Position numbers and translations under genes: made by a program
Origin: Glycomyces sp. YM15
GTDB lineage: Bacteria > Actinomycetota > Actinomycetes > Mycobacteriales > Micromonosporaceae
DNA: 64,000 nucleotides
Reading direction: 5' to 3'
Assembly (NCBI RefSeq): GCF_016918015.1
Contig: NZ_JAERMK010000017.1
Location: forward strand, 62,001 to 126,000
Notes under the pieces: model-generated
Database searches by the model: none
What the model saw: only the letters and a program-made list of their open reading frames with translations
What the model was told of the DNA's origin: nothing
Shown here: positions 1 to 64,000 of the stretch, in pieces
Layout: the number at the start of each line of letters is the position of its first letter
How positions within the stretch are numbered: position 1 is the first letter of the stretch

Positions 1-2
1 CC

Positions 3-629
3 GCGAGCCTGGCCTTCACCAAGGAGCAGCTCGTCGAATGGTGGTCCTCGACCACCGCGCTCGTGGCGTCGGGTGCGATGCCCCCGCCCGAGGTCGCCGC
101 CGAAGCCACCGCCCCCGGCGTGGCGGGCGGCGTGATGGCGACCGAGCTCCGCTGGGACACCGCGATGAGCGGCTACTGGCAGTCGGTCGTCGACGGCGGC
201 GGCACTCTCGCGCTCGCCCCGCCGCCCTCCGCCGACCCCCAGAACCTCGCCCTCCACCTGCGGCCGTCCGTGCAGTTCGTGATCGCCGCGAACTCGGAGG
301 CGCCCGAGGCGAGCGCCAAGCTCATCGAGTACATGCTCTCCGACCCGGAGGCCGCCGCGATCCTCGGCACGAACCGCGGCATCCCCTCGACCACGACCGG
401 TCTCGAGAGCGTCGAGATCGACGAGGCCTCGCAGGTCGTGCTCGACTACGAGGCCGGCGTCCAGCAGTACCTCATCGACGCCCCGGTGGTGCCCCCGGCC
501 GCGGCCGGCGCCATCGAAGCCAAGTTCACCGAGATCTACGGCCAGGTCCAGTACGGCGAGATGAACCCGGCCCAGGCCGCCGACCTCTTCTTCACCGAGG
601 CCGAGACCCTGTTCCAGAGCGAGCAATAG
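3..629 (+). CDS. Extracellular sugar-binding protein of an ABC transporter (3' part)
   Basis: The reading frame is open from the left edge, so the N-terminus (signal peptide, lipobox) lies outside the window. The visible ~208 residues match the C-terminal lobe of family 1 extracellular solute-binding proteins: an aromatic sugar-contact stretch near WDTAMSGYWQSVVDGG, then the family's typical AxKLIEYMLSDPEAAAILGTNRG-like helix that explains exchange of the ligand-binding loop, and a C-terminal helix ending FFTEAETLFQSEQ. The protein would sit on the outer face of the membrane and hand a carbohydrate to permeases encoded to the left. No permease follows on the right and a strong terminator lies 14 nt after the stop, so this is probably the last gene of its operon. 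The substrate cannot be told from this fragment. Confidence 0.8.
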   Translation, partial: ASLAFTKEQLVEWWSSTTALVASGAMPPPEVAAEATAPGVAGGVMATELRWDTAMSGYWQSVVDGGGTLALAPPPSADPQNLALHLRPSVQFVIAANSEAPEASAKLIEYMLSDPEAAAILGTNRGIPSTTTGLESVEIDEASQVVLDYEAGVQQYLIDAPVVPPAAAGAIEAKFTEIYGQVQYGEMNPAQAADLFFTEAETLFQSEQ

Positions 630-642
630 CGCCACCCCGGCG

Positions 643-667
643 GGGGAGCGGCCTCAGGCCGCTCCCC
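643..667 (+). terminator. Rho-independent-type hairpin after the sugar-binding protein gene
   Basis: An 11-bp perfect GC-rich stem (GGGGAGCGGCC / GGCCGCTCCCC) with a 3-nt TCA loop starts 14 nt after the stop codon. There is no T-run, which is usual for high-GC actinobacterial terminators. Confidence 0.75.
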
Positions 668-690
668 ATCCGCATCGATGGACCCGGCCG

Positions 691-1440
691 ATGCAGTCAC
701 CCTCCCCGCCGACCGCTCTCATCACCGGCGGAGCGGCCGGCATCGGCGCGGCCTTCGCCAGGGCGCTCGCGCAGGAGGGCTACCGGCTCGTCCTGGTGGA
801 CCGCAATGCCGAAGGGCTGCAACGGATCGCAGGCACCATCGACGCGGACACCGAAGTCCTCACCGCCGACCTCACCGTCGAAGCGGACCTCGTTCGGGTC
901 GAGCAGCGCTGCCGCGAAGGCGTCGACCTGCTGGTGAACAACGCCGGATTCGGCCATCCACCGAGTTCCTCGACACCCCCGCGGCGGCCGAGCTCGCGAT
1001 GTCGAAACCGCACGTGGACGCCGTCCTGCGCCGCACGCTCGCCGCGCTGCCGGGCATGATCGAGCGCGGCCGCGGCGGCATCGTCAACCTTGGTTCGGTC
1101 CTCGGATTCTTTCCCAGCTCCACGTATTCGGCCTCGAAAGCATGGGTCGTCAACTTCAGCCAGTCCGCCTTCACCAAGGCGCGACCGAGCGGCGTCCGCG
1201 TCACCGTGCTCTGCCCGGGTTTCACCCGCACCGAGTTCCACGACAGCGCCGGCATGAACATGGCCGGGATCCCGGGCTTCCTGTGGCTGGAGGCCGACGC
1301 CCTGGTCAAAGCGGCACTGCGCGACTGGCGCAAAGGCAAGGCCGTGAGCATTCCCGGCTGGCAGAACAAGACCATCGCGGCCCTCAGCCGCCTCCTGCCG
1401 ATGCGCCTGATCCTCCGCATACATGCGGGACCGGCAGGCG
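691..1440 (+). pseudogene. Short-chain dehydrogenase/reductase, frameshifted
   Basis: The N-terminal part (691 to about 955) encodes a Rossmann start with the cofactor motif TALITGGAAGIGAAFA and the NNAG motif (LLVNNAGFG). At about 950-960 the frame is lost. The rest of an SDR continues in the -1 frame (equivalent to one missing base), with STEFLDTP, GGIVNLGSVLGF and the catalytic YSASK motif. That second frame has no stop before the downstream LacI gene and runs straight into it, so the C-terminus is also disturbed. An intact protein would be a NAD(P)-dependent oxidoreductase of about 250 residues. A sequencing error is possible, but one frameshift plus a missing stop favours a decaying gene. 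It sits between two sugar-related genes with no clear link to either. Confidence 0.6.
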
Positions 1441-1491
1441 CTCCCTGGCGGTGCGGGACCCGGCTTCCGCCCCGCGGTTCCAGCCCGGAGC

Positions 1492-1520
1492 TTGACACAC
1501 CCCTGCTGAGCGGGAATCAT
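1492..1520 (+). promoter_or_regulatory. Putative sigma-70-type promoter of the LacI gene
   Basis: TTGACA (1492-1497) and AATCAT (1515-1520) are separated by 17 bp and lie about 40 nt before the GTG start of the LacI gene. The -35 is perfect and the -10 matches 4 of 6. Confidence 0.5.
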
Positions 1521-1556
1521 AGTTTCAGTAACCGTTCTCGAAAGACTTTAACCGGG

Positions 1557-2636
1557 GTGAATTCTTTGGCGCGCAAAGCGAATGCTTCGGGTGACGGAAC
1601 TCGCCACACCACCATCCGCGAGGTGGCCGAACGGGCCGGCGTCTCGGTCGCCACCGTCTCGCGCATCCTCTCGGGCACCTATCCCGCCGCCCCCGCCACC
1701 CGCAGCAAGGTCATGCGCGCCGTCGAAGAGCTCGACTACGTCGCCAACCACCACGCCCGCGCCCTCCAGGGGACCACCCGCAAGAGCATCGCCATCATCG
1801 TCAACTCGGTGATCTCCCCGCACTACGCCCATGTGGCCCAAGGGGTCCAGACCCAGGCCGCCGAGGACAGCCGCCTCTGCCAGATCGGCACCACGGGCGG
1901 CGACGCCGAGCGTGAGCTCGCGATGGTCCAGTTCATGCGCGAGCAGCACCCCGAAGCCGTGATCCTCGTCGGCAACGTGAACGCCGACGCCGAGTACCGG
2001 GCCAGGATGAGCCGCTACGCGCACGCGCTCGCGGCGATCGGCTCGCGCCTCGTGCTCTGCGGCAGGCCCCCGCTCGGCCCGGACGTGCCCGCGGTGGTCG
2101 TCGAATACGACAACACCGGCGGCGCCTTCGCGGCCACCGGTCATCTGCTCTCCAACGGCCACAAGCGAATCCTCTACCTCGGGAGACGCGACGGGTACAC
2201 GACCGCCGACGCCCGGATCGAGGGCTACCGCAAGGCGCTCGCGGCCTACGGCGCCGAGCACGACCCGGGGCTCGAAGTCGACGGCACGTTCGAGCGCTTC
2301 GAGGGCTACCGGATGATGAAGGAGCGCCTGGCCGCCGGGCCGCCGGACTACACCGCGGTCTTCTCCGGCAACGACCAGATCGCGGCGGGCGCGAGGCAGG
2401 CCCTGCTCGAGCACGGTCTTCGCGTGCCCGAGGACATCTCGATGGTCGGCTTCGACGACCTGCCTCCGGCCGCCGACATCGACCTGACCACGGTCTACCA
2501 GCCGCACGAGGAACTCGGCCGCACCGCCGTGCGCCTCGCACTGGAGCACGCCCGCCAGGGCGGCCCGCCTCCGCACACGATCCTCGGCACCCACCTGGTG
2601 CTCCGCGGCTCCGTACAGCCCCTCGTCACGCGGTAG
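1557..2636 (+). CDS. LacI/GalR-family transcriptional regulator
   Basis: 359 residues. The DNA-binding domain is near the N-terminus: helix-turn-helix TIREVAERAGVSVATVSRIL at about residues 19-38, then the hinge helix ending HHARALQG. A periplasmic-binding-protein-like sensor domain follows, with the typical FSGNDQIAAGA and DISMVGFDD motifs near the C-terminus. It should repress sugar genes until a ligand binds. GTG at 1557 was chosen because it follows a good promoter; TTG at 1566 is an alternative start, and neither has a convincing ribosome binding site. The frame is open upstream through the SDR relic, so the true start cannot be read from stops. Its target may be the ABC transporter operon ending at 629, but no operator pair was found to prove it. 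Confidence 0.88.
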   Translation: MNSLARKANASGDGTRHTTIREVAERAGVSVATVSRILSGTYPAAPATRSKVMRAVEELDYVANHHARALQGTTRKSIAIIVNSVISPHYAHVAQGVQTQAAEDSRLCQIGTTGGDAERELAMVQFMREQHPEAVILVGNVNADAEYRARMSRYAHALAAIGSRLVLCGRPPLGPDVPAVVVEYDNTGGAFAATGHLLSNGHKRILYLGRRDGYTTADARIEGYRKALAAYGAEHDPGLEVDGTFERFEGYRMMKERLAAGPPDYTAVFSGNDQIAAGARQALLEHGLRVPEDISMVGFDDLPPAADIDLTTVYQPHEELGRTAVRLALEHARQGGPPPHTILGTHLVLRGSVQPLVTR

Positions 2637-2813
2637 CCGGATCCTGCGCGCCGGCGGGCATCGAACTGATTTCCACAATGGTGGTTCGGGCGTCGCCCGG
2701 ACCGCGCCCGGTCAGTCCGTCCTCCGCCGGAGCGGGCCGGCGCGAGCGCGCCGACGGCGAAGCCGAGCAGGGCCACGACGACGCCGCCGCCGAGCGATGT
2801 CGGTCCTCGCCGT

Positions 2814-2819
2814 TAGGCT
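2814..2819 (+). promoter_or_regulatory. -10 box (TAGGCT) of a leaderless transcript
   Basis: TAGGCT ends 7 nt before the ATG at 2827, placing the likely transcription start at the start codon itself. No ribosome binding site is needed or seen. Confidence 0.55.
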
Positions 2820-2826
2820 TCCGGGG

Positions 2827-3189
2827 ATGTCAGAACGACCAGAGTTCGCGCGCTTCCCCAATGTCCAATTCGTCGAAGGCGACACCAGTGACTCGGTGAT
2901 CTACAGCCCCGGCGGTCCCGCCGACTCCCATCTCGCGGAGGTCTTCGCCGCCCACGGGCTCGAGGGCTCCGGCTACGACTGGCAGTCCGCGGTGCGCGCC
3001 GCCCTGATCGAGCAGGGCCCGCTGCTGGAACGGTTCTCGTTCGACTCCGAGGGCGGGATGTTCTGCGCCTACGGCACCGACCGCGAGGCGCTCGGTGCCG
3101 TCGCGATGACCTTGGAGTCGTTCCTGCATCGTCCGGTGCTCCTGGTCGAGGCGCTGGCGGTCGCCGCCGAGCGCGACCTTCTCGACTGA
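2827..3189 (+). CDS. Immunity protein 51 (Imm51) family protein
   Basis: 120 residues from ATG 2827; an upstream in-frame ATG at 2797 precedes the -10 box and is unlikely. The run of features ADSHLAEVFAAHGLEG, GYDWQSAVRAAL and FDSEGGMFCAYG is typical of Imm51, a small cytoplasmic family found as immunity partners of polymorphic toxins. Family knowledge predicts that it would block a cognate toxin by direct binding. No toxin gene, secretion gene or other immunity gene is next to it, so it is an orphan here: it could protect against toxins of neighbouring strains, or have another job. It is convergent with the monooxygenase gene, with 15 nt between them. Confidence 0.7.
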   Translation: MSERPEFARFPNVQFVEGDTSDSVIYSPGGPADSHLAEVFAAHGLEGSGYDWQSAVRAALIEQGPLLERFSFDSEGGMFCAYGTDREALGAVAMTLESFLHRPVLLVEALAVAAERDLLD

Positions 3190-3204
3190 CGTTCCCGACG
3201 CGGT

Positions 3205-4371
3205 TCAACGCGCGATCGTGATCGAGCGCCGCACCAGCCGGCGAACCCCTGGAAGGCCGATCGAGCGCATCATCATGTCGCTCAGCCAGACGTGGAACCT
3301 CGTGGGCGGCGCGAACTGGGCGATCCCTCTGCGCGCCAAGGCCTGCCGCTTCACGACCTCCGGGCGCATCCGCGACTCCCAGCGCGCCGTCGCCTCGGGC
3401 ACCTCGTGCCGCTCCAGGGCCTCGCCGAGCCTGTCCGCGCCCGCGAGCGCCAGGCCCGCACCGTATCCGGCGAAGAGCGTCACGCACCAGGCGGCGTCGC
3501 CGAGCAGCACGACGCTGCCGCTGCTCCAGGCGTCCATGCGGATCTGGCTCACCGAGTCGAAGTAGGCCCCGCCCGGGTCCTTGCGGAGCTGCACCAGTGC
3601 GTCGGGCACGCCGCCGCCCAAGTCCCCGAAGGCCTCGTCGAGCGCGGGAACGGGGCCGCGCCGCAGGTCCGCTTCGGCATCGGCGCTGCGGTAGGCGAAG
3701 AACGCGGACGAGCGGCCCGGTCCGAGGTTGATGACGGCCGCGGTGCGGCGGGGACCGATGAACGTGGTGCCGCTGCCTTCGGCGAGACCGTGCGGGACGC
3801 GCCGCAGCGGGAAGGCGCCGACCATGTGGTCCATGTCGACCCTGAAGCGGGATTCCTCGCCGAAGACGAGTCTGCGGGTATTCGAATGCAGGCCGTCCGC
3901 GCCGATGAGCAGGTCCGCGTGCGCCGTGGTGCCGTCGCTGAAGGTCGCGGCGACGCCGTCCGCCTCCTGCGCGACGGCGGTCACGGTGGTGCCGAAACGG
4001 AACTCGGCCGTGTCGGCGACCGCTTCGAAGAGCACCGCCTCCAGATCGCCCCGGAACACCGACATCGCGCGCGTACCCTGCGCGGCCTCCACGATGGCCT
4101 GCGGCACCGTGAACTTCGTCGATCCGTCGGCCCGGACCAGGACCGAGGTGAAGGTTCCGAGGTCGCGACTCGCCAACGCCGGGGCCAGTCCCAACCGTTC
4201 GACGGCGTCGAAGCCGCCGCCGATCAGGTTCACCATGTACCCGCTGCTGCGCCGCGCCGGCGCGCGTTCGACCACGACCGCGCGCCAACCCGCCCCGTGC
4301 AGCCGCAGCGCCGCCGCCAGCCCGGCGATCCCCGCCCCGACCACGATCGCCGTGCGCTTCCCGTGCTCCAT
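3205..4371 (-). CDS. FAD-dependent monooxygenase (class A flavoprotein hydroxylase)
   Basis: 388 residues. The N-terminus holds the dinucleotide-binding motif VVGAGIAGLAAALRL (about residues 10-24). The central DG motif is ADGLHSNTRRLVFG, and the GD motif that contacts the FAD ribityl chain is VVLLGDAAWCVTLFAGYGAG. This is the PHBH fold. Such enzymes use NAD(P)H and oxygen to hydroxylate or epoxidise aromatic and other small molecules, including antibiotics such as tetracyclines and rifamycins; the substrate here is unknown. A strong Shine-Dalgarno (GGAGG) sits 6 nt before the ATG. It is transcribed divergently from a TetR regulator with two operators in between, so it is most likely induced when the TetR ligand appears. 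Confidence 0.9.
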   Translation of the reverse strand: MEHGKRTAIVVGAGIAGLAAALRLHGAGWRAVVVERAPARRSSGYMVNLIGGGFDAVERLGLAPALASRDLGTFTSVLVRADGSTKFTVPQAIVEAAQGTRAMSVFRGDLEAVLFEAVADTAEFRFGTTVTAVAQEADGVAATFSDGTTAHADLLIGADGLHSNTRRLVFGEESRFRVDMDHMVGAFPLRRVPHGLAEGSGTTFIGPRRTAAVINLGPGRSSAFFAYRSADAEADLRRGPVPALDEAFGDLGGGVPDALVQLRKDPGGAYFDSVSQIRMDAWSSGSVVLLGDAAWCVTLFAGYGAGLALAGADRLGEALERHEVPEATARWESRMRPEVVKRQALARRGIAQFAPPTRFHVWLSDMMMRSIGLPGVRRLVRRSITIAR

Positions 4372-4386
4372 CTTCGCCTCCGATCA

Positions 4387-4429
4387 GTTTGAACATGTGT
4401 TCATTCCTAGTATGAACGAGTGCTCAAAC
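4387..4429. promoter_or_regulatory. Two adjacent TetR operators (TGAACA-NN-TGTTCA type)
   Basis: TGAACATGTGTTCA (4390-4403) is a perfect 6+6 palindrome with a 2-nt centre. TGAACGAGTGCTCA (4413-4426) is a variant of the same motif. The whole block also forms a larger imperfect inverted repeat from GTTTGA to TCAAAC. It lies between the divergent monooxygenase and TetR genes, the usual place for a TetR autoregulatory operator. Confidence 0.75.
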
Positions 4430-4457
4430 TGTCGCCGAGGACCCCTCGGCGGACCGA

Positions 4458-4463
4458 TACACT
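4458..4463 (+). promoter_or_regulatory. -10 box (TACACT) of the TetR gene
   Basis: TACACT ends 7 nt before the GTG at 4471, fitting a leaderless transcript and deciding the start among several in-frame GTG codons (4420, 4465, 4471). Confidence 0.55.
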
Positions 4464-4470
4464 GGTGCCC

Positions 4471-5067
4471 GTGCCAAGAGGAGTCGCCATCCCCGAGCTG
4501 CGGCAGCAGCTGCTCACCGCCGCCGAGCGCGTGATCCTCCGCGACGGCCCCGGAAGGCTCAGCGGCCGCGCCGTCACCACCGAAGCCGGTGTCGCCGCAG
4601 GACTCCTCTACGCCCACTTCACCGACCTCGACGACTTCCTCGCCGCCTACGCCGTCGACCGCTCCTTCGTCGTCATCGCCGCCGCCGGGACCCTCGCCGA
4701 CCGCGCCGGAACCGGCGACATCGCCACCGACCTCGGCGATGCCCTGCTCGCGATCCCGCGCGACACCCTCGCCGCGCTCACCCGCCTCCTCGTCCTGCGA
4801 CCCGAACTCGCCCAACGCGTCCGCGACGTGCTCGGCGACGACACCGCCCTCGACGCGATCCAACGGGCCGCCGCCGCCCGCCTCGAAACCGAACGCCGCC
4901 TCGGCCGCCTCGCCGCGAACGTCGACCCCCAGGCGGTCGCGCTGGCCCTCACCGGCACCCTCCACCACCTGGTGCTCACCGGCGAGGACCTGGACCAACG
5001 CCTCCGACCCGCGATCACCGCGCTGGTCGGCACCACTGCGAACGAACGGAGCGGCAATGGCGGATGA
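4471..5067 (+). CDS. TetR-family transcriptional regulator
   Basis: 198 residues from GTG 4471. The N-terminal helix-turn-helix runs over RQQLLTAAERVILRDG and the recognition part TTEAGVAAGLLYAHFTDLDDFLAAY, which closely follows the TetR consensus (AxxAGVSxGxLYxHFxxKxxL). The rest is an all-helical ligand-binding and dimerisation domain. It most likely represses the divergent monooxygenase and itself through the paired operators at 4387-4429. It overlaps the next gene by 11 nt, so TetR, the DUF89 protein and the hydrolase are probably one transcript. The inducer is unknown. Confidence 0.88.
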   Translation: MPRGVAIPELRQQLLTAAERVILRDGPGRLSGRAVTTEAGVAAGLLYAHFTDLDDFLAAYAVDRSFVVIAAAGTLADRAGTGDIATDLGDALLAIPRDTLAALTRLLVLRPELAQRVRDVLGDDTALDAIQRAAAARLETERRLGRLAANVDPQAVALALTGTLHHLVLTGEDLDQRLRPAITALVGTTANERSGNGG

Positions 5068-6223
5068 CCAGCGCCCGGACCTGCCCCAGCGCATCGGCAT
5101 CGACCGGCCCGGCTCCTTCAGCCGCTCGGTCTTCCACGAGCGCCACCCGGTCCTCATCGAGAACCTCCTCGGCGACTTCCCCTATCCGGCGCGTATCCAG
5201 GCGCGCTTGGAAAGCCTGCTCGCCGAGACCCTGAACGGCACCGTCCCGCCCGAGATCCCTCCCGGCCCGAACGCGTCGTTCTGGGAGGCCCAGATCGCCG
5301 AATGCGCGGGCAAGCCGTGGAGCGAACTGCCGTTCCTGTGGGCCGAGTCGTACTTCTACCGCCGCCTGCTCGACGCCACCGAGTACTTCGAGCCCGAGAG
5401 CCCATGGGCCGGCGTCGACCTCTTCGCGCCCCAGAAACATGCGCAGCTCGCGGGCGCCGAGATCCAATCCGACCTCGACGCCTACACCGCGCTCGCCGAA
5501 CGCGAGACCGCCGAGCGCCGTCGCGCGCTCCTCACCGCGAGCCTCTGGGGCAACCAGGCCGACCTCGGCTTCCGCACCACCAGCTCCATAGCGGGGCAGA
5601 GCGACATCGTGGTCGACGACAGCCCCGCGATCTGGGACCTCGTCGACGGCCCGGGGGAGGGGCCCGTGATCGTGGTGGCCGACAACGCCGGCCGCGAGCT
5701 CACCGCCGACCTCGCCCTCATCGACGCGATCCTCGAAACCGCGACCGTCGAGCTCCACCTCAAACCGCACCCGTACTTCGTCTCCGACGCCACCGGCCGC
5801 GACCTGCACGCCACCCTCGACACGCTCGCCGCGAACCCGAACAAGCCGGTCCAGGCGCTGGCCGAGCGCCTCCGCGACGCGATCCGCCACGAGCGCCTGC
5901 TGCTGCGCACCCACGGTTGCTACGTGCTGCCCACCACCTACCGGCACCTGCCGCCTGACCTCGCGGGCGGCTTCCGGGCCGCGAAACTCGTGATCCTCAA
6001 GGGGGACTTGAACTACCGCCGCCTCGTCGGCGACCGCGAATGGGACGCCGCCACGCCGTTCGGCGACGTCGTCGACTACTTCCCGGGTGACGTGGCCGCA
6101 CTGCGCACCGCGAAGTCCGATCTCGCCGTCGGCGTCCCGCCCGCGCGTCTCAGTGAGTTGGAAACCGGTTCCCCGGATTGGCGGGTCAGCGGCACGCACG
6201 CGATGATGCAAGTGCTGCACTGA
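5057..6223 (+). CDS. DUF89 / ARMT1-like damage-control phosphatase family protein
   Basis: 388 residues. The DUF89 signature is present in order: SLWGNQADLG (W164, N166), VVADNAGREL (D209, N210), LKPHPYFVSD, and LKGDLNYRRL (K315, D317, N319). In characterised members the Asp/Asn residues bind a divalent metal and the enzyme removes phosphate from damaged or toxic phosphometabolites; human ARMT1 is the best-known relative. The long N-terminal helical part (residues 1 to about 150, with FWEAQIAE and FYRRLLDATEYF) is typical of the ARMT1-like subfamily. The substrate here is inferred only broadly. The gene starts inside the TetR gene and is followed 15 nt later by a hydrolase gene, so it is co-transcribed in a TetR-controlled unit. 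A stand-alone housekeeping role is the alternative. Confidence 0.8.
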   Translation: MADDQRPDLPQRIGIDRPGSFSRSVFHERHPVLIENLLGDFPYPARIQARLESLLAETLNGTVPPEIPPGPNASFWEAQIAECAGKPWSELPFLWAESYFYRRLLDATEYFEPESPWAGVDLFAPQKHAQLAGAEIQSDLDAYTALAERETAERRRALLTASLWGNQADLGFRTTSSIAGQSDIVVDDSPAIWDLVDGPGEGPVIVVADNAGRELTADLALIDAILETATVELHLKPHPYFVSDATGRDLHATLDTLAANPNKPVQALAERLRDAIRHERLLLRTHGCYVLPTTYRHLPPDLAGGFRAAKLVILKGDLNYRRLVGDREWDAATPFGDVVDYFPGDVAALRTAKSDLAVGVPPARLSELETGSPDWRVSGTHAMMQVLH

Positions 6224-6238
6224 ACCAAGGAGGCGACG

Positions 6239-7162
6239 ATGCCGGTCGACGAGTACTTCACCAAGATGATCGAAGGGCTGGAGGCGGCCACCGCCCCTGG
6301 CGGGAGCGAGGAGGAGAAGGGCGCGCTCGCCCACGCGTTCCTGCAGGAGTACATCGGTGACGCCCTCGCTTGGGACGCCAGCGGAGTCGCGATCGAGGAC
6401 ATCGCGATCGACGGCCCGCACGGCCCGATCCCGTTGCGTCTCTATCGCCCCGAGGACGGCGCGACCGGCGCGATCCTCTGGTGCCACGGCGGCGGTTTCC
6501 TCCACGGCGACCTCGACATGCACGAGGCCCACGTGGCGAGCATCGAATTCGCCCGCCGCGCCGGTGTCGCGGTGGCCTCGGTGGGCTACCGGCTCGCCGA
6601 CGACACCACCAAGTATCCGGTGCCGATCGACGACGTGCACGCCGCCTGGAACTGGTGGTGCGAGCAGCCGCTTCCCGAAGGCGTGCCGATCGCGCTCGGC
6701 GGCGCCAGCGCCGGGGCCGCTCTGGCCCTCGCGACCGCCCTGCGCACCAGGGACACCGGCGGCCGCGCGGCGGACGCGCTCCTGCTCGCCTACCCGTTCG
6801 CGCACTTCCCGAACCCGACCCTGAGCGTGGAGATGAACGCGGAGATGGCGGCAGTGCCGTTCCGGTTCACTCCCGAGAGCGTCGAGCACATGGTGCGGAA
6901 CTACGTGGGCCGCATCAGCGACGTGCCCGCGGACGCCCTGCCGGGCGCGGCCCGGCTCGACGGCCTGCCGCCCACCCGCATCGTGGCCTCGGAGTACGAC
7001 GACCTGCGCGCTTCGGCGGACCTGCTCGAGCGTCAGCTCCGCGAGGTCGGCGTACCGGTCGAGTCGTATCTGGCGCTGGGCATGACGCACGGGCACTTGA
7101 GCCACTCGCCGAACCTCCCGGAGGTCGGCCACTCCCTCGATTTCCTCGCGAAGTTCCTTTAG
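6239..7162 (+). CDS. Alpha/beta hydrolase, hormone-sensitive-lipase (HSL) family esterase
   Basis: 307 residues. The HSL oxyanion motif HGGG is at residues 83-86 (ILWCHGGGFLHGD). The nucleophile elbow is GGASAGAAL with Ser157, and the acid is in SEYDDLRAS (Asp254/255). The catalytic His is H284 in GMTHGHL. All parts of the triad are present, so it should hydrolyse small esters or lactones in the cytosol; no signal peptide is seen. A near-perfect Shine-Dalgarno (AAGGAGG) precedes the ATG. It is the third gene of the TetR-DUF89-hydrolase unit. Together with the divergent monooxygenase this looks like a small pathway that oxidises, hydrolyses and dephosphorylates a foreign or self-made compound, which is inference from neighbours. 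Confidence 0.88.
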   Translation: MPVDEYFTKMIEGLEAATAPGGSEEEKGALAHAFLQEYIGDALAWDASGVAIEDIAIDGPHGPIPLRLYRPEDGATGAILWCHGGGFLHGDLDMHEAHVASIEFARRAGVAVASVGYRLADDTTKYPVPIDDVHAAWNWWCEQPLPEGVPIALGGASAGAALALATALRTRDTGGRAADALLLAYPFAHFPNPTLSVEMNAEMAAVPFRFTPESVEHMVRNYVGRISDVPADALPGAARLDGLPPTRIVASEYDDLRASADLLERQLREVGVPVESYLALGMTHGHLSHSPNLPEVGHSLDFLAKFL

Positions 7163-7767
7163 CCGCAAGCCGTCGATGTCGGGTCCGCCTTCGCCGAGCA
7201 GGCGCATCGGCTTCTCCTGGAACCTCCCGACCCCGCAACGCGGCCTACCAGGAGTCTCGTTCCCGTTCTGTCGCAAGACACCTCACCGTCCGAACACACA
7301 GGATCACATCGTCACCGATCGACAGTGAAAGCGGATGGAAGCGCCTCATTGATGAACTCGGCCGCCCGCAGATCGCCGTACTGGCCGGCCTCCACCCCGA
7401 CACACCGACCCGCCGCAGAAAGGAGCAGCAGTGGCCCTGACCAGCGCAGGAACCTGTCTGGCGGCGACCGGCAGAAGCCAGGCCGATGATCTGACCGCAA
7501 TAGACATGGAAGAATCGAGGCTGAAGCGTGCCATGGCTCCTCTTGGCCAAGCGGAATCAATGGGGGCCAACCGAACGTTCCGGCGAAGGGTGTCCTGTGC
7601 GGACTCTCAGATCTCTCCTCCCGATCGATGATGGTGTCGCATTCCTGCAAGAAGCTCGCAGGCGCGATGTCGGCAATGCGGACCTGGCTGTGGGGCGGGT
7701 CCGCACTCGACTGGTTCGTCCGCGCAGGTCTCGACGGGCCTCGCTCAGGCCTACGCAGGCCTCGACG
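7163..7767. other. Gene-poor stretch without a recognisable product
   Basis: About 600 bp with weaker codon bias than its surroundings. A 66-codon frame from GTG 7431 has a good Shine-Dalgarno (AAAGGAG) but an unconvincing protein with no known motif. On the minus strand a longer open frame also lacks family features. It directly adjoins one copy of the dispersed repeat, so it is likely part of a decayed insertion zone. Confidence 0.5.
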
Positions 7768-8145
7768 GTCGTTCCGGTCGTCTTCGTATGCCTCGTTCTG
7801 AGCATTGCCTCCGGCCGGGGTGATCCCGACCGGCGATCTCCCACCCAGCACGGCCCTGAGGGCCGTGGTCAGCTGTGGATCCCGATAGCACTCGGGGACT
7901 GAGGCAAACAACCCGGTGAGGGTCGCCGTCTCGGAATCGGTCCGGTTTGTGAGTCGGCCAGAGGCTTGGCGTAGTCTGCGTGCACCTACTCGACACCTGT
8001 ACGTTTTCCGTATCCCTGTGCGTATCTCAATTGTCCCTCAAACAGCCTCGGTCCGTCATCACCCACACGCGCACAAACCTCTCACGTTCGCATGTGACGC
8101 GGAGCCGAGCCCGCTGCGCCCCAACCGAAGCCGAGCCCGCCCACC
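7768..8145. repeat. Dispersed repeat, copy A
   Basis: This stretch recurs near 61905-62310 in the same orientation. The best-kept core (7944-8067 against 62097-62222) agrees at most positions, roughly 85% by eye, and includes the shared blocks TCGGCCAGAGGCTTG, CGTAGTCTGC, CGACACCTGTAC and CTCAATTGTCCCTCA. Weaker similarity reaches left to CGTATGCC (7785) through GGGGTGATCCC and right into GCGCCCCAACC. Neither copy holds an intact gene. It looks like the remains of a mobile or multi-copy element. Confidence 0.7.
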
Positions 8146-8334
8146 GCCCCGCCTCACCTTCCGCCTCTTCGTCGTCGCTTGGTTGAACAGTGAGTGGCTA
8201 CAACCGCGGAGCCCGCAATGCTCGGTAACGCCCCTGCCTCCATATGCGGCGAAGGCCCCGAACGCGCCGGCGCTCAGGTCTGCTTGGGCTTGGGTGTCAG
8301 TCGCGGCCTGCCGCGCGGAGGAGGCCGGTGAATG

Positions 8335-8480
8335 GGGCGCTCTCTCCTCCGCGCTCGACGCGGTGACCCGCGGTCGCACCACGGTGATCATCGCGGCACC
8401 TCCTGACGACGGCCGAGACTTCCGACGAGGTGCTGGTCTTCGATGCCGGGAACCTCGTGCAGCAGGGTCCCGCATGCCGA
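8335..8480 (+). pseudogene. Relic of an ABC transporter ATP-binding domain (3' end)
   Basis: ALDAVTRGRTTVIIA (frame 2) is followed, after a frameshift and a damaged stretch where the H-loop (AHRLSTV in intact proteins) should be, by DEVLVFDAGNLVQQGP (frame 3). This is the typical end of an exporter-type (ABCB-like) nucleotide-binding domain after Walker B. Everything upstream (Walker A, signature, membrane domain) is missing. The relic runs directly into a VOC-protein relic. Confidence 0.55.
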
Positions 8481-8645
8481 TATCCACCTCGACGTCTGTC
8501 TGCTCGATCGACCGCGGTACCGAGGACGAAGTGGTCCGCCTGCTCGGCCTCAGCGCAGCCAGGGTCGATGTGGGCCAAGGGGCCGAGGGCAACTGGGAGG
8601 TCATGGCCGACCCCGAGGGCAACGAGTTGTGCGTCCTGCGCACCC
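8481..8645 (+). pseudogene. Relic of a VOC (glyoxalase-like) protein, C-terminal part
   Basis: IHLDVCLLDR is read in frame 1, then after a one-base shift near 8510 the text continues in frame 2 as DRGTEDEVVRLLGL, ARVDVGQG and WEVMADPEGNELCVL. This matches the last ~55 residues of the actinobacterial VOC-family Glyoxalase_6 type, in which the pattern W-V-x-x-ADPEGNEFCVL is highly conserved. The N-terminal half and the original stop are gone. It is a decayed fragment just before a strong terminator hairpin. Confidence 0.6.
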
Positions 8646-8662
8646 TGGCGTCGCAGCGAGCG

Positions 8663-8693
8663 GCGACGGCCGGGCCTTGGGCCCGGCCGTCGC
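8663..8693. terminator. Bidirectional terminator hairpin
   Basis: A 14-bp perfect stem (8663-8676 with 8680-8693) and a TTG loop. It lies between the VOC relic and the stop codon of the minus-strand peptidase gene, serving mainly the latter. Confidence 0.75.
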
Positions 8694-8708
8694 GTCGTTC
8701 AAAGGCGC

Positions 8709-10223
8709 CTAAAAGGGACCGACTGTCACCGGCGCCCGCTGATCGCTCAGCGCTCCGACTCCAGGGAAGTCCAGGTTCGGGCAGCTCAGGCCCGCTTCCG
8801 GCACGACCTTGTCGACGAAGTAGGCGTTGACGGCGTCGTCGACGCACTCGGACGGTCCTCCGTAGATGGTGTGCCCGTAGCCCTCATAGGTGATGAGGTG
8901 TCCGTCGGCCTGCTCGGAAGATGCCAGCGTCCACTCGTACACCGTCGCGGGGTCGTGCTCGTTGCCGATGAAGACGATCGGCGGGGCGTGGCCTACGTCC
9001 AGTTCCCCGCGCTCGTTGGTGTGCTCGATGCCGGAGCCGACGCAGGTGAGCGCGTGCTGGTTGTAAGGCGTCCACTCGACGTCGGGGTAGGCATCGGAGA
9101 GCCGCTCCTGGAGCGCCTCGAACTCGGCGAAGTCCTCGATGTCCCAGCCGTAGTCCTGGCACCAGGCCGGGTAGTACAGGTGGTTCACCTCGGGTTCCGC
9201 CTGCAGCGTTGCGATCCCGTCCAAGGGGGTGCCATCGCGCATCGCGGCGTATGCCTCGGCCAAGTCCGGCCACACTTGCGGCGAGTTCGCGGCGAACGTG
9301 TACTTCATGGACAGTTGGTAGAAGTCCATCGGCTCACCGGAATCCGGGTCGATGAGGTCCCCGGCGCGGGCCTCGGTCTTCAAATCGCCGTAGAGGGACT
9401 CGATGTCCTCGCCGTGGAGCGCGCACTCGGGTGCGTCCTCGCACCATGCGGTGAACTCGTTGAAGTTCTCCTCTACCGCCTCGGTCTCGGTGCTCATGAA
9501 GTCCCAGACCGATTCGAGGCTGTGGTCCATGTTGCCGTCCAGGACCATCGTGCGGATCCGGCGCGGGTACTCCTCGGCGTACTGCTGGCCCATGATGGTC
9601 CCGTACGAGTAGCCGAGGTAGTTGAGCTTGCCCTCGCCGAGCGCCCGGCGGATGCGCTCCATGTCCTCGACGGTCTCGAGGTTCGAGACGTGGTCGAAGA
9701 GCTTCCCAGTGCGGTCGCGGCAGTCCGCGGCGAGGGCGGCGTTGGCGTCCGCGAAGGCCTCGAACGAGGCCTGGTCCGTCGGAATGCCTATGGCGCCCAA
9801 GGCATTCAGGGCGTCTTCGCCGCAGAGTACCTGGGTGCTGGTGTTGACGCCGCGCGGGTCGAAACCGACGAGGTCGAACTGCTCGGCGGCCCCGCCGGTG
9901 AGCGGATTGAAGTACTTGACCGCTTCGACGCCCGAGCCGCCGGGCCCGCCGGGGTCCATGAGGATCGTGCCGAGCTTCTCGTCCGGGTTCGCGGCCTGCC
10001 TGCGGGCGAGGCCGATCTCGATCTTCTCGCCCCAAGGGCGGTCGTAGTCGAGGGGGACTTCTATGGTGGCGCACTCGACCGCTTCGGCCGGATCCACATC
10101 GGGGCACGGCTGCCAGTCAATGCCGTGGCGGGAGGAGCCTGCGGCTGCGGGTGCGGCGGCGAGGAGCGTGAACGCGAGGACCGCCGCGGCTGCGGCGGCC
10201 AGATACCGGGTGGGAGTCTTCAA
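8709..10223 (-). CDS. Secreted alpha/beta hydrolase, tripeptidyl aminopeptidase (TAP/SlpD) type
   Basis: 504 residues starting at TTG 10223, chosen because it has a Shine-Dalgarno (AGAAGGA) 8 nt upstream and begins a clean Sec signal peptide (positive start, hydrophobic core to LLAAAPAAAG, residues 1-29). The mature part has the oxyanion motif MDPGGPGGSG (about 89-98), the nucleophile elbow GYSYG with Ser206, the acid in GNEHDPATVYEW, and His in YEGYGHTIYGG. The C-terminal TAP-like domain carries paired cysteines. Related Streptomyces enzymes cut tripeptides from exported proteins or degrade peptides outside the cell. It is a single-gene unit with its own terminator. The neighbouring MarR regulator faces its start from upstream but has its own operator set. 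Confidence 0.88.
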   Translation of the reverse strand: MKTPTRYLAAAAAAVLAFTLLAAAPAAAGSSRHGIDWQPCPDVDPAEAVECATIEVPLDYDRPWGEKIEIGLARRQAANPDEKLGTILMDPGGPGGSGVEAVKYFNPLTGGAAEQFDLVGFDPRGVNTSTQVLCGEDALNALGAIGIPTDQASFEAFADANAALAADCRDRTGKLFDHVSNLETVEDMERIRRALGEGKLNYLGYSYGTIMGQQYAEEYPRRIRTMVLDGNMDHSLESVWDFMSTETEAVEENFNEFTAWCEDAPECALHGEDIESLYGDLKTEARAGDLIDPDSGEPMDFYQLSMKYTFAANSPQVWPDLAEAYAAMRDGTPLDGIATLQAEPEVNHLYYPAWCQDYGWDIEDFAEFEALQERLSDAYPDVEWTPYNQHALTCVGSGIEHTNERGELDVGHAPPIVFIGNEHDPATVYEWTLASSEQADGHLITYEGYGHTIYGGPSECVDDAVNAYFVDKVVPEAGLSCPNLDFPGVGALSDQRAPVTVGPF

Positions 10224-10292
10224 GTGGATTTCCTTCTGGTCGAAGGGAACCCGATCGCGCGGACGCGAGCCGGGTGTTCGTTTCCACCTGAG

Positions 10293-10298
10293 ATTGTA
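10293..10298 (-). promoter_or_regulatory. Possible -10 box (TACAAT) for the secreted peptidase gene
   Basis: TACAAT on the minus strand lies about 70 nt before the TTG start. No convincing -35 hexamer is visible at the right distance, so this is tentative. Confidence 0.3.
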
Positions 10299-10379
10299 TG
10301 AAAAGTATTGGTCCGATAGGGATCCCGCAGACGGTACCTTTGATGGTCCTGTGTCCCAGCGGAATCGCTCGCCTCGCCG

Positions 10380-10859
10380 CTACCAGCAGGTGCCGCCTTC
10401 GTTGCGTTCGACGATGCGGTCGCGGACGCGGCCGAGCGCGTCGGCGATGGCCTTGCGCTCCTCGGGCGTGAGCACGTCGATGAAGATCTCGCGCACCTTC
10501 TCGACGTGCCCGGGCGCGGCGCCTTCGAGCGCGGTGCGGCCCGTGTCGGTGATCTCGGCCAGAACGCCGCTGCCGCTCCACTCGCACTTGCGCCGCGTGA
10601 CGAGCCCGGCCTTCTCCATCTGCCCGATCTGGTAGGTCAGGCCGCTCTTGGAGTTGATGAGGCGCTCGGCCAGCTCGGTCATCCGCAGTGCGCCGTTCTC
10701 GGCCCCGTTGAGGTGGATCAGGATCTCGTACTGCAGGTGCGAGAGGCCCGAATCCTCCTTGAGCTGCTGGTCGAGCTCGCGGGCGACCAGGGTCGAGGCC
10801 GGGATGAACGCCATCCAGGCGCGCATCTCCTCCTCGTTCAACCACTGCGTGTGACCCAT
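10380..10859 (-). CDS. MarR-family transcriptional regulator
   Basis: 159 residues. The winged helix lies centrally: GLSHLQYEILIHLNGAEN, the recognition region MTELAERLINSKSGLTYQIGQMEKAGLV, and the wing RRKCEWSGSGVLAEITDTGR. Helices at both ends form the dimer interface. It is divergent from a GTP cyclohydrolase II gene, and two identical 12-bp palindromes lie in the 93-bp gap, so it very likely represses both genes. MarR proteins usually respond to phenolic compounds or oxidation; one Cys sits in the wing (about residue 89). It ends with NEGGTCW. The link with flavin-precursor synthesis is seen only from gene order. Confidence 0.88.
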   Translation of the reverse strand: MGHTQWLNEEEMRAWMAFIPASTLVARELDQQLKEDSGLSHLQYEILIHLNGAENGALRMTELAERLINSKSGLTYQIGQMEKAGLVTRRKCEWSGSGVLAEITDTGRTALEGAAPGHVEKVREIFIDVLTPEERKAIADALGRVRDRIVERNEGGTCW

Positions 10860-10879
10860 GCCTCTACTCTACTCCCTTG

Positions 10880-10891
10880 TTCAAATTTGAA
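10880..10891. promoter_or_regulatory. MarR operator 1 (TTCAAATTTGAA)
   Basis: A perfect 12-bp palindrome, flanked by G and C to make 14 bp. It sits 21 nt upstream of the marR start codon. Confidence 0.75.
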
Positions 10892-10916
10892 CACAACTGT
10901 ACCTTGGTCGCAGCAG

Positions 10917-10928
10917 TTCAAATTTGAA
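10917..10928. promoter_or_regulatory. MarR operator 2 (TTCAAATTTGAA)
   Basis: The same perfect palindrome, 37 bp centre to centre from operator 1 and immediately before the ribA-like gene, where bound repressor would block its transcription. Confidence 0.75.
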
Positions 10929-10952
10929 ATGCTTTTGACCATCGGAGACGAC

Positions 10953-11585
10953 ATGGAAACCGTTCACGCGACCGCCGCGGTCCGCACCCGCGTCACCATC
11001 CCCCTCACCTTTGCCGACGGTTACACCACGACCGCCGAAGCCGTCACCTTCAAAGGCCTCGCCGACGGCCGGGAGCACCTGGCGCTCGTGCTCGGCCACC
11101 CCGCCCCGGGTGAGGCGCCGCTCGTGCGGATGCACTCCGAATGCCTCACGGGCGATGTCTTCGGCTCGGCCCGCTGCGACTGCGGACCCCAGCTCCGCGA
11201 GGCCGTCGAACGCATCGGCGAACGCGGCGGCGTCCTCCTCTACCTGCGCCAGGAGGGCCGCGGCATCGGCCTGTACAACAAGCTCGACGCCTACGCCCTG
11301 CAGGACGACGGCCTGGACACCTACGCGGCCAACACCGCCTTGGGCCTGCCCGAGGACGGCCGCGACTACACCGCCGCCGCCCAGATGCTCGAGGCGCTCG
11401 GCGTCGGCGCGTTCGAGCTGCTCACCAACAACCCGGACAAGGCCGGTCAGCTCCGCGGCCTCGGCGCCGACGTGACCGCGACCGTGCCCACGGGCGTCTT
11501 CGAAACCGAGAGCAACGTCCGCTACCTGAGTGCGAAGGTCCAGCACACGGGCCACACGATCGCCCTGGCGGCACTCGCCGCCTGA
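10953..11585 (+). CDS. ribA: GTP cyclohydrolase II
   Basis: 210 residues from ATG 10953, chosen over ATG 10929 because GGAG lies 5 nt upstream and operator 2 ends at 10928. The zinc site SECLTGDVFGSARCDCG gives Cys64, Cys75 and Cys77 (C-x10-C-x-C). The catalytic loop is YLRQEGRGIGLYNKLDAY. Both are hallmarks of GTP cyclohydrolase II, which opens GTP to a diaminopyrimidine, formate and pyrophosphate, the first step to riboflavin (and a source for deazaflavins and some pyrimidine antibiotics). The protein is the short, single-domain form, without the DHBP synthase half of bifunctional RibBA. It is alone on its transcript and paired with a MarR repressor, so it may be an inducible extra copy rather than the housekeeping gene. 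Confidence 0.92.
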   Translation: METVHATAAVRTRVTIPLTFADGYTTTAEAVTFKGLADGREHLALVLGHPAPGEAPLVRMHSECLTGDVFGSARCDCGPQLREAVERIGERGGVLLYLRQEGRGIGLYNKLDAYALQDDGLDTYAANTALGLPEDGRDYTAAAQMLEALGVGAFELLTNNPDKAGQLRGLGADVTATVPTGVFETESNVRYLSAKVQHTGHTIALAALAA

Positions 11586-11597
11586 TGGACGCCGAAT

Positions 11598-11626
11598 GGG
11601 CCCCGCATCGCATCGATGCGGGGCCC
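11598..11626. terminator. Bidirectional terminator between ribA and arsR
   Basis: A 13-bp perfect stem (GGGCCCCGCATCG / CGATGCGGGGCCC) with a CAT loop, between convergent stop codons. Confidence 0.85.
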
Positions 11627-11637
11627 GTTCGCGTGTC

Positions 11638-11991
11638 TCAGCAGCGCTTGGTCTCGAACGAGGTCGAGAGACCGGCCAGCGCCCGCATCGGCCCGGTGAA
11701 GGCGTCGCAGCACAGGGCGTAGAGGTTGCTGCGGCCCTTGGGGGTCACGGTCACGAGGCCGAGTTCGCGCAGCGGCGCGAGGTGGTGCGAGACGAGGGTC
11801 TGCGCGAGGCCGGTCGCCTCGGTGAGCTCGCGCACGGTGCGGTCGCGCTCGGACAGGAGCATCACGATCGCCAGGCGGTTCTCGTCGGCGAGGGCCTTGA
11901 ACTGGGGTGCGAGGTCGCGGGCGCGTTCGACGAGCTTCTCGTCGGGCTCGGCGGTGACGTCGGTCAGCTCGATCTCGATCAGGCGGCTCAT
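11638..11991 (-). CDS. ArsR/SmtB-family metalloregulator
   Basis: 117 residues. Winged helix: APQFKALADENRLAIVMLL, then RTVRELTEATGLAQTLVSHHLAPLRELGLV and the wing VTPKGRSNLYAL. Three Cys lie at the C-terminal end (ALCCDAF and the last residue, FETKRC), which could form an As(III)-type sensor site different from the classical helix-4 CVC motif. It is divergent from a Cys-rich flavoprotein gene, and inverted repeats lie between. It probably controls that gene in response to arsenite or a similar thiol-reactive metalloid, an inference from the Cys residues and the neighbouring ars genes. Confidence 0.85.
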   Translation of the reverse strand: MSRLIEIELTDVTAEPDEKLVERARDLAPQFKALADENRLAIVMLLSERDRTVRELTEATGLAQTLVSHHLAPLRELGLVTVTPKGRSNLYALCCDAFTGPMRALAGLSTSFETKRC

Positions 11992-12012
11992 GCAACAAGT
12001 AAACCACAGAAC

Positions 12013-12055
12013 TTGCTATCAACAGCAATCACTGGTATTAATTATCTACGTTGAT
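12013..12055. promoter_or_regulatory. Inverted repeats in the arsR / flavoprotein divergent promoter
   Basis: TTGCT-6-AGCAA (12013-12028) overlaps one arm of a wider inverted repeat ATCAAC (12018-12023) / GTTGAT (12050-12055). The AT-rich stretch between fits a promoter region. It is the likely ArsR binding zone. Confidence 0.45.
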
Positions 12056-12093
12056 GTGATCGCGATCGGCGCGACCACCACAAGGAGGTCCTC

Positions 12094-13578
12094 ATGTCTC
12101 TCGCCACCCGCCGCCCCGCCAAGACCTGCGCCGTCATCGGCGCCGGCCCCGTAGGCCTCGCCGCCGCCGCGCACCTGCTCGAACGCGGCATCACCCCGAT
12201 CGTCCTCGAAGCCGGCCCCAGCGCCGGAGCGGCCATCGGCCAGTGGGGCCACGTCCGGCTCTTCTCACCATGGCGCTTCGACATCGACTCGGCCGCAAGG
12301 CGACTCCTCGAAGGCACCGGCTGGACCGAGCCCGACGCAGCAGGCCTGCCCACCGGCGCCGAACTCATCGGCCGGTACCTCGGGCCGCTCGCCACGGCGC
12401 TCGGCGACCACGTCCGCTACGGCACCCGCGTCACCGGCGTCGCCCGGCTCGGCGCGGACAAGACCCACAGCCTCGGACGCGAAGGCCGCGCCTACCTCCT
12501 GCGCACCGTCGACGAAGCAGGCGAAGGGTCCGATGTGATCACCGATGCGGTGATCGACGCCTCGGGTGTCTGGGGCCGCGCGAACCCGCTGGGCGCCAAC
12601 GGCCTCCCCGCCGCGGGCGAGACCGCCGACGCCCCCTGGCAGGTCGGCCCGCTCCCGGACGTGCTCGGCCGCGACCGCGAACGGTTCGCGGGCAAGCGGA
12701 CCCTCGTGGTCGGCGCGGGCCACTCCGCCGCGAACACGCTGCTGCTCCTGGCCGAACTCGCCGAAGCCGAGCCGGGCACCGAGGTCACCTGGGCGATCCG
12801 GGGCCGCAGCGCGGCGAAGGTCTACGGCGGCGGCTCCGCCGACGCGCTCCCCGCTCGCGGCACGATCGGGACCCGCCTCAAGGCACTCGTCGAATCCGGT
12901 GCCGTCGAACTCGTCACCGACTTCACGATCGACGCTTTCACCACGGCCGCAGACGGTTCGGTCGCCGTGACCGGCCAGACCGGCAGCCTCGCCGTGCGAC
13001 TCGAGACCGACAACGTCGCCGCCGCCACCGGATTCCGCCCCGACCTCGAGCTCCTGCGCGAACTGCGCCTCGACCTCGACGCCACCGTCGAAGCCCCGGT
13101 GAAGCTCGCGCCGCTCATCGACCCGAACTTCCACTCCTGCGGCACCGTCCCCGCCCATGGCGAAGCCGACCTCGCCCACCCCGACGAGGGCTTCTACATC
13201 GCCGGTGTGAAGAGCTACGGCCGCGCCCCGACCTTCCTGCTCGCCACCGGCTACGAGCAGGTGCGATCCATCGCCGCCGCGCTGGCGGGGGACCGCGAGG
13301 CCGCCGACCGGGTCGAGCTCGACCTGCCCGAGACCGGCGTCTGCTCCTCGAGCCGCGCGCTCGAGGCGACGAGCATCGCCGACGCGAGCGAAGGCTCGGG
13401 CTGCTGCGGTGCTTCGGCCGAGACCGCGGCCGAAGCCGGTCGCGGCACGGGCTGCGGCGCCGACGCGGCGAAGGAACCGGTGACGGTCGGGGCCCGCGGG
13501 CTGGCGACCGGCGTCCTGCACGGCCGCGCCGGTGAGCGTGTCGAGCTGCCCCAGGCGAAGTCCGGCTGCTGCGGCTGA
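12094..13578 (+). CDS. ArsO-like FAD/NAD(P)-dependent oxidoreductase with Cys-rich tail
   Basis: 494 residues, with a strong Shine-Dalgarno (AAGGAGG). The N-terminus holds the FAD motif CAVIGAGPVGLAAAAHLLERG; a second Rossmann motif, TLVVGAGHSAANTLLLLAELAE, binds NADPH; and the ATGFRPDL motif is typical of flavin monooxygenase/thioredoxin-reductase-like proteins. The unusual part is the tail after about residue 410: Cys417, the pair Cys437-438, Cys454 and the final pair Cys492-493, set in Gly/Ser/Ala-rich linkers. Vicinal thiols of this kind bind arsenite or other thiophilic metals. Relatives occur in ars operons under names such as ArsO. It faces an ArsR gene and likely detoxifies an arsenical by oxidation or acts as a metal-trapping reductase. 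The exact reaction is not known. Confidence 0.8.
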   Translation: MSLATRRPAKTCAVIGAGPVGLAAAAHLLERGITPIVLEAGPSAGAAIGQWGHVRLFSPWRFDIDSAARRLLEGTGWTEPDAAGLPTGAELIGRYLGPLATALGDHVRYGTRVTGVARLGADKTHSLGREGRAYLLRTVDEAGEGSDVITDAVIDASGVWGRANPLGANGLPAAGETADAPWQVGPLPDVLGRDRERFAGKRTLVVGAGHSAANTLLLLAELAEAEPGTEVTWAIRGRSAAKVYGGGSADALPARGTIGTRLKALVESGAVELVTDFTIDAFTTAADGSVAVTGQTGSLAVRLETDNVAAATGFRPDLELLRELRLDLDATVEAPVKLAPLIDPNFHSCGTVPAHGEADLAHPDEGFYIAGVKSYGRAPTFLLATGYEQVRSIAAALAGDREAADRVELDLPETGVCSSSRALEATSIADASEGSGCCGASAETAAEAGRGTGCGADAAKEPVTVGARGLATGVLHGRAGERVELPQAKSGCCG

Positions 13579-13587
13579 ACCGCCTGT

Positions 13588-13593
13588 TAACTT
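13588..13593 (+). promoter_or_regulatory. -10 box (TAACTT) of a leaderless transcript
   Basis: TAACTT ends 6 nt before ATG 13600 in the 21-nt gap after the flavoprotein gene. Confidence 0.45.
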
Positions 13594-13599
13594 GGGCGG

Positions 13600-14085
13600 A
13601 TGAGACGAGTGCTCATCACGGGCGTGTCAGGGGTCGGCAAGTCGACCGTCGTCGCGGCGCTGACGGCGCTCGGACACACGGCGGTGGACACCGACTACGG
13701 CGGCTACTGCTCACCCGGCCCGGACGTGGAGCCGCCGAAACCGACCGCCGAACCCGGGTGGGTCTGGAACGAGGCGCGCCTCCGGCGTCTGCTCGACGCC
13801 GGAGGCGACCCGCGCTTCGTGAGCGGCTGCGTCCCGAACCAGGGCCGCTTCTACGCCGACTTCGACCGGATCGTGCTGCTCAGCGCCGCACCCGAAGTGG
13901 TGCGGCGCAGACTCGTCGGCCGCTCCGGCAACGACTACGGGAAGACCCCCGGGGCACTCGCGCAGGCCTTGCGCGACCAGGCCGAGGTCGAGCCGCTGCT
14001 GCGCCCCGGGGCGACCCTCGAGATCGACACCGACGCACCGCTCGACGCCGTGATGCCGCGACTGCTGCGGCACGCACTCACATGA
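13600..14085 (+). CDS. P-loop NTP-binding protein, shikimate-kinase/AAA_18-like
   Basis: 161 residues. The Walker A loop is LITGVSGVGKSTVVAAL (residues 5-21, Lys14), and D-rich VDTDYGGYC follows at a position where small kinases bind their acceptor. An LID-like arginine stretch is present at VVRRRLVGRSGNDYGK. The size and layout fit small nucleotide or metabolite kinases of the adenylate/shikimate kinase group; no family-specific acceptor motif identifies a substrate. It lies 21 nt after the arsenic flavoprotein gene and has its own leaderless -10 box, so it may be a passenger rather than an ars gene. Confidence 0.7.
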   Translation: MRRVLITGVSGVGKSTVVAALTALGHTAVDTDYGGYCSPGPDVEPPKPTAEPGWVWNEARLRRLLDAGGDPRFVSGCVPNQGRFYADFDRIVLLSAAPEVVRRRLVGRSGNDYGKTPGALAQALRDQAEVEPLLRPGATLEIDTDAPLDAVMPRLLRHALT

Positions 14086-14165
14086 GCGCCAACCGGTGAG
14101 GCAAGCGCCTGTCGGCACCGCCGGGGGAGCAGGGGACCCGCTCGATCCCGTCCTTCGTCGCGAGG

Positions 14166-14867
14166 TCAGTAGCCGAGCAGTTCGTCGAGGAGGGCACGGA
14201 CGCGGCCGTCGAGTTCGTCGCGGATGGCGCGGACGCTCGCCCTGTCCTGACCGGCCGGGTCGGCCAGCTCCCAGTTCAAGTACCGCTTGCCGGGGTAGAC
14301 CGGGCAGGCGTCGCCGCAGCCCATCGTGACGACCACGTCCGAGGCCCGGACGGTCTCGTCGGTGAGCGGCTTGGGGAACTCCTTCGCGAGGTCCAACCCC
14401 ATCTCCGCCAGCACCTCGACGACCGCGGGGTTCACCTCCGCGGCCGGAGCCGAGCCGGCCGACCGCACCAGTACCCGCCCGGCGGCGTGATGGTCGAGCA
14501 GTGCGGCGGCCATCTGACTCCGGCCCGCGTTGTGGACGCACACGAACAGGACCTCGGGCCGGGTCTTGTCCCGCGCGCCGGTGACGGTGAGGGTCGCGTC
14601 CAGGCGCTCGGCGGCGAACCGTTCTGCCAGCACGTACAAGTGGCCGCGCACTCGCGCCGTCGCGGCGAGGACGAGATAGGAGTCCTCCAGGACCGCGCGG
14701 ACCGTTTCGGGCGAGAAGTACGCCGCGAAGCGGTCGGCGAGCCGGGCGGTCGAGGTGTTGAGCAGCTGGGCGGTTTCGGGCGGGATCGCGAGGCTGTCGG
14801 CGGTCATCGGGGTGGTCCTCTCATCGGCGGGAACGGCATCGGCGGACACGATCGACTCGATCGTCAT
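14166..14867 (-). CDS. arsC: Arsenate reductase with N-terminal three-helix bundle domain
   Basis: 233 residues if started at ATG 14867; ATG 14807 (residue 21) has a better-placed purine-rich site and is an alternative. Residues ~30-90 form a helical dimerisation domain (ETAQLLNTSTARLADRFAAY and following) seen in actinobacterial ArsC1'-like proteins. The rest is a low-molecular-weight-phosphatase-fold arsenate reductase: P-loop VCVHNAGRSQ with catalytic Cys110 and Arg116, then MGCGDACPVYPG and WELADPAGQD. In Corynebacterium the related enzyme works with mycothiol to reduce arsenate to arsenite. It is divergent from the arsR-acr3-arsC operon, giving this locus two arsenate reductases of different architecture. 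Confidence 0.88.
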   Translation of the reverse strand: MTIESIVSADAVPADERTTPMTADSLAIPPETAQLLNTSTARLADRFAAYFSPETVRAVLEDSYLVLAATARVRGHLYVLAERFAAERLDATLTVTGARDKTRPEVLFVCVHNAGRSQMAAALLDHHAAGRVLVRSAGSAPAAEVNPAVVEVLAEMGLDLAKEFPKPLTDETVRASDVVVTMGCGDACPVYPGKRYLNWELADPAGQDRASVRAIRDELDGRVRALLDELLGY

Positions 14868-14898
14868 CTAATTAGATAATCATCGAATATGAACGATG
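14866..14898. promoter_or_regulatory. Palindromes at the helical-domain arsC promoter
   Basis: ATCTAATTAGAT (14866-14877) is a perfect 12-bp palindrome overlapping the ATG at 14867. Next to it CATCG (14881-14885) and CGATG (14894-14898) form an inverted repeat. One of them is likely the operator of an ArsR protein. The overlap with the first ATG argues mildly for the downstream start. Confidence 0.45.
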
Positions 14899-15062
14899 GC
14901 CGAACTCCCGGTGACCGATTGCAGAGCCGGACGTCGCCGGCCGAGTGGGCCCCCAGGTCGTCCGGCCGTTCGCCCGCCGCGCAGGCGCATCGCGACTGAT
15001 GTGTGATCCAGGCAACTGGAGTGCTGCTTGTCGGCTACCTAGACGTCCGTCAAAATAGACGC

Positions 15063-15434
15063 ATGTCGAAGCAGCCTGTTCGTCTCACCCTTGCGACCGA
15101 CCTGGACGACTGTCGGGTCCCGCTGATCAAGGAACCCCTCAACGCCGATCAGGCCGAGCGGCTCGCCTCCTCCTTCAAGGCGCTCGGCGACCCCGTGCGG
15201 CTGCGGTTGCTCTCCCTGATCGCCTCTCACGAGGGCGGCCAGGCCTGCGTCTGCGACCTCACCGACGCCTTCGAGGTGTCGGCGCCGACCATCTCCCATC
15301 ACCTCAAGGTGCTCAAGGAGACCGGTCTGGTCTCCTCCGAACGCCGCGGCACCTGGGTCTACTACCGCGCCGAACCGGCCGCGCTCGAACTGCTCTCCAC
15401 CGTGCTCTCGGTCCCCCAGGGGGCCGCCGCGTGA
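15063..15434 (+). CDS. arsR: ArsR arsenite-responsive repressor
   Basis: 123 residues from ATG 15063. The winged helix includes ASSFKALGDPVRLRLLSLI, the helix with the As(III) site ACVCDLTDAF (Cys62 and Cys64, the classical C-x-C motif), recognition SAPTISHHLKVLKETGLV, and the wing SSERRGTWVYYR. Binding of arsenite to the cysteines releases DNA and opens the operon. There is no clear Shine-Dalgarno; a TAGACG direct repeat (15039-15044 and 15055-15060) lies just upstream and may be part of the operator. It overlaps acr3 by 4 nt (GTGA). Confidence 0.93.
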   Translation: MSKQPVRLTLATDLDDCRVPLIKEPLNADQAERLASSFKALGDPVRLRLLSLIASHEGGQACVCDLTDAFEVSAPTISHHLKVLKETGLVSSERRGTWVYYRAEPAALELLSTVLSVPQGAAA

Positions 15435-16525
15435 GCGCCGTCGCCGAAGCGAACGCCGCTTCCCCGACGCAGGTCAAGCTCTCGACCCTCGACAAGTACC
15501 TTCCGGTGTGGATCGGCGCGGCCATGCTCGCGGGCATCGCACTCGGCCAGTGGATCCCCAGCGTCGGCAAGGCGCTCAACGCGGTCCAGATCGGCGGCGT
15601 CTCACTCCCGATCGCCGCCGGGCTGCTGCTCATGATGTACCCGGTGCTGGCGAAGGTCCGCTACGACAAGCTCGACTCGGTGACCGCCGACAAGCGGCTC
15701 CTCGTCTCCTCGATCGTGCTGAACTGGCTCGTCGGCCCCGCGCTCATGTTCGCGCTCGCCTGGGTCTTCCTCCCGGACCTGCCCGAGTTCCGCACCGGCC
15801 TCATCATCGTGGGCCTCGCCCGCTGCATCGCCATGGTCATCATCTGGAACGACCTCGCCTGCGGCGACCGCGAAGCCGCCGCGGTCCTGGTCGCGCTGAA
15901 CTCGGTCTTCCAGGTCATCGCCTTCGGCGCGCTCGGCTGGCTCTACCTCGACGCCCTCCCCAGGTGGCTGGGACTGGACGCCACCGGACTGGAAGTCTCC
16001 GGCTGGGAGATCGCACTCAACGTCGCCGTGTTCCTCGGCGTCCCGCTCGCCGCCGGGTACCTGACCCGCCGCATCGGCGAGCGCCGCAAGGGCCGCGACT
16101 GGTACGAGTCGAGGTTCCTCCCCACGATCGGCCCGTTCGCGCTCTACGGCCTGCTCTTCACCATCGTGGTCCTCTTCGCCCTGCAGGGCGAGGCGATCCT
16201 GAACCAGCCCATGGACGTCGTGCGCATCGCACTCCCGCTGCTCGTCTACTTCGGGCTCATGTGGGCCGGGTCCTTCGCCCTCGGCAAAGGCATCGGCCTG
16301 AGCTACGAACGCTCCACCACGCTCGCGTTCACCGCCGCGGGCAACAACTTCGAACTCGCCATCGCCGTCGCGATCGCGACCTTCGGCGCCGCCTCCGGCC
16401 AGGCCCTGGCCGGGGTGGTGGGCCCGCTCATCGAGGTCCCGGTGCTCGTGGGCCTCGTCTACGTGAGCCTGTGGGCCCGCCGTTTCTTCAACGCCCGACC
16501 GCAAAGGAACACCGCGAATGTCTGA
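15431..16525 (+). CDS. acr3: ACR3-type arsenite efflux permease
   Basis: 364 residues with about ten hydrophobic segments. The family marker GLARCIAMVIIWNDLACGD carries the conserved Cys132, and the C-terminal motif VVGPLIEVPVLVGLVYVSLW matches the conserved Glu-containing helix of ACR3. It exports As(III) across the cell membrane using the proton gradient. It lies between arsR (GTGA overlap) and arsC (8-nt overlap) in a classic arsR-acr3-arsC operon, so it is translationally coupled and arsenite-induced. Confidence 0.95.
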   Translation: MSAVAEANAASPTQVKLSTLDKYLPVWIGAAMLAGIALGQWIPSVGKALNAVQIGGVSLPIAAGLLLMMYPVLAKVRYDKLDSVTADKRLLVSSIVLNWLVGPALMFALAWVFLPDLPEFRTGLIIVGLARCIAMVIIWNDLACGDREAAAVLVALNSVFQVIAFGALGWLYLDALPRWLGLDATGLEVSGWEIALNVAVFLGVPLAAGYLTRRIGERRKGRDWYESRFLPTIGPFALYGLLFTIVVLFALQGEAILNQPMDVVRIALPLLVYFGLMWAGSFALGKGIGLSYERSTTLAFTAAGNNFELAIAVAIATFGAASGQALAGVVGPLIEVPVLVGLVYVSLWARRFFNARPQRNTANV

Positions 16526-16919
16526 GAAGCCTTCCGTCCTCTTCGTCTGCGTCCACAACGCCGGACGCTCCCAGATGGCCGCCGGATGGCTCGCGCACCT
16601 CGCGGGCGACCGCATCGAGGTGCGCTCGGCCGGCTCGGCCCCCGCCGACCAGGTCAACCCCATCGCCGTCGAGGCCATGCGGGAGGTCGGCATCGACATC
16701 GCCGCGCAGCGCCCGAAGATCCTCACCGTGGACGCGGTCGAAGCCTCGGACGTGTGCATCACCATGGGCTGCGGCGACGTCTGCCCGGTCTTCCCCGGGA
16801 AGCGCTACCTCGACTGGACGCTGGACGACCCGGCCGGGCAGGGCATCGCGCCCGTCCGGGTCATCCGCGACGAGATCAAGGCCCGCGTCGAAGGCCTGAT
16901 CAAGGAACTGCTGCCTTAA
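16518..16919 (+). CDS. arsC: Arsenate reductase, low-molecular-weight-phosphatase fold
   Basis: 133 residues. The P-loop is FVCVHNAGRSQM with catalytic Cys11 and Arg17; further Cys at 80, 85 and 89 occur in DVCITMGCGDVCP, and the general acid lies in LDDPAGQ. It converts arsenate to arsenite for export by ACR3, probably with mycothiol or thioredoxin as partner; which cannot be decided by eye. It is the last gene of the operon. Its TAA overlaps the TAA of the convergent permease gene (TTAA at 16916-16919), leaving no room for a terminator between them. Confidence 0.93.
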   Translation: MSEKPSVLFVCVHNAGRSQMAAGWLAHLAGDRIEVRSAGSAPADQVNPIAVEAMREVGIDIAAQRPKILTVDAVEASDVCITMGCGDVCPVFPGKRYLDWTLDDPAGQGIAPVRVIRDEIKARVEGLIKELLP

Positions 16920-17806
16920 CCCTTCACCGCGCCGATGATCACGCCCTTCTTGAAGTGCTTCTGCACGAACGGGTAGATGATCAGCGCGGGGACGATCGCG
17001 ATCATCACGATCGCCATCTTCACCGCCAGGGTCGGCGGCGCGTCCTGCAGGCCCGAGGCCTGCGGGAGCGGCGCCGACTCCACCACGTACGTGCGCAGCA
17101 CCAGCGCGAGCGGCCACTTCCTGGTGTCGTCCAGGTACAGGAACGCGTTGAACCAGTTGTTCCAGTACGCCACCGCGTAGAAGAGCGTGACCACGGCGAT
17201 CACGGCCTTCGACAGCGGCGCCACGATCTGCCACAGCACCCGGAACTCCCCGGCGCCGTCGATCCGCGCCGAGTCGAACAGCTCCTGCGGGATGCTCATG
17301 AAGAACGCCCGGAGCACCACCACGTTGAACGCCGACACGGCCATCGGCAGGATGATCGCCAGGTAGTTGTCGCGCAACCCGATCGCGCTCACCCACAGGT
17401 ACACGGGGATGAGGCCCGGGAAGATCACGAACATCAGCAGCACCGAGAACAGGATCGTCTTGTGCCCGAACGACCCCGGCCGCGACAAGGAGTACGCGCC
17501 GAGGATCGAGACGACCACGCTGATCAACGTTCCGACCGCCGTGATCCCCAGCGAGACCACGAGCGATCGCAGCACCACCGGGTTGCGGAACATCTGCTCG
17601 TATGCGCTGAACGTGATCCCGTCGCCCGGCCACACCACGAGCCCGCCGACGCGGTTCACCGTCTCGCCGCTCGACAGGCTCGTCAACGCGATCGTATAGA
17701 GCGGGAACAGGATCAGCAGCGCGATCACCACGATGCTCGCGCCCTTGACCGCCAGCCCGGCGGCACTCGGCTTCTCTTCCCATGCGGGACGCTTCCGAGA
17801 ACTCAT
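16916..17806 (-). CDS. Carbohydrate ABC transporter permease, LplC/YtcP type
   Basis: 296 residues with six hydrophobic segments. The binding-protein-dependent transport signature appears as MSIPQELFDSARIDGAGEFRVLWQIVAPLSKAV (EAA loop, quoted in short: SARIDGAGE), which docks on the ATPase. The N-terminal helix ALLILFPLYTIALTSLSS and the C-terminus FVQKHFKKGVIIGAVKG are typical of the LplC branch, which handles oligosaccharides in Gram-positive bacteria. It overlaps the upstream permease gene by ATGA. No ATPase gene is in the operon, so a shared MsiK-like ATPase is expected to power it, as in other actinobacteria. Confidence 0.92.
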   Translation of the reverse strand: MSSRKRPAWEEKPSAAGLAVKGASIVVIALLILFPLYTIALTSLSSGETVNRVGGLVVWPGDGITFSAYEQMFRNPVVLRSLVVSLGITAVGTLISVVVSILGAYSLSRPGSFGHKTILFSVLLMFVIFPGLIPVYLWVSAIGLRDNYLAIILPMAVSAFNVVVLRAFFMSIPQELFDSARIDGAGEFRVLWQIVAPLSKAVIAVVTLFYAVAYWNNWFNAFLYLDDTRKWPLALVLRTYVVESAPLPQASGLQDAPPTLAVKMAIVMIAIVPALIIYPFVQKHFKKGVIIGAVKG

Positions 17807-18786
17807 GACTTGGAGTACACCCCCCGCTCGCCCAGCATGTGGGCGAACTTGTTGGCGGCCAGGATCAGCACGAGCCCGACCACGCCCTTGAACAGCCCGG
17901 CCGCGGCCCCGTAATCGAAGTCGCCGGTGCGGATGCCGCTGTAGTACACGAACGTGTCGAAGACCTCCGAGGCCTGCGAACCGACCGCGCTGCGCTGCAG
18001 GAAGAACTGCTCGAACCCGACGTTCAGCGCGTCGCCGAGCCGCAGGATCAGCAGCAGCACGATCACCGGCCGGATCCCCGGCAGCGTGATGTGCCAGAGC
18101 CTGCGCCAGCGCCCGGCCCCGTCCACCGCCGCCGCCTCGTACTGGTTCGGGTCGATCGCGGCCAACGCCGCGAGGAAGATGATCGCCCCGAACCCGGCCT
18201 CCTTCCAGATCGCCTGCGAGGTCACCAGCAGGATGAACGTGTCCGGATCGGTCATCCAGTCCACGCCATCGAACCCGTTGGCGCGCAACGTCTGCGAGAG
18301 CAGACCCGCCCCGCCGAGCATCTGCTGGAAGATCGCGATCACGAGCACCCAGGAGAAGAAGTACGGCAGGTACACCACGCTCTGCAGCGTCGACCGCAGC
18401 CGCTCGGACGCGATCGAGTGCATGAGCAGCGCCAGCGCGATCGGCACCGGGAAGTAGAACACCAGCTGGAACGCGGTGATCCCGAGCGTGTTCAGCATGG
18501 CCCGCGTGAACTCCGGATCGGAGAACAGGACCTGGAAGTGGGTGAACCCGACCAGGCGCGAACCGAAGATGCCGCCGGTGAACGGCTTGTAGTCCTGGAA
18601 GGCGACCACGTTGCCCAGCGTGGGGACCCACCAGAACCCCCATACCAGGATCATCATCGGCGCGGCCATGAGCAGCAGCGGCCAGTCGCGGCGCAGCCGC
18701 TCCCGCCAGTGCGCCTTCGGCTTCGCCTTCCGCTCCGGGGCGTCCCCGGCCGCGGGGGCCGGGGACTTCGTCGTCAACGTGCTCAC
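17803..18786 (-). CDS. Carbohydrate ABC transporter permease, LplB type
   Basis: 327 residues starting at GTG 18786, which overlaps the binding-protein stop by 4 nt (GTGA). A charged N-terminal tail (APERKAKPKAHWRERLRRDW) precedes six hydrophobic segments. The EAA loop reads YEAAAVDGAGRWRRLWHITLPG. FQDYKPFTGG after the first membrane helix is characteristic of LplB-like permeases. It forms the membrane channel together with the LplC-type partner downstream. The tight overlaps show translational coupling of all three genes. Confidence 0.92.
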   Translation of the reverse strand: MSTLTTKSPAPAAGDAPERKAKPKAHWRERLRRDWPLLLMAAPMMILVWGFWWVPTLGNVVAFQDYKPFTGGIFGSRLVGFTHFQVLFSDPEFTRAMLNTLGITAFQLVFYFPVPIALALLMHSIASERLRSTLQSVVYLPYFFSWVLVIAIFQQMLGGAGLLSQTLRANGFDGVDWMTDPDTFILLVTSQAIWKEAGFGAIIFLAALAAIDPNQYEAAAVDGAGRWRRLWHITLPGIRPVIVLLLILRLGDALNVGFEQFFLQRSAVGSQASEVFDTFVYYSGIRTGDFDYGAAAGLFKGVVGLVLILAANKFAHMLGERGVYSKS

Positions 18787-20453
18787 AAGCGGTCGTTGTC
18801 CTCTGCGACCCCGGTGTAGTACTCGCGGGCGGCGTCGCCGACCTTCGCGCGCCAGTCATCGACGATGGTCGCCCACGCGGCGACGTCGCGCTGGCCGCGG
18901 TAGATCTCGTGGTGGGCGTCCTTCATCGGCTCGTTCTCGGCGGAGAGGGAGGAGGGCATCTCGACGCGAAGGCCCTGGAACGGGTGGTCGTCGAGGAACG
19001 CCGCGGCATTGGTCTCCCACGCGTGCTGGGCCTCGACCAGGCCCGGGTACTGGAACTTGAAGTTCGCGTTGGCCCGACCGGACAGGAACAGGTACGTGTT
19101 GGCGACCTCGCTCTGGCCCAACGCGGTCCGCTGCGGCACCCCGTCGGCGTCCACGGTGAAGTGGACGCCTTCGACGCCGTCCCACACCAGGTCCCATTCC
19201 CTGGTGCCGAAGGGCGCCGAGCACCAGTTGGCGACCCGCAGGCACTCCTTGATCCGCTCCTCGGAGAGGTCCTTGCGGATGAAGGTGAACATGCCGGCCG
19301 GGTCGTCGCGCCAGATCGTGGGCGTGCCGCCCGCTTCCTTCGCGAGCGGGTTGACCGCCTGCAGGTCGAAGCCCGGGACGTCGCGGTAGGTGCCCAGCAT
19401 CTCGTGCCAGGCGCCGAGGCCGTCCTCGTAGAACACCGCCTGGCCGGAGCCGATGAGCTCCTTGGCGTTCGTGTTGCGGTCGGCCACGTAGTCGGGGTGG
19501 ACCAGGCCCTTGTCGAAGACCTGCCTGGTGAACTCGATCGCGGCGGCGAACGCCTCGGTCTCGAACTTGTGGACGAGCTTGCCGTCCTCGACCTTCCAGA
19601 GCGTGGGCACGCCCATGGCCTCCTGGACGGTCTGGTCGAGGCTGGCGAACGCCCAGCGGTTCTTCGAGGGGTCGTTCACCTCCTCGGCGATCGCGAGGAG
19701 TTCGTCGAGGTTGGTGGGGTGGTCCAGACCCAGCTGGTCGAGGATGTCCTGGCGCGCGAACAGCGTGTTCGTGTAGGGCGCCCGCTCCCAGGGGATGCCG
19801 AGCAGCGTGCCGCCGAAGACGCCCATCGCCCACGCGGCGGTCGGGTAGCTCGCGAGCAGCGGGTACTCGGCGGCCTTGTCGCCCGCGAGATAGGGCGAGA
19901 GGTCGGCGAACAGCTCGTTCGCGGCCTCGCCGAAGTCGGAGAGGTTCACGATCTCCCAGCCGGGGATCTGGAACATGTCGGGCACATCGCCGCTGGCGAG
20001 GGTGGTGGTGATCTTGTCGAGGTAGTTGTTGCCGTCGGCGATGTTGAACACGACGGTGCCGCCGAGCGCCTCGTTCACCGAGGTGAAGTAGGAGTTGTCC
20101 GGGAGGCCGGGCGGGGCCGGGTTCCACAGTGGTGTGATCGCGGTGATGTCCTCGCCGGTGGTCATCGGCGGCTCGGCGACGGCCTGAACCGGTTCGGCCG
20201 GGCGCGAGAGGTAGCCGGGGGAGACGGTGCCGTCCGGCTGCCCGGGGAGGTCGGGCTCGACCCCGCCCTCGTACGGCGTGTAGGCGGGCAGGAGGTCGGC
20301 GAGCTCGTCGGACCCCGCCGCGGTGCCGTCCGGTCCTTCGTCGAGCGCCGCGCACCCGGCGAGGGAGGCGGCGACCGCGCCTGCCGCTCCGGCCTGGAAG
20401 AGGCCGCGGCGCTGAATGCGGAACGCGGGGACGTTGCTTGAGGTGTCGCCCAT
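18783..20453 (-). CDS. Extracellular sugar-binding lipoprotein, LplA type, Tat-exported
   Basis: 556 residues. The signal region has a twin-arginine motif (QRRGLFQAG, Arg15-Arg16) and a lipobox SLAGC with Cys34, so it is exported folded and lipid-anchored. The long mature domain (with PTLWKVEDGKLVHKFETEAF and IKECLRVANWCSAPFGTREW) matches LplA/family 1 binding proteins of about 550 residues that take oligosaccharides. It is the first gene of a three-gene operon with two permeases. A palindrome TGGTATGACCA lies about 110 nt upstream. The sugar is unknown; LplA-like systems often serve plant-derived oligosaccharides such as rhamnogalacturonan or xylan fragments. Confidence 0.9.
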   Translation of the reverse strand: MGDTSSNVPAFRIQRRGLFQAGAAGAVAASLAGCAALDEGPDGTAAGSDELADLLPAYTPYEGGVEPDLPGQPDGTVSPGYLSRPAEPVQAVAEPPMTTGEDITAITPLWNPAPPGLPDNSYFTSVNEALGGTVVFNIADGNNYLDKITTTLASGDVPDMFQIPGWEIVNLSDFGEAANELFADLSPYLAGDKAAEYPLLASYPTAAWAMGVFGGTLLGIPWERAPYTNTLFARQDILDQLGLDHPTNLDELLAIAEEVNDPSKNRWAFASLDQTVQEAMGVPTLWKVEDGKLVHKFETEAFAAAIEFTRQVFDKGLVHPDYVADRNTNAKELIGSGQAVFYEDGLGAWHEMLGTYRDVPGFDLQAVNPLAKEAGGTPTIWRDDPAGMFTFIRKDLSEERIKECLRVANWCSAPFGTREWDLVWDGVEGVHFTVDADGVPQRTALGQSEVANTYLFLSGRANANFKFQYPGLVEAQHAWETNAAAFLDDHPFQGLRVEMPSSLSAENEPMKDAHHEIYRGQRDVAAWATIVDDWRAKVGDAAREYYTGVAEDNDRL

Positions 20454-20560
20454 GGCGATGCCTTTCGTTGGGGGATACAGGCTGCCGGGAATGGATTCTT
20501 TGGCTGGCTTCACACGCCAAGAAGGGGTGTATGCGCTGGCTGCCGGTGCCATTCTTTTAA

Positions 20561-20571
20561 TGGTATGACCA
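20561..20571. promoter_or_regulatory. Palindrome TGGT-ATG-ACCA, candidate GntR-type operator
   Basis: An 11-bp palindrome in an AT-rich patch upstream of the LplA-type operon. The TGGTNNNACCA form resembles GntR-family sites; no GntR gene is present in the window. Confidence 0.4.
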
Positions 20572-20647
20572 AACAAATATAACCGCTCCGATGAGACGCG
20601 TGCAACACCCCTCCCAAAGGCACCGTCAGTCCGGGTCGTACCAGCGG

Positions 20648-21364
20648 TTAGACGCGTTTGCGACCCCGAGCCTGGAACAGCACCGCCGTCGTCGGCACCG
20701 GGACCATCCGGACCGTCTCCCGGCGGCCGAGGAGCCAGCCCGCGAAGTCGGTCAACTTAGGGCGAATGCCGCGAAGCTCCAGCGCCACATCGTGCTTCGC
20801 GCACGCCGCGACGAGCACCTCGCGGTCCACCAGCAGACGCGGATCATGGACCCCTCGGGTGGCGATGCGCGGCAGACGTTCCGCGACACCGATGGCGAGC
20901 AGGCGGCACATCGCGGTCGCCGCGAGCGTGTCGATCACGAGCAGCCCGCCGGGGCGCAGCAGCCGACACGCCTCCGCGACCGCACGGCGGAGATCGGGCA
21001 CATGCTCCAAGATCTCGCCCGCCACCACGACCTCAGCGCACGCATCGGGCAGCGGCACCGCCAGCACGTCCCCCTGCACGCCCAGCACGCCGTGCTCGGC
21101 GGCCTGCCGCAGCGCCCCCAGCGAGAGGTCCACGCCGATGTGCGTGTAGCCCTTGCCGTCCAGATGCGGCGCCAGGAGTCCGGCCCCGCACCCGAGATCG
21201 ACCAGGACCGCGCCCTCGCCGGGAGCGGGCGGCACCAGAGCGGCCCGCGCCGCCGCCAGCCAGTGCAGCATTGCGAACACCCCTCGCGGCCGCCACCACT
21301 CCCCGGCCAGCCGGTCGTACATCGCAGGGTCATTGGGCGCCAGACGCTCAGGGCTTCCGCTCAT
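20648..21364 (-). CDS. Class I SAM-dependent methyltransferase, UbiG-like
   Basis: 238 residues from ATG 21364 (an upstream GTG-started frame is possible but overlaps the divergent promoter). SAM-binding motif I is VLVDLGCGAGLLAPHL, motif II/III GVDLSLGALRQAAEHGV, and the post-motifs VVAGEILEHVPDLRRAVAEACRLLRPGGLLVIDTL read like UbiG (O-methyltransferase of quinone synthesis). The C-terminal part ends DFAGWLLGRRETVRMVPVPTTAVLF. It is divergent, with a 26-nt gap, from a UbiA-acyl-CoA-dehydrogenase-type III PKS operon. It probably methylates a hydroxyl of that cluster's aromatic product. Confidence 0.85.
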   Translation of the reverse strand: MSGSPERLAPNDPAMYDRLAGEWWRPRGVFAMLHWLAAARAALVPPAPGEGAVLVDLGCGAGLLAPHLDGKGYTHIGVDLSLGALRQAAEHGVLGVQGDVLAVPLPDACAEVVVAGEILEHVPDLRRAVAEACRLLRPGGLLVIDTLAATAMCRLLAIGVAERLPRIATRGVHDPRLLVDREVLVAACAKHDVALELRGIRPKLTDFAGWLLGRRETVRMVPVPTTAVLFQARGRKRV

Positions 21365-21377
21365 CCCGTCAGCGTGG

Positions 21378-21383
21378 CACACT
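21378..21383 (+). promoter_or_regulatory. -10 box (CACACT) of the UbiA operon
   Basis: CACACT ends 7 nt before GTG 21391, fitting a leaderless mRNA; there is no Shine-Dalgarno. Confidence 0.45.
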
Positions 21384-21390
21384 GTGAGCC

Positions 21391-22257
21391 GTGAAGCAGG
21401 TTGCGGCGAGCTGGGCGCTGGTACGGGCCTCCCACCCGCTGCCCGCGGTCGCCGTCTCGGCCGTCGCGGCCGGGCTCGCCATCGGCGCCGACCGCGCGCC
21501 CGCCTCGGCCGCCGTCGCCGTCGCGGCCGTCTTCGCCGGGCAGCTCTCCGTCGGCTGGCTCAACGACCTCATCGACGCCCCCCGCGACGCACGGGTCGGC
21601 CGCACCGACAAGCCCTTGGCGGCCGACGAGATCCGACCCGCCTCGGTGCGCCTCGCATTCCTCGTCTCGGCGTTCGCCGCCGTGAGCCTCACCCTGTTCT
21701 CCGCCCCGCTCGCCGCCGCGGCGCATATCGCCGCCCTCGCCTCGGCCTGGGCCTACGACCTCGGCCTCAAGGCCACCGCCTTCTCGGTGGTGCCCTTCGC
21801 CGTCTCCTTCGGACTCCTGCCCGCGTTCCTCTCGAACGGCGCACCGTTCCCGCCGCCGTGGCTCATCGCGGCGGCCGCGACGCTCGGCTCCGCGGCGCAC
21901 TTCGTGAACGCGCTGCCCGACCTCGCCGACGACGCCGCCACCGGCGTGCGCGGCCTGCCCCACCGCCTCGGCCCGCTGATCAGCCGTTTCGCCACGGCGG
22001 CCCTGGTCCTGACCGCCTCCGTACTGCTGGTGTTCGGCCCGCACGGGCCGCCCTCGCCGCTCGGGCTGGCCACGGTGCCCGCGGCCGTGGGCATCCTCGT
22101 CGTCGGCTTCCTCCTGGACAACCGGCCCCGCTCCAGGGCCGCGTTCCGCGCGGTCATGCTCGTGGCCCTGATCGACGTCGCCTTGCTGCTCCACACTGGA
22201 ATATCCGTCGCGTTATCGGTTGGGGTTGATCGAGCCCGGAGTTCCGGGGGACACTGA
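21391..22257 (+). CDS. UbiA-family prenyltransferase
   Basis: 288 residues with about eight hydrophobic helices. The first Asp-rich motif is WLNDLIDAPRDARVGRTDKP (N-D-x-x-D-x-x-x-D) and the second is PDLADDAATGVRGLPHRLG. Both bind the Mg-diphosphate of the prenyl donor. The enzyme would attach a prenyl chain to an aromatic acceptor at the membrane. It is the first gene of an operon with an acyl-CoA dehydrogenase and a type III polyketide synthase, so the acceptor is likely a polyketide-derived phenol or quinone. No prenyl diphosphate synthase is in the window, so the donor comes from general metabolism. Confidence 0.88.
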   Translation: MKQVAASWALVRASHPLPAVAVSAVAAGLAIGADRAPASAAVAVAAVFAGQLSVGWLNDLIDAPRDARVGRTDKPLAADEIRPASVRLAFLVSAFAAVSLTLFSAPLAAAAHIAALASAWAYDLGLKATAFSVVPFAVSFGLLPAFLSNGAPFPPPWLIAAAATLGSAAHFVNALPDLADDAATGVRGLPHRLGPLISRFATAALVLTASVLLVFGPHGPPSPLGLATVPAAVGILVVGFLLDNRPRSRAAFRAVMLVALIDVALLLHTGISVALSVGVDRARSSGGH

Positions 22258-22262
22258 TCCGC

Positions 22263-23450
22263 ATGACTGCAGCAGAGAGCCCCGGTGAACGAGCGCTCGC
22301 GCTCGCCCGCGAACTCGCGCCCGACCTCGCCGAACGCGCCGCCGTCCACGACGAGCACGGCAGGTTCCCGAAAGCGGACTTCGCCGATCTGCGCGCGGCG
22401 GGCCTGTTCGGGCTCATGGTGCCCGAACGCCTCGGCGGATTCGGCGCCTCGTTCGCCGAGTACTCGCGCGTCGCCTCCGCCCTCGCGCGCGGCGCGGGCT
22501 CCACGGCGCTCGTCTTCAACATGCACGCCTCCGTCACCGGCGCGCTCGCACAGACCCCGGACGACCTCGTGCGCCTGCTCGGCGCCCCGAAGAGCTCCTT
22601 CGAAGCCCGCGACAAGGCGCTCGAAGCCGCGGCGGGCGGCGCGCTGTACGGCGTCGCGATGAGCGAACGCGGCAGCGGCTCGCGTCTTTCGAAGACCTCG
22701 ACCGCATACCGCCGCACCAACGCCGGCTACCGCATCACCGGCAGCAAGGCGTTCGTCTCCGGCGCCGGGCACGTCGACGCCTACCTCGTCACCGCCCGCG
22801 AAGCGGACGCCGAGGAACCGCAGGTCTCCTACTTCCTCGTCCCCGCCGGCGAAGGCATCCGCATCGAGGAGACCTGGGACTCGCTCGGCATGCGCGCCAC
22901 CGGAAGCCAGGACGTCCACTTCGACGTCGAAGTGGACGCCGACGCGCTCCTCGGCGGCGTCGAAGGCCTGACGCTCATGATCGCCGAAGCCATGCCGCAA
23001 TGGCTCGTGGCCTCCTACTCCGCCGTCTACGCGGGCGTCGCCCGCGCCGCCGTGGACGCCGCCGCCGAGCACCTCCGCAGCCGCGGCCTCGGCCGCCTCC
23101 CCGCCGCCCGCGCCAGGCTCGGCCGCGCCGACACCGCCGTGGCCGCCGCCGAACTCGTCGTCGCCGAGACCGCCGCGCGGATCGACACCGCCCCAGGCGA
23201 TCCCGAGACCAACCGCTGGGTCTGGCGGGCGAAGCTCACCGCCGGGGACACCGCCGTCCAAGTCGCCTCCTCCCTGCTCGAAGCCGCCGGCGCCTCCGCG
23301 TCCCGGCGCGGGCACCCCCTCGAACGCCTCTACCGCGACGCCCGCTGCGGCGCACTGCAACCGGCCACCTCCGACGTGTGCGCCGACTGGCTCGGCGTCG
23401 CCGCCCTCGGCGACGACCCCGACCACGACGCCGAGGTCCCGCGATGGTGA
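22263..23450 (+). CDS. Acyl-CoA dehydrogenase-like flavoprotein
   Basis: 395 residues. N-terminal helical domain (DLRAAGLFGLMVPERLGGFG), middle beta domain with FAD contacts (GVAMSERGSGSR, YRITGSKAFVSGAG, DSLGMRATGSQDVHFD), and a C-terminal helical domain (AKLTAGDTAVQVASSLLEAAG). It would oxidise an acyl thioester at the alpha-beta bond, or act as an oxygen-using relative. The usual catalytic Glu could not be assigned by eye. It starts 5 nt after ubiA and overlaps the polyketide synthase gene by 7 nt, so it probably prepares an unsaturated starter or modifies the polyketide chain. Confidence 0.85.
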   Translation: MTAAESPGERALALARELAPDLAERAAVHDEHGRFPKADFADLRAAGLFGLMVPERLGGFGASFAEYSRVASALARGAGSTALVFNMHASVTGALAQTPDDLVRLLGAPKSSFEARDKALEAAAGGALYGVAMSERGSGSRLSKTSTAYRRTNAGYRITGSKAFVSGAGHVDAYLVTAREADAEEPQVSYFLVPAGEGIRIEETWDSLGMRATGSQDVHFDVEVDADALLGGVEGLTLMIAEAMPQWLVASYSAVYAGVARAAVDAAAEHLRSRGLGRLPAARARLGRADTAVAAAELVVAETAARIDTAPGDPETNRWVWRAKLTAGDTAVQVASSLLEAAGASASRRGHPLERLYRDARCGALQPATSDVCADWLGVAALGDDPDHDAEVPRW

Positions 23451-24487
23451 CCGCCCGCATCGCCGGGATCGGCACCGCCTTGCCGCCCGCCTACAGCCAG
23501 GACGCACTGTGGGAAGACGTGTTCCGCTGGCACTTCTCCCGCAGCCGCGTCGCCCAGCGCATCTTCACCGCCTCCGCGGTGCGCTCCCGCCACACCGCCA
23601 CCGACCCTGCCGAGTTCAAGGCCGTCGCCGACTGGACCACCGCCGAACGCATGGCCCGCTACAGCGAGGTCGCCCCGCCCCTCGGCCTCGAAGCCGTCCG
23701 GAAGGCGCTCGCCGCCGCAGGGACCGACCCCGAGGAGATCGGCCTCCTCACCGTCGCCACCTGCACCGGCTACCGGACCCCCGGCCTCGACGTCGAACTC
23801 GCGCGGATGCTCCCGCTGCCCCCCGACGCCCGCAGGCTCCTCATCGGACACACCGGGTGCCACGCTGCGCTCCCGGCCCTCGCCGCCGCCGCCGACTACG
23901 TGGCGGCCCACGACCGCCCGGCCGTCCTGCTCTGCCTCGAACTCACCTCGCTGCACCTGCAGCCCGCGTCCATCGACCCCGAGCAGATGGTCTCGCACGC
24001 CCTCTTCGCCGACGCCGCCGCCGCGCTCGTCCTGCGCCCCGGCGCCGCACCGGGACTGCGCGTGGTCGACATCGCCTCCCGCACCGACACCGCCCGCCGC
24101 CATCAGATGACTTGGGACATCACCGATCTCGGCTTCCGCATGGGCCTCTCCCCGGAGGTGCCCGACGCCCTCGCCGAACATGTCGGCCCGCTCGTGAAAG
24201 AGCTCCTCGGCCGCCACGGCCACGACGTGCGCGACGTCGCCGCCTGGGCCGTCCATCCCGGCGGCCCCCGCATCCTCGACGCCATCGACGAAGGCCTCGA
24301 ACTCGAACCCGACGCGCTCGCGACCTCCCGGAACGTCCTCGCCGAACACGGCAACTGCTCATCGCCCACCGTGCTGCTCGTCCTGCAGGAGATCCTGGCC
24401 GCCGGACCCCCGGCCGGGCCGGTCGTGGCCCTCGCCTTCGGCCCCGGCCTCACCCTCTACGCGGCCCTCCTCGAACCCGACCGATAG
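23444..24487 (+). CDS. Type III polyketide synthase (chalcone-synthase family)
   Basis: 347 residues, the normal length for bacterial type III PKS. The catalytic triad is visible: Cys139 in LLIGHTGCHAALPALAAAA, His271 in AWAVHPGGPRIL and Asn304 in EHGNCSSPTVLLVL. VATCTGYRTPGLDVELARML is the usual N-terminal thiolase-fold motif. It would condense malonyl-CoA units onto an acyl-CoA starter and cyclise the chain to a resorcinol, pyrone or similar ring. Loading from the adjacent acyl-CoA dehydrogenase, prenylation by UbiA and methylation by the divergent UbiG-like enzyme give a plausible route to a prenylated methylated phenolic lipid or quinone. The product is inferred only. Confidence 0.9.
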   Translation: MVTARIAGIGTALPPAYSQDALWEDVFRWHFSRSRVAQRIFTASAVRSRHTATDPAEFKAVADWTTAERMARYSEVAPPLGLEAVRKALAAAGTDPEEIGLLTVATCTGYRTPGLDVELARMLPLPPDARRLLIGHTGCHAALPALAAAADYVAAHDRPAVLLCLELTSLHLQPASIDPEQMVSHALFADAAAALVLRPGAAPGLRVVDIASRTDTARRHQMTWDITDLGFRMGLSPEVPDALAEHVGPLVKELLGRHGHDVRDVAAWAVHPGGPRILDAIDEGLELEPDALATSRNVLAEHGNCSSPTVLLVLQEILAAGPPAGPVVALAFGPGLTLYAALLEPDR

Positions 24488-24493
24488 CGGAGG

Positions 24494-24523
24494 ACGGGCC
24501 CGGGGCATCGCCACCGGGCCCGT
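24494..24523. terminator. Bidirectional terminator hairpin
   Basis: A 9-bp perfect stem (ACGGGCCCG / CGGGCCCGT) between the convergent PKS and subtilase genes. Confidence 0.75.
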
Positions 24524-24540
24524 TCCGTACCGAGCGGAGG

Positions 24541-27234
24541 CTACGGCGAGAGCGTGAAGTTCGCTTCGGTCGCGTCGTCGGCGACGACGTCGACCGTTCC
24601 CGTCGCCGAGCCCGATTCGGCGTCCACCACCGTGAACTGCGACGATCCGGAACCGGCCGCGAAGGTCCAGTACACGCCGTCGTCGCCCGAGACGCCGTAG
24701 TGCCCGGAGGCGGTGTGGGCGACCACGGCGCCCGCGACCGGTGCGCCGCTCTGGTCGGTGACCGTGCCCCGCACGAGTCCGCCCGCGACCGGGGCGCAAT
24801 CCGGCGTGCCGCCGACGAGGACGTCGTCGATCTGCCACCAGTAACCCGACCGGTAGGCGTGGTAGTAGTGGAACTTGAGCTGGGCCGATGTTGCTGCGGC
24901 CCAGGTGCTCAGATCCACGGTGACCGTGGTCTCCCGCATCGGCTCCGTCGCCGTCCAGGCGTCCTCCCAGGTCTGGCCGCCGTCGGTGCTGATGGCGACT
25001 GTCGCCTGCGAATACGGGAGGATCCCGTTGAAGTCGGTGGCGAAGGTCAGGACCGGCGACGGGGCGCTCGACAGGTCGAACACGGGCGAGACGAGGTCGG
25101 TGTCCATGGTGCCGCCGCCGGGCGGCCGGGCGAAGGCGAAGCCGCCCGAGCCCGGGGTGCGGTTGCCGTAGTCGTAGGCGTCGTCGAAGGTCCACGGCTC
25201 GGGGCCGCGGTTGTCCACGGCCCACCCCAGCGGCGTTGTCCCGGTCTCGAAGCCGGTGCCCAGCGGGTCGAACGCGTAGCCGGGCGCAGTGCAGCCGCTC
25301 GCGACCGGCACTTCGACGTGCAGGTTCGCCGCGTTCGCCTCGATCCGGACGGTCTGGTACCCGCCGTATTCGGGCGCAACGACCAGCTCCACGCCGCCGG
25401 TGGGCAGCGTCAGCTCGAACGCTCCGGTGAGCGGATCGGTCTCGGTGGCGACCTCGCCGCCCGCCGAAGCCACGGTCGCGGCCAGCGGCCAGTCGTGACC
25501 GGAGCCGTCGACCACGGTACCGGTGACCACAGTGGTGGGAAGCGGGGTCAGCGCGGCGTCGAACACGGCGGTCTGCCCGGCCGCCACGGTCACCGTCCCG
25601 GTGGCCGTCTGGTAGCCGAATTTCTCCACGGTCACCGCGTGCTGCCCGGTGAGGGCGAACGTCACGGCGTACCGGCCGTCGGCGCCGGTGGTGGCGCGGC
25701 GGTCGAACGCCCCGTCGAAGACCAGCTCCGCGTCCGCCAGCGGCGAGCCGTCGGGACCGGTGACGGTGCCGGTGATGGAACCGGAATCGCCGTCGGGCAG
25801 GGCCTGTGCGGCCGCGAAGGCGTCGATGCGCCCGTGCCCGTGGACGTTGTTCGCCTCGGCGGTGCCGCCGCACTGGTCGTCCTCGGTGTATCGAGCAGAG
25901 CCGGTGAGCATCTCGTAGACGAGGCCGTAGTCGCCGCGGAGGGCGGGCTCGGCCTCCATCATCAGGGCGATGGCCCCGGCCACGTGCGGCGCGGCCATCG
26001 AGGTGCCGCTTTGCGAGCCGTAGCCGCTGCCGGGCACTGAGGAGAGGATGCCCGACCCGGGGGCTGACACGTCGGGCTTGACGCGCCCGTCGCTGGTGGG
26101 CCCGCGGGAGGAGAAGTCGGCGATCGCGCCGCTGGAGCCGTAGGCGCCCACGGCGATCACGTTCGCGTAGGCGCCGGGGGCGTTGGCGGTGAGGCAGACC
26201 GGACCGCTGTTGCCCGCGGCGAACACCGGGATGATCCCGGCGGCGTGCCAGAGGTTCACGATGTCCTCGAAGTACGGGTCGTCGTCGCCGTCCCGGCCCC
26301 AGGAGTTGTTGATGATGTCGGGTGCTTCGGCCGGGTCGGCGTTGTTCCCCTGCGAGTCGGTGGGCGCGACCATCCACTGCCCGGCCTTGAGCACCGATTC
26401 CATGCTGCTGCCGTAGTAGTTGGCGGCGATCCATTCGGCGCCGGGCGCGACACCGATCTGGTTGCCCGCGCCGTCGTCGCCGACCATGGTGCCGACGGTG
26501 TGGGTGCCGTGGTTGCTGAGGTCGCACGGGGCGGCGCCGCAGCGGCCTTCGACGTCGTAGAAGTTGTAGTCGTGGGTGAAGGTGCCGTCGCCGTTGTTGC
26601 CCCGGTACTGGTTCACCAGCGCCGGGTGGTCGTACTGGACGCCGGAGTCGATGCTGGCGACGACGACGCCTTCGCCGGTGACGCCGAGCTGGTCCCAGAC
26701 GGCGGGCGCGTTGATGTCGGCGACGCCCCAGCCCGCGGAGGCCGCATCGAGTGCGGTGTCGGCGGGTGCGACCGGTTCGACGGTCACGACTTCAGGGGTG
26801 TCGACGATGGCCGCGACCTCGTCGAACGCGGTGATGGTCTCGAGCAGTCCGGCATCGCCGCTCACCTTGAGCGTCGATGAGGCCCAATAGGACTCGTATG
26901 CCACGCCGGCTTCGTCGAGGGCGGCCCTCAGCTCGGCCTGGGAGGACTCCGCGAACGCCTTCGCCGCCTCGATGGCGGCCGCGCCCTTCTCGGCCTTGGT
27001 CTCGGCGTCGAATGCGGCGGAGTAGTCCGGGCCGCCGTCGAACTGGACCCAGAGTTCGGCTTCGCCCTCGGCGCGGATCTCGGCCAGCAGGTCGGGGTCG
27101 ACCTTCTGTTCGGTGAGTGCTGTCGCGTCGGTCTCGGTCTGCGCCAAGGCGGGTCCGGCACCGGCGAATGCCGATGATAGCGCTCCCATTAGCGAGACGG
27201 CGAGTACTTGACGCCATCGTTGTGTACCTGACAA
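24541..27234 (-). CDS. Secreted subtilisin-like serine protease (S8) with carboxypeptidase-regulatory-like and jelly-roll domains
   Basis: 897 residues from TTG 27234, chosen for the Shine-Dalgarno GAGGAG 6 nt upstream and the signal peptide that follows at once (cleavage near ALA-QT, residue 31). A propeptide (to about 160) precedes the S8 domain with Asp196 (VVASIDSGVQYDHPAL), His242 (NHGTHTVGTMVG), the oxyanion Asn342 (FAAGNSGP) and Ser412 (SGTSMAAPHVAGA). After ~440 come two carboxypeptidase-regulatory-like beta domains (GTVTGPDGSPLADAEL; GTVVDGSGHDWPLAATV), a MAM-like jelly roll ending WWQIDDVLVGG, and a third regulatory-like domain. It should be secreted to digest proteins and bind surfaces. 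The 5' leader holds a perfect stem-loop. Confidence 0.9.
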   Translation of the reverse strand: MSGTQRWRQVLAVSLMGALSSAFAGAGPALAQTETDATALTEQKVDPDLLAEIRAEGEAELWVQFDGGPDYSAAFDAETKAEKGAAAIEAAKAFAESSQAELRAALDEAGVAYESYWASSTLKVSGDAGLLETITAFDEVAAIVDTPEVVTVEPVAPADTALDAASAGWGVADINAPAVWDQLGVTGEGVVVASIDSGVQYDHPALVNQYRGNNGDGTFTHDYNFYDVEGRCGAAPCDLSNHGTHTVGTMVGDDGAGNQIGVAPGAEWIAANYYGSSMESVLKAGQWMVAPTDSQGNNADPAEAPDIINNSWGRDGDDDPYFEDIVNLWHAAGIIPVFAAGNSGPVCLTANAPGAYANVIAVGAYGSSGAIADFSSRGPTSDGRVKPDVSAPGSGILSSVPGSGYGSQSGTSMAAPHVAGAIALMMEAEPALRGDYGLVYEMLTGSARYTEDDQCGGTAEANNVHGHGRIDAFAAAQALPDGDSGSITGTVTGPDGSPLADAELVFDGAFDRRATTGADGRYAVTFALTGQHAVTVEKFGYQTATGTVTVAAGQTAVFDAALTPLPTTVVTGTVVDGSGHDWPLAATVASAGGEVATETDPLTGAFELTLPTGGVELVVAPEYGGYQTVRIEANAANLHVEVPVASGCTAPGYAFDPLGTGFETGTTPLGWAVDNRGPEPWTFDDAYDYGNRTPGSGGFAFARPPGGGTMDTDLVSPVFDLSSAPSPVLTFATDFNGILPYSQATVAISTDGGQTWEDAWTATEPMRETTVTVDLSTWAAATSAQLKFHYYHAYRSGYWWQIDDVLVGGTPDCAPVAGGLVRGTVTDQSGAPVAGAVVAHTASGHYGVSGDDGVYWTFAAGSGSSQFTVVDAESGSATGTVDVVADDATEANFTLSP

Positions 27235-27297
27235 GACGGCTCCTCGTGGTGACGGGTGCAGGCGCCGGGGTGGGCGGCGCCGATCGCGATCGAGATG

Positions 27298-27318
27298 CAA
27301 GGGAAGTCGATTCCCTTG
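27298..27318. promoter_or_regulatory. Stem-loop CAAGGGAA-5-TTCCCTTG in the subtilase leader
   Basis: A perfect 8-bp inverted repeat with a 5-nt loop, 64 nt upstream of the TTG start. It is less GC-rich than the terminators here and sits upstream of a gene, so an operator or mRNA leader element is more likely than a terminator. Confidence 0.5.
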
Positions 27319-27574
27319 CGCCCCACCATGACAGGACATCAGCGCCGACCGAAATGGATATAAGCGAGAAATCATCGGGAACCATGTGGAAACCCCCGAC
27401 GGAGTGCCGCAACTCACACACGCCGTCTCCATGCGGCGCGCCGTCAGGCGGTGACTCGCCCCCGGGTCCGGCGCCGCGGCCCAAGCGCATCGAGCGGAGC
27501 ACGCCGGGAGCCCCGCGTCACTTTGCTGGCGCGGCCGCCGGTTCGGGTTCGAGCTTCGGCACACCCGCCTTGCG

Positions 27575-27597
27575 TCCCGTGCCGATGAGGCACGGGA
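27575..27597 (-). terminator. Terminator hairpin after the TctA gene
   Basis: A 9-bp perfect stem (TCCCGTGCC / GGCACGGGA) with a GATGA loop, 38 nt past the tctA stop codon. Confidence 0.65.
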
Positions 27598-27635
27598 TCG
27601 CGGGCGACGAGACGACCCTCGGCCTCCCATGATCG

Positions 27636-29153
27636 CTATTCGGCCGTGACGCCGGACTGTTCCGCGTTCGCCGTCTGGCGGGTGCGGACCTTGCGGAGCA
27701 GCGGCACGACGACCACGGTCAGGACCAGGATCGCCACGAGCGTCCCGGAGACGGGGCGCTGCACGAACTCGGTCACGTCGCCGCCGAAGATCCGCATCGA
27801 GCGGCGGAACGACGCCTCCAGGAGCGAGCCGAGCACGAACGCGAGGACGAACGGCCCCGGCTCGAACCCGAGCTTGCGCATCCCGTAGCCGAGCAGCCCG
27901 AGCCCGATCACGAGCAGCATGTCGAACGCGTTGTTGCGGATCGAGTAGGTGCCGATCATCGTGATCACCACGGTGATCGGCGCCAGGACGCCCGGGCGCA
28001 CCTTGAGCATCCGCACGAACAGCCCGATGAGCGGGATGCTCAGCACCAGCAGCAGGAGGTTCCCGAGGTACATCGAGTTCACGACGCCCCAGAACACGTC
28101 CGGGTGGTCGCTCATGAGCCCCGGCCCCGGCGTGATGCCCTGCAGCATGAGCGCGCCGAACAGCACCGCCATGGTCGCGTTCGCCGGGATGCCCAGCGTC
28201 AGCAGCGGAATGAACGACGAGGTCGCCGCCGCGTTGTTGGCCGACTCGGGTCCGGCGACGCCTTCTATGGCGCCCTTGCCGAACCGGGACGGGTCCTTCG
28301 CACTGCGCTTCTCGACGGCGTACGCCACCAGCGAGGACATGGTCGCACCGCCGCCGGGCAGGATGCCGAGGATGAAGCCGGTGACCGAGCCGCGCAGGAT
28401 CGCCAGGCGCGACTTGAGCCAGTGCAGCCGGCCGGGGATCGCCCGCCCGAACGAGGGGACCGCCGTCTGGGGCCGGTTCCGGTGCTCGAGGTTGTACAGG
28501 ATCTCGCCGACCCCGAAGAGGCCCATGGCGACGATGGTGAAATCGATGCCGTCGGCGAGCTGGTCGGTGCCGAACGTGAACCGCGGCGTGCCCATCAGCG
28601 GGTCGAGCCCCACCGTGGCCAGCAGCAGCCCCGCGGCCGCGGCGGCGGCGCTCTTGATGATCGACCCGTTCCCGAGCGTCCCGACCAGGAAGATCCCTAT
28701 GAGCGCCAGGATCGTGTACTCGGCCGAGCCGAACGCCAGCGCGACGCCGGCCAGGGCCGGGGCGATGAACGAGAGCAGGATGATCGAAGCGGTGCCGCCG
28801 ATGAAGGAGGCGATCGCGGCGATCCCGAGCGCGGGACCGGCCTCGCCGCGCCGCGCGAGCGCGTGCCCGTCGAGCGCGGTGACCACGGTGGAGGCCTCGC
28901 CGGGCAGCTTGAGCAGCACCGAAGTGATGGTGCCGCCGTACTGCGCGCCGTAGAAGATCCCGGCGAGCATGATGACGGCCGCCGTCGGTTCCAGGTTGTA
29001 GGTGATGGGCAGCAGGATCGCGATCGTCGCGGCCGGGCCGAGGCCCGGCAGCACGCCGATCAGCATCCCGACGGTGACGCCGAGCAGGCAGAAGAGGATG
29101 TTCTGCCACTCGAACGCCACCGCGAACCCGGAGAGCACGGAGGAGAAGTCCAC
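27636..29153 (-). CDS. tctA: Tripartite tricarboxylate transporter large membrane subunit (TctA family)
   Basis: 505 residues from GTG 29153, with about 11-12 hydrophobic segments. Family motifs are GVLPGLGPAATIAILLPITYNLEPTAA (in short GVLPGLGPAATIA) near residue 35 and its repeat GFILGILPGGGATMSSLVAYA with KRSAKDPSRFGKGAIEGVAGPESANNAA (short: GVAGPESANNAA). It is the main channel of a secondary, binding-protein-dependent carboxylate importer. It ends an operon that begins with glucarate catabolic genes, so the substrate is probably D-glucarate or galactarate rather than citrate. Confidence 0.93.
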   Translation of the reverse strand: MDFSSVLSGFAVAFEWQNILFCLLGVTVGMLIGVLPGLGPAATIAILLPITYNLEPTAAVIMLAGIFYGAQYGGTITSVLLKLPGEASTVVTALDGHALARRGEAGPALGIAAIASFIGGTASIILLSFIAPALAGVALAFGSAEYTILALIGIFLVGTLGNGSIIKSAAAAAAGLLLATVGLDPLMGTPRFTFGTDQLADGIDFTIVAMGLFGVGEILYNLEHRNRPQTAVPSFGRAIPGRLHWLKSRLAILRGSVTGFILGILPGGGATMSSLVAYAVEKRSAKDPSRFGKGAIEGVAGPESANNAAATSSFIPLLTLGIPANATMAVLFGALMLQGITPGPGLMSDHPDVFWGVVNSMYLGNLLLLVLSIPLIGLFVRMLKVRPGVLAPITVVITMIGTYSIRNNAFDMLLVIGLGLLGYGMRKLGFEPGPFVLAFVLGSLLEASFRRSMRIFGGDVTEFVQRPVSGTLVAILVLTVVVVPLLRKVRTRQTANAEQSGVTAE

Positions 29154-29177
29154 GTTCGATACTCCAGTGGGGACTGA

Positions 29178-29690
29178 TCAGAAGGCGATGAGGTGCGGAA
29201 GCGGCACGTTGAGCCCGATGATGAACAGCACGTATGCGACCGCCGTGACGGCCACCGACAGGACCGCGCTCGTGAGCCACGATTCCCGGCTGAGCAGCCG
29301 CAGCCACGCGAACAGCAGGAGCGCCGTCGGCACCTCGAAACCCACGATCTCGTACAGCGAGGCGTACACGGCGAGGCCGCCCGCGGCGGCGAGAACCGCC
29401 GCGGTCCCTCTTGTGAACGCCTCGGTGTCCCGGCGGGTCTTGGCGGTCACGGCGATGATCCCGATCCCGGAGGCCACGAGGAGTCCGGCCACGATCAGCG
29501 GCCAGAGCCCCGGCCCGGGCTCGGTGAGGCTCCCGATGTTCAATCCGAAGCTCAGCCAGGCGGCGACGGCGCCGAGCGCCACGGGGATCGCACCCGCGAT
29601 GACCGACTGGACGCGCCCGCCCACTCGCGGCGCCTCAGCTTCGCCCTGGGCCGCTTCGGGTTCGGTATCGACCATGACCGCCTCGCTCAT
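29178..29690 (-). CDS. tctB: Tripartite tricarboxylate transporter small membrane subunit (TctB family)
   Basis: 170 residues with four hydrophobic segments (VIAGAIPVALGAVAAWLSFG; LWPLIVAGLLVASGIGIIAV; GTAAVLAAAGGLAVYASLY; SAVLSVAVTAVAYVLFIIGL), the usual four-helix layout of the poorly conserved TctB family. It overlaps tctC by ATGA and precedes tctA by 24 nt, so the three transporter parts are made together. Its assignment rests on size, topology and position. Confidence 0.88.
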   Translation of the reverse strand: MSEAVMVDTEPEAAQGEAEAPRVGGRVQSVIAGAIPVALGAVAAWLSFGLNIGSLTEPGPGLWPLIVAGLLVASGIGIIAVTAKTRRDTEAFTRGTAAVLAAAGGLAVYASLYEIVGFEVPTALLLFAWLRLLSRESWLTSAVLSVAVTAVAYVLFIIGLNVPLPHLIAF

Positions 29691-30688
29691 TCCGCGCTGC
29701 CGAGCGTGACGCCGGAGTCGGCGATCTGCGCGGCGAACTGCTCGGTGGCCTCGGCCAGGTGCAGTTCCGCCTCCATGCCGTCGACCTCCCAGCGCTCCAT
29801 GAAGTTGTCCTGCAGGAACTGGCCGTACTCGGAGCCCTCGCGGGCCTCCTCGAAGGCGAGCGTCAGCGCGCCCACGACCTCGTCGGGGGTGTCGCCCGGG
29901 ACGACGATGAACCGGCGCTGGTCGACGAGGATGTTGTGGCCGATCTCCAACGCGGTCGGCACATCGTCGAGGTAGACGCTGCGCTCCTCGGAGAACACGC
30001 ACAGCGGCCGCATGTCACCGGCCGCGATGTGCGGCATCGTCTCCGCGAGCGACAGCGACGCCGCTTCGATGTCCTTGCCCAGCAGCGCGGTCACCGTGGG
30101 ACCGCCGCCGTCGAACGGGACGTCGGTGGCGTTGACTCCGGCGATCCCGAACAGCAGTCCCGCCGAGAGCTGCGAACCGGTCCCCACACCCGTGGTCCCG
30201 AAGTTCACCTGGTCGGCGGCGAGCAGATCCTCAAGCGTCTGATAAGGAGAGTCGGCGTGCACCACGAGCACATAGCCCTCATTGGTCAACGTGGTGATGA
30301 TGCGCAGGTCCTCGATGACCACCGCGTCGGGGTCGTCGACGACGAGCGGGCCGATGGCGAACAGCGACTTGACGGCGAGGGCGATCGTGTAGCCGTCCGA
30401 CTTGCCCGCGAGTAGTTCCTTGAGCCCGACGGCGCCGTTGGCACCGGGCTTGTTCGTGACCGGAAGGGACTGCCCCAGCGGCGCTTCGGCGGCTTTGGCG
30501 ATCGCGCGGCTGATCAGGTCGCCCGACCCGCCGGCGTCGAACGGGACCCAGAAGTCGACCGCGCGGGTCGGGAACGACGCGTTCGCCTCGTCAGCCCCGC
30601 CCTGCACCTGGCACGCCGACAGCGCGGCGAGGGGAGGCACGGCGGCGAGACCGGCGAGCAGTCCGCGTCGGGGGAAGGGGTGTTGCAT
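29687..30688 (-). CDS. tctC: Tripartite tricarboxylate transporter binding lipoprotein (TctC/Bug family)
   Basis: 333 residues from ATG 30688, chosen for the Shine-Dalgarno AAAGGAG; a longer frame upstream has none. The signal has twin arginines (PRRGLLAG, residues 6-13) and a lipobox LSAC with Cys26. The mature protein shows the Bug fold: VDFWVPFDAGGSGDLISRAIA, NKPGANGAVGLKELLAG, FGTTGVGTGSQLSAGLLFGIAG (short: GTTGVGTGSQLSA) and DVPFDGGGPTVTALLG. Bug proteins hold carboxylates by contacts to the carboxyl group. It follows gudD after 35 nt and supplies substrate to TctAB. Confidence 0.92.
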   Translation of the reverse strand: MQHPFPRRGLLAGLAAVPPLAALSACQVQGGADEANASFPTRAVDFWVPFDAGGSGDLISRAIAKAAEAPLGQSLPVTNKPGANGAVGLKELLAGKSDGYTIALAVKSLFAIGPLVVDDPDAVVIEDLRIITTLTNEGYVLVVHADSPYQTLEDLLAADQVNFGTTGVGTGSQLSAGLLFGIAGVNATDVPFDGGGPTVTALLGKDIEAASLSLAETMPHIAAGDMRPLCVFSEERSVYLDDVPTALEIGHNILVDQRRFIVVPGDTPDEVVGALTLAFEEAREGSEYGQFLQDNFMERWEVDGMEAELHLAEATEQFAAQIADSGVTLGSAE

Positions 30689-30723
30689 TGTCTGCTCCTT
30701 TAAGCGATCGAATAGCCGCGAAT

Positions 30724-32085
30724 TCACCCCAGGCAGGGGCGTTTCGGGTTGAACATCCATCCGGGGACAAGGTATTGCATAGCGGCCGCGTCGTCGCGCG
30801 CGCCCAAGCCGTATCTGGAATACCGCTCATGTGCTGCTTCCACCTGCGCCATATCGAGATCGACCCCGAGACCCGGCGCGGTGGGCACCGCGATCGCGCC
30901 GTCCGCGATGCGCGGGGGCACTGTCGTGAGGCGCTGGCCGTCCTGCCAGATCCAGTGCGTGTCAATGGCGGTGATCGCACCGGGCGCTGCGGCGGCGACG
31001 TGCGTGAACATCGCCAGCGACACGTCGAAGTGGTTGTTGGAGTGGGAACCCCACGTCAGGCCGAAGGCCTCGCAGGCCTGCGCGACCCGCACGGAACCGG
31101 CCATGGTCCAGAAATGGGGATCGGCCAGCGGGATGTCGACGGCGCCGCCGCGCACCGCGTGCGCGAACTCCCGCCAGTCGCAGGCGATCATGTTCGTCGC
31201 CGTCCGCATCCCGGTGGCGCGCTTGAACTCCGCCAGCACCTCGCGACCCGAGTAGCCGTTCTCGGCTCCACAAGGGTCCTCGGCGTACGCCAGCGCGCCG
31301 TCCAGTCCCCGGCACAGGTCGATCGCCTCGCTGAGCGACCAGGCCCCGTTGGGGTCCAGCGTGATCCGCGCGTCGGGGAACCGCTCGGCGAGCGCCGTGA
31401 CGGCCTCGGCCTCCTCCGGTCCGGGCAGCACCCCGCCTTTGAGTTTGAAGTCCCGGAACCCGTACCGCGCCTCGGCCGCTTCGGCCAGGGCCACCACGGC
31501 CCCCGGCGTCATCGCGGCCTCGTCGCGCAGCCGCAGCCAATCGTCGTCCTCATAGGATCCGTCCCGGTACGGCAGGTCGGTGCGGCCCCGGTCGCCGACG
31601 AAGAACAGGTAGCCCAGGACGGGGACGCTGGAGCGCTGCGGCCCGTCGCCGAGCAGTTCGGCCACGGGGACGCCGAGGTGCTTGCCGAGCAGGTCCAGCA
31701 GCGCCGCTTCGAGGGCGGTCCGCACGTGCACGGTGACGCGCTGGTCGAAGGTCTGCTGCCCCCGCCCGGCCGCGTCCCGGTCGGCGAAGCGGCGGCGCAC
31801 CGCCTCGAGGAGGGACCGGAACGCCCCGATCGACGACCCCAGTACGAGATCGGCGGCGTCCCGAAGGGTCTGCGCGATGGCCTCGCCGCCGGGCACTTCG
31901 CCCACGCCGGTGTTCCCGGCCTCGTCGGTGAGGATCACCAGGTTCCGGGTGAAGTACGGCGAGTGCGCGCCGGAGAGGTTGAGCAGCATGGAGTCCCGCC
32001 CGGCCACGGGCACGACCCGCATCGCGGTCACGGTGGGGGTGGTCGCCTGTTCCGCTGCGGCAGCGGCCGGTTCGAATCCGGTCAT
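30724..32085 (-). CDS. gudD: Glucarate dehydratase (enolase superfamily)
   Basis: 453 residues from ATG 32085, overlapping kdgD by ATGA. The enolase-superfamily barrel shows the KxK base motif [13 protein letters not shown], metal ligands [16 protein letters not shown] and TNMIACDW, and the second catalytic base in [10 protein letters not shown] (His). The N-terminal capping domain includes [23 protein letters not shown]. This combination is specific for GudD, which removes water from D-glucarate (and often L-idarate) to give 5-dehydro-4-deoxyglucarate, the substrate of the gene before it. It is part of the aldarate operon kdgD-gudD-tctC-tctB-tctA. Confidence 0.94.
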
Positions 32086-32999
32086 GACCCGGACGCCTCG
32101 ATCAGCGCGGCGAGCGCGGCGAGTTCGCCCTCGCCCAGATCGGTGAGCGGCGGTCGCACCGGCCCGGCCGTGCGGCCCACGGCCGTCATGCCCGCCTTGA
32201 CGATCGACACCGCGTAGCCCTTTCCGGCGTTGCGGATGTCGAGGTACGGCAGCACGAACGCGCGCAGCCGCCGGTACACCTCGTCGCGGTCCCCGGCGCG
32301 CACCGCGTCGTAGAACGCGAGCGCGAACGCGGGCACGAAGTTGAAGATCGCCGAGGAGTACGTGGTGACGCCGAGCTGGAGGTACGGGAGCGCGAAGGTC
32401 TCGGCCGTGGGGAGGCCGCCGATGTACAGCAGCCGGTCGCCGAGGGTCGCGTACAGGCGGGTCATGAACTCGATGTCGCCCACGCCGTCCTTGAACCCCA
32501 CCAGGTTCGGGCACTCGGCCGCAAGGCGCTCCACAGTGGCGACGCTGTAGTCCGCATTGGACCGGTGGTAGACGATGACGCCCAGCGGGGTCGCCTCGCA
32601 CACCGCCCGCACGTGCGCGGCGAGGCCGTCCTGCCCGGCCTCGGTGAGGTACGGCGGGAACAGCAGCACCGCGTCGGCCCCGGCCGCCTCGGCGTCCCGG
32701 GCGAACGCGACCGCCTGGGCCGTGCCCTGGCCCGCCGGGGCGATGATCGGGACGGCTCCGGCCGCCTCGTCGGCGGCGACGCGAACGACCCGCCCGACCT
32801 CTTCCGGTGTGAGCGAGAAGAACTCGCCCGTCCCGCCCGCCGCGAACAGGCCCGCCGCAGGGAACGACGCCAAGTGCCCCAGGTGCTTCCGGTAACCGGC
32901 CTCGTCGAAGGAGAGGTCGTGCTTGAAGTGGGTCACGGGGAAGGACAGCAGCCCCTCGCCCAGCGCGCGCTGGATCGCTGCGGGGGAGTATCGGGACAT
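32082..32999 (-). CDS. kdgD: 5-dehydro-4-deoxyglucarate dehydratase
   Basis: 305 residues from ATG 32999, with Shine-Dalgarno AGGAG. It belongs to the DHDPS/N-acetylneuraminate lyase superfamily (TIM barrel). The motif [19 protein letters not shown], Tyr144 in [12 protein letters not shown] and the Schiff-base Lys170 in [10 protein letters not shown] are visible. It dehydrates and decarboxylates 5-dehydro-4-deoxyglucarate to 2-oxoglutarate semialdehyde. It is first in the operon and diverges from a LysR regulator. A 2-oxoglutarate semialdehyde dehydrogenase, needed for the last step, is not in the window. Confidence 0.94.
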
Positions 33000-33086
33000 A
33001 TGCGGAGATCTCCTGTGGTGTCGATGTGGCCCGTACCGTAACCCCCACGACTCATACCGGTCCAACACTGAATTGACATCGACTGA

Positions 33087-33092
33087 TACCTT
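33087..33092 (+). promoter_or_regulatory. -10 box (TACCTT) of the LysR gene
   Basis: TACCTT ends 6 nt before ATG 33099, fitting a leaderless transcript. The TTGACA at 33073-33078 is only 8 bp upstream, too close to be its -35. Confidence 0.5.
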
Positions 33093-33098
33093 CAGAGC

Positions 33099-33992
33099 AT
33101 GGCCACAGGAGACGTGGGATACACACTCGACCAGCTCCGCGGATTCGTGGCCGTCGCCGAAGAGGCCCACTTCGGAAGGGCCGCAGAGCGACTGCGCATG
33201 ACGCAACCGCCGCTGAGCCGCCAGATCCAGCGCCTCGAACGCGTGATCGGCTTCGACCTCTTCGTCCGCACCCAGCGCGGAGCCGAACTCACCCCGGCCG
33301 GACGCATCTTCCTCGACGAGGCCCGGCGACTCCTGTCCACTGCGGACACTGCTCCGCTGCGCGCCCGCCGCGTCGCCGCCGGCACCGCCGGCACCATCAG
33401 GATCGGCTTCACCGCCGTCTCGGCCCTCACCGTCCTGGGGCGATGGATCAGTGTGGCCGCCGCCGAACTGCCCGGCGTCGACCTCGTCCTCAGTGAGATG
33501 GTCACCCACGCGCAGCTCGACGCCCTCCTCGCCGGGGAGATCGAAGTGGGCCTGGTGCGCCAGGTCCCGCGCTCGGACCTGCTCGACTCACGGCTCGTGG
33601 CAAGGGATTCGCTCATCCTCGCCGCCCCGCGCGACCACGTCCTGACCCGACTCGGGCGAACGCCCACCATGAGGGACATCGCCGAGCACGACGTCGTCAC
33701 CTACTCGCCCTCAGAGGCCCGGTACTTCTACGAACTCGTCGTCGCCGCGTTCCAGCAGGCCCACCTGCGCCCGCGCTACGTGCAGCACATCAGCCAGGTC
33801 CACACGGTCCTGTCCGTCGTCAACGCCGGACTGGGCGTCGCGCTCGTGCCCTCCTCGGCGAGCGCGTTCAACCTCCCGAACCTGGTCTTCCTCGACATCG
33901 ACGACCTGCCGCCGGACACCGTCGAACTCCACGGCGTCTGGCGCCACCGCCATGGCAACCCCGCGCTCGACGCCCTCCTGCGAGCCGTCTAG
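33099..33992 (+). CDS. LysR-family regulator, probably of the aldarate operon
   Basis: 297 residues. N-terminal helix-turn-helix: [39 protein letters not shown] (recognition part [14 protein letters not shown]). The effector domain has two lobes ([35 protein letters not shown]). It diverges from kdgD across 99 bp, the classic LysR arrangement, and should activate the aldarate genes with an intermediate such as glucarate as co-inducer; that is inference. Its TAG stop overlaps the TAG stop of the convergent LacI gene (CTAG). Confidence 0.9.
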
Positions 33993-35017
33993 GACCTGGC
34001 CGCCGCGATCGACTCACGGCCGACGAACTCCGTCGGCAGCGCCGACTCGTCCTCCGATTCGCCGCCGTCGATCTCGGTCAGCAGCCGCCTGATCCCACGC
34101 TCCCCGAGGGCCGCCAACGGCATCCGGATCGTGCTCAGGGCCGGGGTCGGCAGGTCCGCCCCGAAGATGTCGTCGAACCCGATGATGCTCAACCGGCCCG
34201 GCACGTCCAGCCCGTGGTCGCGGCACTCCCGCAGCAGCCCCAGCGCGACCAGGTCGTTGTAGGCGAGGACCGCGCTCACGTCGGCGGCCTTGACCCGCCC
34301 GAACGCCTCGGCGCCGCCCTCGCGGGTCGGCGCGTTCGACTTGATCTCCACGATGGACATGTCCCATTCCACCGCGATCTCGAACGCGTGCTGCCAGCGC
34401 TGGCCGTTCATCCACGAGGCCTCGGGCCCGGCGAGGTAGGCGATCCGCCGGTGCCCGGCCTCGCGCAGCAGCTCCAGTGCGGTCGTGATCCCCGGCCGCA
34501 CATCGGGAATGACGGCAGGGATGCCCTCGACCAGGCGGTTGACGACCACGAGCGGCTTCACCGACGAGAGGTCCTGGATCTGGTGATCCTCCAGGCGCGA
34601 GCCGACCAGCAGCAGTCCGTCCACTGAGGTCTGCAGTCGCTCGGCGGTGGCCCGCTCGAGCTCGGGGGATTCCTGCGAGTCGGCGAAGACGATCGTCATG
34701 CCGGTCTCGGAGGCGACCCGCTCGGCGCCGCGCACCAGGTCGAAGTACGCCGGGTTGGTGATGTCGGAGACGAGCAGGCCCAGTGTGCCGGTCTTGCCGG
34801 TCGGCAGGGCCCGCGCCATCGGGTTGATGCGGTAGCCGAGCTCGGCGGCGGCGTCGCGGATGCGCCGCTCGGTCTGCGCATTGAGGCGGCCGGGCTTGTT
34901 GAGCGCGCGGGACACGGTCGAAGGGCTCACCCCGGTCAACCGGGCGATGTCGTAGATCGTCGGGGGCGCCTTGCGCTCGGCGGCTCGGGTTCGGATGGCG
35001 GCGTCGGACTGCTCCAT
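33989..35017 (-). CDS. LacI-family regulator, probably of mannonate dehydratase
   Basis: 342 residues from ATG 35017 (Shine-Dalgarno GGGGAGG). HTH: TIYDIARLTGVSPSTVSRAL at about residues 20-39, hinge INPMARALPTGKTGTLGLLV, and a sugar-sensing domain with LAYNDLVALGLLREC and LSIIGFDDIFGADLPTP. Two operators with CAATCGATTG/CAATCGGTTG cores lie in the 384-bp gap to the divergent manD gene, one near each gene, so it likely represses itself and manD and is relieved by a hexuronate-type sugar acid. Confidence 0.9.
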   Translation of the reverse strand: MEQSDAAIRTRAAERKAPPTIYDIARLTGVSPSTVSRALNKPGRLNAQTERRIRDAAAELGYRINPMARALPTGKTGTLGLLVSDITNPAYFDLVRGAERVASETGMTIVFADSQESPELERATAERLQTSVDGLLLVGSRLEDHQIQDLSSVKPLVVVNRLVEGIPAVIPDVRPGITTALELLREAGHRRIAYLAGPEASWMNGQRWQHAFEIAVEWDMSIVEIKSNAPTREGGAEAFGRVKAADVSAVLAYNDLVALGLLRECRDHGLDVPGRLSIIGFDDIFGADLPTPALSTIRMPLAALGERGIRRLLTEIDGGESEDESALPTEFVGRESIAAARS

Positions 35018-35057
35018 GCCTCCCCTTTCGCGCTTGTTGCCGGGGGTTGTCATCCGG

Positions 35058-35067
35058 CAATCGATTG
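35058..35067. promoter_or_regulatory. LacI operator 1 (CAATCGATTG)
   Basis: A perfect 10-bp palindrome with a central CG, the mark of LacI-family sites, in the longer frame GGCAATCGATTGGTGCC (35056-35072). It lies 41 nt before the lacI start. Confidence 0.7.
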
Positions 35068-35161
35068 GTGCCGCTCTGTCGGTTTGCGAGACAGGGCCTA
35101 CCGAGCATACCGGAGGCCTGCCGCATTTGAAATGCCGAGGGCTCCTCGAAAAAGTGACTGG

Positions 35162-35199
35162 CAATCGGTTGACAATTGTTCAGTCACGTGTCGGCATAT
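35162..35199 (+). promoter_or_regulatory. LacI operator 2 (CAATCGGTTG) overlapping a putative manD promoter
   Basis: CAATCGGTTG (35162-35171) matches operator 1 in 9 of 10 positions. TTGACA (35169-35174) overlaps its end, and a weak -10 (GCATAT, 35194-35199) follows after 19 bp. Bound repressor would cover the -35. The remaining ~200 bp to manD hold no other clear signal. Confidence 0.5.
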
Positions 35200-35401
35200 C
35201 GCTCATGACCTCGCCACGACGATGCGATACCGCCCCGTCCCCGCCCCCGGGACGGCTGGCAACCGACGGGCGGCGGGTTGACGGGAACGAGAAGGGCGTG
35301 TTCACTCGCGAACGCCGACCCGAGACGGCCGCTGCCGCCCGCGCCACTGCCGGACCGGCCTCGACGGCCACACGACCGGCCGATCCTCTTAGGAGCCCGC
35401 C

Positions 35402-36640
35402 ATGATCATCGACAGAGCCGAAGTCATCGTCACCAGTCCCGACCGGAACTTCGTCACGCTCAAACTCACCACCGACGACGGCCTTACCGGCCTCGGCGAC
35501 GCGACCCTGAACGGCCGCGAGCTCGCCGTCGTCGCCTACCTCAAGGACCACGTGGTCCCGCTGCTGCTGGGCCGCGACGCCCACCGCATCGAGGACACCT
35601 GGCAGTTCCTCTACCGCTCCGCGTACTGGCGGCGCGGCCCCGTCACCATGGCCGCGATCGCCGCAGTCGACATGGCGCTGTGGGACATCAAGGGCAAGGC
35701 CGCCGGGATGCCCGTCTACCAACTCCTCGGCGGCGCCTCCCGCACCGGCCTCCTCGCCTACGGCCACGCTTCCGGCAAGACCACCGAGGAACTCTTCGAC
35801 TCCATTCGCTCCCACCAGGAGCAGGGCTACCGGGCCCTCCGCGTCCAGACCGGCGTCCCCGGCCTCAGATCCATCTACGGCATCGCCTCGAACGCCACCT
35901 TCGCGGCGATGCAAGGCGTCCGCTACGATCACGAACCCGCCCAGCGCGGCGCACTGCCCAATGAGGAGGACTGGGACACCCGCGCCTACCTGCGGCACGT
36001 CCCCAGCGTCTTCGAAGCCGTCCGGAACGAATTCGGTCCCGAACTCCCGCTGCTCCACGACGCCCACCACCGGCTCACCCCGATCCAGGCCGCGAAGCTC
36101 GGCACGTCCCTCGAACCGTACGACCTGTTCTGGCTCGAGGACGTCACCCCGGCCGAGAACCAGGAGGCCCTGCGTCTCGTCCGCCGGCACACCACCACCC
36201 CGCTCGCGATCGGCGAAATCTTCAACACCGTCTGGGACTACCAGCAGATCATCCGCGAACAGCTCATCGACTACGTCCGCTCCGCCGTCACCCACACCGG
36301 CGGCATCAGCCACCTCAAGAAGATCCTCGACTACGCCGCGCAGTACCAGGTCAAATCCGGCATGCACGGCCCCACGGACATCTCACCCGTGGGCATGGCC
36401 GCCGCGATGCACCTGGGCCTCGCCGTCCACAACTTCGGCATCCAGGAGTACATGCGGCACGGCGCCAAGACCGACCAGGTCTTCCAGCAGTCCTTCACCT
36501 GGACCGACGGCCGTCTCCACCCCGGCGACCAACCGGGCCTCGGCGTCGAACTCGACACCGACGAGGCCGGGAAGTACCCGTACGTCCAGGCCTACCTGCC
36601 CTACAATCGCCTCGCCGACGGGACCGTCCACGACTGGTGA
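35402..36640 (+). CDS. manD: D-mannonate dehydratase, ManD/RspA type (enolase superfamily)
   Basis: 412 residues, Shine-Dalgarno AGGAG. ManD features: the N-terminal capping part [21 protein letters not shown], the long loop [34 protein letters not shown] (short: [16 protein letters not shown]), the catalytic Tyr/Arg region of RVQTGVPGL, metal ligands [26 protein letters not shown] and IGEIFNT, and the His in [16 protein letters not shown]. It dehydrates D-mannonate to 2-keto-3-deoxygluconate in glucuronate breakdown; some relatives have low activity on other acid sugars. It is a single gene opposite its LacI regulator. Confidence 0.92.
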
Positions 36641-36644
36641 CATC

Positions 36645-36678
36645 GCGGGGCCGTCGCGACGATCCGCGCCGGCCCCGC
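36645..36678. terminator. Bidirectional terminator after manD
   Basis: A 9-bp perfect stem (GCGGGGCCG / CGGCCCCGC) with a 16-nt loop, 4 nt after the stop codon and before the convergent kinase-like gene. Confidence 0.6.
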
Positions 36679-36724
36679 GGCCCTGCGACGTTCCAGAACG
36701 GCCGCCGCCAGTCATCGGGCCAGG

Positions 36725-37402
36725 TCATGAATCGTTGAGGGCCTTGTGGAGGCGTGCCGCTTCTGCTGCGTTCGTGTTCGGGTCGGCGGTGCGGTAGGCG
36801 ACGGCGATGTCCAGCGCGGGGCGGCTTGTTCGCCCCCCGATCGTGGTGAGGAGTCCGGCCCGGGCCGCTTCGAACCAGGCCGACTGCGCGGCGGTGTCGG
36901 GGCCGAGCTCGGTCACGTCGATGCCCGCGATGATCGCCCAGGAGACGGCCAGGTCGTACTCCGGATCGCCTGCGGTCGCGTTGGTCCAGTCGATGAGGAA
37001 CGGGCCGTCGTCGGTGATGATCACGTTCTCCGGGTGGAGATCGAGGTGGAGCACCTTCCGTGTTCCGGCCCTGGCCATCTCGAATTCGCGCGTCGAGCTT
37101 GCCAGAAACCTGGGGGCGTCGATCTCGTGGAGGCGGTCGTGGAGATCGAGGAGGATCTTCGCGGCCTCGGGGACACCGATCGTCCCGGCGCCGACCTCGG
37201 CGCCGAGCGTGCGGCCGTTCAAGCGCTGCATGGTCATCTCAGCGCCGTCGGCGGCGAACACCTCCGGGACCGGGAACCCGAGGTCGTGGAGGTACCGCAT
37301 CAACCGCGCCTCCGCCGCGGCGTCGAACGGGCCGCGCCGCAAGACCTTTCGGTCGTCGAGTGCGAACACCTGGGATGCGCGTCCCCCGCCGATCTGCTCC
37401 AT
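36725..37402 (-). CDS. Aminoglycoside-phosphotransferase (APH) family kinase-like protein
   Basis: 225 residues from ATG 37402, the start set by a leaderless -10 box. The kinase-like fold has the catalytic loop VLHLDLHPENVII (H-x-D-x4-N) and the metal-binding LIDWTNATAGDPEYDLA (DFG equivalent). The short N-lobe begins GGGRASQVFALDDRKVLRRG, with the ATP-binding Lys in KVLRR. At 225 residues it is shorter than typical APH enzymes (~260-300). Substrates in this large family range from antibiotics to sugars, so none is assigned. It is a single gene, convergent with manD. Confidence 0.8.
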   Translation of the reverse strand: MEQIGGGRASQVFALDDRKVLRRGPFDAAAEARLMRYLHDLGFPVPEVFAADGAEMTMQRLNGRTLGAEVGAGTIGVPEAAKILLDLHDRLHEIDAPRFLASSTREFEMARAGTRKVLHLDLHPENVIITDDGPFLIDWTNATAGDPEYDLAVSWAIIAGIDVTELGPDTAAQSAWFEAARAGLLTTIGGRTSRPALDIAVAYRTADPNTNAAEAARLHKALNDS

Positions 37403-37408
37403 GGCCGA

Positions 37409-37414
37409 AGCGTA
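37409..37414 (-). promoter_or_regulatory. -10 box (TACGCT) of the APH-like gene
   Basis: TACGCT on the minus strand ends 6 nt before ATG 37402; leaderless arrangement. Confidence 0.5.
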
Positions 37415-37443
37415 GCCGCGGTGCCGTTCGTGTTCGGCGGGGA

Positions 37444-37828
37444 TCAGGCCTTGCCGTCCTTGCGGAAGGGGGCGAGCGTCTCCCGGATGTCGCGGAGCTT
37501 CGCGTCGAATTCCGCTGCCGCTTCGGGGTCGGCTCGGCGCCACCGTTCCTGGATCTGGTCCATGGCGGCGCCCCGTCCCGACCTCGCCGGCGCCGGAGGC
37601 CTCATTGGGCGCGAAGAGGATGAACGAGACGGAGCCGAGGACGGCGGCGATGAGGTACCACCAGCGGCCGACCCGCTCGACGGTCTGGAACCAGCCCGGT
37701 TTCGGCCCGCCCCAGCCGGCCCTGAGGCCGTCGTGGCGATCCATGGCCGCTGCGATCTCGGCCTCGGAGGCGGTGGAGTCGGGCGCGATGACATAGAGGT
37801 TCTTCGAAAGGCGGTCTCGCGGAGCCAT
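37444..37828 (-). pseudogene. Small membrane protein, frameshifted
   Basis: From ATG 37828 one frame gives MAPRDRLSKNLYVIAPDSTA, then a single membrane span WWYLIAAVLGSVSFILF and APNEASGAG. It then loses sense and runs without a stop into the APH-like gene. In the neighbouring frame a charged tail appears (MDQIQERWRRADPEAAAEFD to FRKDGKA) with a proper stop at 37444. Joined, they make a ~128-residue protein: soluble start, one span, charged helical tail. The switch lies near 37575-37600. Either the gene is broken by one indel, or the tail is a separate 39-codon gene starting at ATG 37563. Family unknown. Confidence 0.5.
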
Positions 37829-37857
37829 GTTGCGGCCGGCATTGCGGCCGCCCTCGC

Positions 37858-39090
37858 TCAGCGGGGGATGAGGCGCCGGAGCTGCGTCACGTGCCCCGGT
37901 TCCAGTTCTTCCAGGCTCGCCACGCCGAGGAGCTTCATCGTGCGTTCGACCTCTTCTTTCAGGATGGCGATCGTGCGGTCCACGCCGTCGCGCCCGCCCG
38001 CCATGAGGCCGTACAGGTAGGCCCGGCCGATCATCGTGAACCGGGCGCCCAGCGCGATCGACGCGACGATGTCCGCACCCGACATGATGCCCGTGTCCAC
38101 GTGCACCTCGGTGTCCCGGCCGACCTCGCGCACCACCTCGGGCAGCAGGTGGAACGGGATCGGGGCGCGGTCGAGCTGGCGACCGCCGTGGTTGGAGAGC
38201 GTGATGCCGTCGACGCCCATGTCCGCCAATCGCTTCGCGTCCGCGACGGTCTGGACGCCCTTGACCACGAGCTTGCCGGGCCACTGCTCCTTGATCCAGG
38301 CCAGGTCCTCGTAGTCCACCGTGGGGTCGAACATGGTGTTCAGCAGCTCGGCCACGGTCCCCGACCAGCGGCTCAGCGAGGCGAACGCGAGCGGTTCGGT
38401 GGTGAGCATGTCGAACCACCAGTTCGGGTGCCTCGCCATGTCGAAGAACGTCTTCGCTGTCAGTTCCGGCGGGATCGCGAAGCCGTTGCGCTTGTCGCGC
38501 AGGCGCGCGCCCGCTACTGGAACGTCCACTGTGACCAGCAGCGTGTCGAACCCGGCCGCCGCGGCCCGGTCGACCAGGGCCATGGAGCGGTCGCGGTCCT
38601 TCCACATGTACAGCTGGAACCAGTTGCGGCCGCGCTCGCCACCGGCCTCCGCCACGTCCTCGATCGGCGTGGTGCCCATCGTGGACAGCGCGAACGGGAT
38701 ACCGGCCGCGGCAGCGGCGCCGGCGCCGGCCCGCTCGCCCTCGGTGTGCATCATCCGCGTGAAACCGGTGGGCGCGATGCCGAACGGCAGCGCGGACCGC
38801 CGCCCGAGCACGTCCCAGCCCGTGTCGAGCTTCGAGACGTCGCGCAGGATCGCGGGGTGGAACTCGATGTCGCAGAACGCCTGCCGCGCCCGGGCCAGGG
38901 ACAGCTCGGCCTCGGCCGCGCCCTCGGTGTAGTCGAACGCGGCTCGGGGCGTGCGCTTCTTGGCGATCCGGCGCAGATCCTCGATCGTGAGCGCGGCTCG
39001 CAGGCGCCGCCGCTTGGCGTTGAGTTCCGGCTTCTTGAACTTCACCAAGGGCAGCAGGTCCTTGGGGCGGGGGAATTGTCGCTTCGTCAT
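37858..39090 (-). CDS. lldD: FMN-dependent alpha-hydroxy-acid dehydrogenase, L-lactate dehydrogenase type
   Basis: 410 residues. The (S)-alpha-hydroxy-acid oxidase barrel shows [39 protein letters not shown] (short: FQLYMWKDR), [39 protein letters not shown], the catalytic His and Arg in [12 protein letters not shown], and [22 protein letters not shown] (phosphate site). It oxidises L-lactate to pyruvate at the membrane; glycolate and mandelate are alternatives. It follows the rhamnose isomerase gene by 55 nt on the same strand. Rhamnose breakdown yields L-lactaldehyde and L-lactate, so the pairing makes sense. Confidence 0.9.
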
Positions 39091-39145
39091 GGTTCGGGCC
39101 TATCAGGAGGTGGCGGGTGGATGCATCGTATAGACCGGGCGGCGC

Positions 39146-40303
39146 TCAAGCCCCCCAACCGGCCTGTGCGCCGCCCACGCGCTCGAGGGCGATCTTCTCG
39201 GCGTACCCGGAGTCGGCGAACGCCCGCATCGGGTCGGGCTCGAGGCCCTGCTCCTCGCGGAGTTCGGCGAGCAGCGGGCGGACGTCGGTGTTGTAGGCGT
39301 CCATCAGCACCGCGTTGGCCCCCAGCACCTCCCCGGCCGCCTGCGCGGCCCTGAGCGCATCCGTGTCCACCAGCAGTGCTTTCGCGGTCGCCTCCTGCAC
39401 GTTCATCACCGACCGGATCTGGCCGGGGATCTTCGGCTCGATGTTGTGGCACTGGTCGAGCATGAAGTTCACGCCCGCATCGAGGCCGCCGCCCTGGGCG
39501 ACCTCGTGCATGATGCGGAAGAGCTGGAAGGGGTCCGCCGCCCCGGCGATGAGGTCGTCATCGGCGTAGAAGCGGGAGTTGAAGTCGAACGCGCCGAGCC
39601 TGCCTTCGCGGAGCAGGAAGGCGACGATGAACTCGATGTTGGTCCCGGGGGCGTGGTGCCCGGTGTCGACCACGACTTTCGCCTTGGGGCCCAAGCGGAG
39701 TGTGTGCGCATACGCGGTGCCCCAGTCGGGCACGTCGGTGGCGTAGAAGGCGGGCTCGAAGAACTTGTACTCGAGGATCATGCGCTGCTCGTCGCCGAGC
39801 CGGGCGTAGACCTCGTCGAGCGCTTCTGCGAGCCGGTCCTGGCGGGCGCGGAGGTCGTCCTGGCCGGGGTAGTTGAGGCCGTCGGCGAACCAGAGCTTCA
39901 GGTCGCGGGAACCCGTGGCGTCCATGACGTCGACGCATTCGAGCAGGTGGTCGATCGCCTTGCGGCGCACGGCCGCAGTGGGGTGGCAGACCGAGCCGAG
40001 CATATAGTCGTCGTCTTGGAAGGTGTTGGAGTTGATGACGCCGATGGCGACGCCGCGCTCGGCGGCGTGGGCGGCCAGCTCGGCGTAGTCGTCCACTTCG
40101 TCCCACGGGAGGTGCAGCGAGACCGTGGGTGCCGCACCCGTGTAGCGGTGGACCTCGGCGGCGTCCGCGATCTTCTCGAACGGATCGCGCGGCACGCCGG
40201 GCTGGCCGAAGACCTTGAAGCGGGTGCCCGAGTTCCCGTAGGCCCACGAGGGAACCTCGATGCTCAACCCGCGCAGCGCCGCCTTCACCAGGGGTGCGTC
40301 CAT
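39146..40303 (-). CDS. rhaI: L-rhamnose isomerase, RhaI (Pseudomonas stutzeri) type
   Basis: 385 residues from ATG 40303 (Shine-Dalgarno AAGGAG); an in-frame extension to 40399 covers the operator and is unlikely. The xylose-isomerase-like barrel is visible: SLHLPWDEVDDYAELAAHA, GVINSNTFQDDDYMLGSVCHP, LKLWFADGLNYPGQDD, ILEYKFFEPAFYATDVPDWG, VVVDTGHHAPGTNIEFI and GAFDFNSRFYADDDL, which hold the metal ligands Glu, Asp, His and Asp. It interconverts L-rhamnose and L-rhamnulose. It forms a probable operon with lldD. Rhamnulose aldolase/kinase genes are not in the window. Confidence 0.9.
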   Translation of the reverse strand: MDAPLVKAALRGLSIEVPSWAYGNSGTRFKVFGQPGVPRDPFEKIADAAEVHRYTGAAPTVSLHLPWDEVDDYAELAAHAAERGVAIGVINSNTFQDDDYMLGSVCHPTAAVRRKAIDHLLECVDVMDATGSRDLKLWFADGLNYPGQDDLRARQDRLAEALDEVYARLGDEQRMILEYKFFEPAFYATDVPDWGTAYAHTLRLGPKAKVVVDTGHHAPGTNIEFIVAFLLREGRLGAFDFNSRFYADDDLIAGAADPFQLFRIMHEVAQGGGLDAGVNFMLDQCHNIEPKIPGQIRSVMNVQEATAKALLVDTDALRAAQAAGEVLGANAVLMDAYNTDVRPLLAELREEQGLEPDPMRAFADSGYAEKIALERVGGAQAGWGA

Positions 40304-40346
40304 GGCCCGTGCTCCTTCCCCCGGTCGGTACCGGAGACGTTTATAT

Positions 40347-40436
40347 CGATTCAACACTTGAAATTGCCGTTCACCTGGATGCTGTTGCCAGGTGCTCACC
40401 TGTTCGACGCCGAAACTCGATGGTGAGATTGAATCG
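40347..40436. promoter_or_regulatory. Inverted operator half-sites upstream of rhaI
   Basis: CGATTCAA (40347-40354) and its exact reverse complement TTGAATCG (40429-40436) lie 82 bp apart. Joined they would give the perfect palindrome TTGAATCGATTCAA, so each is probably one copy of an imperfect operator (ATCGATTCAA, TTGAATCGTTTC) that a repressor could bridge by looping. The regulator is not identified. Confidence 0.5.
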
Positions 40437-40490
40437 TTTCATTCAGCTGCCGGGCCTGAGCCTACCCCACTGGCCGCTGCGGCACCAGAC

Positions 40491-40527
40491 CCCGGCTCCG
40501 GAGCGTCGCAAGCGCACCGGAGCCGGG
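40491..40527 (-). terminator. Terminator of the alpha-glucosidase gene
   Basis: An 11-bp perfect stem (CCCGGCTCCGG / CCGGAGCCGGG) with a 15-nt loop starts 5 nt after the minus-strand stop codon. Confidence 0.8.
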
Positions 40528-40532
40528 CCGGA

Positions 40533-42209
40533 TCACGAGCCGTTCCGCAGCCAGACCGTGGTCTCGGCGGGCAGCTCGCCCTCGATCGGACCGCTCGACA
40601 GCAGCACCTCGCCGGCGGGCAGCGGCACGGCGGTCGCGCCGAAGTTCGCCACGGCCTCCCAGCCGTTGGCCCGCCGCAGGTGCAGGACCTGCGGTTCGGA
40701 GGCCACCCACGTCAGGGACTCGTCGGTCTGGAGCCTGCGCCGCAGCGCGAGCGCGTCGCGGTACAGGTTGAGCGTCGAGGCCGGATCGGCCGACTGCGCC
40801 TCGACCGAGACCGGTCCGAACCATTCCGGTTGCGGCAGATGGGCTTCGCCGCTGCCGAACCCGTACGACTCGCCCTGCTCGGTCCAAGGGATCGGCACGC
40901 GGCAGCCGTCGCGGCCCACGTCCACGCCGGGGCTGCGGAAGAAGGTCGGGTCCTGCCGTTCCGCGTCCGGGATCTCCGCGACCTCGCCCAACCCGAGCTC
41001 TTCGCCCTGGTAGAGGTACGCGCTGCCGGGGAGCGCGAGCATGAGCAGCGTCGCGGCTCGGGCGCGTCGCAGCCCGGCGGCCGCGTCGACCTCGGGTTCC
41101 GTGCCGCGAGAGAGGAGCCACGCGCGGTTGTGGTGGCGCGGCCGGTCACCGTTGGGCGGCAGGCCGTACCGGGTCGCGTGGCGCACCACGTCGTGGTTGG
41201 AGAACACCCAGGTCGTCGAGGAGCCGCTGGCCGCGGCCTGGTCGAGGTTGTCGACGATGATCCTGCGGAACGCCCCCGCGTCGAAATCGGCTTCGAGCAG
41301 GTCGAAGTTGAACGCCTGGCCCAGACCCGAGTCGCTGGCGTAGCGGGCGCGGCGCGAGGGCGGGTCGACCCAGGCTTCGGCGACGGCGATGCGCGGCGGG
41401 TCGTACTCGTTGAAGACGCCGCGCCAGTCGGCGTAGATGTCGTGCACTTCGTCGCGGTCCCACAGCAGGTGTGTGCCGGTGGCGCGGTCCATCTCCCGGA
41501 GTTCGGCCTCGGAGGGCAGGTCGTCGGGCAGGTCCTTCGCGAGGGCGTGCGCGACGTCGACCCGGAAGCCGTCCACGCCCCGGTCGGACCAGAAGCGCAG
41601 CGTCCTGAGGAAGTCCGCGCGCACCTCTTCGTTGCGCCAGTTGAAGTCCGGTTGCTCGGGCGCGAACAGGTGGAGATACCACTGGCCGTCGCCCACGGGC
41701 TCCCACGCCGGGCCGCCGAACATGCAGGTCCAGTCGGCGGGCGGCAGTTCGCCGTTGCGGCCGAGGCCGTCGCGGAAGACGTACCGGTCGCGTTCGGGCG
41801 AGCCCTTGGGCGCGGCCAGCGCCTGCTGGAACCATTCGTGCCGGTCGGAGGAGTGGTTCGGAACGATGTCGACGATGAGCTTGATGCCAGCGGCGTGGAG
41901 GGCCGCGATCATCGCGTCGAAGTCGGCGAGGGTGCCAAGGCGCGGATCGACGTCGCGGTAGTCGGCGACGTCGTAGCCGCCGTCGGCCAGCTCGGAGGGG
42001 TAGAACGGGCTGAGCCACACGGCGTCGACCCCGAGCCGGGCGAGGTAGTCGACGCGAGAGGTGATGCCGGGGAGGTCGCCGATGCCGTCGCCGTTCGCGT
42101 CGGCGAAGCTGCGCGGGTAGATCTGGTAGACGGTGGCCTGGCGCCACCAGTCGGCGTCGGTCCGCTGCGGCGGGGTGGTGTCGGTGGTGCTGGTGAGCAG
42201 CTCGGTCAT
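40533..42209 (-). CDS. Alpha-glucosidase, GH13 oligo-1,6-glucosidase-like
   Basis: 558 residues. GH13 regions in order: YQIYPRSFADANGDGIGDL, DIVPNHSSDRHEWF, GFRVDVAHAL with nucleophile Asp218, AVAEAW with acid/base Glu278, and FSNHD with His339-Asp340. The calcium/loop motif DANGDGIGDLPGI is typical of the alpha-glucosidase/trehalulose-synthase subgroup. There is no signal peptide, so it acts in the cytosol on imported malto- or isomalto-oligosaccharides. It diverges from a ROK regulator with an inverted repeat between them, so it is probably induced by its sugar. Confidence 0.92.
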   Translation of the reverse strand: MTELLTSTTDTTPPQRTDADWWRQATVYQIYPRSFADANGDGIGDLPGITSRVDYLARLGVDAVWLSPFYPSELADGGYDVADYRDVDPRLGTLADFDAMIAALHAAGIKLIVDIVPNHSSDRHEWFQQALAAPKGSPERDRYVFRDGLGRNGELPPADWTCMFGGPAWEPVGDGQWYLHLFAPEQPDFNWRNEEVRADFLRTLRFWSDRGVDGFRVDVAHALAKDLPDDLPSEAELREMDRATGTHLLWDRDEVHDIYADWRGVFNEYDPPRIAVAEAWVDPPSRRARYASDSGLGQAFNFDLLEADFDAGAFRRIIVDNLDQAAASGSSTTWVFSNHDVVRHATRYGLPPNGDRPRHHNRAWLLSRGTEPEVDAAAGLRRARAATLLMLALPGSAYLYQGEELGLGEVAEIPDAERQDPTFFRSPGVDVGRDGCRVPIPWTEQGESYGFGSGEAHLPQPEWFGPVSVEAQSADPASTLNLYRDALALRRRLQTDESLTWVASEPQVLHLRRANGWEAVANFGATAVPLPAGEVLLSSGPIEGELPAETTVWLRNGS

Positions 42210-42238
42210 GGACGAGAGCCTTTCAACGATTGGTATCC

Positions 42239-42262
42239 TGATTAAATCTAGGTGTTAAATCA
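42239..42262. promoter_or_regulatory. Operator candidate between alpha-glucosidase and ROK genes
   Basis: TGATT (42239-42243) and AATCA (42258-42262) frame an imperfect inverted repeat with inner TTAAATC-like arms (GATTAAATC / TTAAATCA). It is AT-rich in a GC-rich gap, as expected for a ROK-repressor site. Confidence 0.5.
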
Positions 42263-42297
42263 ACTCCGTCCGCCATACTGGTACACGGGAAGGCGAG

Positions 42298-43551
42298 GTG
42301 TCAAGAGGCGTGGCCGATATCGACGACAGGGCCGGGTTCTCGCAGAAGCGCGCGAACGCGGCCGCCGTGCTGGACTACGCCTGGGACCGCGGGGCGTTCA
42401 CCGCGAGCGACGCCATCGAGGCGACCGGCCTGACCCGCTCCACGGTGATCGCGCTGGCCGACGACCTCGTGGAGCGCGGCTGGTTCTGCGAGCTCCCGAA
42501 CGCGCGCGCGGCGGGGGAGTACCGCAAGGGCCGTCCGGCCCGGCGGTACGAGCTGCGGTCGAGTGCGGGCGTGGTCGTCGGCGTCGACGCCGGCCAGCAC
42601 TGCGTCACCGCCGCCGTCGCCGACCTGCGCGGCCGCGAACTGGCCCGCGCGTACACCGAGATCGACGAGGACAGCGCCGAGCAGCGCCTCACCGTGGCGG
42701 ACACCGTGATCGCGAAAGCGCTCGGCGACATAGGGCTGCAAGAGCGGTCGATCCTCTGCGTCACGGTCGGCGTGCCCGCCCCCACCGACCTCCACGGCGT
42801 CTCTCCCGAAGGGGAACAAGGGTTCTGGTCCCGCATGAACCCCGGGTTCGCCGCCCACCTCCGCGAACGGGGCGAGCGGAGCGGCTGGCTCATCGAGGTC
42901 GAGAACGACGCCAACCTCGCCGCGCTCGCCGAGGGCGCGCTCGGCGCGGGCGTCGGCGCCTCCTCGTACATCACCCTCATGACGGGGGAGCGGCTCGGCG
43001 CGGGCTACGTCGTGGACGGCCACCTCGTGCGCGGCAAGCGCGGCGCCGCAGGTGAACTGCGGCTCCTCTCCCTCGTCGAAGGGGTCGGCTCGACCCAGGG
43101 CATCGCGGCCCTGCTCCGCACCTGGGCACTCGAAGCGCGCGCGTCGGGCACAGTGGATGCATCGAGCCCGATCCTGAAGACCCCCGAAGCGAAGCTCGGG
43201 GCGGAGGTCGTCTTCCGCACTGCCGAATCAGGCGACCCGGCCGCGCTGGCGCTCCTCGACCGCATGGCCGAGCGCCTCGCCCGCATCTGCGCGGTCCTCG
43301 GCGGCCTCCTCGACGTCGAGCGCATCGTCTTCTCCGGGGCGGTGGCCGACTCCCTCGGCCTGCTCCTGCCCCGCACGGCCGCCCGCCTCGACGAGCTGAC
43401 CCACTCGCCCGCTCCCGACCTGGCCGCCTCCACTCTCCATGGCGGGGTGGTCAGCACCGGTGCGGTCGTGCGAGCCCTGCAGATCGTCCGCGCCAACGCG
43501 ATAGCCCTCGAACCTCTTGACCCAATACGGGAACAAACTATTCCGTTCTGA
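42298..43551 (+). CDS. ROK-family transcriptional repressor
   Basis: 417 residues from GTG 42298 (AAGG just upstream); GTG 42313 is an alternative. N-terminal winged helix (AAAVLDYAWDRGAFTASDAI, EATGLTRSTVIALADDLVERGW) followed by the ROK sugar-kinase-like domain: VVGVDAGQHCVTAAVADLRG, VTVGVPAPTDLHG, VENDANLAALAEGALGAG and GAAGELRLL. The zinc motif CxCGxxGC found in many ROK kinases and repressors is missing, which suggests a sensor that binds sugar without kinase activity. It most likely represses the divergent alpha-glucosidase. Confidence 0.88.
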   Translation: MSRGVADIDDRAGFSQKRANAAAVLDYAWDRGAFTASDAIEATGLTRSTVIALADDLVERGWFCELPNARAAGEYRKGRPARRYELRSSAGVVVGVDAGQHCVTAAVADLRGRELARAYTEIDEDSAEQRLTVADTVIAKALGDIGLQERSILCVTVGVPAPTDLHGVSPEGEQGFWSRMNPGFAAHLRERGERSGWLIEVENDANLAALAEGALGAGVGASSYITLMTGERLGAGYVVDGHLVRGKRGAAGELRLLSLVEGVGSTQGIAALLRTWALEARASGTVDASSPILKTPEAKLGAEVVFRTAESGDPAALALLDRMAERLARICAVLGGLLDVERIVFSGAVADSLGLLLPRTAARLDELTHSPAPDLAASTLHGGVVSTGAVVRALQIVRANAIALEPLDPIREQTIPF

Positions 43552-43557
43552 TATACT
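43552..43557 (+). promoter_or_regulatory. -10 box (TATACT) for the VOC gene
   Basis: TATACT matches 5 of 6 consensus bases, 37 nt before the ATG. It lies just after the ROK stop codon; no good -35 is seen. Confidence 0.5.
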
Positions 43558-43594
43558 GGTTCGGCATCGCTCCACCGCACGAAAGCGAGTCGCC

Positions 43595-44086
43595 ATGAGC
43601 CTCAAACCCGAACCGATCCCCGAGGGCTACGGCACGGTCACGCCGTGGATCGTCACCAGCGACACCGCCCGAGTCATCGAGTTCATCAAGGCCGCCTTCG
43701 GCGGTGAGGAACTCGGCCGCGTCGAAGGCCCCGTGCCCGGCCGGATCGGCCACGCCGAAGTGCGCATCGGCACCTCGATCGTGCTGCTCTTCGACACGCC
43801 GTTCAAAGCGGACACACCCGCCTTGCTGCGGCTGTACGTCGAGGACGCCGCAGCCGTCCTCGAACGCGCCGTCGACGCCGGAGCGACCATAGTGACCCCC
43901 TTGACCGACGTCCAGGCCTGGGGCGACCGCGTCGCGAGACTCCGCGATCCGCTCGGCGACATCTGGTGGCTCCAAGAGCGCGTCGAGGCCCCGAGCCCCG
44001 AAGAAGCCATGCGCCGCATGGGAGAACCGAAGTACCTCGCAGCCATGGAGCAGACCCAGGTCATGGACGCGCCCGGACTGATCTGA
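43595..44086 (+). CDS. VOC-superfamily protein, PhnB-like
   Basis: 163 residues from ATG 43595. Two beta-alpha-beta-beta-beta modules: TVTPWIVTSDTARVIEFIKAAFGGEELGRV (short: RVIEFIKAAFGGEE), HAEVRIGTSIVLLFDTP, LRLYVEDAAAVLERAVDAGA and RVARLRDPLGDIWWLQERVE. This is the PhnB/YdfO-like glyoxalase fold. Members bind a metal or small molecules; enzymatic function is often unknown, some give bleomycin-type resistance. The C-terminal helix SPEEAMRRMGEPKYLAAM is usual for this subgroup. It is a single gene after the ROK regulator. Confidence 0.85.
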   Translation: MSLKPEPIPEGYGTVTPWIVTSDTARVIEFIKAAFGGEELGRVEGPVPGRIGHAEVRIGTSIVLLFDTPFKADTPALLRLYVEDAAAVLERAVDAGATIVTPLTDVQAWGDRVARLRDPLGDIWWLQERVEAPSPEEAMRRMGEPKYLAAMEQTQVMDAPGLI

Positions 44087-44096
44087 ACGCCGGAGT

Positions 44097-44117
44097 GCCG
44101 GGGCGCGGAGCCCCGGC
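44097..44117. terminator. Bidirectional terminator
   Basis: An 8-bp perfect stem (GCCGGGGC / GCCCCGGC) with a GCGGA loop between the convergent VOC and GH26 genes. Confidence 0.75.
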
Positions 44118-44129
44118 CCTCCGCAGCGC

Positions 44130-46130
44130 CTACTCGGCGCGGATGTCGTCCACGTAGACCGTGCCCGTGGTCGTCGTCCCGCCGTAGCCCAGGTACAGGT
44201 TGAACGCCGACACCTCCGCCAGGTGCTCCGCATCCAGCAGCTGGTCCGCGTGCCCGGTGTCCCAAGGGGCGGGCCTGAACTCGCTGAACGGCGCGACCAC
44301 CTCCGCCCCGGTCGTGTTCGAGAGCCCCGTGTTGTACTCGAAGTACGCGCCCTTCGACACGACCTGGATCGTGGCCCCGTTCGTCGAGCCGTCGCCCTGC
44401 AGCCACAGCTTCAACGCGCTGAACGCCGTCCAGTCCGCGCCCACCGACCTGCCGATGCCCGTGTACCCCGCGTTCGAGAAGTCGTACGAGTACGCCAGAC
44501 CGTAAGCGCCCGAGGCCTTGTGGTCCGCCGAGAGCCTCGTCGTGTTCGAGTTGACGTGGCTGTACGCCTCGCTCAACGTCAGGTCGTCCCCGGCGTACCC
44601 CTCGAAGTCGTCGATCCACCCCGCCGGGAGCGGCTCGACCTCGCCGAGGAACACCAGCGCCGAATCGGTGTAGGTCCTCGCCCCGACCTTGGCGCTCACC
44701 GACACCGTAACGGTCCGGTTGTCCAACCAGGACGGATCGATCGTCCACTTTCCCGAGTAGAACCCCGCCGAGTCCCGGGTCAGCGTCACCGGAGCGCCGC
44801 CGTCGATCGAGTACGTCGCCCTCCGCGAGGTCGCCGAGGTCAGCCGCATCCGGATCGTCGCCTCCGCCGTCGTGATGCGCTGGCGGTCGGTCGGCGTCAC
44901 CAGGTGCAGGAACGGTGCGCTCGGCACCGCGCACGTGGGCGCGTCGAACACGCCCTCCAGGTCGGAGGCGAAGAGCGAGTACGGGTCCTCATAGAAGGCC
45001 ACGAAGTCCGGCTCCATCGCGTGCCCGGGGAACGGGACGTACGCGCGGTTGTCCCCGCCGAAGTTCGCCCAGGTGAGCATGTGCGACACCCGGCTCGCGG
45101 CCGTGTCGTCCTGCAACGCGCCCAGGAGATCGGTGAACCAGTTCAGGTTCCGCCCCTCGTCGCCGGACTCCCCGAACTCCGTGAACGCCGGCACCTTGCC
45201 TCGCTCGTCGGCCAGGCCCACGACCATCGCCAGGTCCTTCACCGTGGCCGCCAGCCACTCCGGCGAACCCGCCGAGTTGTCGTACGCGTCGTAGCCGAGG
45301 ATGTCGACGAACTCGTCGCCCGGGTAGGTCTTCAGGTACACCTGCGGGTCGCCGCCGAAGCCCGAGTTCGGCGAGTACGAGTACAGCAGGTTGTGCACTT
45401 TCCTGGTGTCCCGCAGGTACTCCACGGTGTAGCGGAAGATCTCGATGAACTCCGCCGACGTGCAGTGCCCGGCCCCCCACCAGAACCATCCGCCGCTGTT
45501 CTCGTGGAACGGCCGGAACACGACCGGGATCAGCGTCCCGTCAGGACGCTTGGCGCCCTTGACCGCCGCCGCGATCCGGTCGAGGAACTCGTTGAAGTCC
45601 GCGTGCTTCGGCCCGCCCGGGAGGATCTGGCTCACCACGCGGCCCGTCGTGTCCCAGAAGTCCCCGCCCGTGACGAAGTTGTACATGTGCGCGCTGAGCA
45701 CGTTGATCCCGCCGAGCGCGTCCGACTTCTCGAAGGCCCAGCTCAAAGCCTCGATGTTCTGCTCGACGGTCCCGCCGTACACGCCAGGCTTCTGGAACCC
45801 GTTGAGGATCAGCGTGTCCCAGCCGAACACGGCCGGGTAGTCGCCCGTCGTGGCCTCCACATCGGAGGTCGTCTCGGTGAAGGTGTCGAAGGTGAAGCCG
45901 TCGGTGAGGGTGTGCTCATGGCCGAACAGGATGCCCTGACCCTGCTGGTCGAGCATGTATTGGAACAGCGCCCGCGTCTCGGGGGTCGCGCAGTCGTCGG
46001 CGATCTTGACCCGGGCGTGCCGGGCGGTCGTCGCCGCACTGGCGGCGAGCGGCATGCCGGCGGCCGCGACGGCGGCGGCGCCCAAGGTGATCACGGCGCG
46101 CCGGGGCGCGCGGAATGCGGAGAAAGGCAC
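44130..46130 (-). CDS. Secreted GH26 beta-mannanase with C-terminal carbohydrate-binding domain
   Basis: 666 residues. Tat-type signal (APRRAVITLG, Arg10-Arg11, cleavage after ASA near 32). The GH26 catalytic domain (about 45-400) shows GILFGHEHTL, the acid/base Glu210 in VVFRPFHENSGGWFWWG and nucleophile Glu318 in PAFTEFGESG. An Ig-like domain follows (about 415-500), then a jelly-roll binding module (IDDFEGYAGDDLTLSEAYS to GTVYVDDIRAE, about 510-666) like CBM11/CIA30. The enzyme should cut internal beta-1,4-mannosyl bonds in mannan or galactomannan outside the cell. A strong Shine-Dalgarno (AAAGGAG) precedes the ATG. It fits with the alpha-galactosidase operon further right. Confidence 0.9.
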   Translation of the reverse strand: MPFSAFRAPRRAVITLGAAAVAAAGMPLAASAATTARHARVKIADDCATPETRALFQYMLDQQGQGILFGHEHTLTDGFTFDTFTETTSDVEATTGDYPAVFGWDTLILNGFQKPGVYGGTVEQNIEALSWAFEKSDALGGINVLSAHMYNFVTGGDFWDTTGRVVSQILPGGPKHADFNEFLDRIAAAVKGAKRPDGTLIPVVFRPFHENSGGWFWWGAGHCTSAEFIEIFRYTVEYLRDTRKVHNLLYSYSPNSGFGGDPQVYLKTYPGDEFVDILGYDAYDNSAGSPEWLAATVKDLAMVVGLADERGKVPAFTEFGESGDEGRNLNWFTDLLGALQDDTAASRVSHMLTWANFGGDNRAYVPFPGHAMEPDFVAFYEDPYSLFASDLEGVFDAPTCAVPSAPFLHLVTPTDRQRITTAEATIRMRLTSATSRRATYSIDGGAPVTLTRDSAGFYSGKWTIDPSWLDNRTVTVSVSAKVGARTYTDSALVFLGEVEPLPAGWIDDFEGYAGDDLTLSEAYSHVNSNTTRLSADHKASGAYGLAYSYDFSNAGYTGIGRSVGADWTAFSALKLWLQGDGSTNGATIQVVSKGAYFEYNTGLSNTTGAEVVAPFSEFRPAPWDTGHADQLLDAEHLAEVSAFNLYLGYGGTTTTGTVYVDDIRAE

Positions 46131-46200
46131 TTGCGTCTCCTTTGGAACGAAGGGCCCTCGCAGGAGGGGGTTGGATCCGGTGTCTGGCTATGACCTGGGG

Positions 46201-46215
46201 TTTCAGAAACTGAAG
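46201..46215. promoter_or_regulatory. Inverted repeat upstream of the GH26 gene
   Basis: TTTCAG-AAA-CTGAAG, 5 of 6 positions paired, about 70 nt before the GH26 start. A possible repressor site; the 264-bp gap to the next gene shows nothing else clear. Confidence 0.35.
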
Positions 46216-46394
46216 CGGTTAAGCCGATCACAGGATATCCATAGGTATTCATCGATGTCAACGGCGGCGACGCGCCTTCCGGTCCGCTTGACCGGTTCGG
46301 CGGGCCGCCAGGGCCGCGCTGCCCTCCTGCCCCATTAGCGGGCTGCGGCGCCGGTCGGGCGGGCAGAATCGGAGGGAACCGAGGAGGAACGACT

Positions 46395-46751
46395 ATGGAC
46401 GTCAATGTAGACCGATCGAGCGTCGCCATGGGCGACGACACCTACCCGCACGCCAGGACCATCGACCTGCCGGAGTCGAGCACGATCGCCGAGGCGATCG
46501 CGTACCTGCGGCAGCGGCGGTTCCTCGCCGCGATCGCCGGCGGGCGCGCGACCTGGATCCTCGAAGTGAACGGCAACCCCACCGCCGTGATCGCCCAGCA
46601 GTGGGCGGAGCCGAAGTTCCTCACCGACCCCTCGCACACGCTCGGCTCCTTCGGGAACGAGGTCTCCCTCATGTTCCGCTACCGCGCGCAGATCGACCCC
46701 GACGACCTCTTCGACACCCTCGAAGCCGGAGAGGCCCCGCCCGGGACGTGA
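46395..46751 (+). CDS. Conserved-looking hypothetical protein
   Basis: 118 residues with a good Shine-Dalgarno (GAGGAGGAAC). The protein is soluble and has an alpha-beta pattern: IDLPESSTIAEAIAYLRQRR (helix), FLAAIAGGRATWILEVNG (strands), PTAVIAQQWAEPKFL, and a final strand-helix SLMFRYRAQIDPDDLFDTLE. Codon use is normal for the genome. No family is recognised. It is a single gene, divergent from the mannanase gene, without informative partners. Confidence 0.7.
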   Translation: MDVNVDRSSVAMGDDTYPHARTIDLPESSTIAEAIAYLRQRRFLAAIAGGRATWILEVNGNPTAVIAQQWAEPKFLTDPSHTLGSFGNEVSLMFRYRAQIDPDDLFDTLEAGEAPPGT

Positions 46752-46773
46752 GACGGGCCGGCGAAGTGCTCCG

Positions 46774-46948
46774 TCAGCACCGCACGTCAAAGCCCCTCGC
46801 CACTCCGACCGCCAAGTCGCGGTGCTCCCGGGCCGTCGCCGCGAGATCCACCCGCAGTTCGGCCGGCGGCGACTCGGTCGGCGACCGGGCTGGCCCAGGC
46901 TTCGGTGACGGTCTGCTGCAGACGGTCGATCTCAGTCGATGGCATCAT
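46774..46948 (-). pseudogene. Possible small gene with a frameshift
   Basis: From ATG 46948 the frame reads MMPSTEIDRLQQTVTEAWASP. After about 46880 the neighbouring frame continues as SPPAELRVDLAATAREHRD and LAVGVARGFDVRC with a stop at 46774. Joined, this is a ~57-residue amphipathic helical protein. The amino-acid patterns are coherent on both sides of the break, but the evidence is weak and no family is known. Confidence 0.3.
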
Positions 46949-47112
46949 CGGAAGGCAGTCTCGGCCCTTGTCGCCGCGGAGGCAACCGGGTTCCCAAGCG
47001 GCCCGGCACGGCGCGAGCAGTCCTCGCGCTGTGGGTATGGTCGGCTTGCCAGATCCACATTCCATCGGCGGCGCTCAAGCCGCCCTTGGGCATATCGAAG
47101 GACGAAACCGGC

Positions 47113-48531
47113 ATGAGTAAGCCTTCGCAGCCTTCGGCTTCCGATGAACGGAAGCCCCGCTCGGCGAACTGGAAACGCATCTCCATTGTGGCTGCCGCCG
47201 CGGCCGCGCTCTTCGCGGGAACGACCGTGGCCACGGCCCTGGCGTTCCCGCTCACCGACCCCGAACCCTCCGAAGCGCCACTGGAGTCCTCGACGAGCGC
47301 CTCCGGAGCCGCTTCGACCACCGAGGCGGCTCCCGAGGCGGCCGCGCTTCCCGGACCCTCCGAATCCCCGTCGCCCGAAGCGGTCGGCGAATGCGAACGG
47401 GTGCCAAGCGGCACACCGGAAGTCACGGTCACCGAAGTCGACACCGGTGGCGGCGTCATCGGCTACGGGCGTGAAGGCGACACCGAGCGCCTGCCCATGG
47501 CCATCGCGGCGAGGCCCGGCGGGTCCTGGCTCGCCTGGGTCGGGACCGACGACCGGATCCATCTCGGCAGACTCGACTGCGACGACGAGCTCGAAGGCGA
47601 CCCGATCGCGTTCGAGGGCATCGACCTCCAGGACGTGCAGGCCGACGCGAACGGCGTCGTGGTCCTCGTGACCCGCGAAGGCGCATGCGGGGACGGCCCG
47701 CTCTGCGGCGGTGAGGCGAGCCCTTGCAACACGATGCACATGGTGCGCTTCGACAATGACGGCAACCAGGTCTGGGAGCGCCAGGTCACCAACCTCGGCG
47801 ACGGCCTCGACGGATACGACGACGGCGCGCGGTTCGTCTGGTGGTACCAGCACCACGGCCGGCTCGCGACCGACGGCGAGCACTACGCGGCCTACTTCGG
47901 CGTCGCGATCACCGTCGCCAACGGCGACTGCGTGGACGTCCACCAGGGCGACCGCATGCAGGTGGTCGACTCGGACGGGAACCTGGTCGACCACGCCGAC
48001 GGCTTCGAGGTCGGCTGCAGCCACAGCTGGACCACCCGCATCGTCTGGGATCCGAGCCACGAGACGTTCGCGATGGTCTGCGCGACCGACAACGGATGCC
48101 GGATCGCCCAGCCCGACCCGTACGAGACCGTGGCCGCGGGAACCTGCGACGGCACCCTCTTCGGCGGCGACCTCGTCCTCGCGAGCGACGGCCCGCGCTA
48201 CTGGACCGCCTGGAGCCAGGGCGGCCAGGTCCGCCTCGAGCATTTCGAGCCCGACGGCGTCAGCGTCGATCCCGGGGTCGAGGCCGCCCACCCGCACCTC
48301 GTCGCCTACGGAGCCTCCCACATGCTGCTGGCCTGGGAGGACGGCGACGCCATGCGCGCCCAGGTCCACCACTCCGGAACCGGTGCGGTCGTGGGCGAGG
48401 CGTTCGACATCGACGTGCCCGACCACGGCTACCAGGCGTTCAAGGCCTATGACGACGGCAGCGTGGCCTACCCTGCCGCGGGCGGCGACGGCACGATCCA
48501 GATCGCCCGGGTGATGCCGCTCAGCGGCTGA
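47113..48531 (+). CDS. Membrane-anchored secreted protein, probable beta-propeller
   Basis: 472 residues from ATG 47113. A cytosolic basic start (residues 1-22) leads to one hydrophobic segment ISIVAAAAAALFAGTTVATALAF (about 24-46; short: AAAAALFAGTTVATALAF), an anchor or uncleaved signal. Residues ~47-95 are a Pro/Ser/Glu/Ala-rich stalk. The rest has repeated Asp/Gly/Trp motifs spaced like propeller blades (GSWLAWVGTDDRIHLGRLDC, RYWTAWSQGGQVRLEHFEPD, MLLAWEDGDAMRAQ) and several cysteines, which favours an extracellular domain. No catalytic motif is seen. The function is unknown. It is a single gene before a ribokinase gene. Confidence 0.75.
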   Translation: MSKPSQPSASDERKPRSANWKRISIVAAAAAALFAGTTVATALAFPLTDPEPSEAPLESSTSASGAASTTEAAPEAAALPGPSESPSPEAVGECERVPSGTPEVTVTEVDTGGGVIGYGREGDTERLPMAIAARPGGSWLAWVGTDDRIHLGRLDCDDELEGDPIAFEGIDLQDVQADANGVVVLVTREGACGDGPLCGGEASPCNTMHMVRFDNDGNQVWERQVTNLGDGLDGYDDGARFVWWYQHHGRLATDGEHYAAYFGVAITVANGDCVDVHQGDRMQVVDSDGNLVDHADGFEVGCSHSWTTRIVWDPSHETFAMVCATDNGCRIAQPDPYETVAAGTCDGTLFGGDLVLASDGPRYWTAWSQGGQVRLEHFEPDGVSVDPGVEAAHPHLVAYGASHMLLAWEDGDAMRAQVHHSGTGAVVGEAFDIDVPDHGYQAFKAYDDGSVAYPAAGGDGTIQIARVMPLSG

Positions 48532-48640
48532 CCCGGATCACTGGATCGGCCGACTCCGCGAACGGTCCCGGGCCGCTGTGTCAGGCTTCGCATGGGCGGG
48601 TACCACCGCCCCAGCGATACGGACTGTGGAGGCAGGCAAC

Positions 48641-49546
48641 ATGAGCGTGGTCGTCATCGGAAGCGCGAACCTCGACCTCGTCTACGAGGTCGAGCGCATC
48701 CCCGCGCCGGGTGAGACGGTGCTCTCGCGCGGCCTCGCCTCCTTCCCCGGCGGCAAGGGCAACAACCAGGCGATCGCGGCCGCCCGAGCCGGGGCGGATA
48801 CGCGCTTCATCGCGGCGCTCGGCGATGACGAGGCGGCTGACGCGCTCGCCGAGCAGGCCCGGGACGCGGGCATCACGCTGCTCGCCCGCCGCGTGGACGC
48901 GCCGACCGGCACGGCCGTGATCTTCGTGGACCGCAAGGGCGAGAACTCGATCGTGGTGAACTCGGGCGCGAACGCCCACCTCGTGGACCTCACCGAGACC
49001 GAACTGGCCGAGATCGCCGCCGCCGATGTCATGGTCGTACAGCTCGAGACGCCGCTGCCGACCGTGACCGCCGCCATCCGCGCGGCGCGGGCCGCCGACA
49101 CGACCGTGGTCCTCAACGCCGCGCCGAGCGGCGCCTTCCCCGAGGAGCTGCTCGGCGAGGTCGACATCCTCATCGTGAACGAGCACGAGGCCGCGGAACT
49201 CGCGGGCGAGCCGGCCGGGACCGGCGAGCGGTCGTTGATGTCGGTCCTCACCTCGCACGGCTGCGACGTGGTCATCACCCTCGGCTCGGACGGCGCCTTC
49301 GTCGGCGGCCACGGCACCGAACCGGTGAAGATCCCGTCGTTCCCGGTCGAGGTCAAGGACACGACGGGAGCGGGCGACGTGTTCGTGGGCGCATTCGCCG
49401 CCTCGTTGGATCGCACCGCCGACCAGCGCTCGCTCGTCGCGGCCACCGAATTCGCGACCGCCGCCTCGGCGGTCGCGGTGCAGCGCAAGGGTGCGGGTCC
49501 GTCGATCCCGACCCTGGACGAGGTGCGGAAGCTCTTGGATTCCTGA
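48641..49546 (+). CDS. rbsK: Ribokinase (PfkB family)
   Basis: 301 residues from ATG 48641 (GGAGG upstream). The PfkB signatures are FPGGKGNNQAIAAARAGA (substrate binding, near residue 35-52) and DTTGAGDVFVGAFAASL with catalytic Asp246. The start VVVIGSANLDLVYEVERIPAPGETV and the ligand motif NAAPSGAFPEELL are typical of ribokinases. It makes ribose 5-phosphate from ribose in the cytosol; related sugars are possible. It is a single gene with a strong terminator and no adjacent ribose transporter. Confidence 0.9.
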   Translation: MSVVVIGSANLDLVYEVERIPAPGETVLSRGLASFPGGKGNNQAIAAARAGADTRFIAALGDDEAADALAEQARDAGITLLARRVDAPTGTAVIFVDRKGENSIVVNSGANAHLVDLTETELAEIAAADVMVVQLETPLPTVTAAIRAARAADTTVVLNAAPSGAFPEELLGEVDILIVNEHEAAELAGEPAGTGERSLMSVLTSHGCDVVITLGSDGAFVGGHGTEPVKIPSFPVEVKDTTGAGDVFVGAFAASLDRTADQRSLVAATEFATAASAVAVQRKGAGPSIPTLDEVRKLLDS

Positions 49547-49559
49547 CCGGATGCGAACG

Positions 49560-49593
49560 AAGGGGCCCCGCGCGACCGCGCGCGGGGCCCCTT
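49560..49593 (+). terminator. Terminator of the ribokinase gene
   Basis: A 15-bp perfect stem (49560-49574 with 49579-49593, AAGGGGCCCC core) and a 4-nt loop, 13 nt after the stop, ending in TT. Confidence 0.9.
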
Positions 49594-49689
49594 CGGCCTC
49601 GATATCGACTTCTGGCCGTGCTCATGCCGCCGATGGCTTATGGTCGGCACGATCCCAAGCGACCAGTGTGTGGAAAGGAGACGGGCACC

Positions 49690-49995
49690 ATGGCCGAGCA
49701 GGTCCTGACCGAAGTCAGCGCCGTCGTCGCGCCGGAGCGCGAAGCCGATCTTCTCGTGGCCTATCGCGAGGTCGCCGCAGGGCCTTTCCCCGACGGGCTG
49801 ATACGAACCGAGCTGCTGAGCGGGGGAGGCGGACGCTGGCGCATTCAGACGCTCTGGCGGGACCAGGCCGCGTTGGAGGCCATGCGCGCGGGACCGGAGC
49901 CGCCTACGGCGCCGCGTCTCTTCCGGGAGGTGGGCGCCGACCCCGAGCTCGTCATCCTCGACGTGCGGGTGCGCGGCACTGCCCAACCCGATTGA
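49690..49995 (+). CDS. Antibiotic-biosynthesis-monooxygenase (ABM) domain protein
   Basis: 101 residues from ATG 49690 (Shine-Dalgarno AAAGGAG). Ferredoxin-like pattern: VLTEVSAVVAPEREADLLVAYREVAAG, GLIRTELLSGGGGRWRIQTLWRDQAALEAM (short: GRWRIQTLWRDQAALEAM) and a final strand ELVILDVRV. Small ABM-domain proteins act as cofactor-free oxygenases, haem-degrading enzymes or simple binding proteins; no haem-binding His or Asn can be pointed to, so the role is open. It is a single gene. Confidence 0.75.
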   Translation: MAEQVLTEVSAVVAPEREADLLVAYREVAAGPFPDGLIRTELLSGGGGRWRIQTLWRDQAALEAMRAGPEPPTAPRLFREVGADPELVILDVRVRGTAQPD

Positions 49996-50053
49996 CGCCT
50001 TGTCGGCGGAGGCCCTGTGCGGTTCGCGCACAGGGCATCCGCTGTTCCTTCGG

Positions 50054-52750
50054 TCAGCGGGCGGCCGTCGTCGGTGCGCCGATCAGGCGCGGGGCGATGA
50101 CGACCCGGTCGATGTCCGGCGCCCACGAGCCGGCGTTGCCCAGCTGCAGTGTTTCATCCGCAGTGGACAGTGTCACGGGGATCGTGCGCTGGGAGAAGCT
50201 GTTCCACGAGTACGTGTAGCGGAAGTACGCGTGGCCCACCTGTTCGCCGCCTTCGGCGACCTCGAGCAGCCGGTCCACGACCTGCGGGTTGTAGTCGTGC
50301 TGGCCTGAGGTCTCGGCGTTGGCGTAGTAGACGGTGAGGTCGTAGTCCCCGGCTGCGGCGAAGCCGTCGCGGGCGATCTCGACCGTGTTGGCGGTGCCGT
50401 TGCCGATCCAGCCCGCGAAGGCGTTCCCGGAGGCGTTGGTGCCGGTGCTGTCGGCGAGCGTGGTGATCGACGCCTGGCCGTGGAGCGTCATGTCCTCGGC
50501 CTCGACTGAGACGGCCGCACTGTCGGCGGCCCGGTCGCGGATCGTGGTGAGCGACTGGACGACGGCGCCGTCGGGGGAGCGGAGCTCGATCTCGTTGATG
50601 CCCTCGTTGAGGTGCACGACGGCGTTCGAGCGCCATTTCCCGGCCGCGTCGGAGTCCACAGTGGCTACGGCGTCGCCGTTCGCCGTGAGCTCGACCGAGG
50701 AGGCCTTGGTCGAGGACCAGTCGATCTGCACGTCGTAGTAGCCGGTCTCGATCGCCGTCGCGTACAGGTCGGCCCGGGCAGCGCCGCTGATGGCCGCGCC
50801 GCCCTTGCAGTCGCCGTTCCACTTCAGGGAGGCGCCGTCTTCGAGGCGGAAGCCCGTGGACGGGTACAGCGTGGGCTCGCCTTCCTCCACAGAGGTCAAC
50901 GCGACCTTGTCGAGGGTGATGTCCGAGTTGGGGAGCCTGGTGGTCCCATCGGCGCTGGAGCGGATCGACAGGGTGTGGCTCCCGGCGGTCAGGTCGACGA
51001 GCAGTTCGGCGCTGCCGCGGTACTTCCACCGGCTGTTGTCGTTGAGCGCCAGGTCGGCGGCATACTGGATCGTGCCGGCCGACGCGTCGTCGACGAACAG
51101 CGCGTGCCTGCCCGGGACGCCGGGGGCGCCGCCGATCACCTGGAGCCGGTAGGTCCCGTCGTGCGGGACTGCGACGTTCCATTCTGCACGCGAATCGACC
51201 TGGTTGAAGGAGCCGACGTCCTCGCCGCCGGAGGCGAGGAACTGCCAGCCGCCGTTGGCCTGCGGGTGCTGCGCGTAGACCGTGGCGGCGGTGAGGTTCA
51301 TGTCCTCGGCCTCGATCGAGTCCCGCCACGGCTGCGCGGCGGCGTCGGCCTCCACGTCGCGGCTCTGGCTCGGGGTGATGATGAGCTGGTATCCGGCGTA
51401 CCGGTCGTAGGTGGGCACGTCGAGCCGCAGTTCGCCGTCGTCCAGCTGCACGCCGTCGTACGCGGCGATGACACGCGGGGTGTCGGCGAGGCCCTCGGCG
51501 CCGGTGAGCGCGTTCTCGCGGATCTCCACGTCGACCTTGTTCCCGAAGACCGACTCGTCGAGCCCGCTGATCGCAATGGCCACGTCGCTGTCGGTGCCTC
51601 CCCAGAGGACGGTGGCCCGGCGGTCGGCGTCGTCGACCGCGCCGATGCCCTGGAGGGTGTCGACGCCCTTCGGAGTCGGCGGGGTGACGCGCACGGTCTC
51701 GCTGCCGTCGAGGTCGCCGTACCACTTGAACATCCACCAGCCCGCGTTCGCGCCGTTCGGCCGGGCGGTGTTGTCGGAGAGGTTGCCCGCGTAGTTCCAG
51801 TAAGCGGTCTGGGCGTCCACCTTGGTGTCCTCGAACATGGTGAACCATTGGATGAGCTGGCCGGGGACGCTCATGTCGCGCAGCATCCCGTACTCGGTGA
51901 TGTTCACCGGGATCGGGTCGAGGCCCAGGGACGCTTCGAGTTCGCGGTAGTCGGCGAAGTTCCGGCGGTAGGTGCCGAGGTTGTCGATGCCCAGCTCGTG
52001 CCAGACGAAGATGTCCGGCAGCGAGTGGTTCGCCTTCGCGAACTCGAGGAGGTCGCGGCTGCGCTGGGGCTGCCAGCGGGTGTCGCCGGGGCCGGCGATG
52101 CGGGCGTGGCCGAGGCCGTGGCGCTCCCAGACCTCCTGGATCTTCTCGTAGACGGCCTGCCAGTCGCCGAGGAACCGGTCCTTCTGGTCGGCCCAGTTCG
52201 GGTACCAGTTGCCGCCGTCGGGCTCGTTGAAGGGGAGGAAGACGTAGTCCTCAGGACGGTCGGAGTCCGTGGCGACGGCCTCGGTCACGAACTCGACCAC
52301 TTCGAGGAAGTCCCAGACGCCGTTGCCGCCCTCGGTGTACGTGCCGTCCTCGAGGTTGTAGGTGCGGGTGTCGCCGGGGCGCCGGCCGCTGTTGTACGGC
52401 CACTCAGGGTAGTAGTCCTGCATGTAGATGTACATGTCCTCGCCGTGCTCGGCGAAGAATCCGTCCTCGACCTTGATGGCGTCGCCGGAGGGGTGCTGGG
52501 TGCCGTAGGGCGCCTTCTGCGAGGTGTTGGTGATGTGGGCGCCGTTGATGAGCGACTGGGTGGGCGCGCCTTCGTCGCCGAAGCCGTAGAGCGTGCCGGA
52601 GGCGCCGCCGCGGAAGTCGCCGGTGCGGTCGGCGAAGTCCACGGCCAGCACTTCGGGCTCGGCGGCGACGGCCGGCTCGCCCGCCAGTCCTGTCACCGCG
52701 GTCGCGGCGACCGCCGCGGCAGCACCGGTGCTCATGAGTCTCCTCAACAT
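50054..52750 (-). CDS. Secreted GH39-like glycoside hydrolase with CBM6/35-type modules
   Basis: 898 residues. Sec signal peptide (residues 1-30, ending AVAA). The catalytic barrel (about 35-380) shows the clan GH-A pair: acid/base Glu176 in VFLPFNEPDGGNWYPNW and nucleophile Glu286 in PVNITEYGML, with FVWHELG between. A beta domain follows, then two carbohydrate-binding modules of the CBM6/35 type, each starting with the typical EAEDM (SIEAEDMNLTAATVYA; VSVEAEDMTLHGQASI). Clan and family are by motif only: GH39 (xylosidase, or arabinogalactan-active) is the best guess. It diverges from the GH36 alpha-galactosidase gene with two LacI operators between, so both should respond to the same galactoside. 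Confidence 0.8.
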   Translation of the reverse strand: MLRRLMSTGAAAAVAATAVTGLAGEPAVAAEPEVLAVDFADRTGDFRGGASGTLYGFGDEGAPTQSLINGAHITNTSQKAPYGTQHPSGDAIKVEDGFFAEHGEDMYIYMQDYYPEWPYNSGRRPGDTRTYNLEDGTYTEGGNGVWDFLEVVEFVTEAVATDSDRPEDYVFLPFNEPDGGNWYPNWADQKDRFLGDWQAVYEKIQEVWERHGLGHARIAGPGDTRWQPQRSRDLLEFAKANHSLPDIFVWHELGIDNLGTYRRNFADYRELEASLGLDPIPVNITEYGMLRDMSVPGQLIQWFTMFEDTKVDAQTAYWNYAGNLSDNTARPNGANAGWWMFKWYGDLDGSETVRVTPPTPKGVDTLQGIGAVDDADRRATVLWGGTDSDVAIAISGLDESVFGNKVDVEIRENALTGAEGLADTPRVIAAYDGVQLDDGELRLDVPTYDRYAGYQLIITPSQSRDVEADAAAQPWRDSIEAEDMNLTAATVYAQHPQANGGWQFLASGGEDVGSFNQVDSRAEWNVAVPHDGTYRLQVIGGAPGVPGRHALFVDDASAGTIQYAADLALNDNSRWKYRGSAELLVDLTAGSHTLSIRSSADGTTRLPNSDITLDKVALTSVEEGEPTLYPSTGFRLEDGASLKWNGDCKGGAAISGAARADLYATAIETGYYDVQIDWSSTKASSVELTANGDAVATVDSDAAGKWRSNAVVHLNEGINEIELRSPDGAVVQSLTTIRDRAADSAAVSVEAEDMTLHGQASITTLADSTGTNASGNAFAGWIGNGTANTVEIARDGFAAAGDYDLTVYYANAETSGQHDYNPQVVDRLLEVAEGGEQVGHAYFRYTYSWNSFSQRTIPVTLSTADETLQLGNAGSWAPDIDRVVIAPRLIGAPTTAAR

Positions 52751-52821
52751 CAGGGGGGTCCTCTCTTCATTGAGATCGGGGTATTTCGGCTCTCGAGCCG
52801 CAGGTAGACCGTACCGATATT

Positions 52822-52835
52822 TGATAACGATTTCA
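52822..52835. promoter_or_regulatory. LacI operator (TGATAACGATTTCA)
   Basis: An imperfect palindrome with central CG; its right half is identical to that of the perfect site 24 bp away. Confidence 0.65.
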
Positions 52836-52846
52836 AGACATGACTT

Positions 52847-52858
52847 GAAATCGATTTC
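52847..52858. promoter_or_regulatory. LacI operator (GAAATCGATTTC)
   Basis: A perfect 12-bp palindrome centred on CG, the LacI-family hallmark, in the 189-bp gap between the divergent GH39-like and GH36 genes. The LacI gene at 58275, the last gene of the GH36 operon, is the likely owner. Confidence 0.75.
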
Positions 52859-52939
52859 AGAACTGGGCTAGGTTCGAACCGTTGACGACATCGCGGCCGA
52901 CACCCGACCGCGATCCCGACGTACGGAAAAAGGGGTATC

Positions 52940-55030
52940 GTGACCGATCAGTTCTCTTGGGGCAGTGGACGTCTCGAATTCGGATTCGCGTGGGACGCCG
53001 ACTCGCCGGTGCGCGTCACCGGCGTCACCCGCGGCGGGACCGCGATCCCGGTGCACGCCGTGCCCCTCGTCGAGGTCACGACCGCCCGGCAGGGCAACAC
53101 CCCCGGCGCGGACCGCATCTCCCACACCCAGCTCGGACTGGCCCTCCGCTACGCCTCGCACACCGAGGACCGCGACGGCGGCACCCGCTCGCTGGCCATC
53201 CGCCAGACCGCGCCCGGCGTCGAAGCCGTCATCACCCTCGAAATCCTCGACACCGCCGAGTCGGCCGTGCGCTCCCGCGTCGAAGTACGCGCCACCGGCG
53301 ACGACACCCTCGTGCTCCGCTCCGTCGCCTCCTGGAGCGCCGGGTTCACCCGGCCCGGCACCGTCGACGACGACAACCTCGCGGGCTGGCACCGCATCCA
53401 AGGCGTCAGCGACTGGTTCGGCGAAGGCCGCTGGTCCCGCACCCCGCTGCGCGGCATCGACTTCCCGCGACTCTCCACTCAGCTCGCCCACAGCACCCAC
53501 GACCCGCGCGGCCACTACTCCGTCACCTCCGACGGCACCTGGTCCACCGGCCGCCACCTCCCCGTCGCCGGGGTGGAGACCCAAGGCCTCGCCTTCGTCT
53601 GGCAGATCGAGCACAACGGCGCCTGGCGCTGGGAGCTCGGCGAAGACCTCCAAGGCGGGTACTGCACCCTCTCCGGCCCCACCGACGCGGACTCGTCCTG
53701 GACCCGCGTCCTGCGCCCGGGGGAGTCGTTCACCAGCGTCCCGGCCGCCATCGCCCTGGGAAGCGACTTCACCGAAGCCGTCGCGGCCCTCACCGACTTC
53801 CGCCGCGCCGCCCGCCGCCCCCACCCCGACAACGCCGCCATGCCCGTCGTCTTCAACGACTACATGAACACCCTCATGGGCGACCCCACCACGGAGAAAC
53901 TCCTCCCGCTCATCACCTCCGCCGCCGCGATCGGCGCCGAGATCTTCTGCATCGACGCCGGCTGGTACGACGACGGCGGCGACTGGTGGCCCAGCGTGGG
54001 GGAGTGGCGGCCCTCCATCACCCGCTTCCCCGGTGGCCTCGGCGAAGTCATCGACGCCATCCGCGACGCCGGGATGACCCCCGGCCTCTGGCTCGAACCC
54101 GAAGTCGTCGGCGTCCGCAGCCCCATGGCCGACAAGCTCCCCGATGACGCCTTCCTCCAGCGCCACGGCCAGCGCCTCGTCGAGCACCAGCGCTACCACC
54201 TCGACCTGCGCCACCCCGCCGCCATCGCGCACCTGGACGGCGTCGTCGACCGGCTCGTGAACGACTTCGGCATCGGCTTCTTCAAATTCGACTACAACGT
54301 CAACCCCGGCCCCGGCACCGACCTGAACGCCGACAGCGTGGGCGACGGCCTCCTCGGCCACAACCGCGCCCACCTCGCCTGGCTCGACGGCGTCCTCGAC
54401 CGCCACCCCGGCCTGGTCATCGAGAACTGCTCCTCGGGCGCGATGCGCATGGACTTCGCCGTCCTCTCCCGCCTCGCCATGCAGTCCACTTCGGACCAGC
54501 AGGAGTTCTGGAAGTACCCGCCGATCGCCGCCGCCGCGCCCATCTCACTCCTGCCCGAGCAGGCCGCCAGCTGGGCCTACCCCCAGCCCGAGATGAACGA
54601 TGAAGAAGTCGCGTTCTGCCTCGTCACCGGCCTCCTCGGCCGCTACTACGTCTCCGGCCACCTCAACCGCATGACCGAAGCCCAGCGCGCCACCGTCGCC
54701 ACCGCCGTCGCCACCGCGAAGGAGCTGCGCGGCGCCATCGCCACCGGCCACGCCTACTGGCCCGCAGGGCTCCCCGAATGGACCGAGCCCTGGGTCGCCC
54801 TCGGCCTCCGCGGCCAGGACGAAGACCTCGTCTCCGTCTGGCGCCGAGGCGGATCCGCCTCCACCACCCTCCATCTGCCGCACCTCGCCGGACGCGACCT
54901 CACCGTCACCACCGTGTTCCCCGTCGACCTCCCCGAATGGAAGACCGCCTGGGACGCCTCGACCGGCACCCTTCACGTCCAAGCAGGCGACGCCGGCACC
55001 GCCGCCCGCACCTTCCGCCTGACCTGCTAA
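52940..55030 (+). CDS. Alpha-galactosidase, GH36
   Basis: 696 residues from GTG 52940 (AAAAGGGG upstream), without a signal peptide, so cytosolic. An N-terminal beta-sandwich (to about 280) precedes the barrel: CIDAGWYDDGGDWWPSVGEW, LEPEVVG, nucleophile Asp451 in FFKFDYNVNPGPGTD, ENCSSGAMRMD and acid/base Asp519 in MQSTSDQQEF. These are the GH36 signatures for removal of alpha-1,6-galactose from melibiose, raffinose or galactomannan fragments. It heads an operon with its own sugar ABC importer and a LacI regulator, so imported galactosides are split inside the cell. Confidence 0.94.
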   Translation: MTDQFSWGSGRLEFGFAWDADSPVRVTGVTRGGTAIPVHAVPLVEVTTARQGNTPGADRISHTQLGLALRYASHTEDRDGGTRSLAIRQTAPGVEAVITLEILDTAESAVRSRVEVRATGDDTLVLRSVASWSAGFTRPGTVDDDNLAGWHRIQGVSDWFGEGRWSRTPLRGIDFPRLSTQLAHSTHDPRGHYSVTSDGTWSTGRHLPVAGVETQGLAFVWQIEHNGAWRWELGEDLQGGYCTLSGPTDADSSWTRVLRPGESFTSVPAAIALGSDFTEAVAALTDFRRAARRPHPDNAAMPVVFNDYMNTLMGDPTTEKLLPLITSAAAIGAEIFCIDAGWYDDGGDWWPSVGEWRPSITRFPGGLGEVIDAIRDAGMTPGLWLEPEVVGVRSPMADKLPDDAFLQRHGQRLVEHQRYHLDLRHPAAIAHLDGVVDRLVNDFGIGFFKFDYNVNPGPGTDLNADSVGDGLLGHNRAHLAWLDGVLDRHPGLVIENCSSGAMRMDFAVLSRLAMQSTSDQQEFWKYPPIAAAAPISLLPEQAASWAYPQPEMNDEEVAFCLVTGLLGRYYVSGHLNRMTEAQRATVATAVATAKELRGAIATGHAYWPAGLPEWTEPWVALGLRGQDEDLVSVWRRGGSASTTLHLPHLAGRDLTVTTVFPVDLPEWKTAWDASTGTLHVQAGDAGTAARTFRLTC

Positions 55031-55054
55031 TCCCTCACCGCTAGGAGCGATGCA

Positions 55055-56368
55055 ATGTCGAACAGGTTCCGCAACGCGCTGGCGCTCGCCGCCGCAGGCG
55101 CCATCACCCTCGCCGGGTGCTCCGACCCCGGCGCCGACACCGGGTCCGGCGGGCCCGTCACCTGGCCGGCCCAGGACGCCGACCTCTCCGGCACCACCCT
55201 CACCATCTGGGCCGCCCAGAACTCGAACACCGTGCCCGACAGCGTGATCGCGGGCTTCGAGGAGCTCACCGGCGCCGAGGTCGAGGTCGTCACCATCCCC
55301 GACCCGTACGAGCAGGGCGTCCAGACCAAGGTCGCCACCGGCGACAAGCCCGACCTCGCGTTCTGGCAGCCCACGGCCTCCCAGCTCACGGCCCTCAACG
55401 CCACCCAGAACCTGCAGCCGCTCGACGACGCCCCCTGGCTCGACGCCTACCAGCCCGACCTGCGCGACATCACCGGCATCCTCGACGACACCCGCTACGC
55501 CACCCTCATCACCACCCCGGCCGTCGAAGGCGTCTACTACAACAAGGAAGTGTTCGCGGCCAACGGCATCACCGCGACCCCCACCGACTGGGACTCCTTC
55601 CTGCAGACCGCCCGCGACCTCAAAGCCGCCGGCGTCACCCCGTTCCACGAGATGGCCGCCGACAGGTGGGGCACCCAGTGGTGGGTCCAGGTGCAGCTCG
55701 CCGACGCCGCCGCCGACGGCCTCTGGGACCGCGTCAACGCCGACGAAGAGGCCTTCACCGACCCGACCATCCAGGGCGCCATCGACAACTACAAGGCGCT
55801 CATCGACGAAGGCCTCTTCAACGCGGACATCAAGACCGCCACCTTCGAAGACCAGGGCGCCGCGCTCCTCGCGGGCGACGCCGCCATGGTCATGCAGGTC
55901 AACTCGTTCTTCGGCCAACTCCAGTCGCTCGCCGACACCGAAGAACTCGACCAGAAGATCGGCTTCTTCCCGATCTCCCCGTCCGGCAACACCGGCACCT
56001 TCATCCCCGACCAGTCGAACGCCCTGGTCGCCTTCAAGACCGGCGACGAGCAGCGCGAGGCCGCCGCACGCCAGCTCCTCTCGTACTGGATGGGCGACGG
56101 CTACCAGGACTTCGTGAACGCCCAGTCGACCGTCTCGCTCCAGACCGGCGTCGAGACCCCGGCCGACGTCCCCGAAGCCCTGCTCGCCGTCAGCGAATCC
56201 GTCGGCACCTCCGTCGGCTCCATGCAGGCCCTCGCCATCGCCAACCCGGACCTCTACATCTACCTCGCCGACATGATCCAGGGCACCAAGACGCCCGCCG
56301 AGGTCGCCGAGGCCACCCAGTCCCAGTTCGCCGAACTCGCCAAAGCCCAAGGCGCCGAAGGCTTCTAA
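55055..56368 (+). CDS. Sugar-binding lipoprotein of ABC transporter
   Basis: 437 residues. Signal peptide with lipobox TLAGC, Cys22. Family 1 solute-binding features: LTIWAAQNSNTVPDSVIAGF, PDLAFWQPTASQL, TTPAVEGVYYNKEVFAANGI, GVTPFHEMAADRWGTQWWVQ (short: ADRWGTQWWVQ), and ALVAFKTGDEQREAAARQLL near the C-terminus. It captures a galactoside outside the cell and delivers it to the two permeases downstream. It starts 24 nt after the alpha-galactosidase gene. A strong hairpin follows its stop, probably to give more binding protein than permease. Confidence 0.92.
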   Translation: MSNRFRNALALAAAGAITLAGCSDPGADTGSGGPVTWPAQDADLSGTTLTIWAAQNSNTVPDSVIAGFEELTGAEVEVVTIPDPYEQGVQTKVATGDKPDLAFWQPTASQLTALNATQNLQPLDDAPWLDAYQPDLRDITGILDDTRYATLITTPAVEGVYYNKEVFAANGITATPTDWDSFLQTARDLKAAGVTPFHEMAADRWGTQWWVQVQLADAAADGLWDRVNADEEAFTDPTIQGAIDNYKALIDEGLFNADIKTATFEDQGAALLAGDAAMVMQVNSFFGQLQSLADTEELDQKIGFFPISPSGNTGTFIPDQSNALVAFKTGDEQREAAARQLLSYWMGDGYQDFVNAQSTVSLQTGVETPADVPEALLAVSESVGTSVGSMQALAIANPDLYIYLADMIQGTKTPAEVAEATQSQFAELAKAQGAEGF

Positions 56369-56381
56369 CCCCCCGAAACCG

Positions 56382-56418
56382 AGGGGCGCCGGGCAGGGGT
56401 CAAGACCCCGGCGCCCCT
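56382..56418 (+). terminator. Hairpin between binding-protein and permease genes
   Basis: A 12-bp perfect stem (AGGGGCGCCGGG / CCCGGCGCCCCT) with a 13-nt loop, 13 nt after the stop and 38 nt before the permease start. As the genes form one operon it is likely a partial terminator or mRNA-stabilising hairpin. Confidence 0.7.
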
Positions 56419-56456
56419 CACCACCGGCAACGCCGCTACCAGGAAGGCCGAACGCC

Positions 56457-57356
56457 GTGACCACCATGCTCGCCAAGGGCAAGGCAGGACCCCGCAGACA
56501 AGACCATCCGCTGTGGTTCCTCATCCCGGCGCTCGCAGTCCTGGTCGTGTTCTTCCTCGTCCCCACCGCCTTCAACTTCGTCTACGCCTTCACCGACTGG
56601 TCGAGCTTCAAGAGCGACATCAACTTCGCCGGCGTCGACAACTTCACCTCGCTGATCTCCAACGGCACCCTCCGCAACGCCCTCAAAGTCACCCTCGTGT
56701 ACGCGGTGCTGGTCGCGATCTTCCAGAACGCCTTCGGCCTCGGCCTCGCCCTCCTGCTCGAAAGGGACACCCGTGTCAACCGCGCCGTGCGGGTCGCCTT
56801 CTTCGTCCCGGTCATCATGTCCGCGCTGGCGGTCGGCTACATCTTCCAGGCCCTGCTCAAGCCCGACGGCGCCCTGAACGGCATCATCGGCTGGTTCACC
56901 GGCGCCGAGGTCTCGATTCCGTGGCTGGGGGACACCACCTGGACCATCGTGGTCGTCGCGATCGTCCACGCCTGGAAGTGGATGGGCCTCTCGATGCTCA
57001 TCTACCTGGCCGGGCTCAAGACCATCAGCGAGGACGTGCTGGAAGCGGCCCGCCTCGACGGGGCAGGGCGCTGGACCATGTTCCGCTCCATCCGCTTCCC
57101 ACTACTCGCCCCGGCCGTCACGTTCAACGTCGCGACTGCGCTGCTCGGCTCGATGAACGGCTTCGACATCGTGCAGGCCACCACCGAGGGCGGCCCCGGC
57201 GGCACCACCGAGCTGCTGAACATCTACATCTTCCGGACCTTCGGGCAGGGCCTGTTCGCCCAGGCCACGACCATGAGCCTGGTGCTGTTCCTGCTGGTCG
57301 CCATCCTGGCCTTCCCGGTGATCCGGTTCCTGCGCAAGCGAGAGGACGTGCTTTGA
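56457..57356 (+). CDS. Sugar ABC transporter permease, MalF-like
   Basis: 299 residues from GTG 56457 (AGGAAGG upstream). Six hydrophobic segments begin with PLWFLIPALAVLVVFFLVPTAF. The EAA loop is ISEDVLEAARLDGAGRWTMF, which contacts the ATPase. FDIVQATTEGGPGGTTELLNIYIF near the end is typical of this permease type. It pairs with the next permease; stop and start overlap (TTGA). No ATPase gene is in the operon, so a shared MsiK-type ATPase is expected. Confidence 0.93.
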   Translation: MTTMLAKGKAGPRRQDHPLWFLIPALAVLVVFFLVPTAFNFVYAFTDWSSFKSDINFAGVDNFTSLISNGTLRNALKVTLVYAVLVAIFQNAFGLGLALLLERDTRVNRAVRVAFFVPVIMSALAVGYIFQALLKPDGALNGIIGWFTGAEVSIPWLGDTTWTIVVVAIVHAWKWMGLSMLIYLAGLKTISEDVLEAARLDGAGRWTMFRSIRFPLLAPAVTFNVATALLGSMNGFDIVQATTEGGPGGTTELLNIYIFRTFGQGLFAQATTMSLVLFLLVAILAFPVIRFLRKREDVL

Positions 57357-58231
57357 CCATCACCGCCGAACGGCCGGAGACCGCCGCCCCCATCGCACCC
57401 GCCCGCCGCAGGACGCGCCGCCGCTTCCCGGTCCAGCCGGCCGCGGCGATCTTGGTCGCCGTCCTCGTGCTCGGCGTCCCGTTCTGGCTGGTGATCGCGA
57501 CCGCCGCGAAGGACCAGGCGGAGGCCCTGAACCCGGACCTGTCGCCGCCGAGCGAATGGCGGCTGTTCGACAACTTCGCCCAGGTCTTCGAGGACGGCCG
57601 GATGATCGCGGGCTTCTTCGGGAGCCTCCTCGTGATGGTCCCGGCCGTGGTCGGCGTGCTCATCCTCGGCTCGATGGCCGCGTGGATCCTCGGCCGCCGC
57701 GGCGGCCGCCTCACGGCCGCGATCTATGCGCTGGGCATCTCCGGCATCGTGCTGCCGCCCGCGGTCGTCACGATCGTGCTCCTGCTGCGCCAGCTCGGTC
57801 TCGCCGGGACCGCGCTCGGCATGATCGGGGTCTACATGGGCATGTATCTGTCCACTGTGATCTTCTTCGTGACCGGTTTCGTGCGTACGATCCCGCATGA
57901 GCTGGAGGAGGCCGCCCGCGTCGACGGGGCCGGTCCGGTGCGCACGTTCATCCGCGTGGTCCTGCCGCTGCTGCGGCCGGTGCTCGCCACCGCGACCATC
58001 CTGATCTGCCTGTACATCTGGAACGACGTGTTCTACGCGCTGTTCGTGATCGGCGGCCGCCTCGACACGCTGCCGCTCAACCTCTACCAAGTGGCGAGCG
58101 CGGGTCTGTATCTCCAGAACTGGCACCTGATCTTCGCCTATATCATCCTGATGAGCCTGCCGCTCCTGATCACGTTCATGGTCGCCCAGCGCAGGATCAT
58201 CAGTGGTATCACCAGTGGAGCGGTGAAATGA
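57353..58231 (+). CDS. Sugar ABC transporter permease, MalG-like
   Basis: 292 residues from TTG 57353, which overlaps the stop of the previous gene and has GAGAGGA at the right distance. A positively charged start (PARRRTRRRFPVQP) precedes six hydrophobic segments. The EAA loop is IPHELEEAARVDGAGPVRTF. The C-terminus VAQRRIISGITSGAVK is typical of MalG-like subunits. It completes the galactoside importer. The LacI gene follows 43 nt later. Confidence 0.93.
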   Translation: MTITAERPETAAPIAPARRRTRRRFPVQPAAAILVAVLVLGVPFWLVIATAAKDQAEALNPDLSPPSEWRLFDNFAQVFEDGRMIAGFFGSLLVMVPAVVGVLILGSMAAWILGRRGGRLTAAIYALGISGIVLPPAVVTIVLLLRQLGLAGTALGMIGVYMGMYLSTVIFFVTGFVRTIPHELEEAARVDGAGPVRTFIRVVLPLLRPVLATATILICLYIWNDVFYALFVIGGRLDTLPLNLYQVASAGLYLQNWHLIFAYIILMSLPLLITFMVAQRRIISGITSGAVK

Positions 58232-58274
58232 GCTCGAACACGAGTGGTGCCGTCAAGTGACCGAGAGGAGGACC

Positions 58275-59285
58275 GTGGCCAGAGAGGGCAGGAACCCGAC
58301 GATCTCCGACGTCGCCGAACTGGCGGGCGTCTCGGTCCCCACGGTCTCCCGCGTGCTCACCGGGGCCGCGAGGGTGAGCCCTGCGAAGCGCGAGCTCGTC
58401 GAGGCCGCCATCGCGGAGCTCAACTTCCGGCCCAGCGCCGCCGCCCGGGTCCTGGTCTCCCGCAAGTCCCGGACCATCGCGGTGATCGCGGGCAACACCT
58501 CCCGCTACGGCTACGCGGAGACCATCCGCGGCATCGAGATCGCCGCCCGCGCCGAGGGCTACACGGTGATGATCACCGTCGTGGAGAGCGCCGACGAGGA
58601 GGAGGTCGACCGCGCCGTCTCGGCGACCCGGATGCAGACCCTCGCCGGGGTCGTGGTCCTCAAGTTCGACCCGCCCGGCGTTGCCGCGCTCCACAAGCTC
58701 GGCACCGACCTACCGGTGGTCGCCCTTTCCGGCACGCGCGAATCCGGTGTGCCCCAAGCGGTCCTGGACGAGGCCGCCGCAGCCGAGGAGCTCACGGAGT
58801 ACCTCCTCGGCCTCGGCCACCGCACCGTGCACCATGTCCGCGTCCCGCCCTCCCGCCGCGTCGACGGCCGCACCTCGGGTTGGAAGCGGGCCTTGACGAA
58901 GGCGGGCGCACCGGTCCCCGCCGTCCGCGACGCCACCTGGGAACCCAAGAGCGGCATAGCGGTCGGCGGTGAACTCGCCGCCGACCCCGAGGTCACGGCC
59001 GTCTTCTGCGGCAATGACGAGATAGCCATGGGCGTCATGCGCGGCATCACCGAAGCGGGCCGCCGCGTCCCCGAGGACATCTCGGTCGCCGGTTTCGACG
59101 ACCACCCGCTCGCCGAACTCTGGTCGCCGCCGCTCACGACGGTGAGGCAGGACTTCGCGAGCCTCGGCGTGCGGGGCTTCCAACTCCTGAAGCAGGCCAT
59201 CGACGACGCTGTCGTCCGCCGCTACTCCAGCGAACGGCCGACCCTGGTCCTGCGCGAGAGCACTGCCGCCCCGAGGGCCCGCTGA
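58275..59285 (+). CDS. LacI-family regulator of the alpha-galactosidase operon
   Basis: 336 residues from GTG 58275, chosen over GTG 58257 because AGAGGAGG lies just upstream. HTH: TISDVAELAGVSVPTVSRVL at about residues 9-28, then NFRPSAAARVLVSRKSRTIA as the hinge. The sensor domain includes VFCGNDEIAMGVMRGI and DISVAGFDDHPLAELWSPPL. As last gene of the GH36-ABC operon it probably binds the two operators at 52822-52858 and is released by galactose or a galactoside. Target assignment is from position. Confidence 0.88.
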   Translation: MAREGRNPTISDVAELAGVSVPTVSRVLTGAARVSPAKRELVEAAIAELNFRPSAAARVLVSRKSRTIAVIAGNTSRYGYAETIRGIEIAARAEGYTVMITVVESADEEEVDRAVSATRMQTLAGVVVLKFDPPGVAALHKLGTDLPVVALSGTRESGVPQAVLDEAAAAEELTEYLLGLGHRTVHHVRVPPSRRVDGRTSGWKRALTKAGAPVPAVRDATWEPKSGIAVGGELAADPEVTAVFCGNDEIAMGVMRGITEAGRRVPEDISVAGFDDHPLAELWSPPLTTVRQDFASLGVRGFQLLKQAIDDAVVRRYSSERPTLVLRESTAAPRAR

Positions 59286-59286
59286 C

Positions 59287-60117
59287 CTACTGCAACGCGA
59301 GCATCGCCGCCGCGACATCATCAGCGGCGGAGTCGGGCAGGGCGGTCGCGGCCTGTTCGAGCACGAGCAGTCGAGCGCCGGGGATCTCGCGTGCCAGCGC
59401 CTCGCCGTTGCCGACCGGGAAGAACCGGTCGCGGCGGCCGTGCACCACGAGCGTCGGCATACCGATTTCGGGCAGGCGCTCCCGCCAGCGCGGCCTGCAG
59501 TCGAGTTCGGCGAAGACCATGCCGAGATGGTTGGCCATCTGGACCGCCGGTTCCGTGCTCGAGGCGCGGTCGAAGATGCGCTCGGCTCTCACACGCGCCG
59601 CGTCGGGGTCGTCGCCGAGGATCTGCGCACCTTCGGCTGCGAAGCGGGACACGGCGGTCCGGTCGGACCAGTCGGGCATCGGGTGGGAGAAGAGCCGACC
59701 CATCGTCGCGCCATCGTGGTCGGGCAGGTCGGCGTCGACCGGTCCGGGCGCGACGGGCCGCGTCCCGACCAGGGTCAGTGCCGAGAAGGCCTCCGGGTGG
59801 TCGAGCGCGGCGACCTGAGCGACCATGCCGCCGACACCGATGCCCGCCAGGTGGGCGGGCCGGTCGTCGAGGTCTCGGGCGAGCATGGCGGCGTCGGCGG
59901 CGAGGTCACGCAGCGTGTACGCGGGAGCACCGGGGTCCTGGGTTGTCGACTCGCCGCAATCGCGCAGGTCGTAGCGCACGACATGGCGTCCGCCGTTCGC
60001 CAGTGAACGGCACAGCGAGTCGGGCCACGAGAGCATGGTCGTGCCGCCCGCGAGCAGCACGAGGGGTGCGGCCGGATCACCGAAGTGCTCGACCCCGAGC
60101 TTGACGTTCTCCGACAT
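59287..60117 (-). CDS. Alpha/beta-hydrolase-fold protein lacking the nucleophile and His
   Basis: 276 residues from ATG 60117 (Shine-Dalgarno AAGGAG). The fold is clear: PLVLLAGGTTMLSWPDSL, RYDLRDCGESTTQ, PTLVVHGRRDRFFPVGNGEAL. However the elbow reads AGIGVGGMVAQ, so the Ser expected at position 94 is Gly. The stretch that normally reads GMGHDLP is QAATALP, so the catalytic His is Thr258. Only the acid in GRRDRFFP remains. It therefore cannot use the standard hydrolase mechanism. It may be a binding protein, a regulator or an enzyme with a different chemistry. It is convergent with the LacI gene, with 1 nt between the stop codons, and has no operon partner. Confidence 0.88.
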   Translation of the reverse strand: MSENVKLGVEHFGDPAAPLVLLAGGTTMLSWPDSLCRSLANGGRHVVRYDLRDCGESTTQDPGAPAYTLRDLAADAAMLARDLDDRPAHLAGIGVGGMVAQVAALDHPEAFSALTLVGTRPVAPGPVDADLPDHDGATMGRLFSHPMPDWSDRTAVSRFAAEGAQILGDDPDAARVRAERIFDRASSTEPAVQMANHLGMVFAELDCRPRWRERLPEIGMPTLVVHGRRDRFFPVGNGEALAREIPGARLLVLEQAATALPDSAADDVAAAMLALQ

Positions 60118-60191
60118 GCGTTGCTCCTTCGCTTCCGGCAGCCTGGCGGCCGCACTCATGCAGACGAGATCCGGCGCCGAAACTCATCGGT

Positions 60192-60197
60192 TAGAGT
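60192..60197 (+). promoter_or_regulatory. -10 box (TAGAGT) of the second APH-like gene
   Basis: TAGAGT ends 7 nt before ATG 60205; leaderless arrangement, no Shine-Dalgarno. Confidence 0.5.
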
Positions 60198-60204
60198 CGC
60201 CCCC

Positions 60205-60942
60205 ATGGTCGATCCATGCCCAGACGCGGTTCCGCTTGAGGGCGGGCGCATGTCGGTCGGGATCGCCCGCGTAGGCGATACGGTCCGCCGCCCGCTCTCC
60301 GGCTCCTCGGACTTCATGGCCGCGCTGCTGCGGCTGCTCGAACGGCGGGGATTCGATGGCGCCCCGGAGTACCTGGGCAGGACTGACGGGGCTGACGTGC
60401 TCTCCTTCATCCCCGGCGAGGTCCCGACTCGGTTCGGCGTCTGGTCGGACGACCAGATCCAGGCCGCCGCGAGACTGCTGCGGCGGATGCACGACGCGAC
60501 TCGCGGCAGTGACCTCGCCGGGAGGTTCGATGTGGTCTGCCACCACGATCCCGGCCCGAACAACGCCGTCTTCCGAGACGGCGTCCCGGTCGCGTTCATC
60601 GACTTCGCCGAGGCCGCGCCCGGCGGCCGACTCGAAGACGTCGCCTATATGGCCTGGACGTGGTCGATCGCTTCCAAGCAGACCCTTCCGCTTGGGCGCC
60701 AAGCGGCACAGGTGCGCCTCATCGCTGACGCGTACGGCCTCGATGCGGCCGAGCGCCACGTCCTGGTCGACTGTGTCCTCGAACGTCAAGCCCGCAACGT
60801 CCGGTTCTGGGCCGAGTTCCAGGCCAAGCCCGCAAGCGCTCCGGCCACGCCCGCTCAACTCGCCGACCGCATCGCATGGAGCCGCCGCGAGCACGCGTTC
60901 GTCGCCGAGCATCGCGACGTGTTCGACCGGGTCTTGAGCTGA
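60205..60942 (+). CDS. Phosphotransferase family (APH-like) protein
   Basis: 245 residues from ATG 60205. The catalytic loop is VVCHHDPGPNNAVFRDG (H-x-D-x4-N), and the metal-binding Asp lies in PVAFIDFAEAAPGGRLEDVAY. The N-lobe is short (GDTVRRPLSGSSDFMAALLRLLERRGFDGAPEYLG; short: DTVRRPLSGSSDFMAALL) and lacks an obvious P-loop, which is common in this subgroup. A long helical C-terminus follows. It could phosphorylate an antibiotic or sugar; the substrate is unknown. It starts 87 nt from the divergent hydrolase-fold gene and is the last intact gene before the repeat-rich region. Confidence 0.82.
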   Translation: MVDPCPDAVPLEGGRMSVGIARVGDTVRRPLSGSSDFMAALLRLLERRGFDGAPEYLGRTDGADVLSFIPGEVPTRFGVWSDDQIQAAARLLRRMHDATRGSDLAGRFDVVCHHDPGPNNAVFRDGVPVAFIDFAEAAPGGRLEDVAYMAWTWSIASKQTLPLGRQAAQVRLIADAYGLDAAERHVLVDCVLERQARNVRFWAEFQAKPASAPATPAQLADRIAWSRREHAFVAEHRDVFDRVLS

Positions 60943-61109
60943 CCTCGCTGAATGCCTGTTCGCGCTTCGGCCGTTCGCAGAACGTGGCGAACCGGCGCAA
61001 GCGACCGATTCCGTTGTCCGGCCTCGACGCGACTTCACTTCAATTGCGCTACAAACGATCAGCGACGAAACAGGGGGAGTTCGCCCGAAGTCGGGCTTCC
61101 GGGCCAGGT
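60943..61109. other. Non-coding stretch
   Basis: No gene, hairpin or clear motif seen; it leads into the degenerate tandem repeats. Confidence 0.5.
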
Positions 61110-61450
61110 CGACTATGGACTGAGGTTCAGGCAGTCAGCGACGGGAGCGTGAGGTGGCGCCGTGGGCTTGGTGTCCGGGGCCGAGCGACGTTTCGATCTG
61201 GGTTCAATCTGGCGGCGAGGGAGTGGTGGGCGGTGGTCCGGGGGTGGGTCGCCGGGGTGGGGCCGGTGGTCGCTTCCGGTCGGGCCGGGTGGGGTTGGGA
61301 CCGGGTTGCGTGTCCGGGGCCGGGGTCGTCTCTGGAGCGAGGTGCAAACCGGCAGCGAGGGAAGGGTTAGCGTTGCTTCGGCGGTGTGTCGCCGAAGCGG
61401 GGCCGGTGGTCGCTTCCGGTTGGGGGCTGGGTGGGTCCGTCCCGATGCCG
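61110..61450. repeat. Degenerate tandem repeats, period about 140 bp
   Basis: GGGGCCGGTGGTCGCTTCCGGT occurs at about 61258 and again at about 61398. Upstream parts also recur: GTGTCCGGGGCC at 61171 and 61310, and a variable block around CTGG-N-GGTTCAA-N-GGC-GCGAGGGA near 61115, 61195 and 61330. Three copies can be followed, the first partial. The stretch is very G-rich on the + strand and has no plausible gene. Confidence 0.6.
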
Positions 61451-61904
61451 CAGCGGCGGGGCGGTCGGCGACAAGGGAGCTGGCAGTGGACGGGATCGGC
61501 GCGGATATGCTCGTGCTCGTGTGCATGGTCGTGGTCCTCATGCGCCTGTGTCGCCTCCTTCCCGCTGCTCTACTTGCTTCCCTCGCTGGCCCTGCTGGTC
61601 TTGCTGGTCTTGCTTCGGCTTCCGGTTCTGGCCCTTCGGCTTTCGCCTGGCCGCGCGCCGCTCCTGCCAGGGACGGGCGCTGGTGCCTGCCGTCCCTGAG
61701 GAAGTGGTGCGGCCGCCCGGTGGTTGCCGGTGGCGGGTTCGCCTCCCGAGGATCGCTTGCCGTTCCTCGGGGTCCGTCCTGTAGTCGCGCGGGCTTGGGG
61801 GCGCGGCGCTGCCGGGACGGGGTGGTGCTCGCCATGGACGTGCTTGCGGTGTCGCCGTACCGAGTCCTCTATTCGCTCGGTGTGGCCTCACCGCTGACGC
61901 TGGC
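61451..61904. other. Gene-free stretch
   Basis: Long open frames exist on both strands but their proteins are compositionally biased (Gly/Ala/Leu or Pro/Arg-rich) and lack family motifs. It contains simple TGCTGGT(C/T)TTGCT-like repeats around 61580-61620. No gene is supported. Confidence 0.5.
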
Positions 61905-62310
61905 GGGTCGTGCTCGGTTCGCGTATGCCGTCGGTACGGCATCGCCTGCTGGTTGGGGTGATCCCAACTAGGATCGTCCACCCAGTCACGGCCCGTCGGG
62001 GGCGCGGACAGCTGCGGGCGATGGCACGGGGGTGAGATCGGACGCCTCCAGTGGAGGAGCACCCTGGCTTGCGGGGTCGTCGCCTCGAAACAAGTCGGTT
62101 TGTCGGATCGGCCAGAGGCTTGTCGTAGTCTGCTTACACCTACCCCGACACCTGTACCAGTTTCCTGTCCCTGTACGTACCTCAATTGTCCCTCATACAG
62201 CCCCCGACTGTCATCACCCACAGGTGGAGAACCTCCTCATGTTCCCCACCCCGAATCCGACCAGAGCTCCTGCGCCCCAACCCGAAACAGACCCGCCACC
62301 CGACCAACCC
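61905..62310. repeat. Dispersed repeat, copy B
   Basis: The partner of the repeat at 7768-8145, same orientation. The core 62097-62222 is the best preserved. Copy B continues into a short open frame at 62239 with Shine-Dalgarno, which copy A has lost. Confidence 0.7.
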
Positions 62311-62376
62311 ACCCCACCCGTCCACCACCTCATCGCCGCCATCTTTGAGGCCGAATCCCACCTACTGTCGATTTGA
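62239..62376 (+). pseudogene. Truncated N-terminus of a repeat-borne gene
   Basis: 45 residues from ATG 62239 with GGAG upstream. After a Pro/Thr-rich start (FPTPNPTRAPAPQPETDPPP) comes a helix PPVHHLIAAIFEAESHLLSI, then a stop. The helix resembles the first helix of DUF222/HNH (13E12-type) multi-copy proteins of actinobacteria, but that is only a guess. The gene is cut off where the promoter of the next operon begins. Confidence 0.35.
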
Positions 62377-62411
62377 CTCCGCGCTGGCCGCATCAACCAG
62401 GCAGACGCTTC

Positions 62412-62427
62412 CTCAACCAACTGGTTG
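62412..62427. promoter_or_regulatory. ArsR-type operator 1 (TCAACCA-NN-TGGTTGA)
   Basis: A perfect 7+7 palindrome; its right arm overlaps the -35 TTGACA of the downstream promoter. Confidence 0.7.
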
Positions 62428-62452
62428 ACAATGACCCGTCAGAGGTCTAGCG
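62424..62452 (+). promoter_or_regulatory. Promoter of the ArsR/SRPBCC operon
   Basis: TTGACA (62424-62429), 17-bp spacer, TAGCGT (62447-62452). Perfect -35 and an acceptable -10, 32 nt before the GTG start. Confidence 0.7.
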
Positions 62453-62457
62453 TTGTA

Positions 62458-62473
62458 TTCAACCAATTAGTTG
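62458..62473. promoter_or_regulatory. ArsR-type operator 2 (TCAACCAATTAGTTGA)
   Basis: The same motif as operator 1 with one arm position changed, 46 bp downstream and at the expected transcription start. Confidence 0.65.
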
Positions 62474-62483
62474 AGGACGATCC

Positions 62484-62852
62484 GTGGGTGACAGTACGAA
62501 GCAGCTCGACCGGGCCTTCGCGGCGCTCGCCGACCCGACCCGACGCGACCTCGTCGCCCGGCTCTCCATCGCGGACGCGACCGTAGGCGAACTGGCCGAA
62601 CCCTACGACGTGAGCCTCCAGGCCATCTCCAAACACGTGAAGGTGCTCGAAGACGCCGGCCTGGTGACCCGCAGCAAGGACGCCCAGCGCCGACCCGTCC
62701 ACCTGAACCCGGAGGCTCTCGACCTCATGACCCAGTGGATCGAACGCTATCGGCGCGACGCCGAAGCACGCTACCGTCGCCTCGACGCCCTCCTGGCCCG
62801 CACGGCCCAGGACGACGAGGAACGGGGAACCGATAAGGAGCAGGCATCATGA
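62484..62852 (+). CDS. ArsR-family regulator (SRPBCC-linked type)
   Basis: 122 residues from GTG 62484. Winged helix: DRAFAALADPTRRDLVARLS, ATVGELAEPYDVSLQAISKHVKVLEDAGLV (short: SLQAISKHVKVLEDAGLV), wing RSKDAQRRPVHLNPEAL. It has no cysteine, so it does not sense metals through thiols. Such ArsR proteins are commonly paired with an SRPBCC (AHSA1) gene and are thought to sense an organic ligand or act as autorepressors. It overlaps the SRPBCC gene by ATGA and likely binds the two TCAACCA palindromes upstream. Confidence 0.9.
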   Translation: MGDSTKQLDRAFAALADPTRRDLVARLSIADATVGELAEPYDVSLQAISKHVKVLEDAGLVTRSKDAQRRPVHLNPEALDLMTQWIERYRRDAEARYRRLDALLARTAQDDEERGTDKEQAS

Positions 62853-63340
62853 CCAAGCACGAAACCGAGATCGTCGCAGATCCCAAAGTCCCGACGATCG
62901 AGATCACCCGCGAATTCGACGCGACGCCCGAACGCGTCTTCCACGCTCACATCGACCCCGATCTCTACGCCCAGTGGACCGGGCCCCGCTCGTCGAACAC
63001 GAAGATCACCCGCTGGGACGCCCGCACGGGCGGCGAATGGGCGTTCACCGGCGACAGCGGAGGTGAGACGTACGCCTTCTTCGGCAGCTTCCACGAGGTC
63101 CGCCCGAACGAGCGGATCGTCTGGACCTTCACCTATGAGGGCGAGCCCGACGGTGTCTTCCTCGAGACGCTGACCTTCGAGCCGATCGAAGGCGGCCGCA
63201 CGCGGCTACGAGTGCTGAGCGTGACTCAGGACTTCGAGACCCGCGACGGCATGCTCGCGAGCGGCATGGACATCGGAGTCAACGAGGGGTACGAGAAGCT
63301 CGACGAAATGCTCGCGGCACCGACCCAGGACGAGGCGTAG
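62849..63340 (+). CDS. SRPBCC (AHSA1-type) ligand-binding domain protein
   Basis: 163 residues. The START-like fold shows the usual opening IEITREFDATPERVFHAHIDPDLYAQWTGP (short: FDATPERVFHAHIDP), WDARTGGEWAFTG, RPNERIVWTFTYEGEPD and a long final helix GMLASGMDIGVNEGYEKLDE. It has a hydrophobic pocket for a small molecule; no enzymatic residues are assigned. It is translationally coupled to the ArsR gene and followed 3 nt later by a mycothiol-dependent isomerase-like gene. Confidence 0.9.
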   Translation: MTKHETEIVADPKVPTIEITREFDATPERVFHAHIDPDLYAQWTGPRSSNTKITRWDARTGGEWAFTGDSGGETYAFFGSFHEVRPNERIVWTFTYEGEPDGVFLETLTFEPIEGGRTRLRVLSVTQDFETRDGMLASGMDIGVNEGYEKLDEMLAAPTQDEA

Positions 63341-63343
63341 ACC

Positions 63344-63928
63344 GTGGCGCAGAACGGAACGCCCGTGCCCGACGACCCCAGCGGGCGGCACGCCCACGAC
63401 GCCGCCCGCTTCACCGCCCTGATCGAGTCGGCCAGACCCGAGGACTGGGTGCGCCCCAGTCCGGTAGCCGGATGGACGGCCCTGGACGTCGTGAAGCACT
63501 TGATCGAATGGCCGCGCGGCTTCCTCAAAGGGGCTGGGATCGAACTGGGGCCCTTGGACATCGACGCCGACCCGGCCGCCGCCTGGAAGCGACATGTCAC
63601 CGACGTCCAGGACATCATCGACAACCCCGCCGGGCGCGTCCTCAGGAACCCGAACACCGGCGACAAGCCCGTGGACGAGGCGATCGACCAGTTCTACACC
63701 GTCGACATCTGGATGCACTCCTGGGACTTCGCCAAGGCCCTGGGCCGCGAACCAGAGCTGGGACAGGAGCGCTGCCGCACCGCGCTGGCCGACCTGCAGC
63801 CGATCGAGCAGGCCCTGCGCGACAGCGGACACTACGGCCCTGCCGTGCCCGTCGCCGACGATGCCTCTCCGCAGGACAAGTTGGCGGCCTTCATCGGCCG
63901 CGACCCGGCCTGGAAGCCCGAGAGCTGA
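63344..63928 (+). CDS. TIGR03086-like / mycothiol-dependent maleylpyruvate isomerase family protein
   Basis: 194 residues from GTG 63344. A DinB-like four-helix bundle with the metal-binding His residues in VVKHLIEWPRGFLKG and IWMHSWDFAKALG, and the start FTALIESARPEDWVRPSPVAGWTALDVVKHL (short: RPSPVAGWTALDVVKHL), as in the mycothiol-dependent maleylpyruvate isomerase N-terminal domain. Such enzymes use mycothiol in place of glutathione to modify or detoxify electrophiles. It is the third gene of the ArsR-SRPBCC operon. The substrate is unknown. Confidence 0.82.
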   Translation: MAQNGTPVPDDPSGRHAHDAARFTALIESARPEDWVRPSPVAGWTALDVVKHLIEWPRGFLKGAGIELGPLDIDADPAAAWKRHVTDVQDIIDNPAGRVLRNPNTGDKPVDEAIDQFYTVDIWMHSWDFAKALGREPELGQERCRTALADLQPIEQALRDSGHYGPAVPVADDASPQDKLAAFIGRDPAWKPES

Positions 63929-63942
63929 AGGAGGAACGGCGA

Positions 63943-63973
63943 AGGCCGGGAACACCATCACTGTCCCCGGCCT
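63943..63973 (+). terminator. Terminator of the ArsR-SRPBCC-isomerase operon
   Basis: AGGCCGGG / CCCGGCCT stem extended inward by ACA/TGT with one mismatch, 14 nt after the stop. Confidence 0.7.
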
Positions 63974-64000
63974 CCACTGGTCGCTCGTGCTTGTGGCTAG

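What the first reader, a model, noticed from the sequence alone, without database searches (positions are those of the whole stretch)
20648..24487. Compact UbiA / acyl-CoA dehydrogenase / type III PKS / methyltransferase cluster
Seen: four genes in 3.8 kb. The UbiA-dehydrogenase-PKS operon is coupled (5-nt gap, 7-nt overlap) and diverges 26 nt from a UbiG-like methyltransferase. All catalytic motifs are intact (PKS Cys139/His271/Asn304; UbiA NDxxDxxxD and DxxDD). Known: type III PKSs make resorcinols, pyrones or quinone precursors, and UbiA enzymes prenylate aromatics at the membrane. Inferred: together they could make a prenylated, methylated phenolic lipid or quinone. The acyl-CoA dehydrogenase is an uncommon partner and may set an unsaturated starter unit.
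Basis: partly seen in the sequence, partly recalled or inferred. Interest (0 to 1): 0.7.

Follow-up and report, generated by a model that had tools for sequence, protein, structure and literature searches.

The report
Glycomyces copy of a known phenolic-lipid cluster
Four neighbouring genes in a soil bacterium most likely build a methylated, prenylated phenolic lipid of a type already known from related bacteria; the less-explained part is an enzyme labelled as a fatty-acid dehydrogenase that looks more like a ring-oxidising enzyme.

Summary
In detail: four intact genes with the stated coordinates and spacings. The host is a Glycomyces. The cluster is the Glycomyces form of the known agq/los type III PKS cluster. 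Close PKS homologues occur in 66 of 101 relative genomes. 27 of 40 non-Glycomyces loci read UbiA<-MT->ACAD->PKS, the gene order of the Micromonospora loseolamycin locus. In the genus that I infer to be Phytohabitans, the published agqA-D orthologues fall on these genes. Actinoplanes missouriensis makes 6-alkyl-4-O-dihydrogeranyl-2-methoxyhydroquinones. The 'acyl-CoA dehydrogenase' idea is not supported: 66 of 66 aligned rows have no Glu at the catalytic position. Three of 15 ACAD-less loci, in three lineages, carry an MhpA-type FAD hydroxylase gene beside the cluster; 0 of 45 ACAD-bearing loci do. I infer that the ACAD-like protein is the ring hydroxylase, and that an unrelated hydroxylase replaces it in some lineages. 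No chemistry was tested.

The parts
20648..21364 (-). class I SAM methyltransferase (AgqC position by gene order); the ORF can be extended to a GTG at 21382
   Evidence: Pfam Methyltransf_11 3.2e-20; TIGR01983 UbiG 81 bits, below cut-off 103; beside the PKS in 39 of 40 non-Glycomyces loci, the 40th (L082) being cut by a contig end
21391..22257 (+). UbiA-family membrane prenyltransferase (AgqD position; O-prenyltransferase in A. missouriensis)
   Evidence: Pfam UbiA 1.4e-24; aspartate motifs conserved in 12 sequences; beside the PKS in 33 of 40 loci
22263..23450 (+). acyl-CoA-dehydrogenase-fold flavoprotein without the catalytic Glu (AgqB position by gene order), probable flavin-dependent ring hydroxylase
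   Evidence: Pfam Acyl-CoA_dh_M/N/2; no Glu in the GALQPAT columns in 66 of 66 rows, 56 distinct sequences; two own-genome paralogues keep E-G-T there; top PDB profile hits 5z8t/5gj7, 3m9v/4kcf, 3mxl nitrososynthase, with true dehydrogenases close behind
23444..24487 (+). type III PKS (AgqA/LosA type), probable alkylresorcinol synthase
   Evidence: Pfam Chal_sti_synt_N/C; C139/H271/N304 invariant in 21 sequences; nearest PDB relatives Pks11 and Pks18; homologues at the los/agq locus

Best explanation
A Glycomyces member of the agq/los phenolic-lipid cluster. The PKS extends a long-chain acyl-CoA with three malonyl-CoA to a 5-alkylresorcinol. The ACAD-fold flavoprotein, using reduced flavin from a reductase coded elsewhere, hydroxylates the ring next to the alkyl chain. 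The methyltransferase O-methylates the product to an alkyl-methoxyhydroquinone. The UbiA protein O-prenylates it in the membrane. Inferred: each enzyme's reaction in Glycomyces, the hydroxylase role of the ACAD-like protein, and the exact product.
For: Gene order shared with the loseolamycin locus, DisA-RadA-hyp-UbiA-MT-ACAD-losA-hyp-hyp-CarD-IspD: 27 of 40 non-Glycomyces loci read UbiA< MT> ACAD> PKS>. DisA and IspD lie within 15 kb on opposite sides of the PKS in 27 of 44 non-Glycomyces PKS genomes (34 entered; in the other 10, searches show no DisA on the PKS contig). LosA activation gave alkylresorcinols. Phytohabitans agqA-D tags map to these genes: the eight tag/position pairs I could make give 896-954 genes per Mb. 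The A. missouriensis lipid is 6-alkyl-4-O-dihydrogeranyl-2-methoxyhydroquinone; its UbiA-like enzyme O-prenylates; AgqA makes alkylresorcinols that are then prenylated and hydroxylated. The ACAD homologue was never found without the PKS (51 of 51 genomes) and lacks the Glu. Where the ACAD is missing, 3 of 15 loci carry an MhpA-subfamily FAD hydroxylase beside the cluster, against 0 of 45 loci with the ACAD.
Against: No product is known from Glycomyces. The agq primary paper was not held, so the protein family of AgqB was not seen in print, and which of B, C and D is which rests on gene order; that AgqB is the hydroxylase is recalled. The Phytohabitans naming is inferred; two of its genomes have one PKS hit more than the paper counts. 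Only losA was activated in the loseolamycin work, and the products were untailored alkylresorcinols. The cluster has no flavin reductase. 15 of 66 PKS genomes lack the ACAD, and 12 of 15 ACAD-less loci show no such hydroxylase beside the cluster. True dehydrogenases follow the best monooxygenase hits by only about 6 bits in the PDB profile search and are interleaved with them in the single-sequence search. The best NCBIfam match is FadE16, named acyl-CoA dehydrogenase (185 bits, cut-off 600). The AlphaFold model of the ACAD was poor (mean pLDDT 65.8).
Confidence: 0.8

Rival explanations
1. The ACAD is a true acyl-CoA dehydrogenase that makes an unsaturated starter or chain for the PKS.
For: Pfam ACAD domains; best NCBIfam hit FadE16 is named acyl-CoA dehydrogenase; true dehydrogenases are close behind the monooxygenases in the PDB search; some loseolamycins differ in saturation.
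Against: No Glu at the catalytic columns in 66 of 66 rows, while two of four alignable own-genome paralogues keep E-G-T. The saturation differences arose in Streptomyces albus with only losA activated, and the authors ascribe them to the PKS accepting varied host fatty acids. An alternative Glu on helix G was judged by eye only.
Confidence: 0.12
2. The cluster makes a redox-active quinone (an electron carrier) rather than an O-prenylated hydroquinone lipid.
For: A review passage tells of alkylquinones made through type III PKSs in Streptomyces griseus and Myxococcus xanthus and of polyketide quinones in M. tuberculosis; hydroxylation and methylation would give a quinol. 7 of 40 loci show no UbiA at the locus, at least one because of a contig end.
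Against: The A. missouriensis enzyme prenylates a hydroquinone oxygen, which would block redox cycling.
Confidence: 0.15
3. The FAD hydroxylases beside ACAD-less clusters are chance neighbours, and ACAD-less clusters simply skip hydroxylation.
For: 12 of 15 ACAD-less loci have none beside the cluster. In seven ACAD-less genomes a close homologue lies on another contig or over 100 kb away. Three PKS-minus genomes have one too. The G009 case was found before the comparison was made, so the Fisher value 0.013 is not blind.
Against: Three cases in three lineages (a Glycomyces, G065 of another family, a Thermoleophilaceae MAG), all NF004829 subfamily as best match, in two arrangements; ATGA overlap with the PKS in G009. 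Control: no PF01494 gene within 9 kb of the PKS in 16 ACAD-bearing genomes, as far as the capped list shows.
Confidence: 0.2

Closest known systems
agq cluster of Actinoplanes missouriensis 431 (alkyl-O-dihydrogeranyl-methoxyhydroquinones; Awakawa et al. 2011, primary paper not seen)
   Same: type III PKS plus three tailoring genes; the agqA-D orthologues reported for Phytohabitans fall on the same four-gene set, as far as my naming of those genomes holds
   Different: In the ten Glycomyces loci looked at, the UbiA/MT pair is inverted (MT diverges, UbiA leads the operon); in the window's genome DisA and the best IspD lie on other contigs; product not tested
loseolamycin (los) locus of Micromonospora endolithica, BGC0002362 (PMC7587189; number from PMC11965639)
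   Same: UbiA, MT, ACAD and type III PKS adjacent, in the order found in 27 of 40 loci
   Different: Only losA was activated there; tailoring genes not shown to act; Glycomyces order differs
srs operon of Streptomyces griseus (alkylquinones through SrsA; PKS, MT and FAD hydroxylase gene content recalled)
   Same: Alkylresorcinol made by a type III PKS, then oxidised
   Different: Hydroxylase of another family and no UbiA (recalled)
ACAD-fold flavin monooxygenases: nitrososynthase 3mxl, 3m9v/4kcf (KijD3 by recall), DnmZ, DszC
   Same: Among the best solved relatives of the ACAD-like protein; no Glu in the matching segment of 3mxl and 3m9v/4kcf, where an RDxxxG segment is followed by Q-P
   Different: Amino-sugar or thiophene substrates (recalled); the Q-P is in register only with a one-residue insert in 3m9v/4kcf and is out by one in 3mxl
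MhpA-type 3-(3-hydroxyphenyl)propionate hydroxylases (NF004829 subfamily)
   Same: Sit beside three ACAD-less clusters
   Different: Not in the window's cluster; unrelated fold to the ACAD-like protein

Membership tests
agq/los cluster | AgqA/LosA-type PKS orthologue | tested here: met
   52-62% identical to the PKS of the non-Glycomyces genomes with this locus, and 55-58% in the genus inferred to be Phytohabitans; AgqA and LosA sequences themselves were not compared
agq/los cluster | ACAD, MT and UbiA genes adjacent to the PKS | tested here: met
agq/los cluster | product alkyl-O-dihydrogeranyl-methoxyhydroquinone or alkylresorcinol | not testable with these tools
   needs chemistry
acyl-CoA dehydrogenase (enzyme activity) | catalytic Glu at the MCAD-type position (position recalled) | tested here: not met
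   no Glu in 66 of 66 rows, 56 distinct sequences; own-genome paralogues L133 and L134 have it
acyl-CoA dehydrogenase (enzyme activity) | alternative Glu on helix G (isovaleryl/long-chain type, recalled) | tested here: inconclusive
   region reads MPQWLVAS or MPHWLVAS in the common rows; position judged by eye
group D flavin monooxygenase | sequence closer to ACAD-fold monooxygenases than to dehydrogenases | tested here: inconclusive
   ranks 3-5 of the PDB profile search are 3m9v, 4kcf and nitrososynthase (114-116 bits); butyryl-CoA dehydrogenase follows at 108; ranks 1-2, 5z8t/5gj7, are labelled acyl-CoA dehydrogenase type 2 domain protein
group D flavin monooxygenase | uses reduced flavin from a reductase and oxygenates its substrate | not testable with these tools
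   no reductase among the four genes; needs assay
UbiG equivalog | TIGR01983 above cut-off | tested here: not met
   81 bits against 103
MenA (menaquinone route) | MenA-type model above cut-off | tested here: not met
   NF004751 32 bits against 264
DpgA | NF042429 above cut-off | tested here: not met
   140 bits against 425

The most novel reading that the evidence does not exclude
The ring hydroxylation of the agq/los pathway is done by a Glu-less ACAD-fold flavin monooxygenase that is annotated as acyl-CoA dehydrogenase, and in several lineages (Glycomyces G009, G065 of another family, a Thermoleophilaceae MAG) it has been replaced by an unrelated MhpA-type FAD hydroxylase. By the ring numbering of the A. 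missouriensis lipid the new hydroxyl lies beside the alkyl chain, the same place that MhpA hydroxylates its own substrate (MhpA regiochemistry recalled). This would be repeated non-homologous replacement within one small pathway.
Probability: 0.55. Interest if true: 0.5.

Novelty: new member of a known kind. Interest (0 to 1): 0.35.

Why it matters
It places a widespread but little-studied actinobacterial cluster (66 of 101 relative genomes) on a known pathway, suggests that the agq and loseolamycin labels in genome-mining papers can refer to the same genes, and gives a testable role to a protein family that automatic annotation calls acyl-CoA dehydrogenase.

Tried and rejected
Menaquinone, UbiG and DpgA readings: rejected on model scores. 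The 30% PKS paralogues of relatives: the one in L094 lies beside two enoyl-CoA-hydratase-family genes (DpgA-like surroundings, recalled) and the one in L097 among polysaccharide genes, so neither is an agq copy; the other seven such loci were not scanned. AlphaFold model of the ACAD: mean pLDDT 65.8, middle domain not resolved, not used. PKS model good (93.1) but compared with no library. Neighbours of the close FAD homologues away from the PKS: ten neighbours from seven genomes scanned, none a dioxygenase of a phenylpropionate pathway; other neighbours not scanned. FAD tree: the homologues of ACAD-less genomes are not one clade (4 label changes) and three PKS-minus genomes lie among them. The 8 of 15 against 0 of 51 comparison was made after seeing the tree, so I do not lean on it. 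Search for A. missouriensis by the genus of G031: three genomes only, judged the wrong genus, not followed. Paper searches for AgqA with polyketide gave two papers, neither describing AgqB in the passages seen.
Full report
Observation. Spacings are as stated: 5-nt gap, 7-nt overlap, and 26 nt between the divergent starts if the methyltransferase begins at the ATG at 21364; other methyltransferases of the family support that start. Pfam finds UbiA, ACAD domains, chalcone-synthase-like N and C domains and a class I methyltransferase. PKS C139/H271/N304 are invariant in 21 sequences and the UbiA aspartates in 12. Named relatives show that the host is a Glycomyces (PKS 93% identical to G. luteolus).

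Distribution. Of 101 relative genomes (22 of them Glycomyces), 66 hold a close PKS homologue (best E 4.8e-59 or lower; list taken by hand, used). The ACAD homologue at E<=1e-60 is in 51 of 101; all 51 are among the 66. 20 of 22 Glycomyces have the ACAD; G009 and G012 lack it. In a phylum-wide sample 20 of 296 genomes match the PKS at E<=1e-60. I fetched 40 non-Glycomyces loci, one per genome, from the 44 such PKS genomes: 27 read UbiA< MT> ACAD> PKS>, 6 lack the ACAD, 4 have only MT and PKS, 2 lack UbiA, and 1 (contig end) has only ACAD and PKS. Ten Glycomyces loci (eight named, plus G009 and G012, picked because they lack the ACAD) read MT< UbiA>, with ACAD in eight. Of the other named loci, L010 (Saccharopolyspora hirsuta) and L013 (Streptosporangiales MAG) have the full UbiA< MT> ACAD> PKS> set; L012 shows no MT; L014, L016, L017 and L018 no UbiA; L015 only MT and PKS; L019-L023 (mostly Planctomycetota) only the PKS.

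Identity. The loseolamycin paper (PMC7587189; parts 1 and 2 of 4 of the text, and passages with part of the gene table) lists DisA, RadA, a hypothetical gene, UbiA, methyltransferase, acyl-CoA dehydrogenase, losA, two hypothetical genes, CarD, IspD. In the relatives DisA and IspD lie within 15 kb of the PKS on opposite sides in 27 of 34 genomes entered; 10 further PKS genomes were not entered because DisA was not on the PKS contig, so 27 of 44. Activating losA gave alkylresorcinols. A paper on Phytohabitans (PMC7692728, passages) calls t3pks-1 an agqA orthologue with agqB-D orthologues beside it. The genus of G051 has six genomes, of 10.7, 9.6, 11.3, 9.9, 9.4 and 10.1 Mb; four fit the four published sizes (10.71, 9.61, 11.34, 10.15). 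Eight locus-tag numbers set against PKS positions give 896-954 genes per Mb, and in each of the four the t3pks-1 tag fits only the PKS of our type. Against this: G394 and G397 have one hit more than the paper's type III counts, four hits in all stay unassigned, and two of the printed agqB-D tag ranges are misprinted. The tags of agqB-D lie on the side where ACAD, MT and UbiA are (seen directly in L073 for G051; for the others from strands). I therefore read agqA-D as PKS, ACAD, MT, UbiA. The A. missouriensis lipid is 6-alkyl-4-O-dihydrogeranyl-2-methoxyhydroquinone (PMC3569393, passage); the UbiA-like enzyme acts on oxygen (PMC3227686, passage); another passage says the alkylresorcinols of AgqA are prenylated and hydroxylated (PMC10896814). 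The primary agq paper is not in the library and was not seen.

The ACAD-like protein. In 66 aligned rows (56 distinct sequences) the segment that carries the catalytic Glu in dehydrogenases has no Glu in any row; 65 of 66 read Q-P or H-P there, L014 M-P. In the window's own genome two of four alignable paralogues keep E-G-T (L133, L134) and two do not (L136, L139); three of the eight PF02770 hits gave no usable match. The PDB profile search ranks 5z8t/5gj7 (labelled acyl-CoA dehydrogenase type 2 domain protein; activity unknown to me), 3m9v/4kcf and nitrososynthase first, but butyryl-CoA and other dehydrogenases follow from 108 bits, with DszC at 106 and DnmZ at 101; in the single-sequence search the two kinds are interleaved. 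NCBIfam's best match is FadE16, far below cut-off. So the missing base speaks against a dehydrogenase; similarity alone does not decide for an oxygenase.

Replacement. In ACAD-less Glycomyces G009 an MhpA-subfamily FAD hydroxylase gene (NF004829, 586 bits, cut-off 390) begins inside the PKS stop codon (ATGA). Checking the draft I found two more: in G065 (another family) a gene fragment running off the contig lies just upstream of, and divergent from, the MT (L081:7855-8496, best NCBIfam match NF004829, 160 bits; 35% identical to the G009 protein); in the Thermoleophilaceae MAG locus L015 another fragment lies likewise (5-412, minus strand, NF004829 104 bits). Being fragments, both score below the cut-off. 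By tblastn with two of these proteins, 3 of 15 ACAD-less loci and 0 of 45 ACAD-bearing loci have such a gene (60 loci: 16, 40, 4; Fisher 0.013, not blind for G009, kinship not corrected). With PF01494 as the probe, 2 of 15 ACAD-less genomes have a hit within 2 kb of the PKS (11 genomes checked by script, four by eye), and of 16 ACAD-bearing genomes the nearest is 9.4 kb away (G015); both lists are capped. Genome-wide, homologues of the G009 protein at E<=1e-110 are in 8 of 15 PKS+ACAD-, 3 of 51 PKS+ACAD+ and 3 of 35 PKS- genomes (Fisher 1.3e-4; this cut-off was set after seeing the list); at the search's own 1e-50 they are in 9 of 15, 8 of 51 and 8 of 35 (Fisher 0.0014 for the first two). Three of the eight are one family. 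One of the three ACAD-bearing exceptions, G006, has its ACAD in two reading-frame pieces. The lipid's extra oxygen sits beside the alkyl chain, where MhpA oxygenates its substrate (recalled).

Mechanism proposed: resorcinol synthesis, ring hydroxylation by the ACAD-like protein, O-methylation, O-prenylation. Only the genes and their conservation are shown; the chemistry in Glycomyces is inferred from agq and los.

Verdict. A new member of a known kind, with an inverted UbiA/MT pair. One paper notes a loseolamycin-like cluster in all Salinispora strains it studied, without a reported product (PMC12838356, passage). A search for papers with alkylresorcinol, acyl-CoA dehydrogenase and polyketide synthase gave six; of these I opened only PMC7587189, which assigns the dehydrogenase no role in the parts seen.

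Noticed in passing
window 11638-16919: ArsR-type regulator, pyridine nucleotide-disulphide oxidoreductase, SBF-family transporter and low-molecular-weight phosphatase-fold protein close together; looks like an arsenic-resistance set (recalled).
   Followed up: partly
L103:1815-4239 and 5525-6571 (genome G074): A second, 42% identical type III PKS sits with two ACAD-like genes (33% and 30%) and two methyltransferase hits; both ACAD-like proteins also lack the Glu motif.
   Followed up: partly
L011:4671-6004 (Glycomyces lechevalierae) and G006:C1:504334-505667: The ACAD-like gene is in two reading-frame pieces in these records; gene decay or sequencing error not decided. G006 also holds an FAD hydroxylase homologue.
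   Followed up: no
window 24541-27300 (-): Subtilase-family protease with carboxypeptidase-regulatory-like domains directly downstream of the PKS, convergent.
   Followed up: no
window 35402-36640 (+) and L109:8383-9621: A mandelate racemase/muconate lactonising enzyme-type gene lies in the window and another just after the PKS/FAD pair in G009; link unknown.
   Followed up: no
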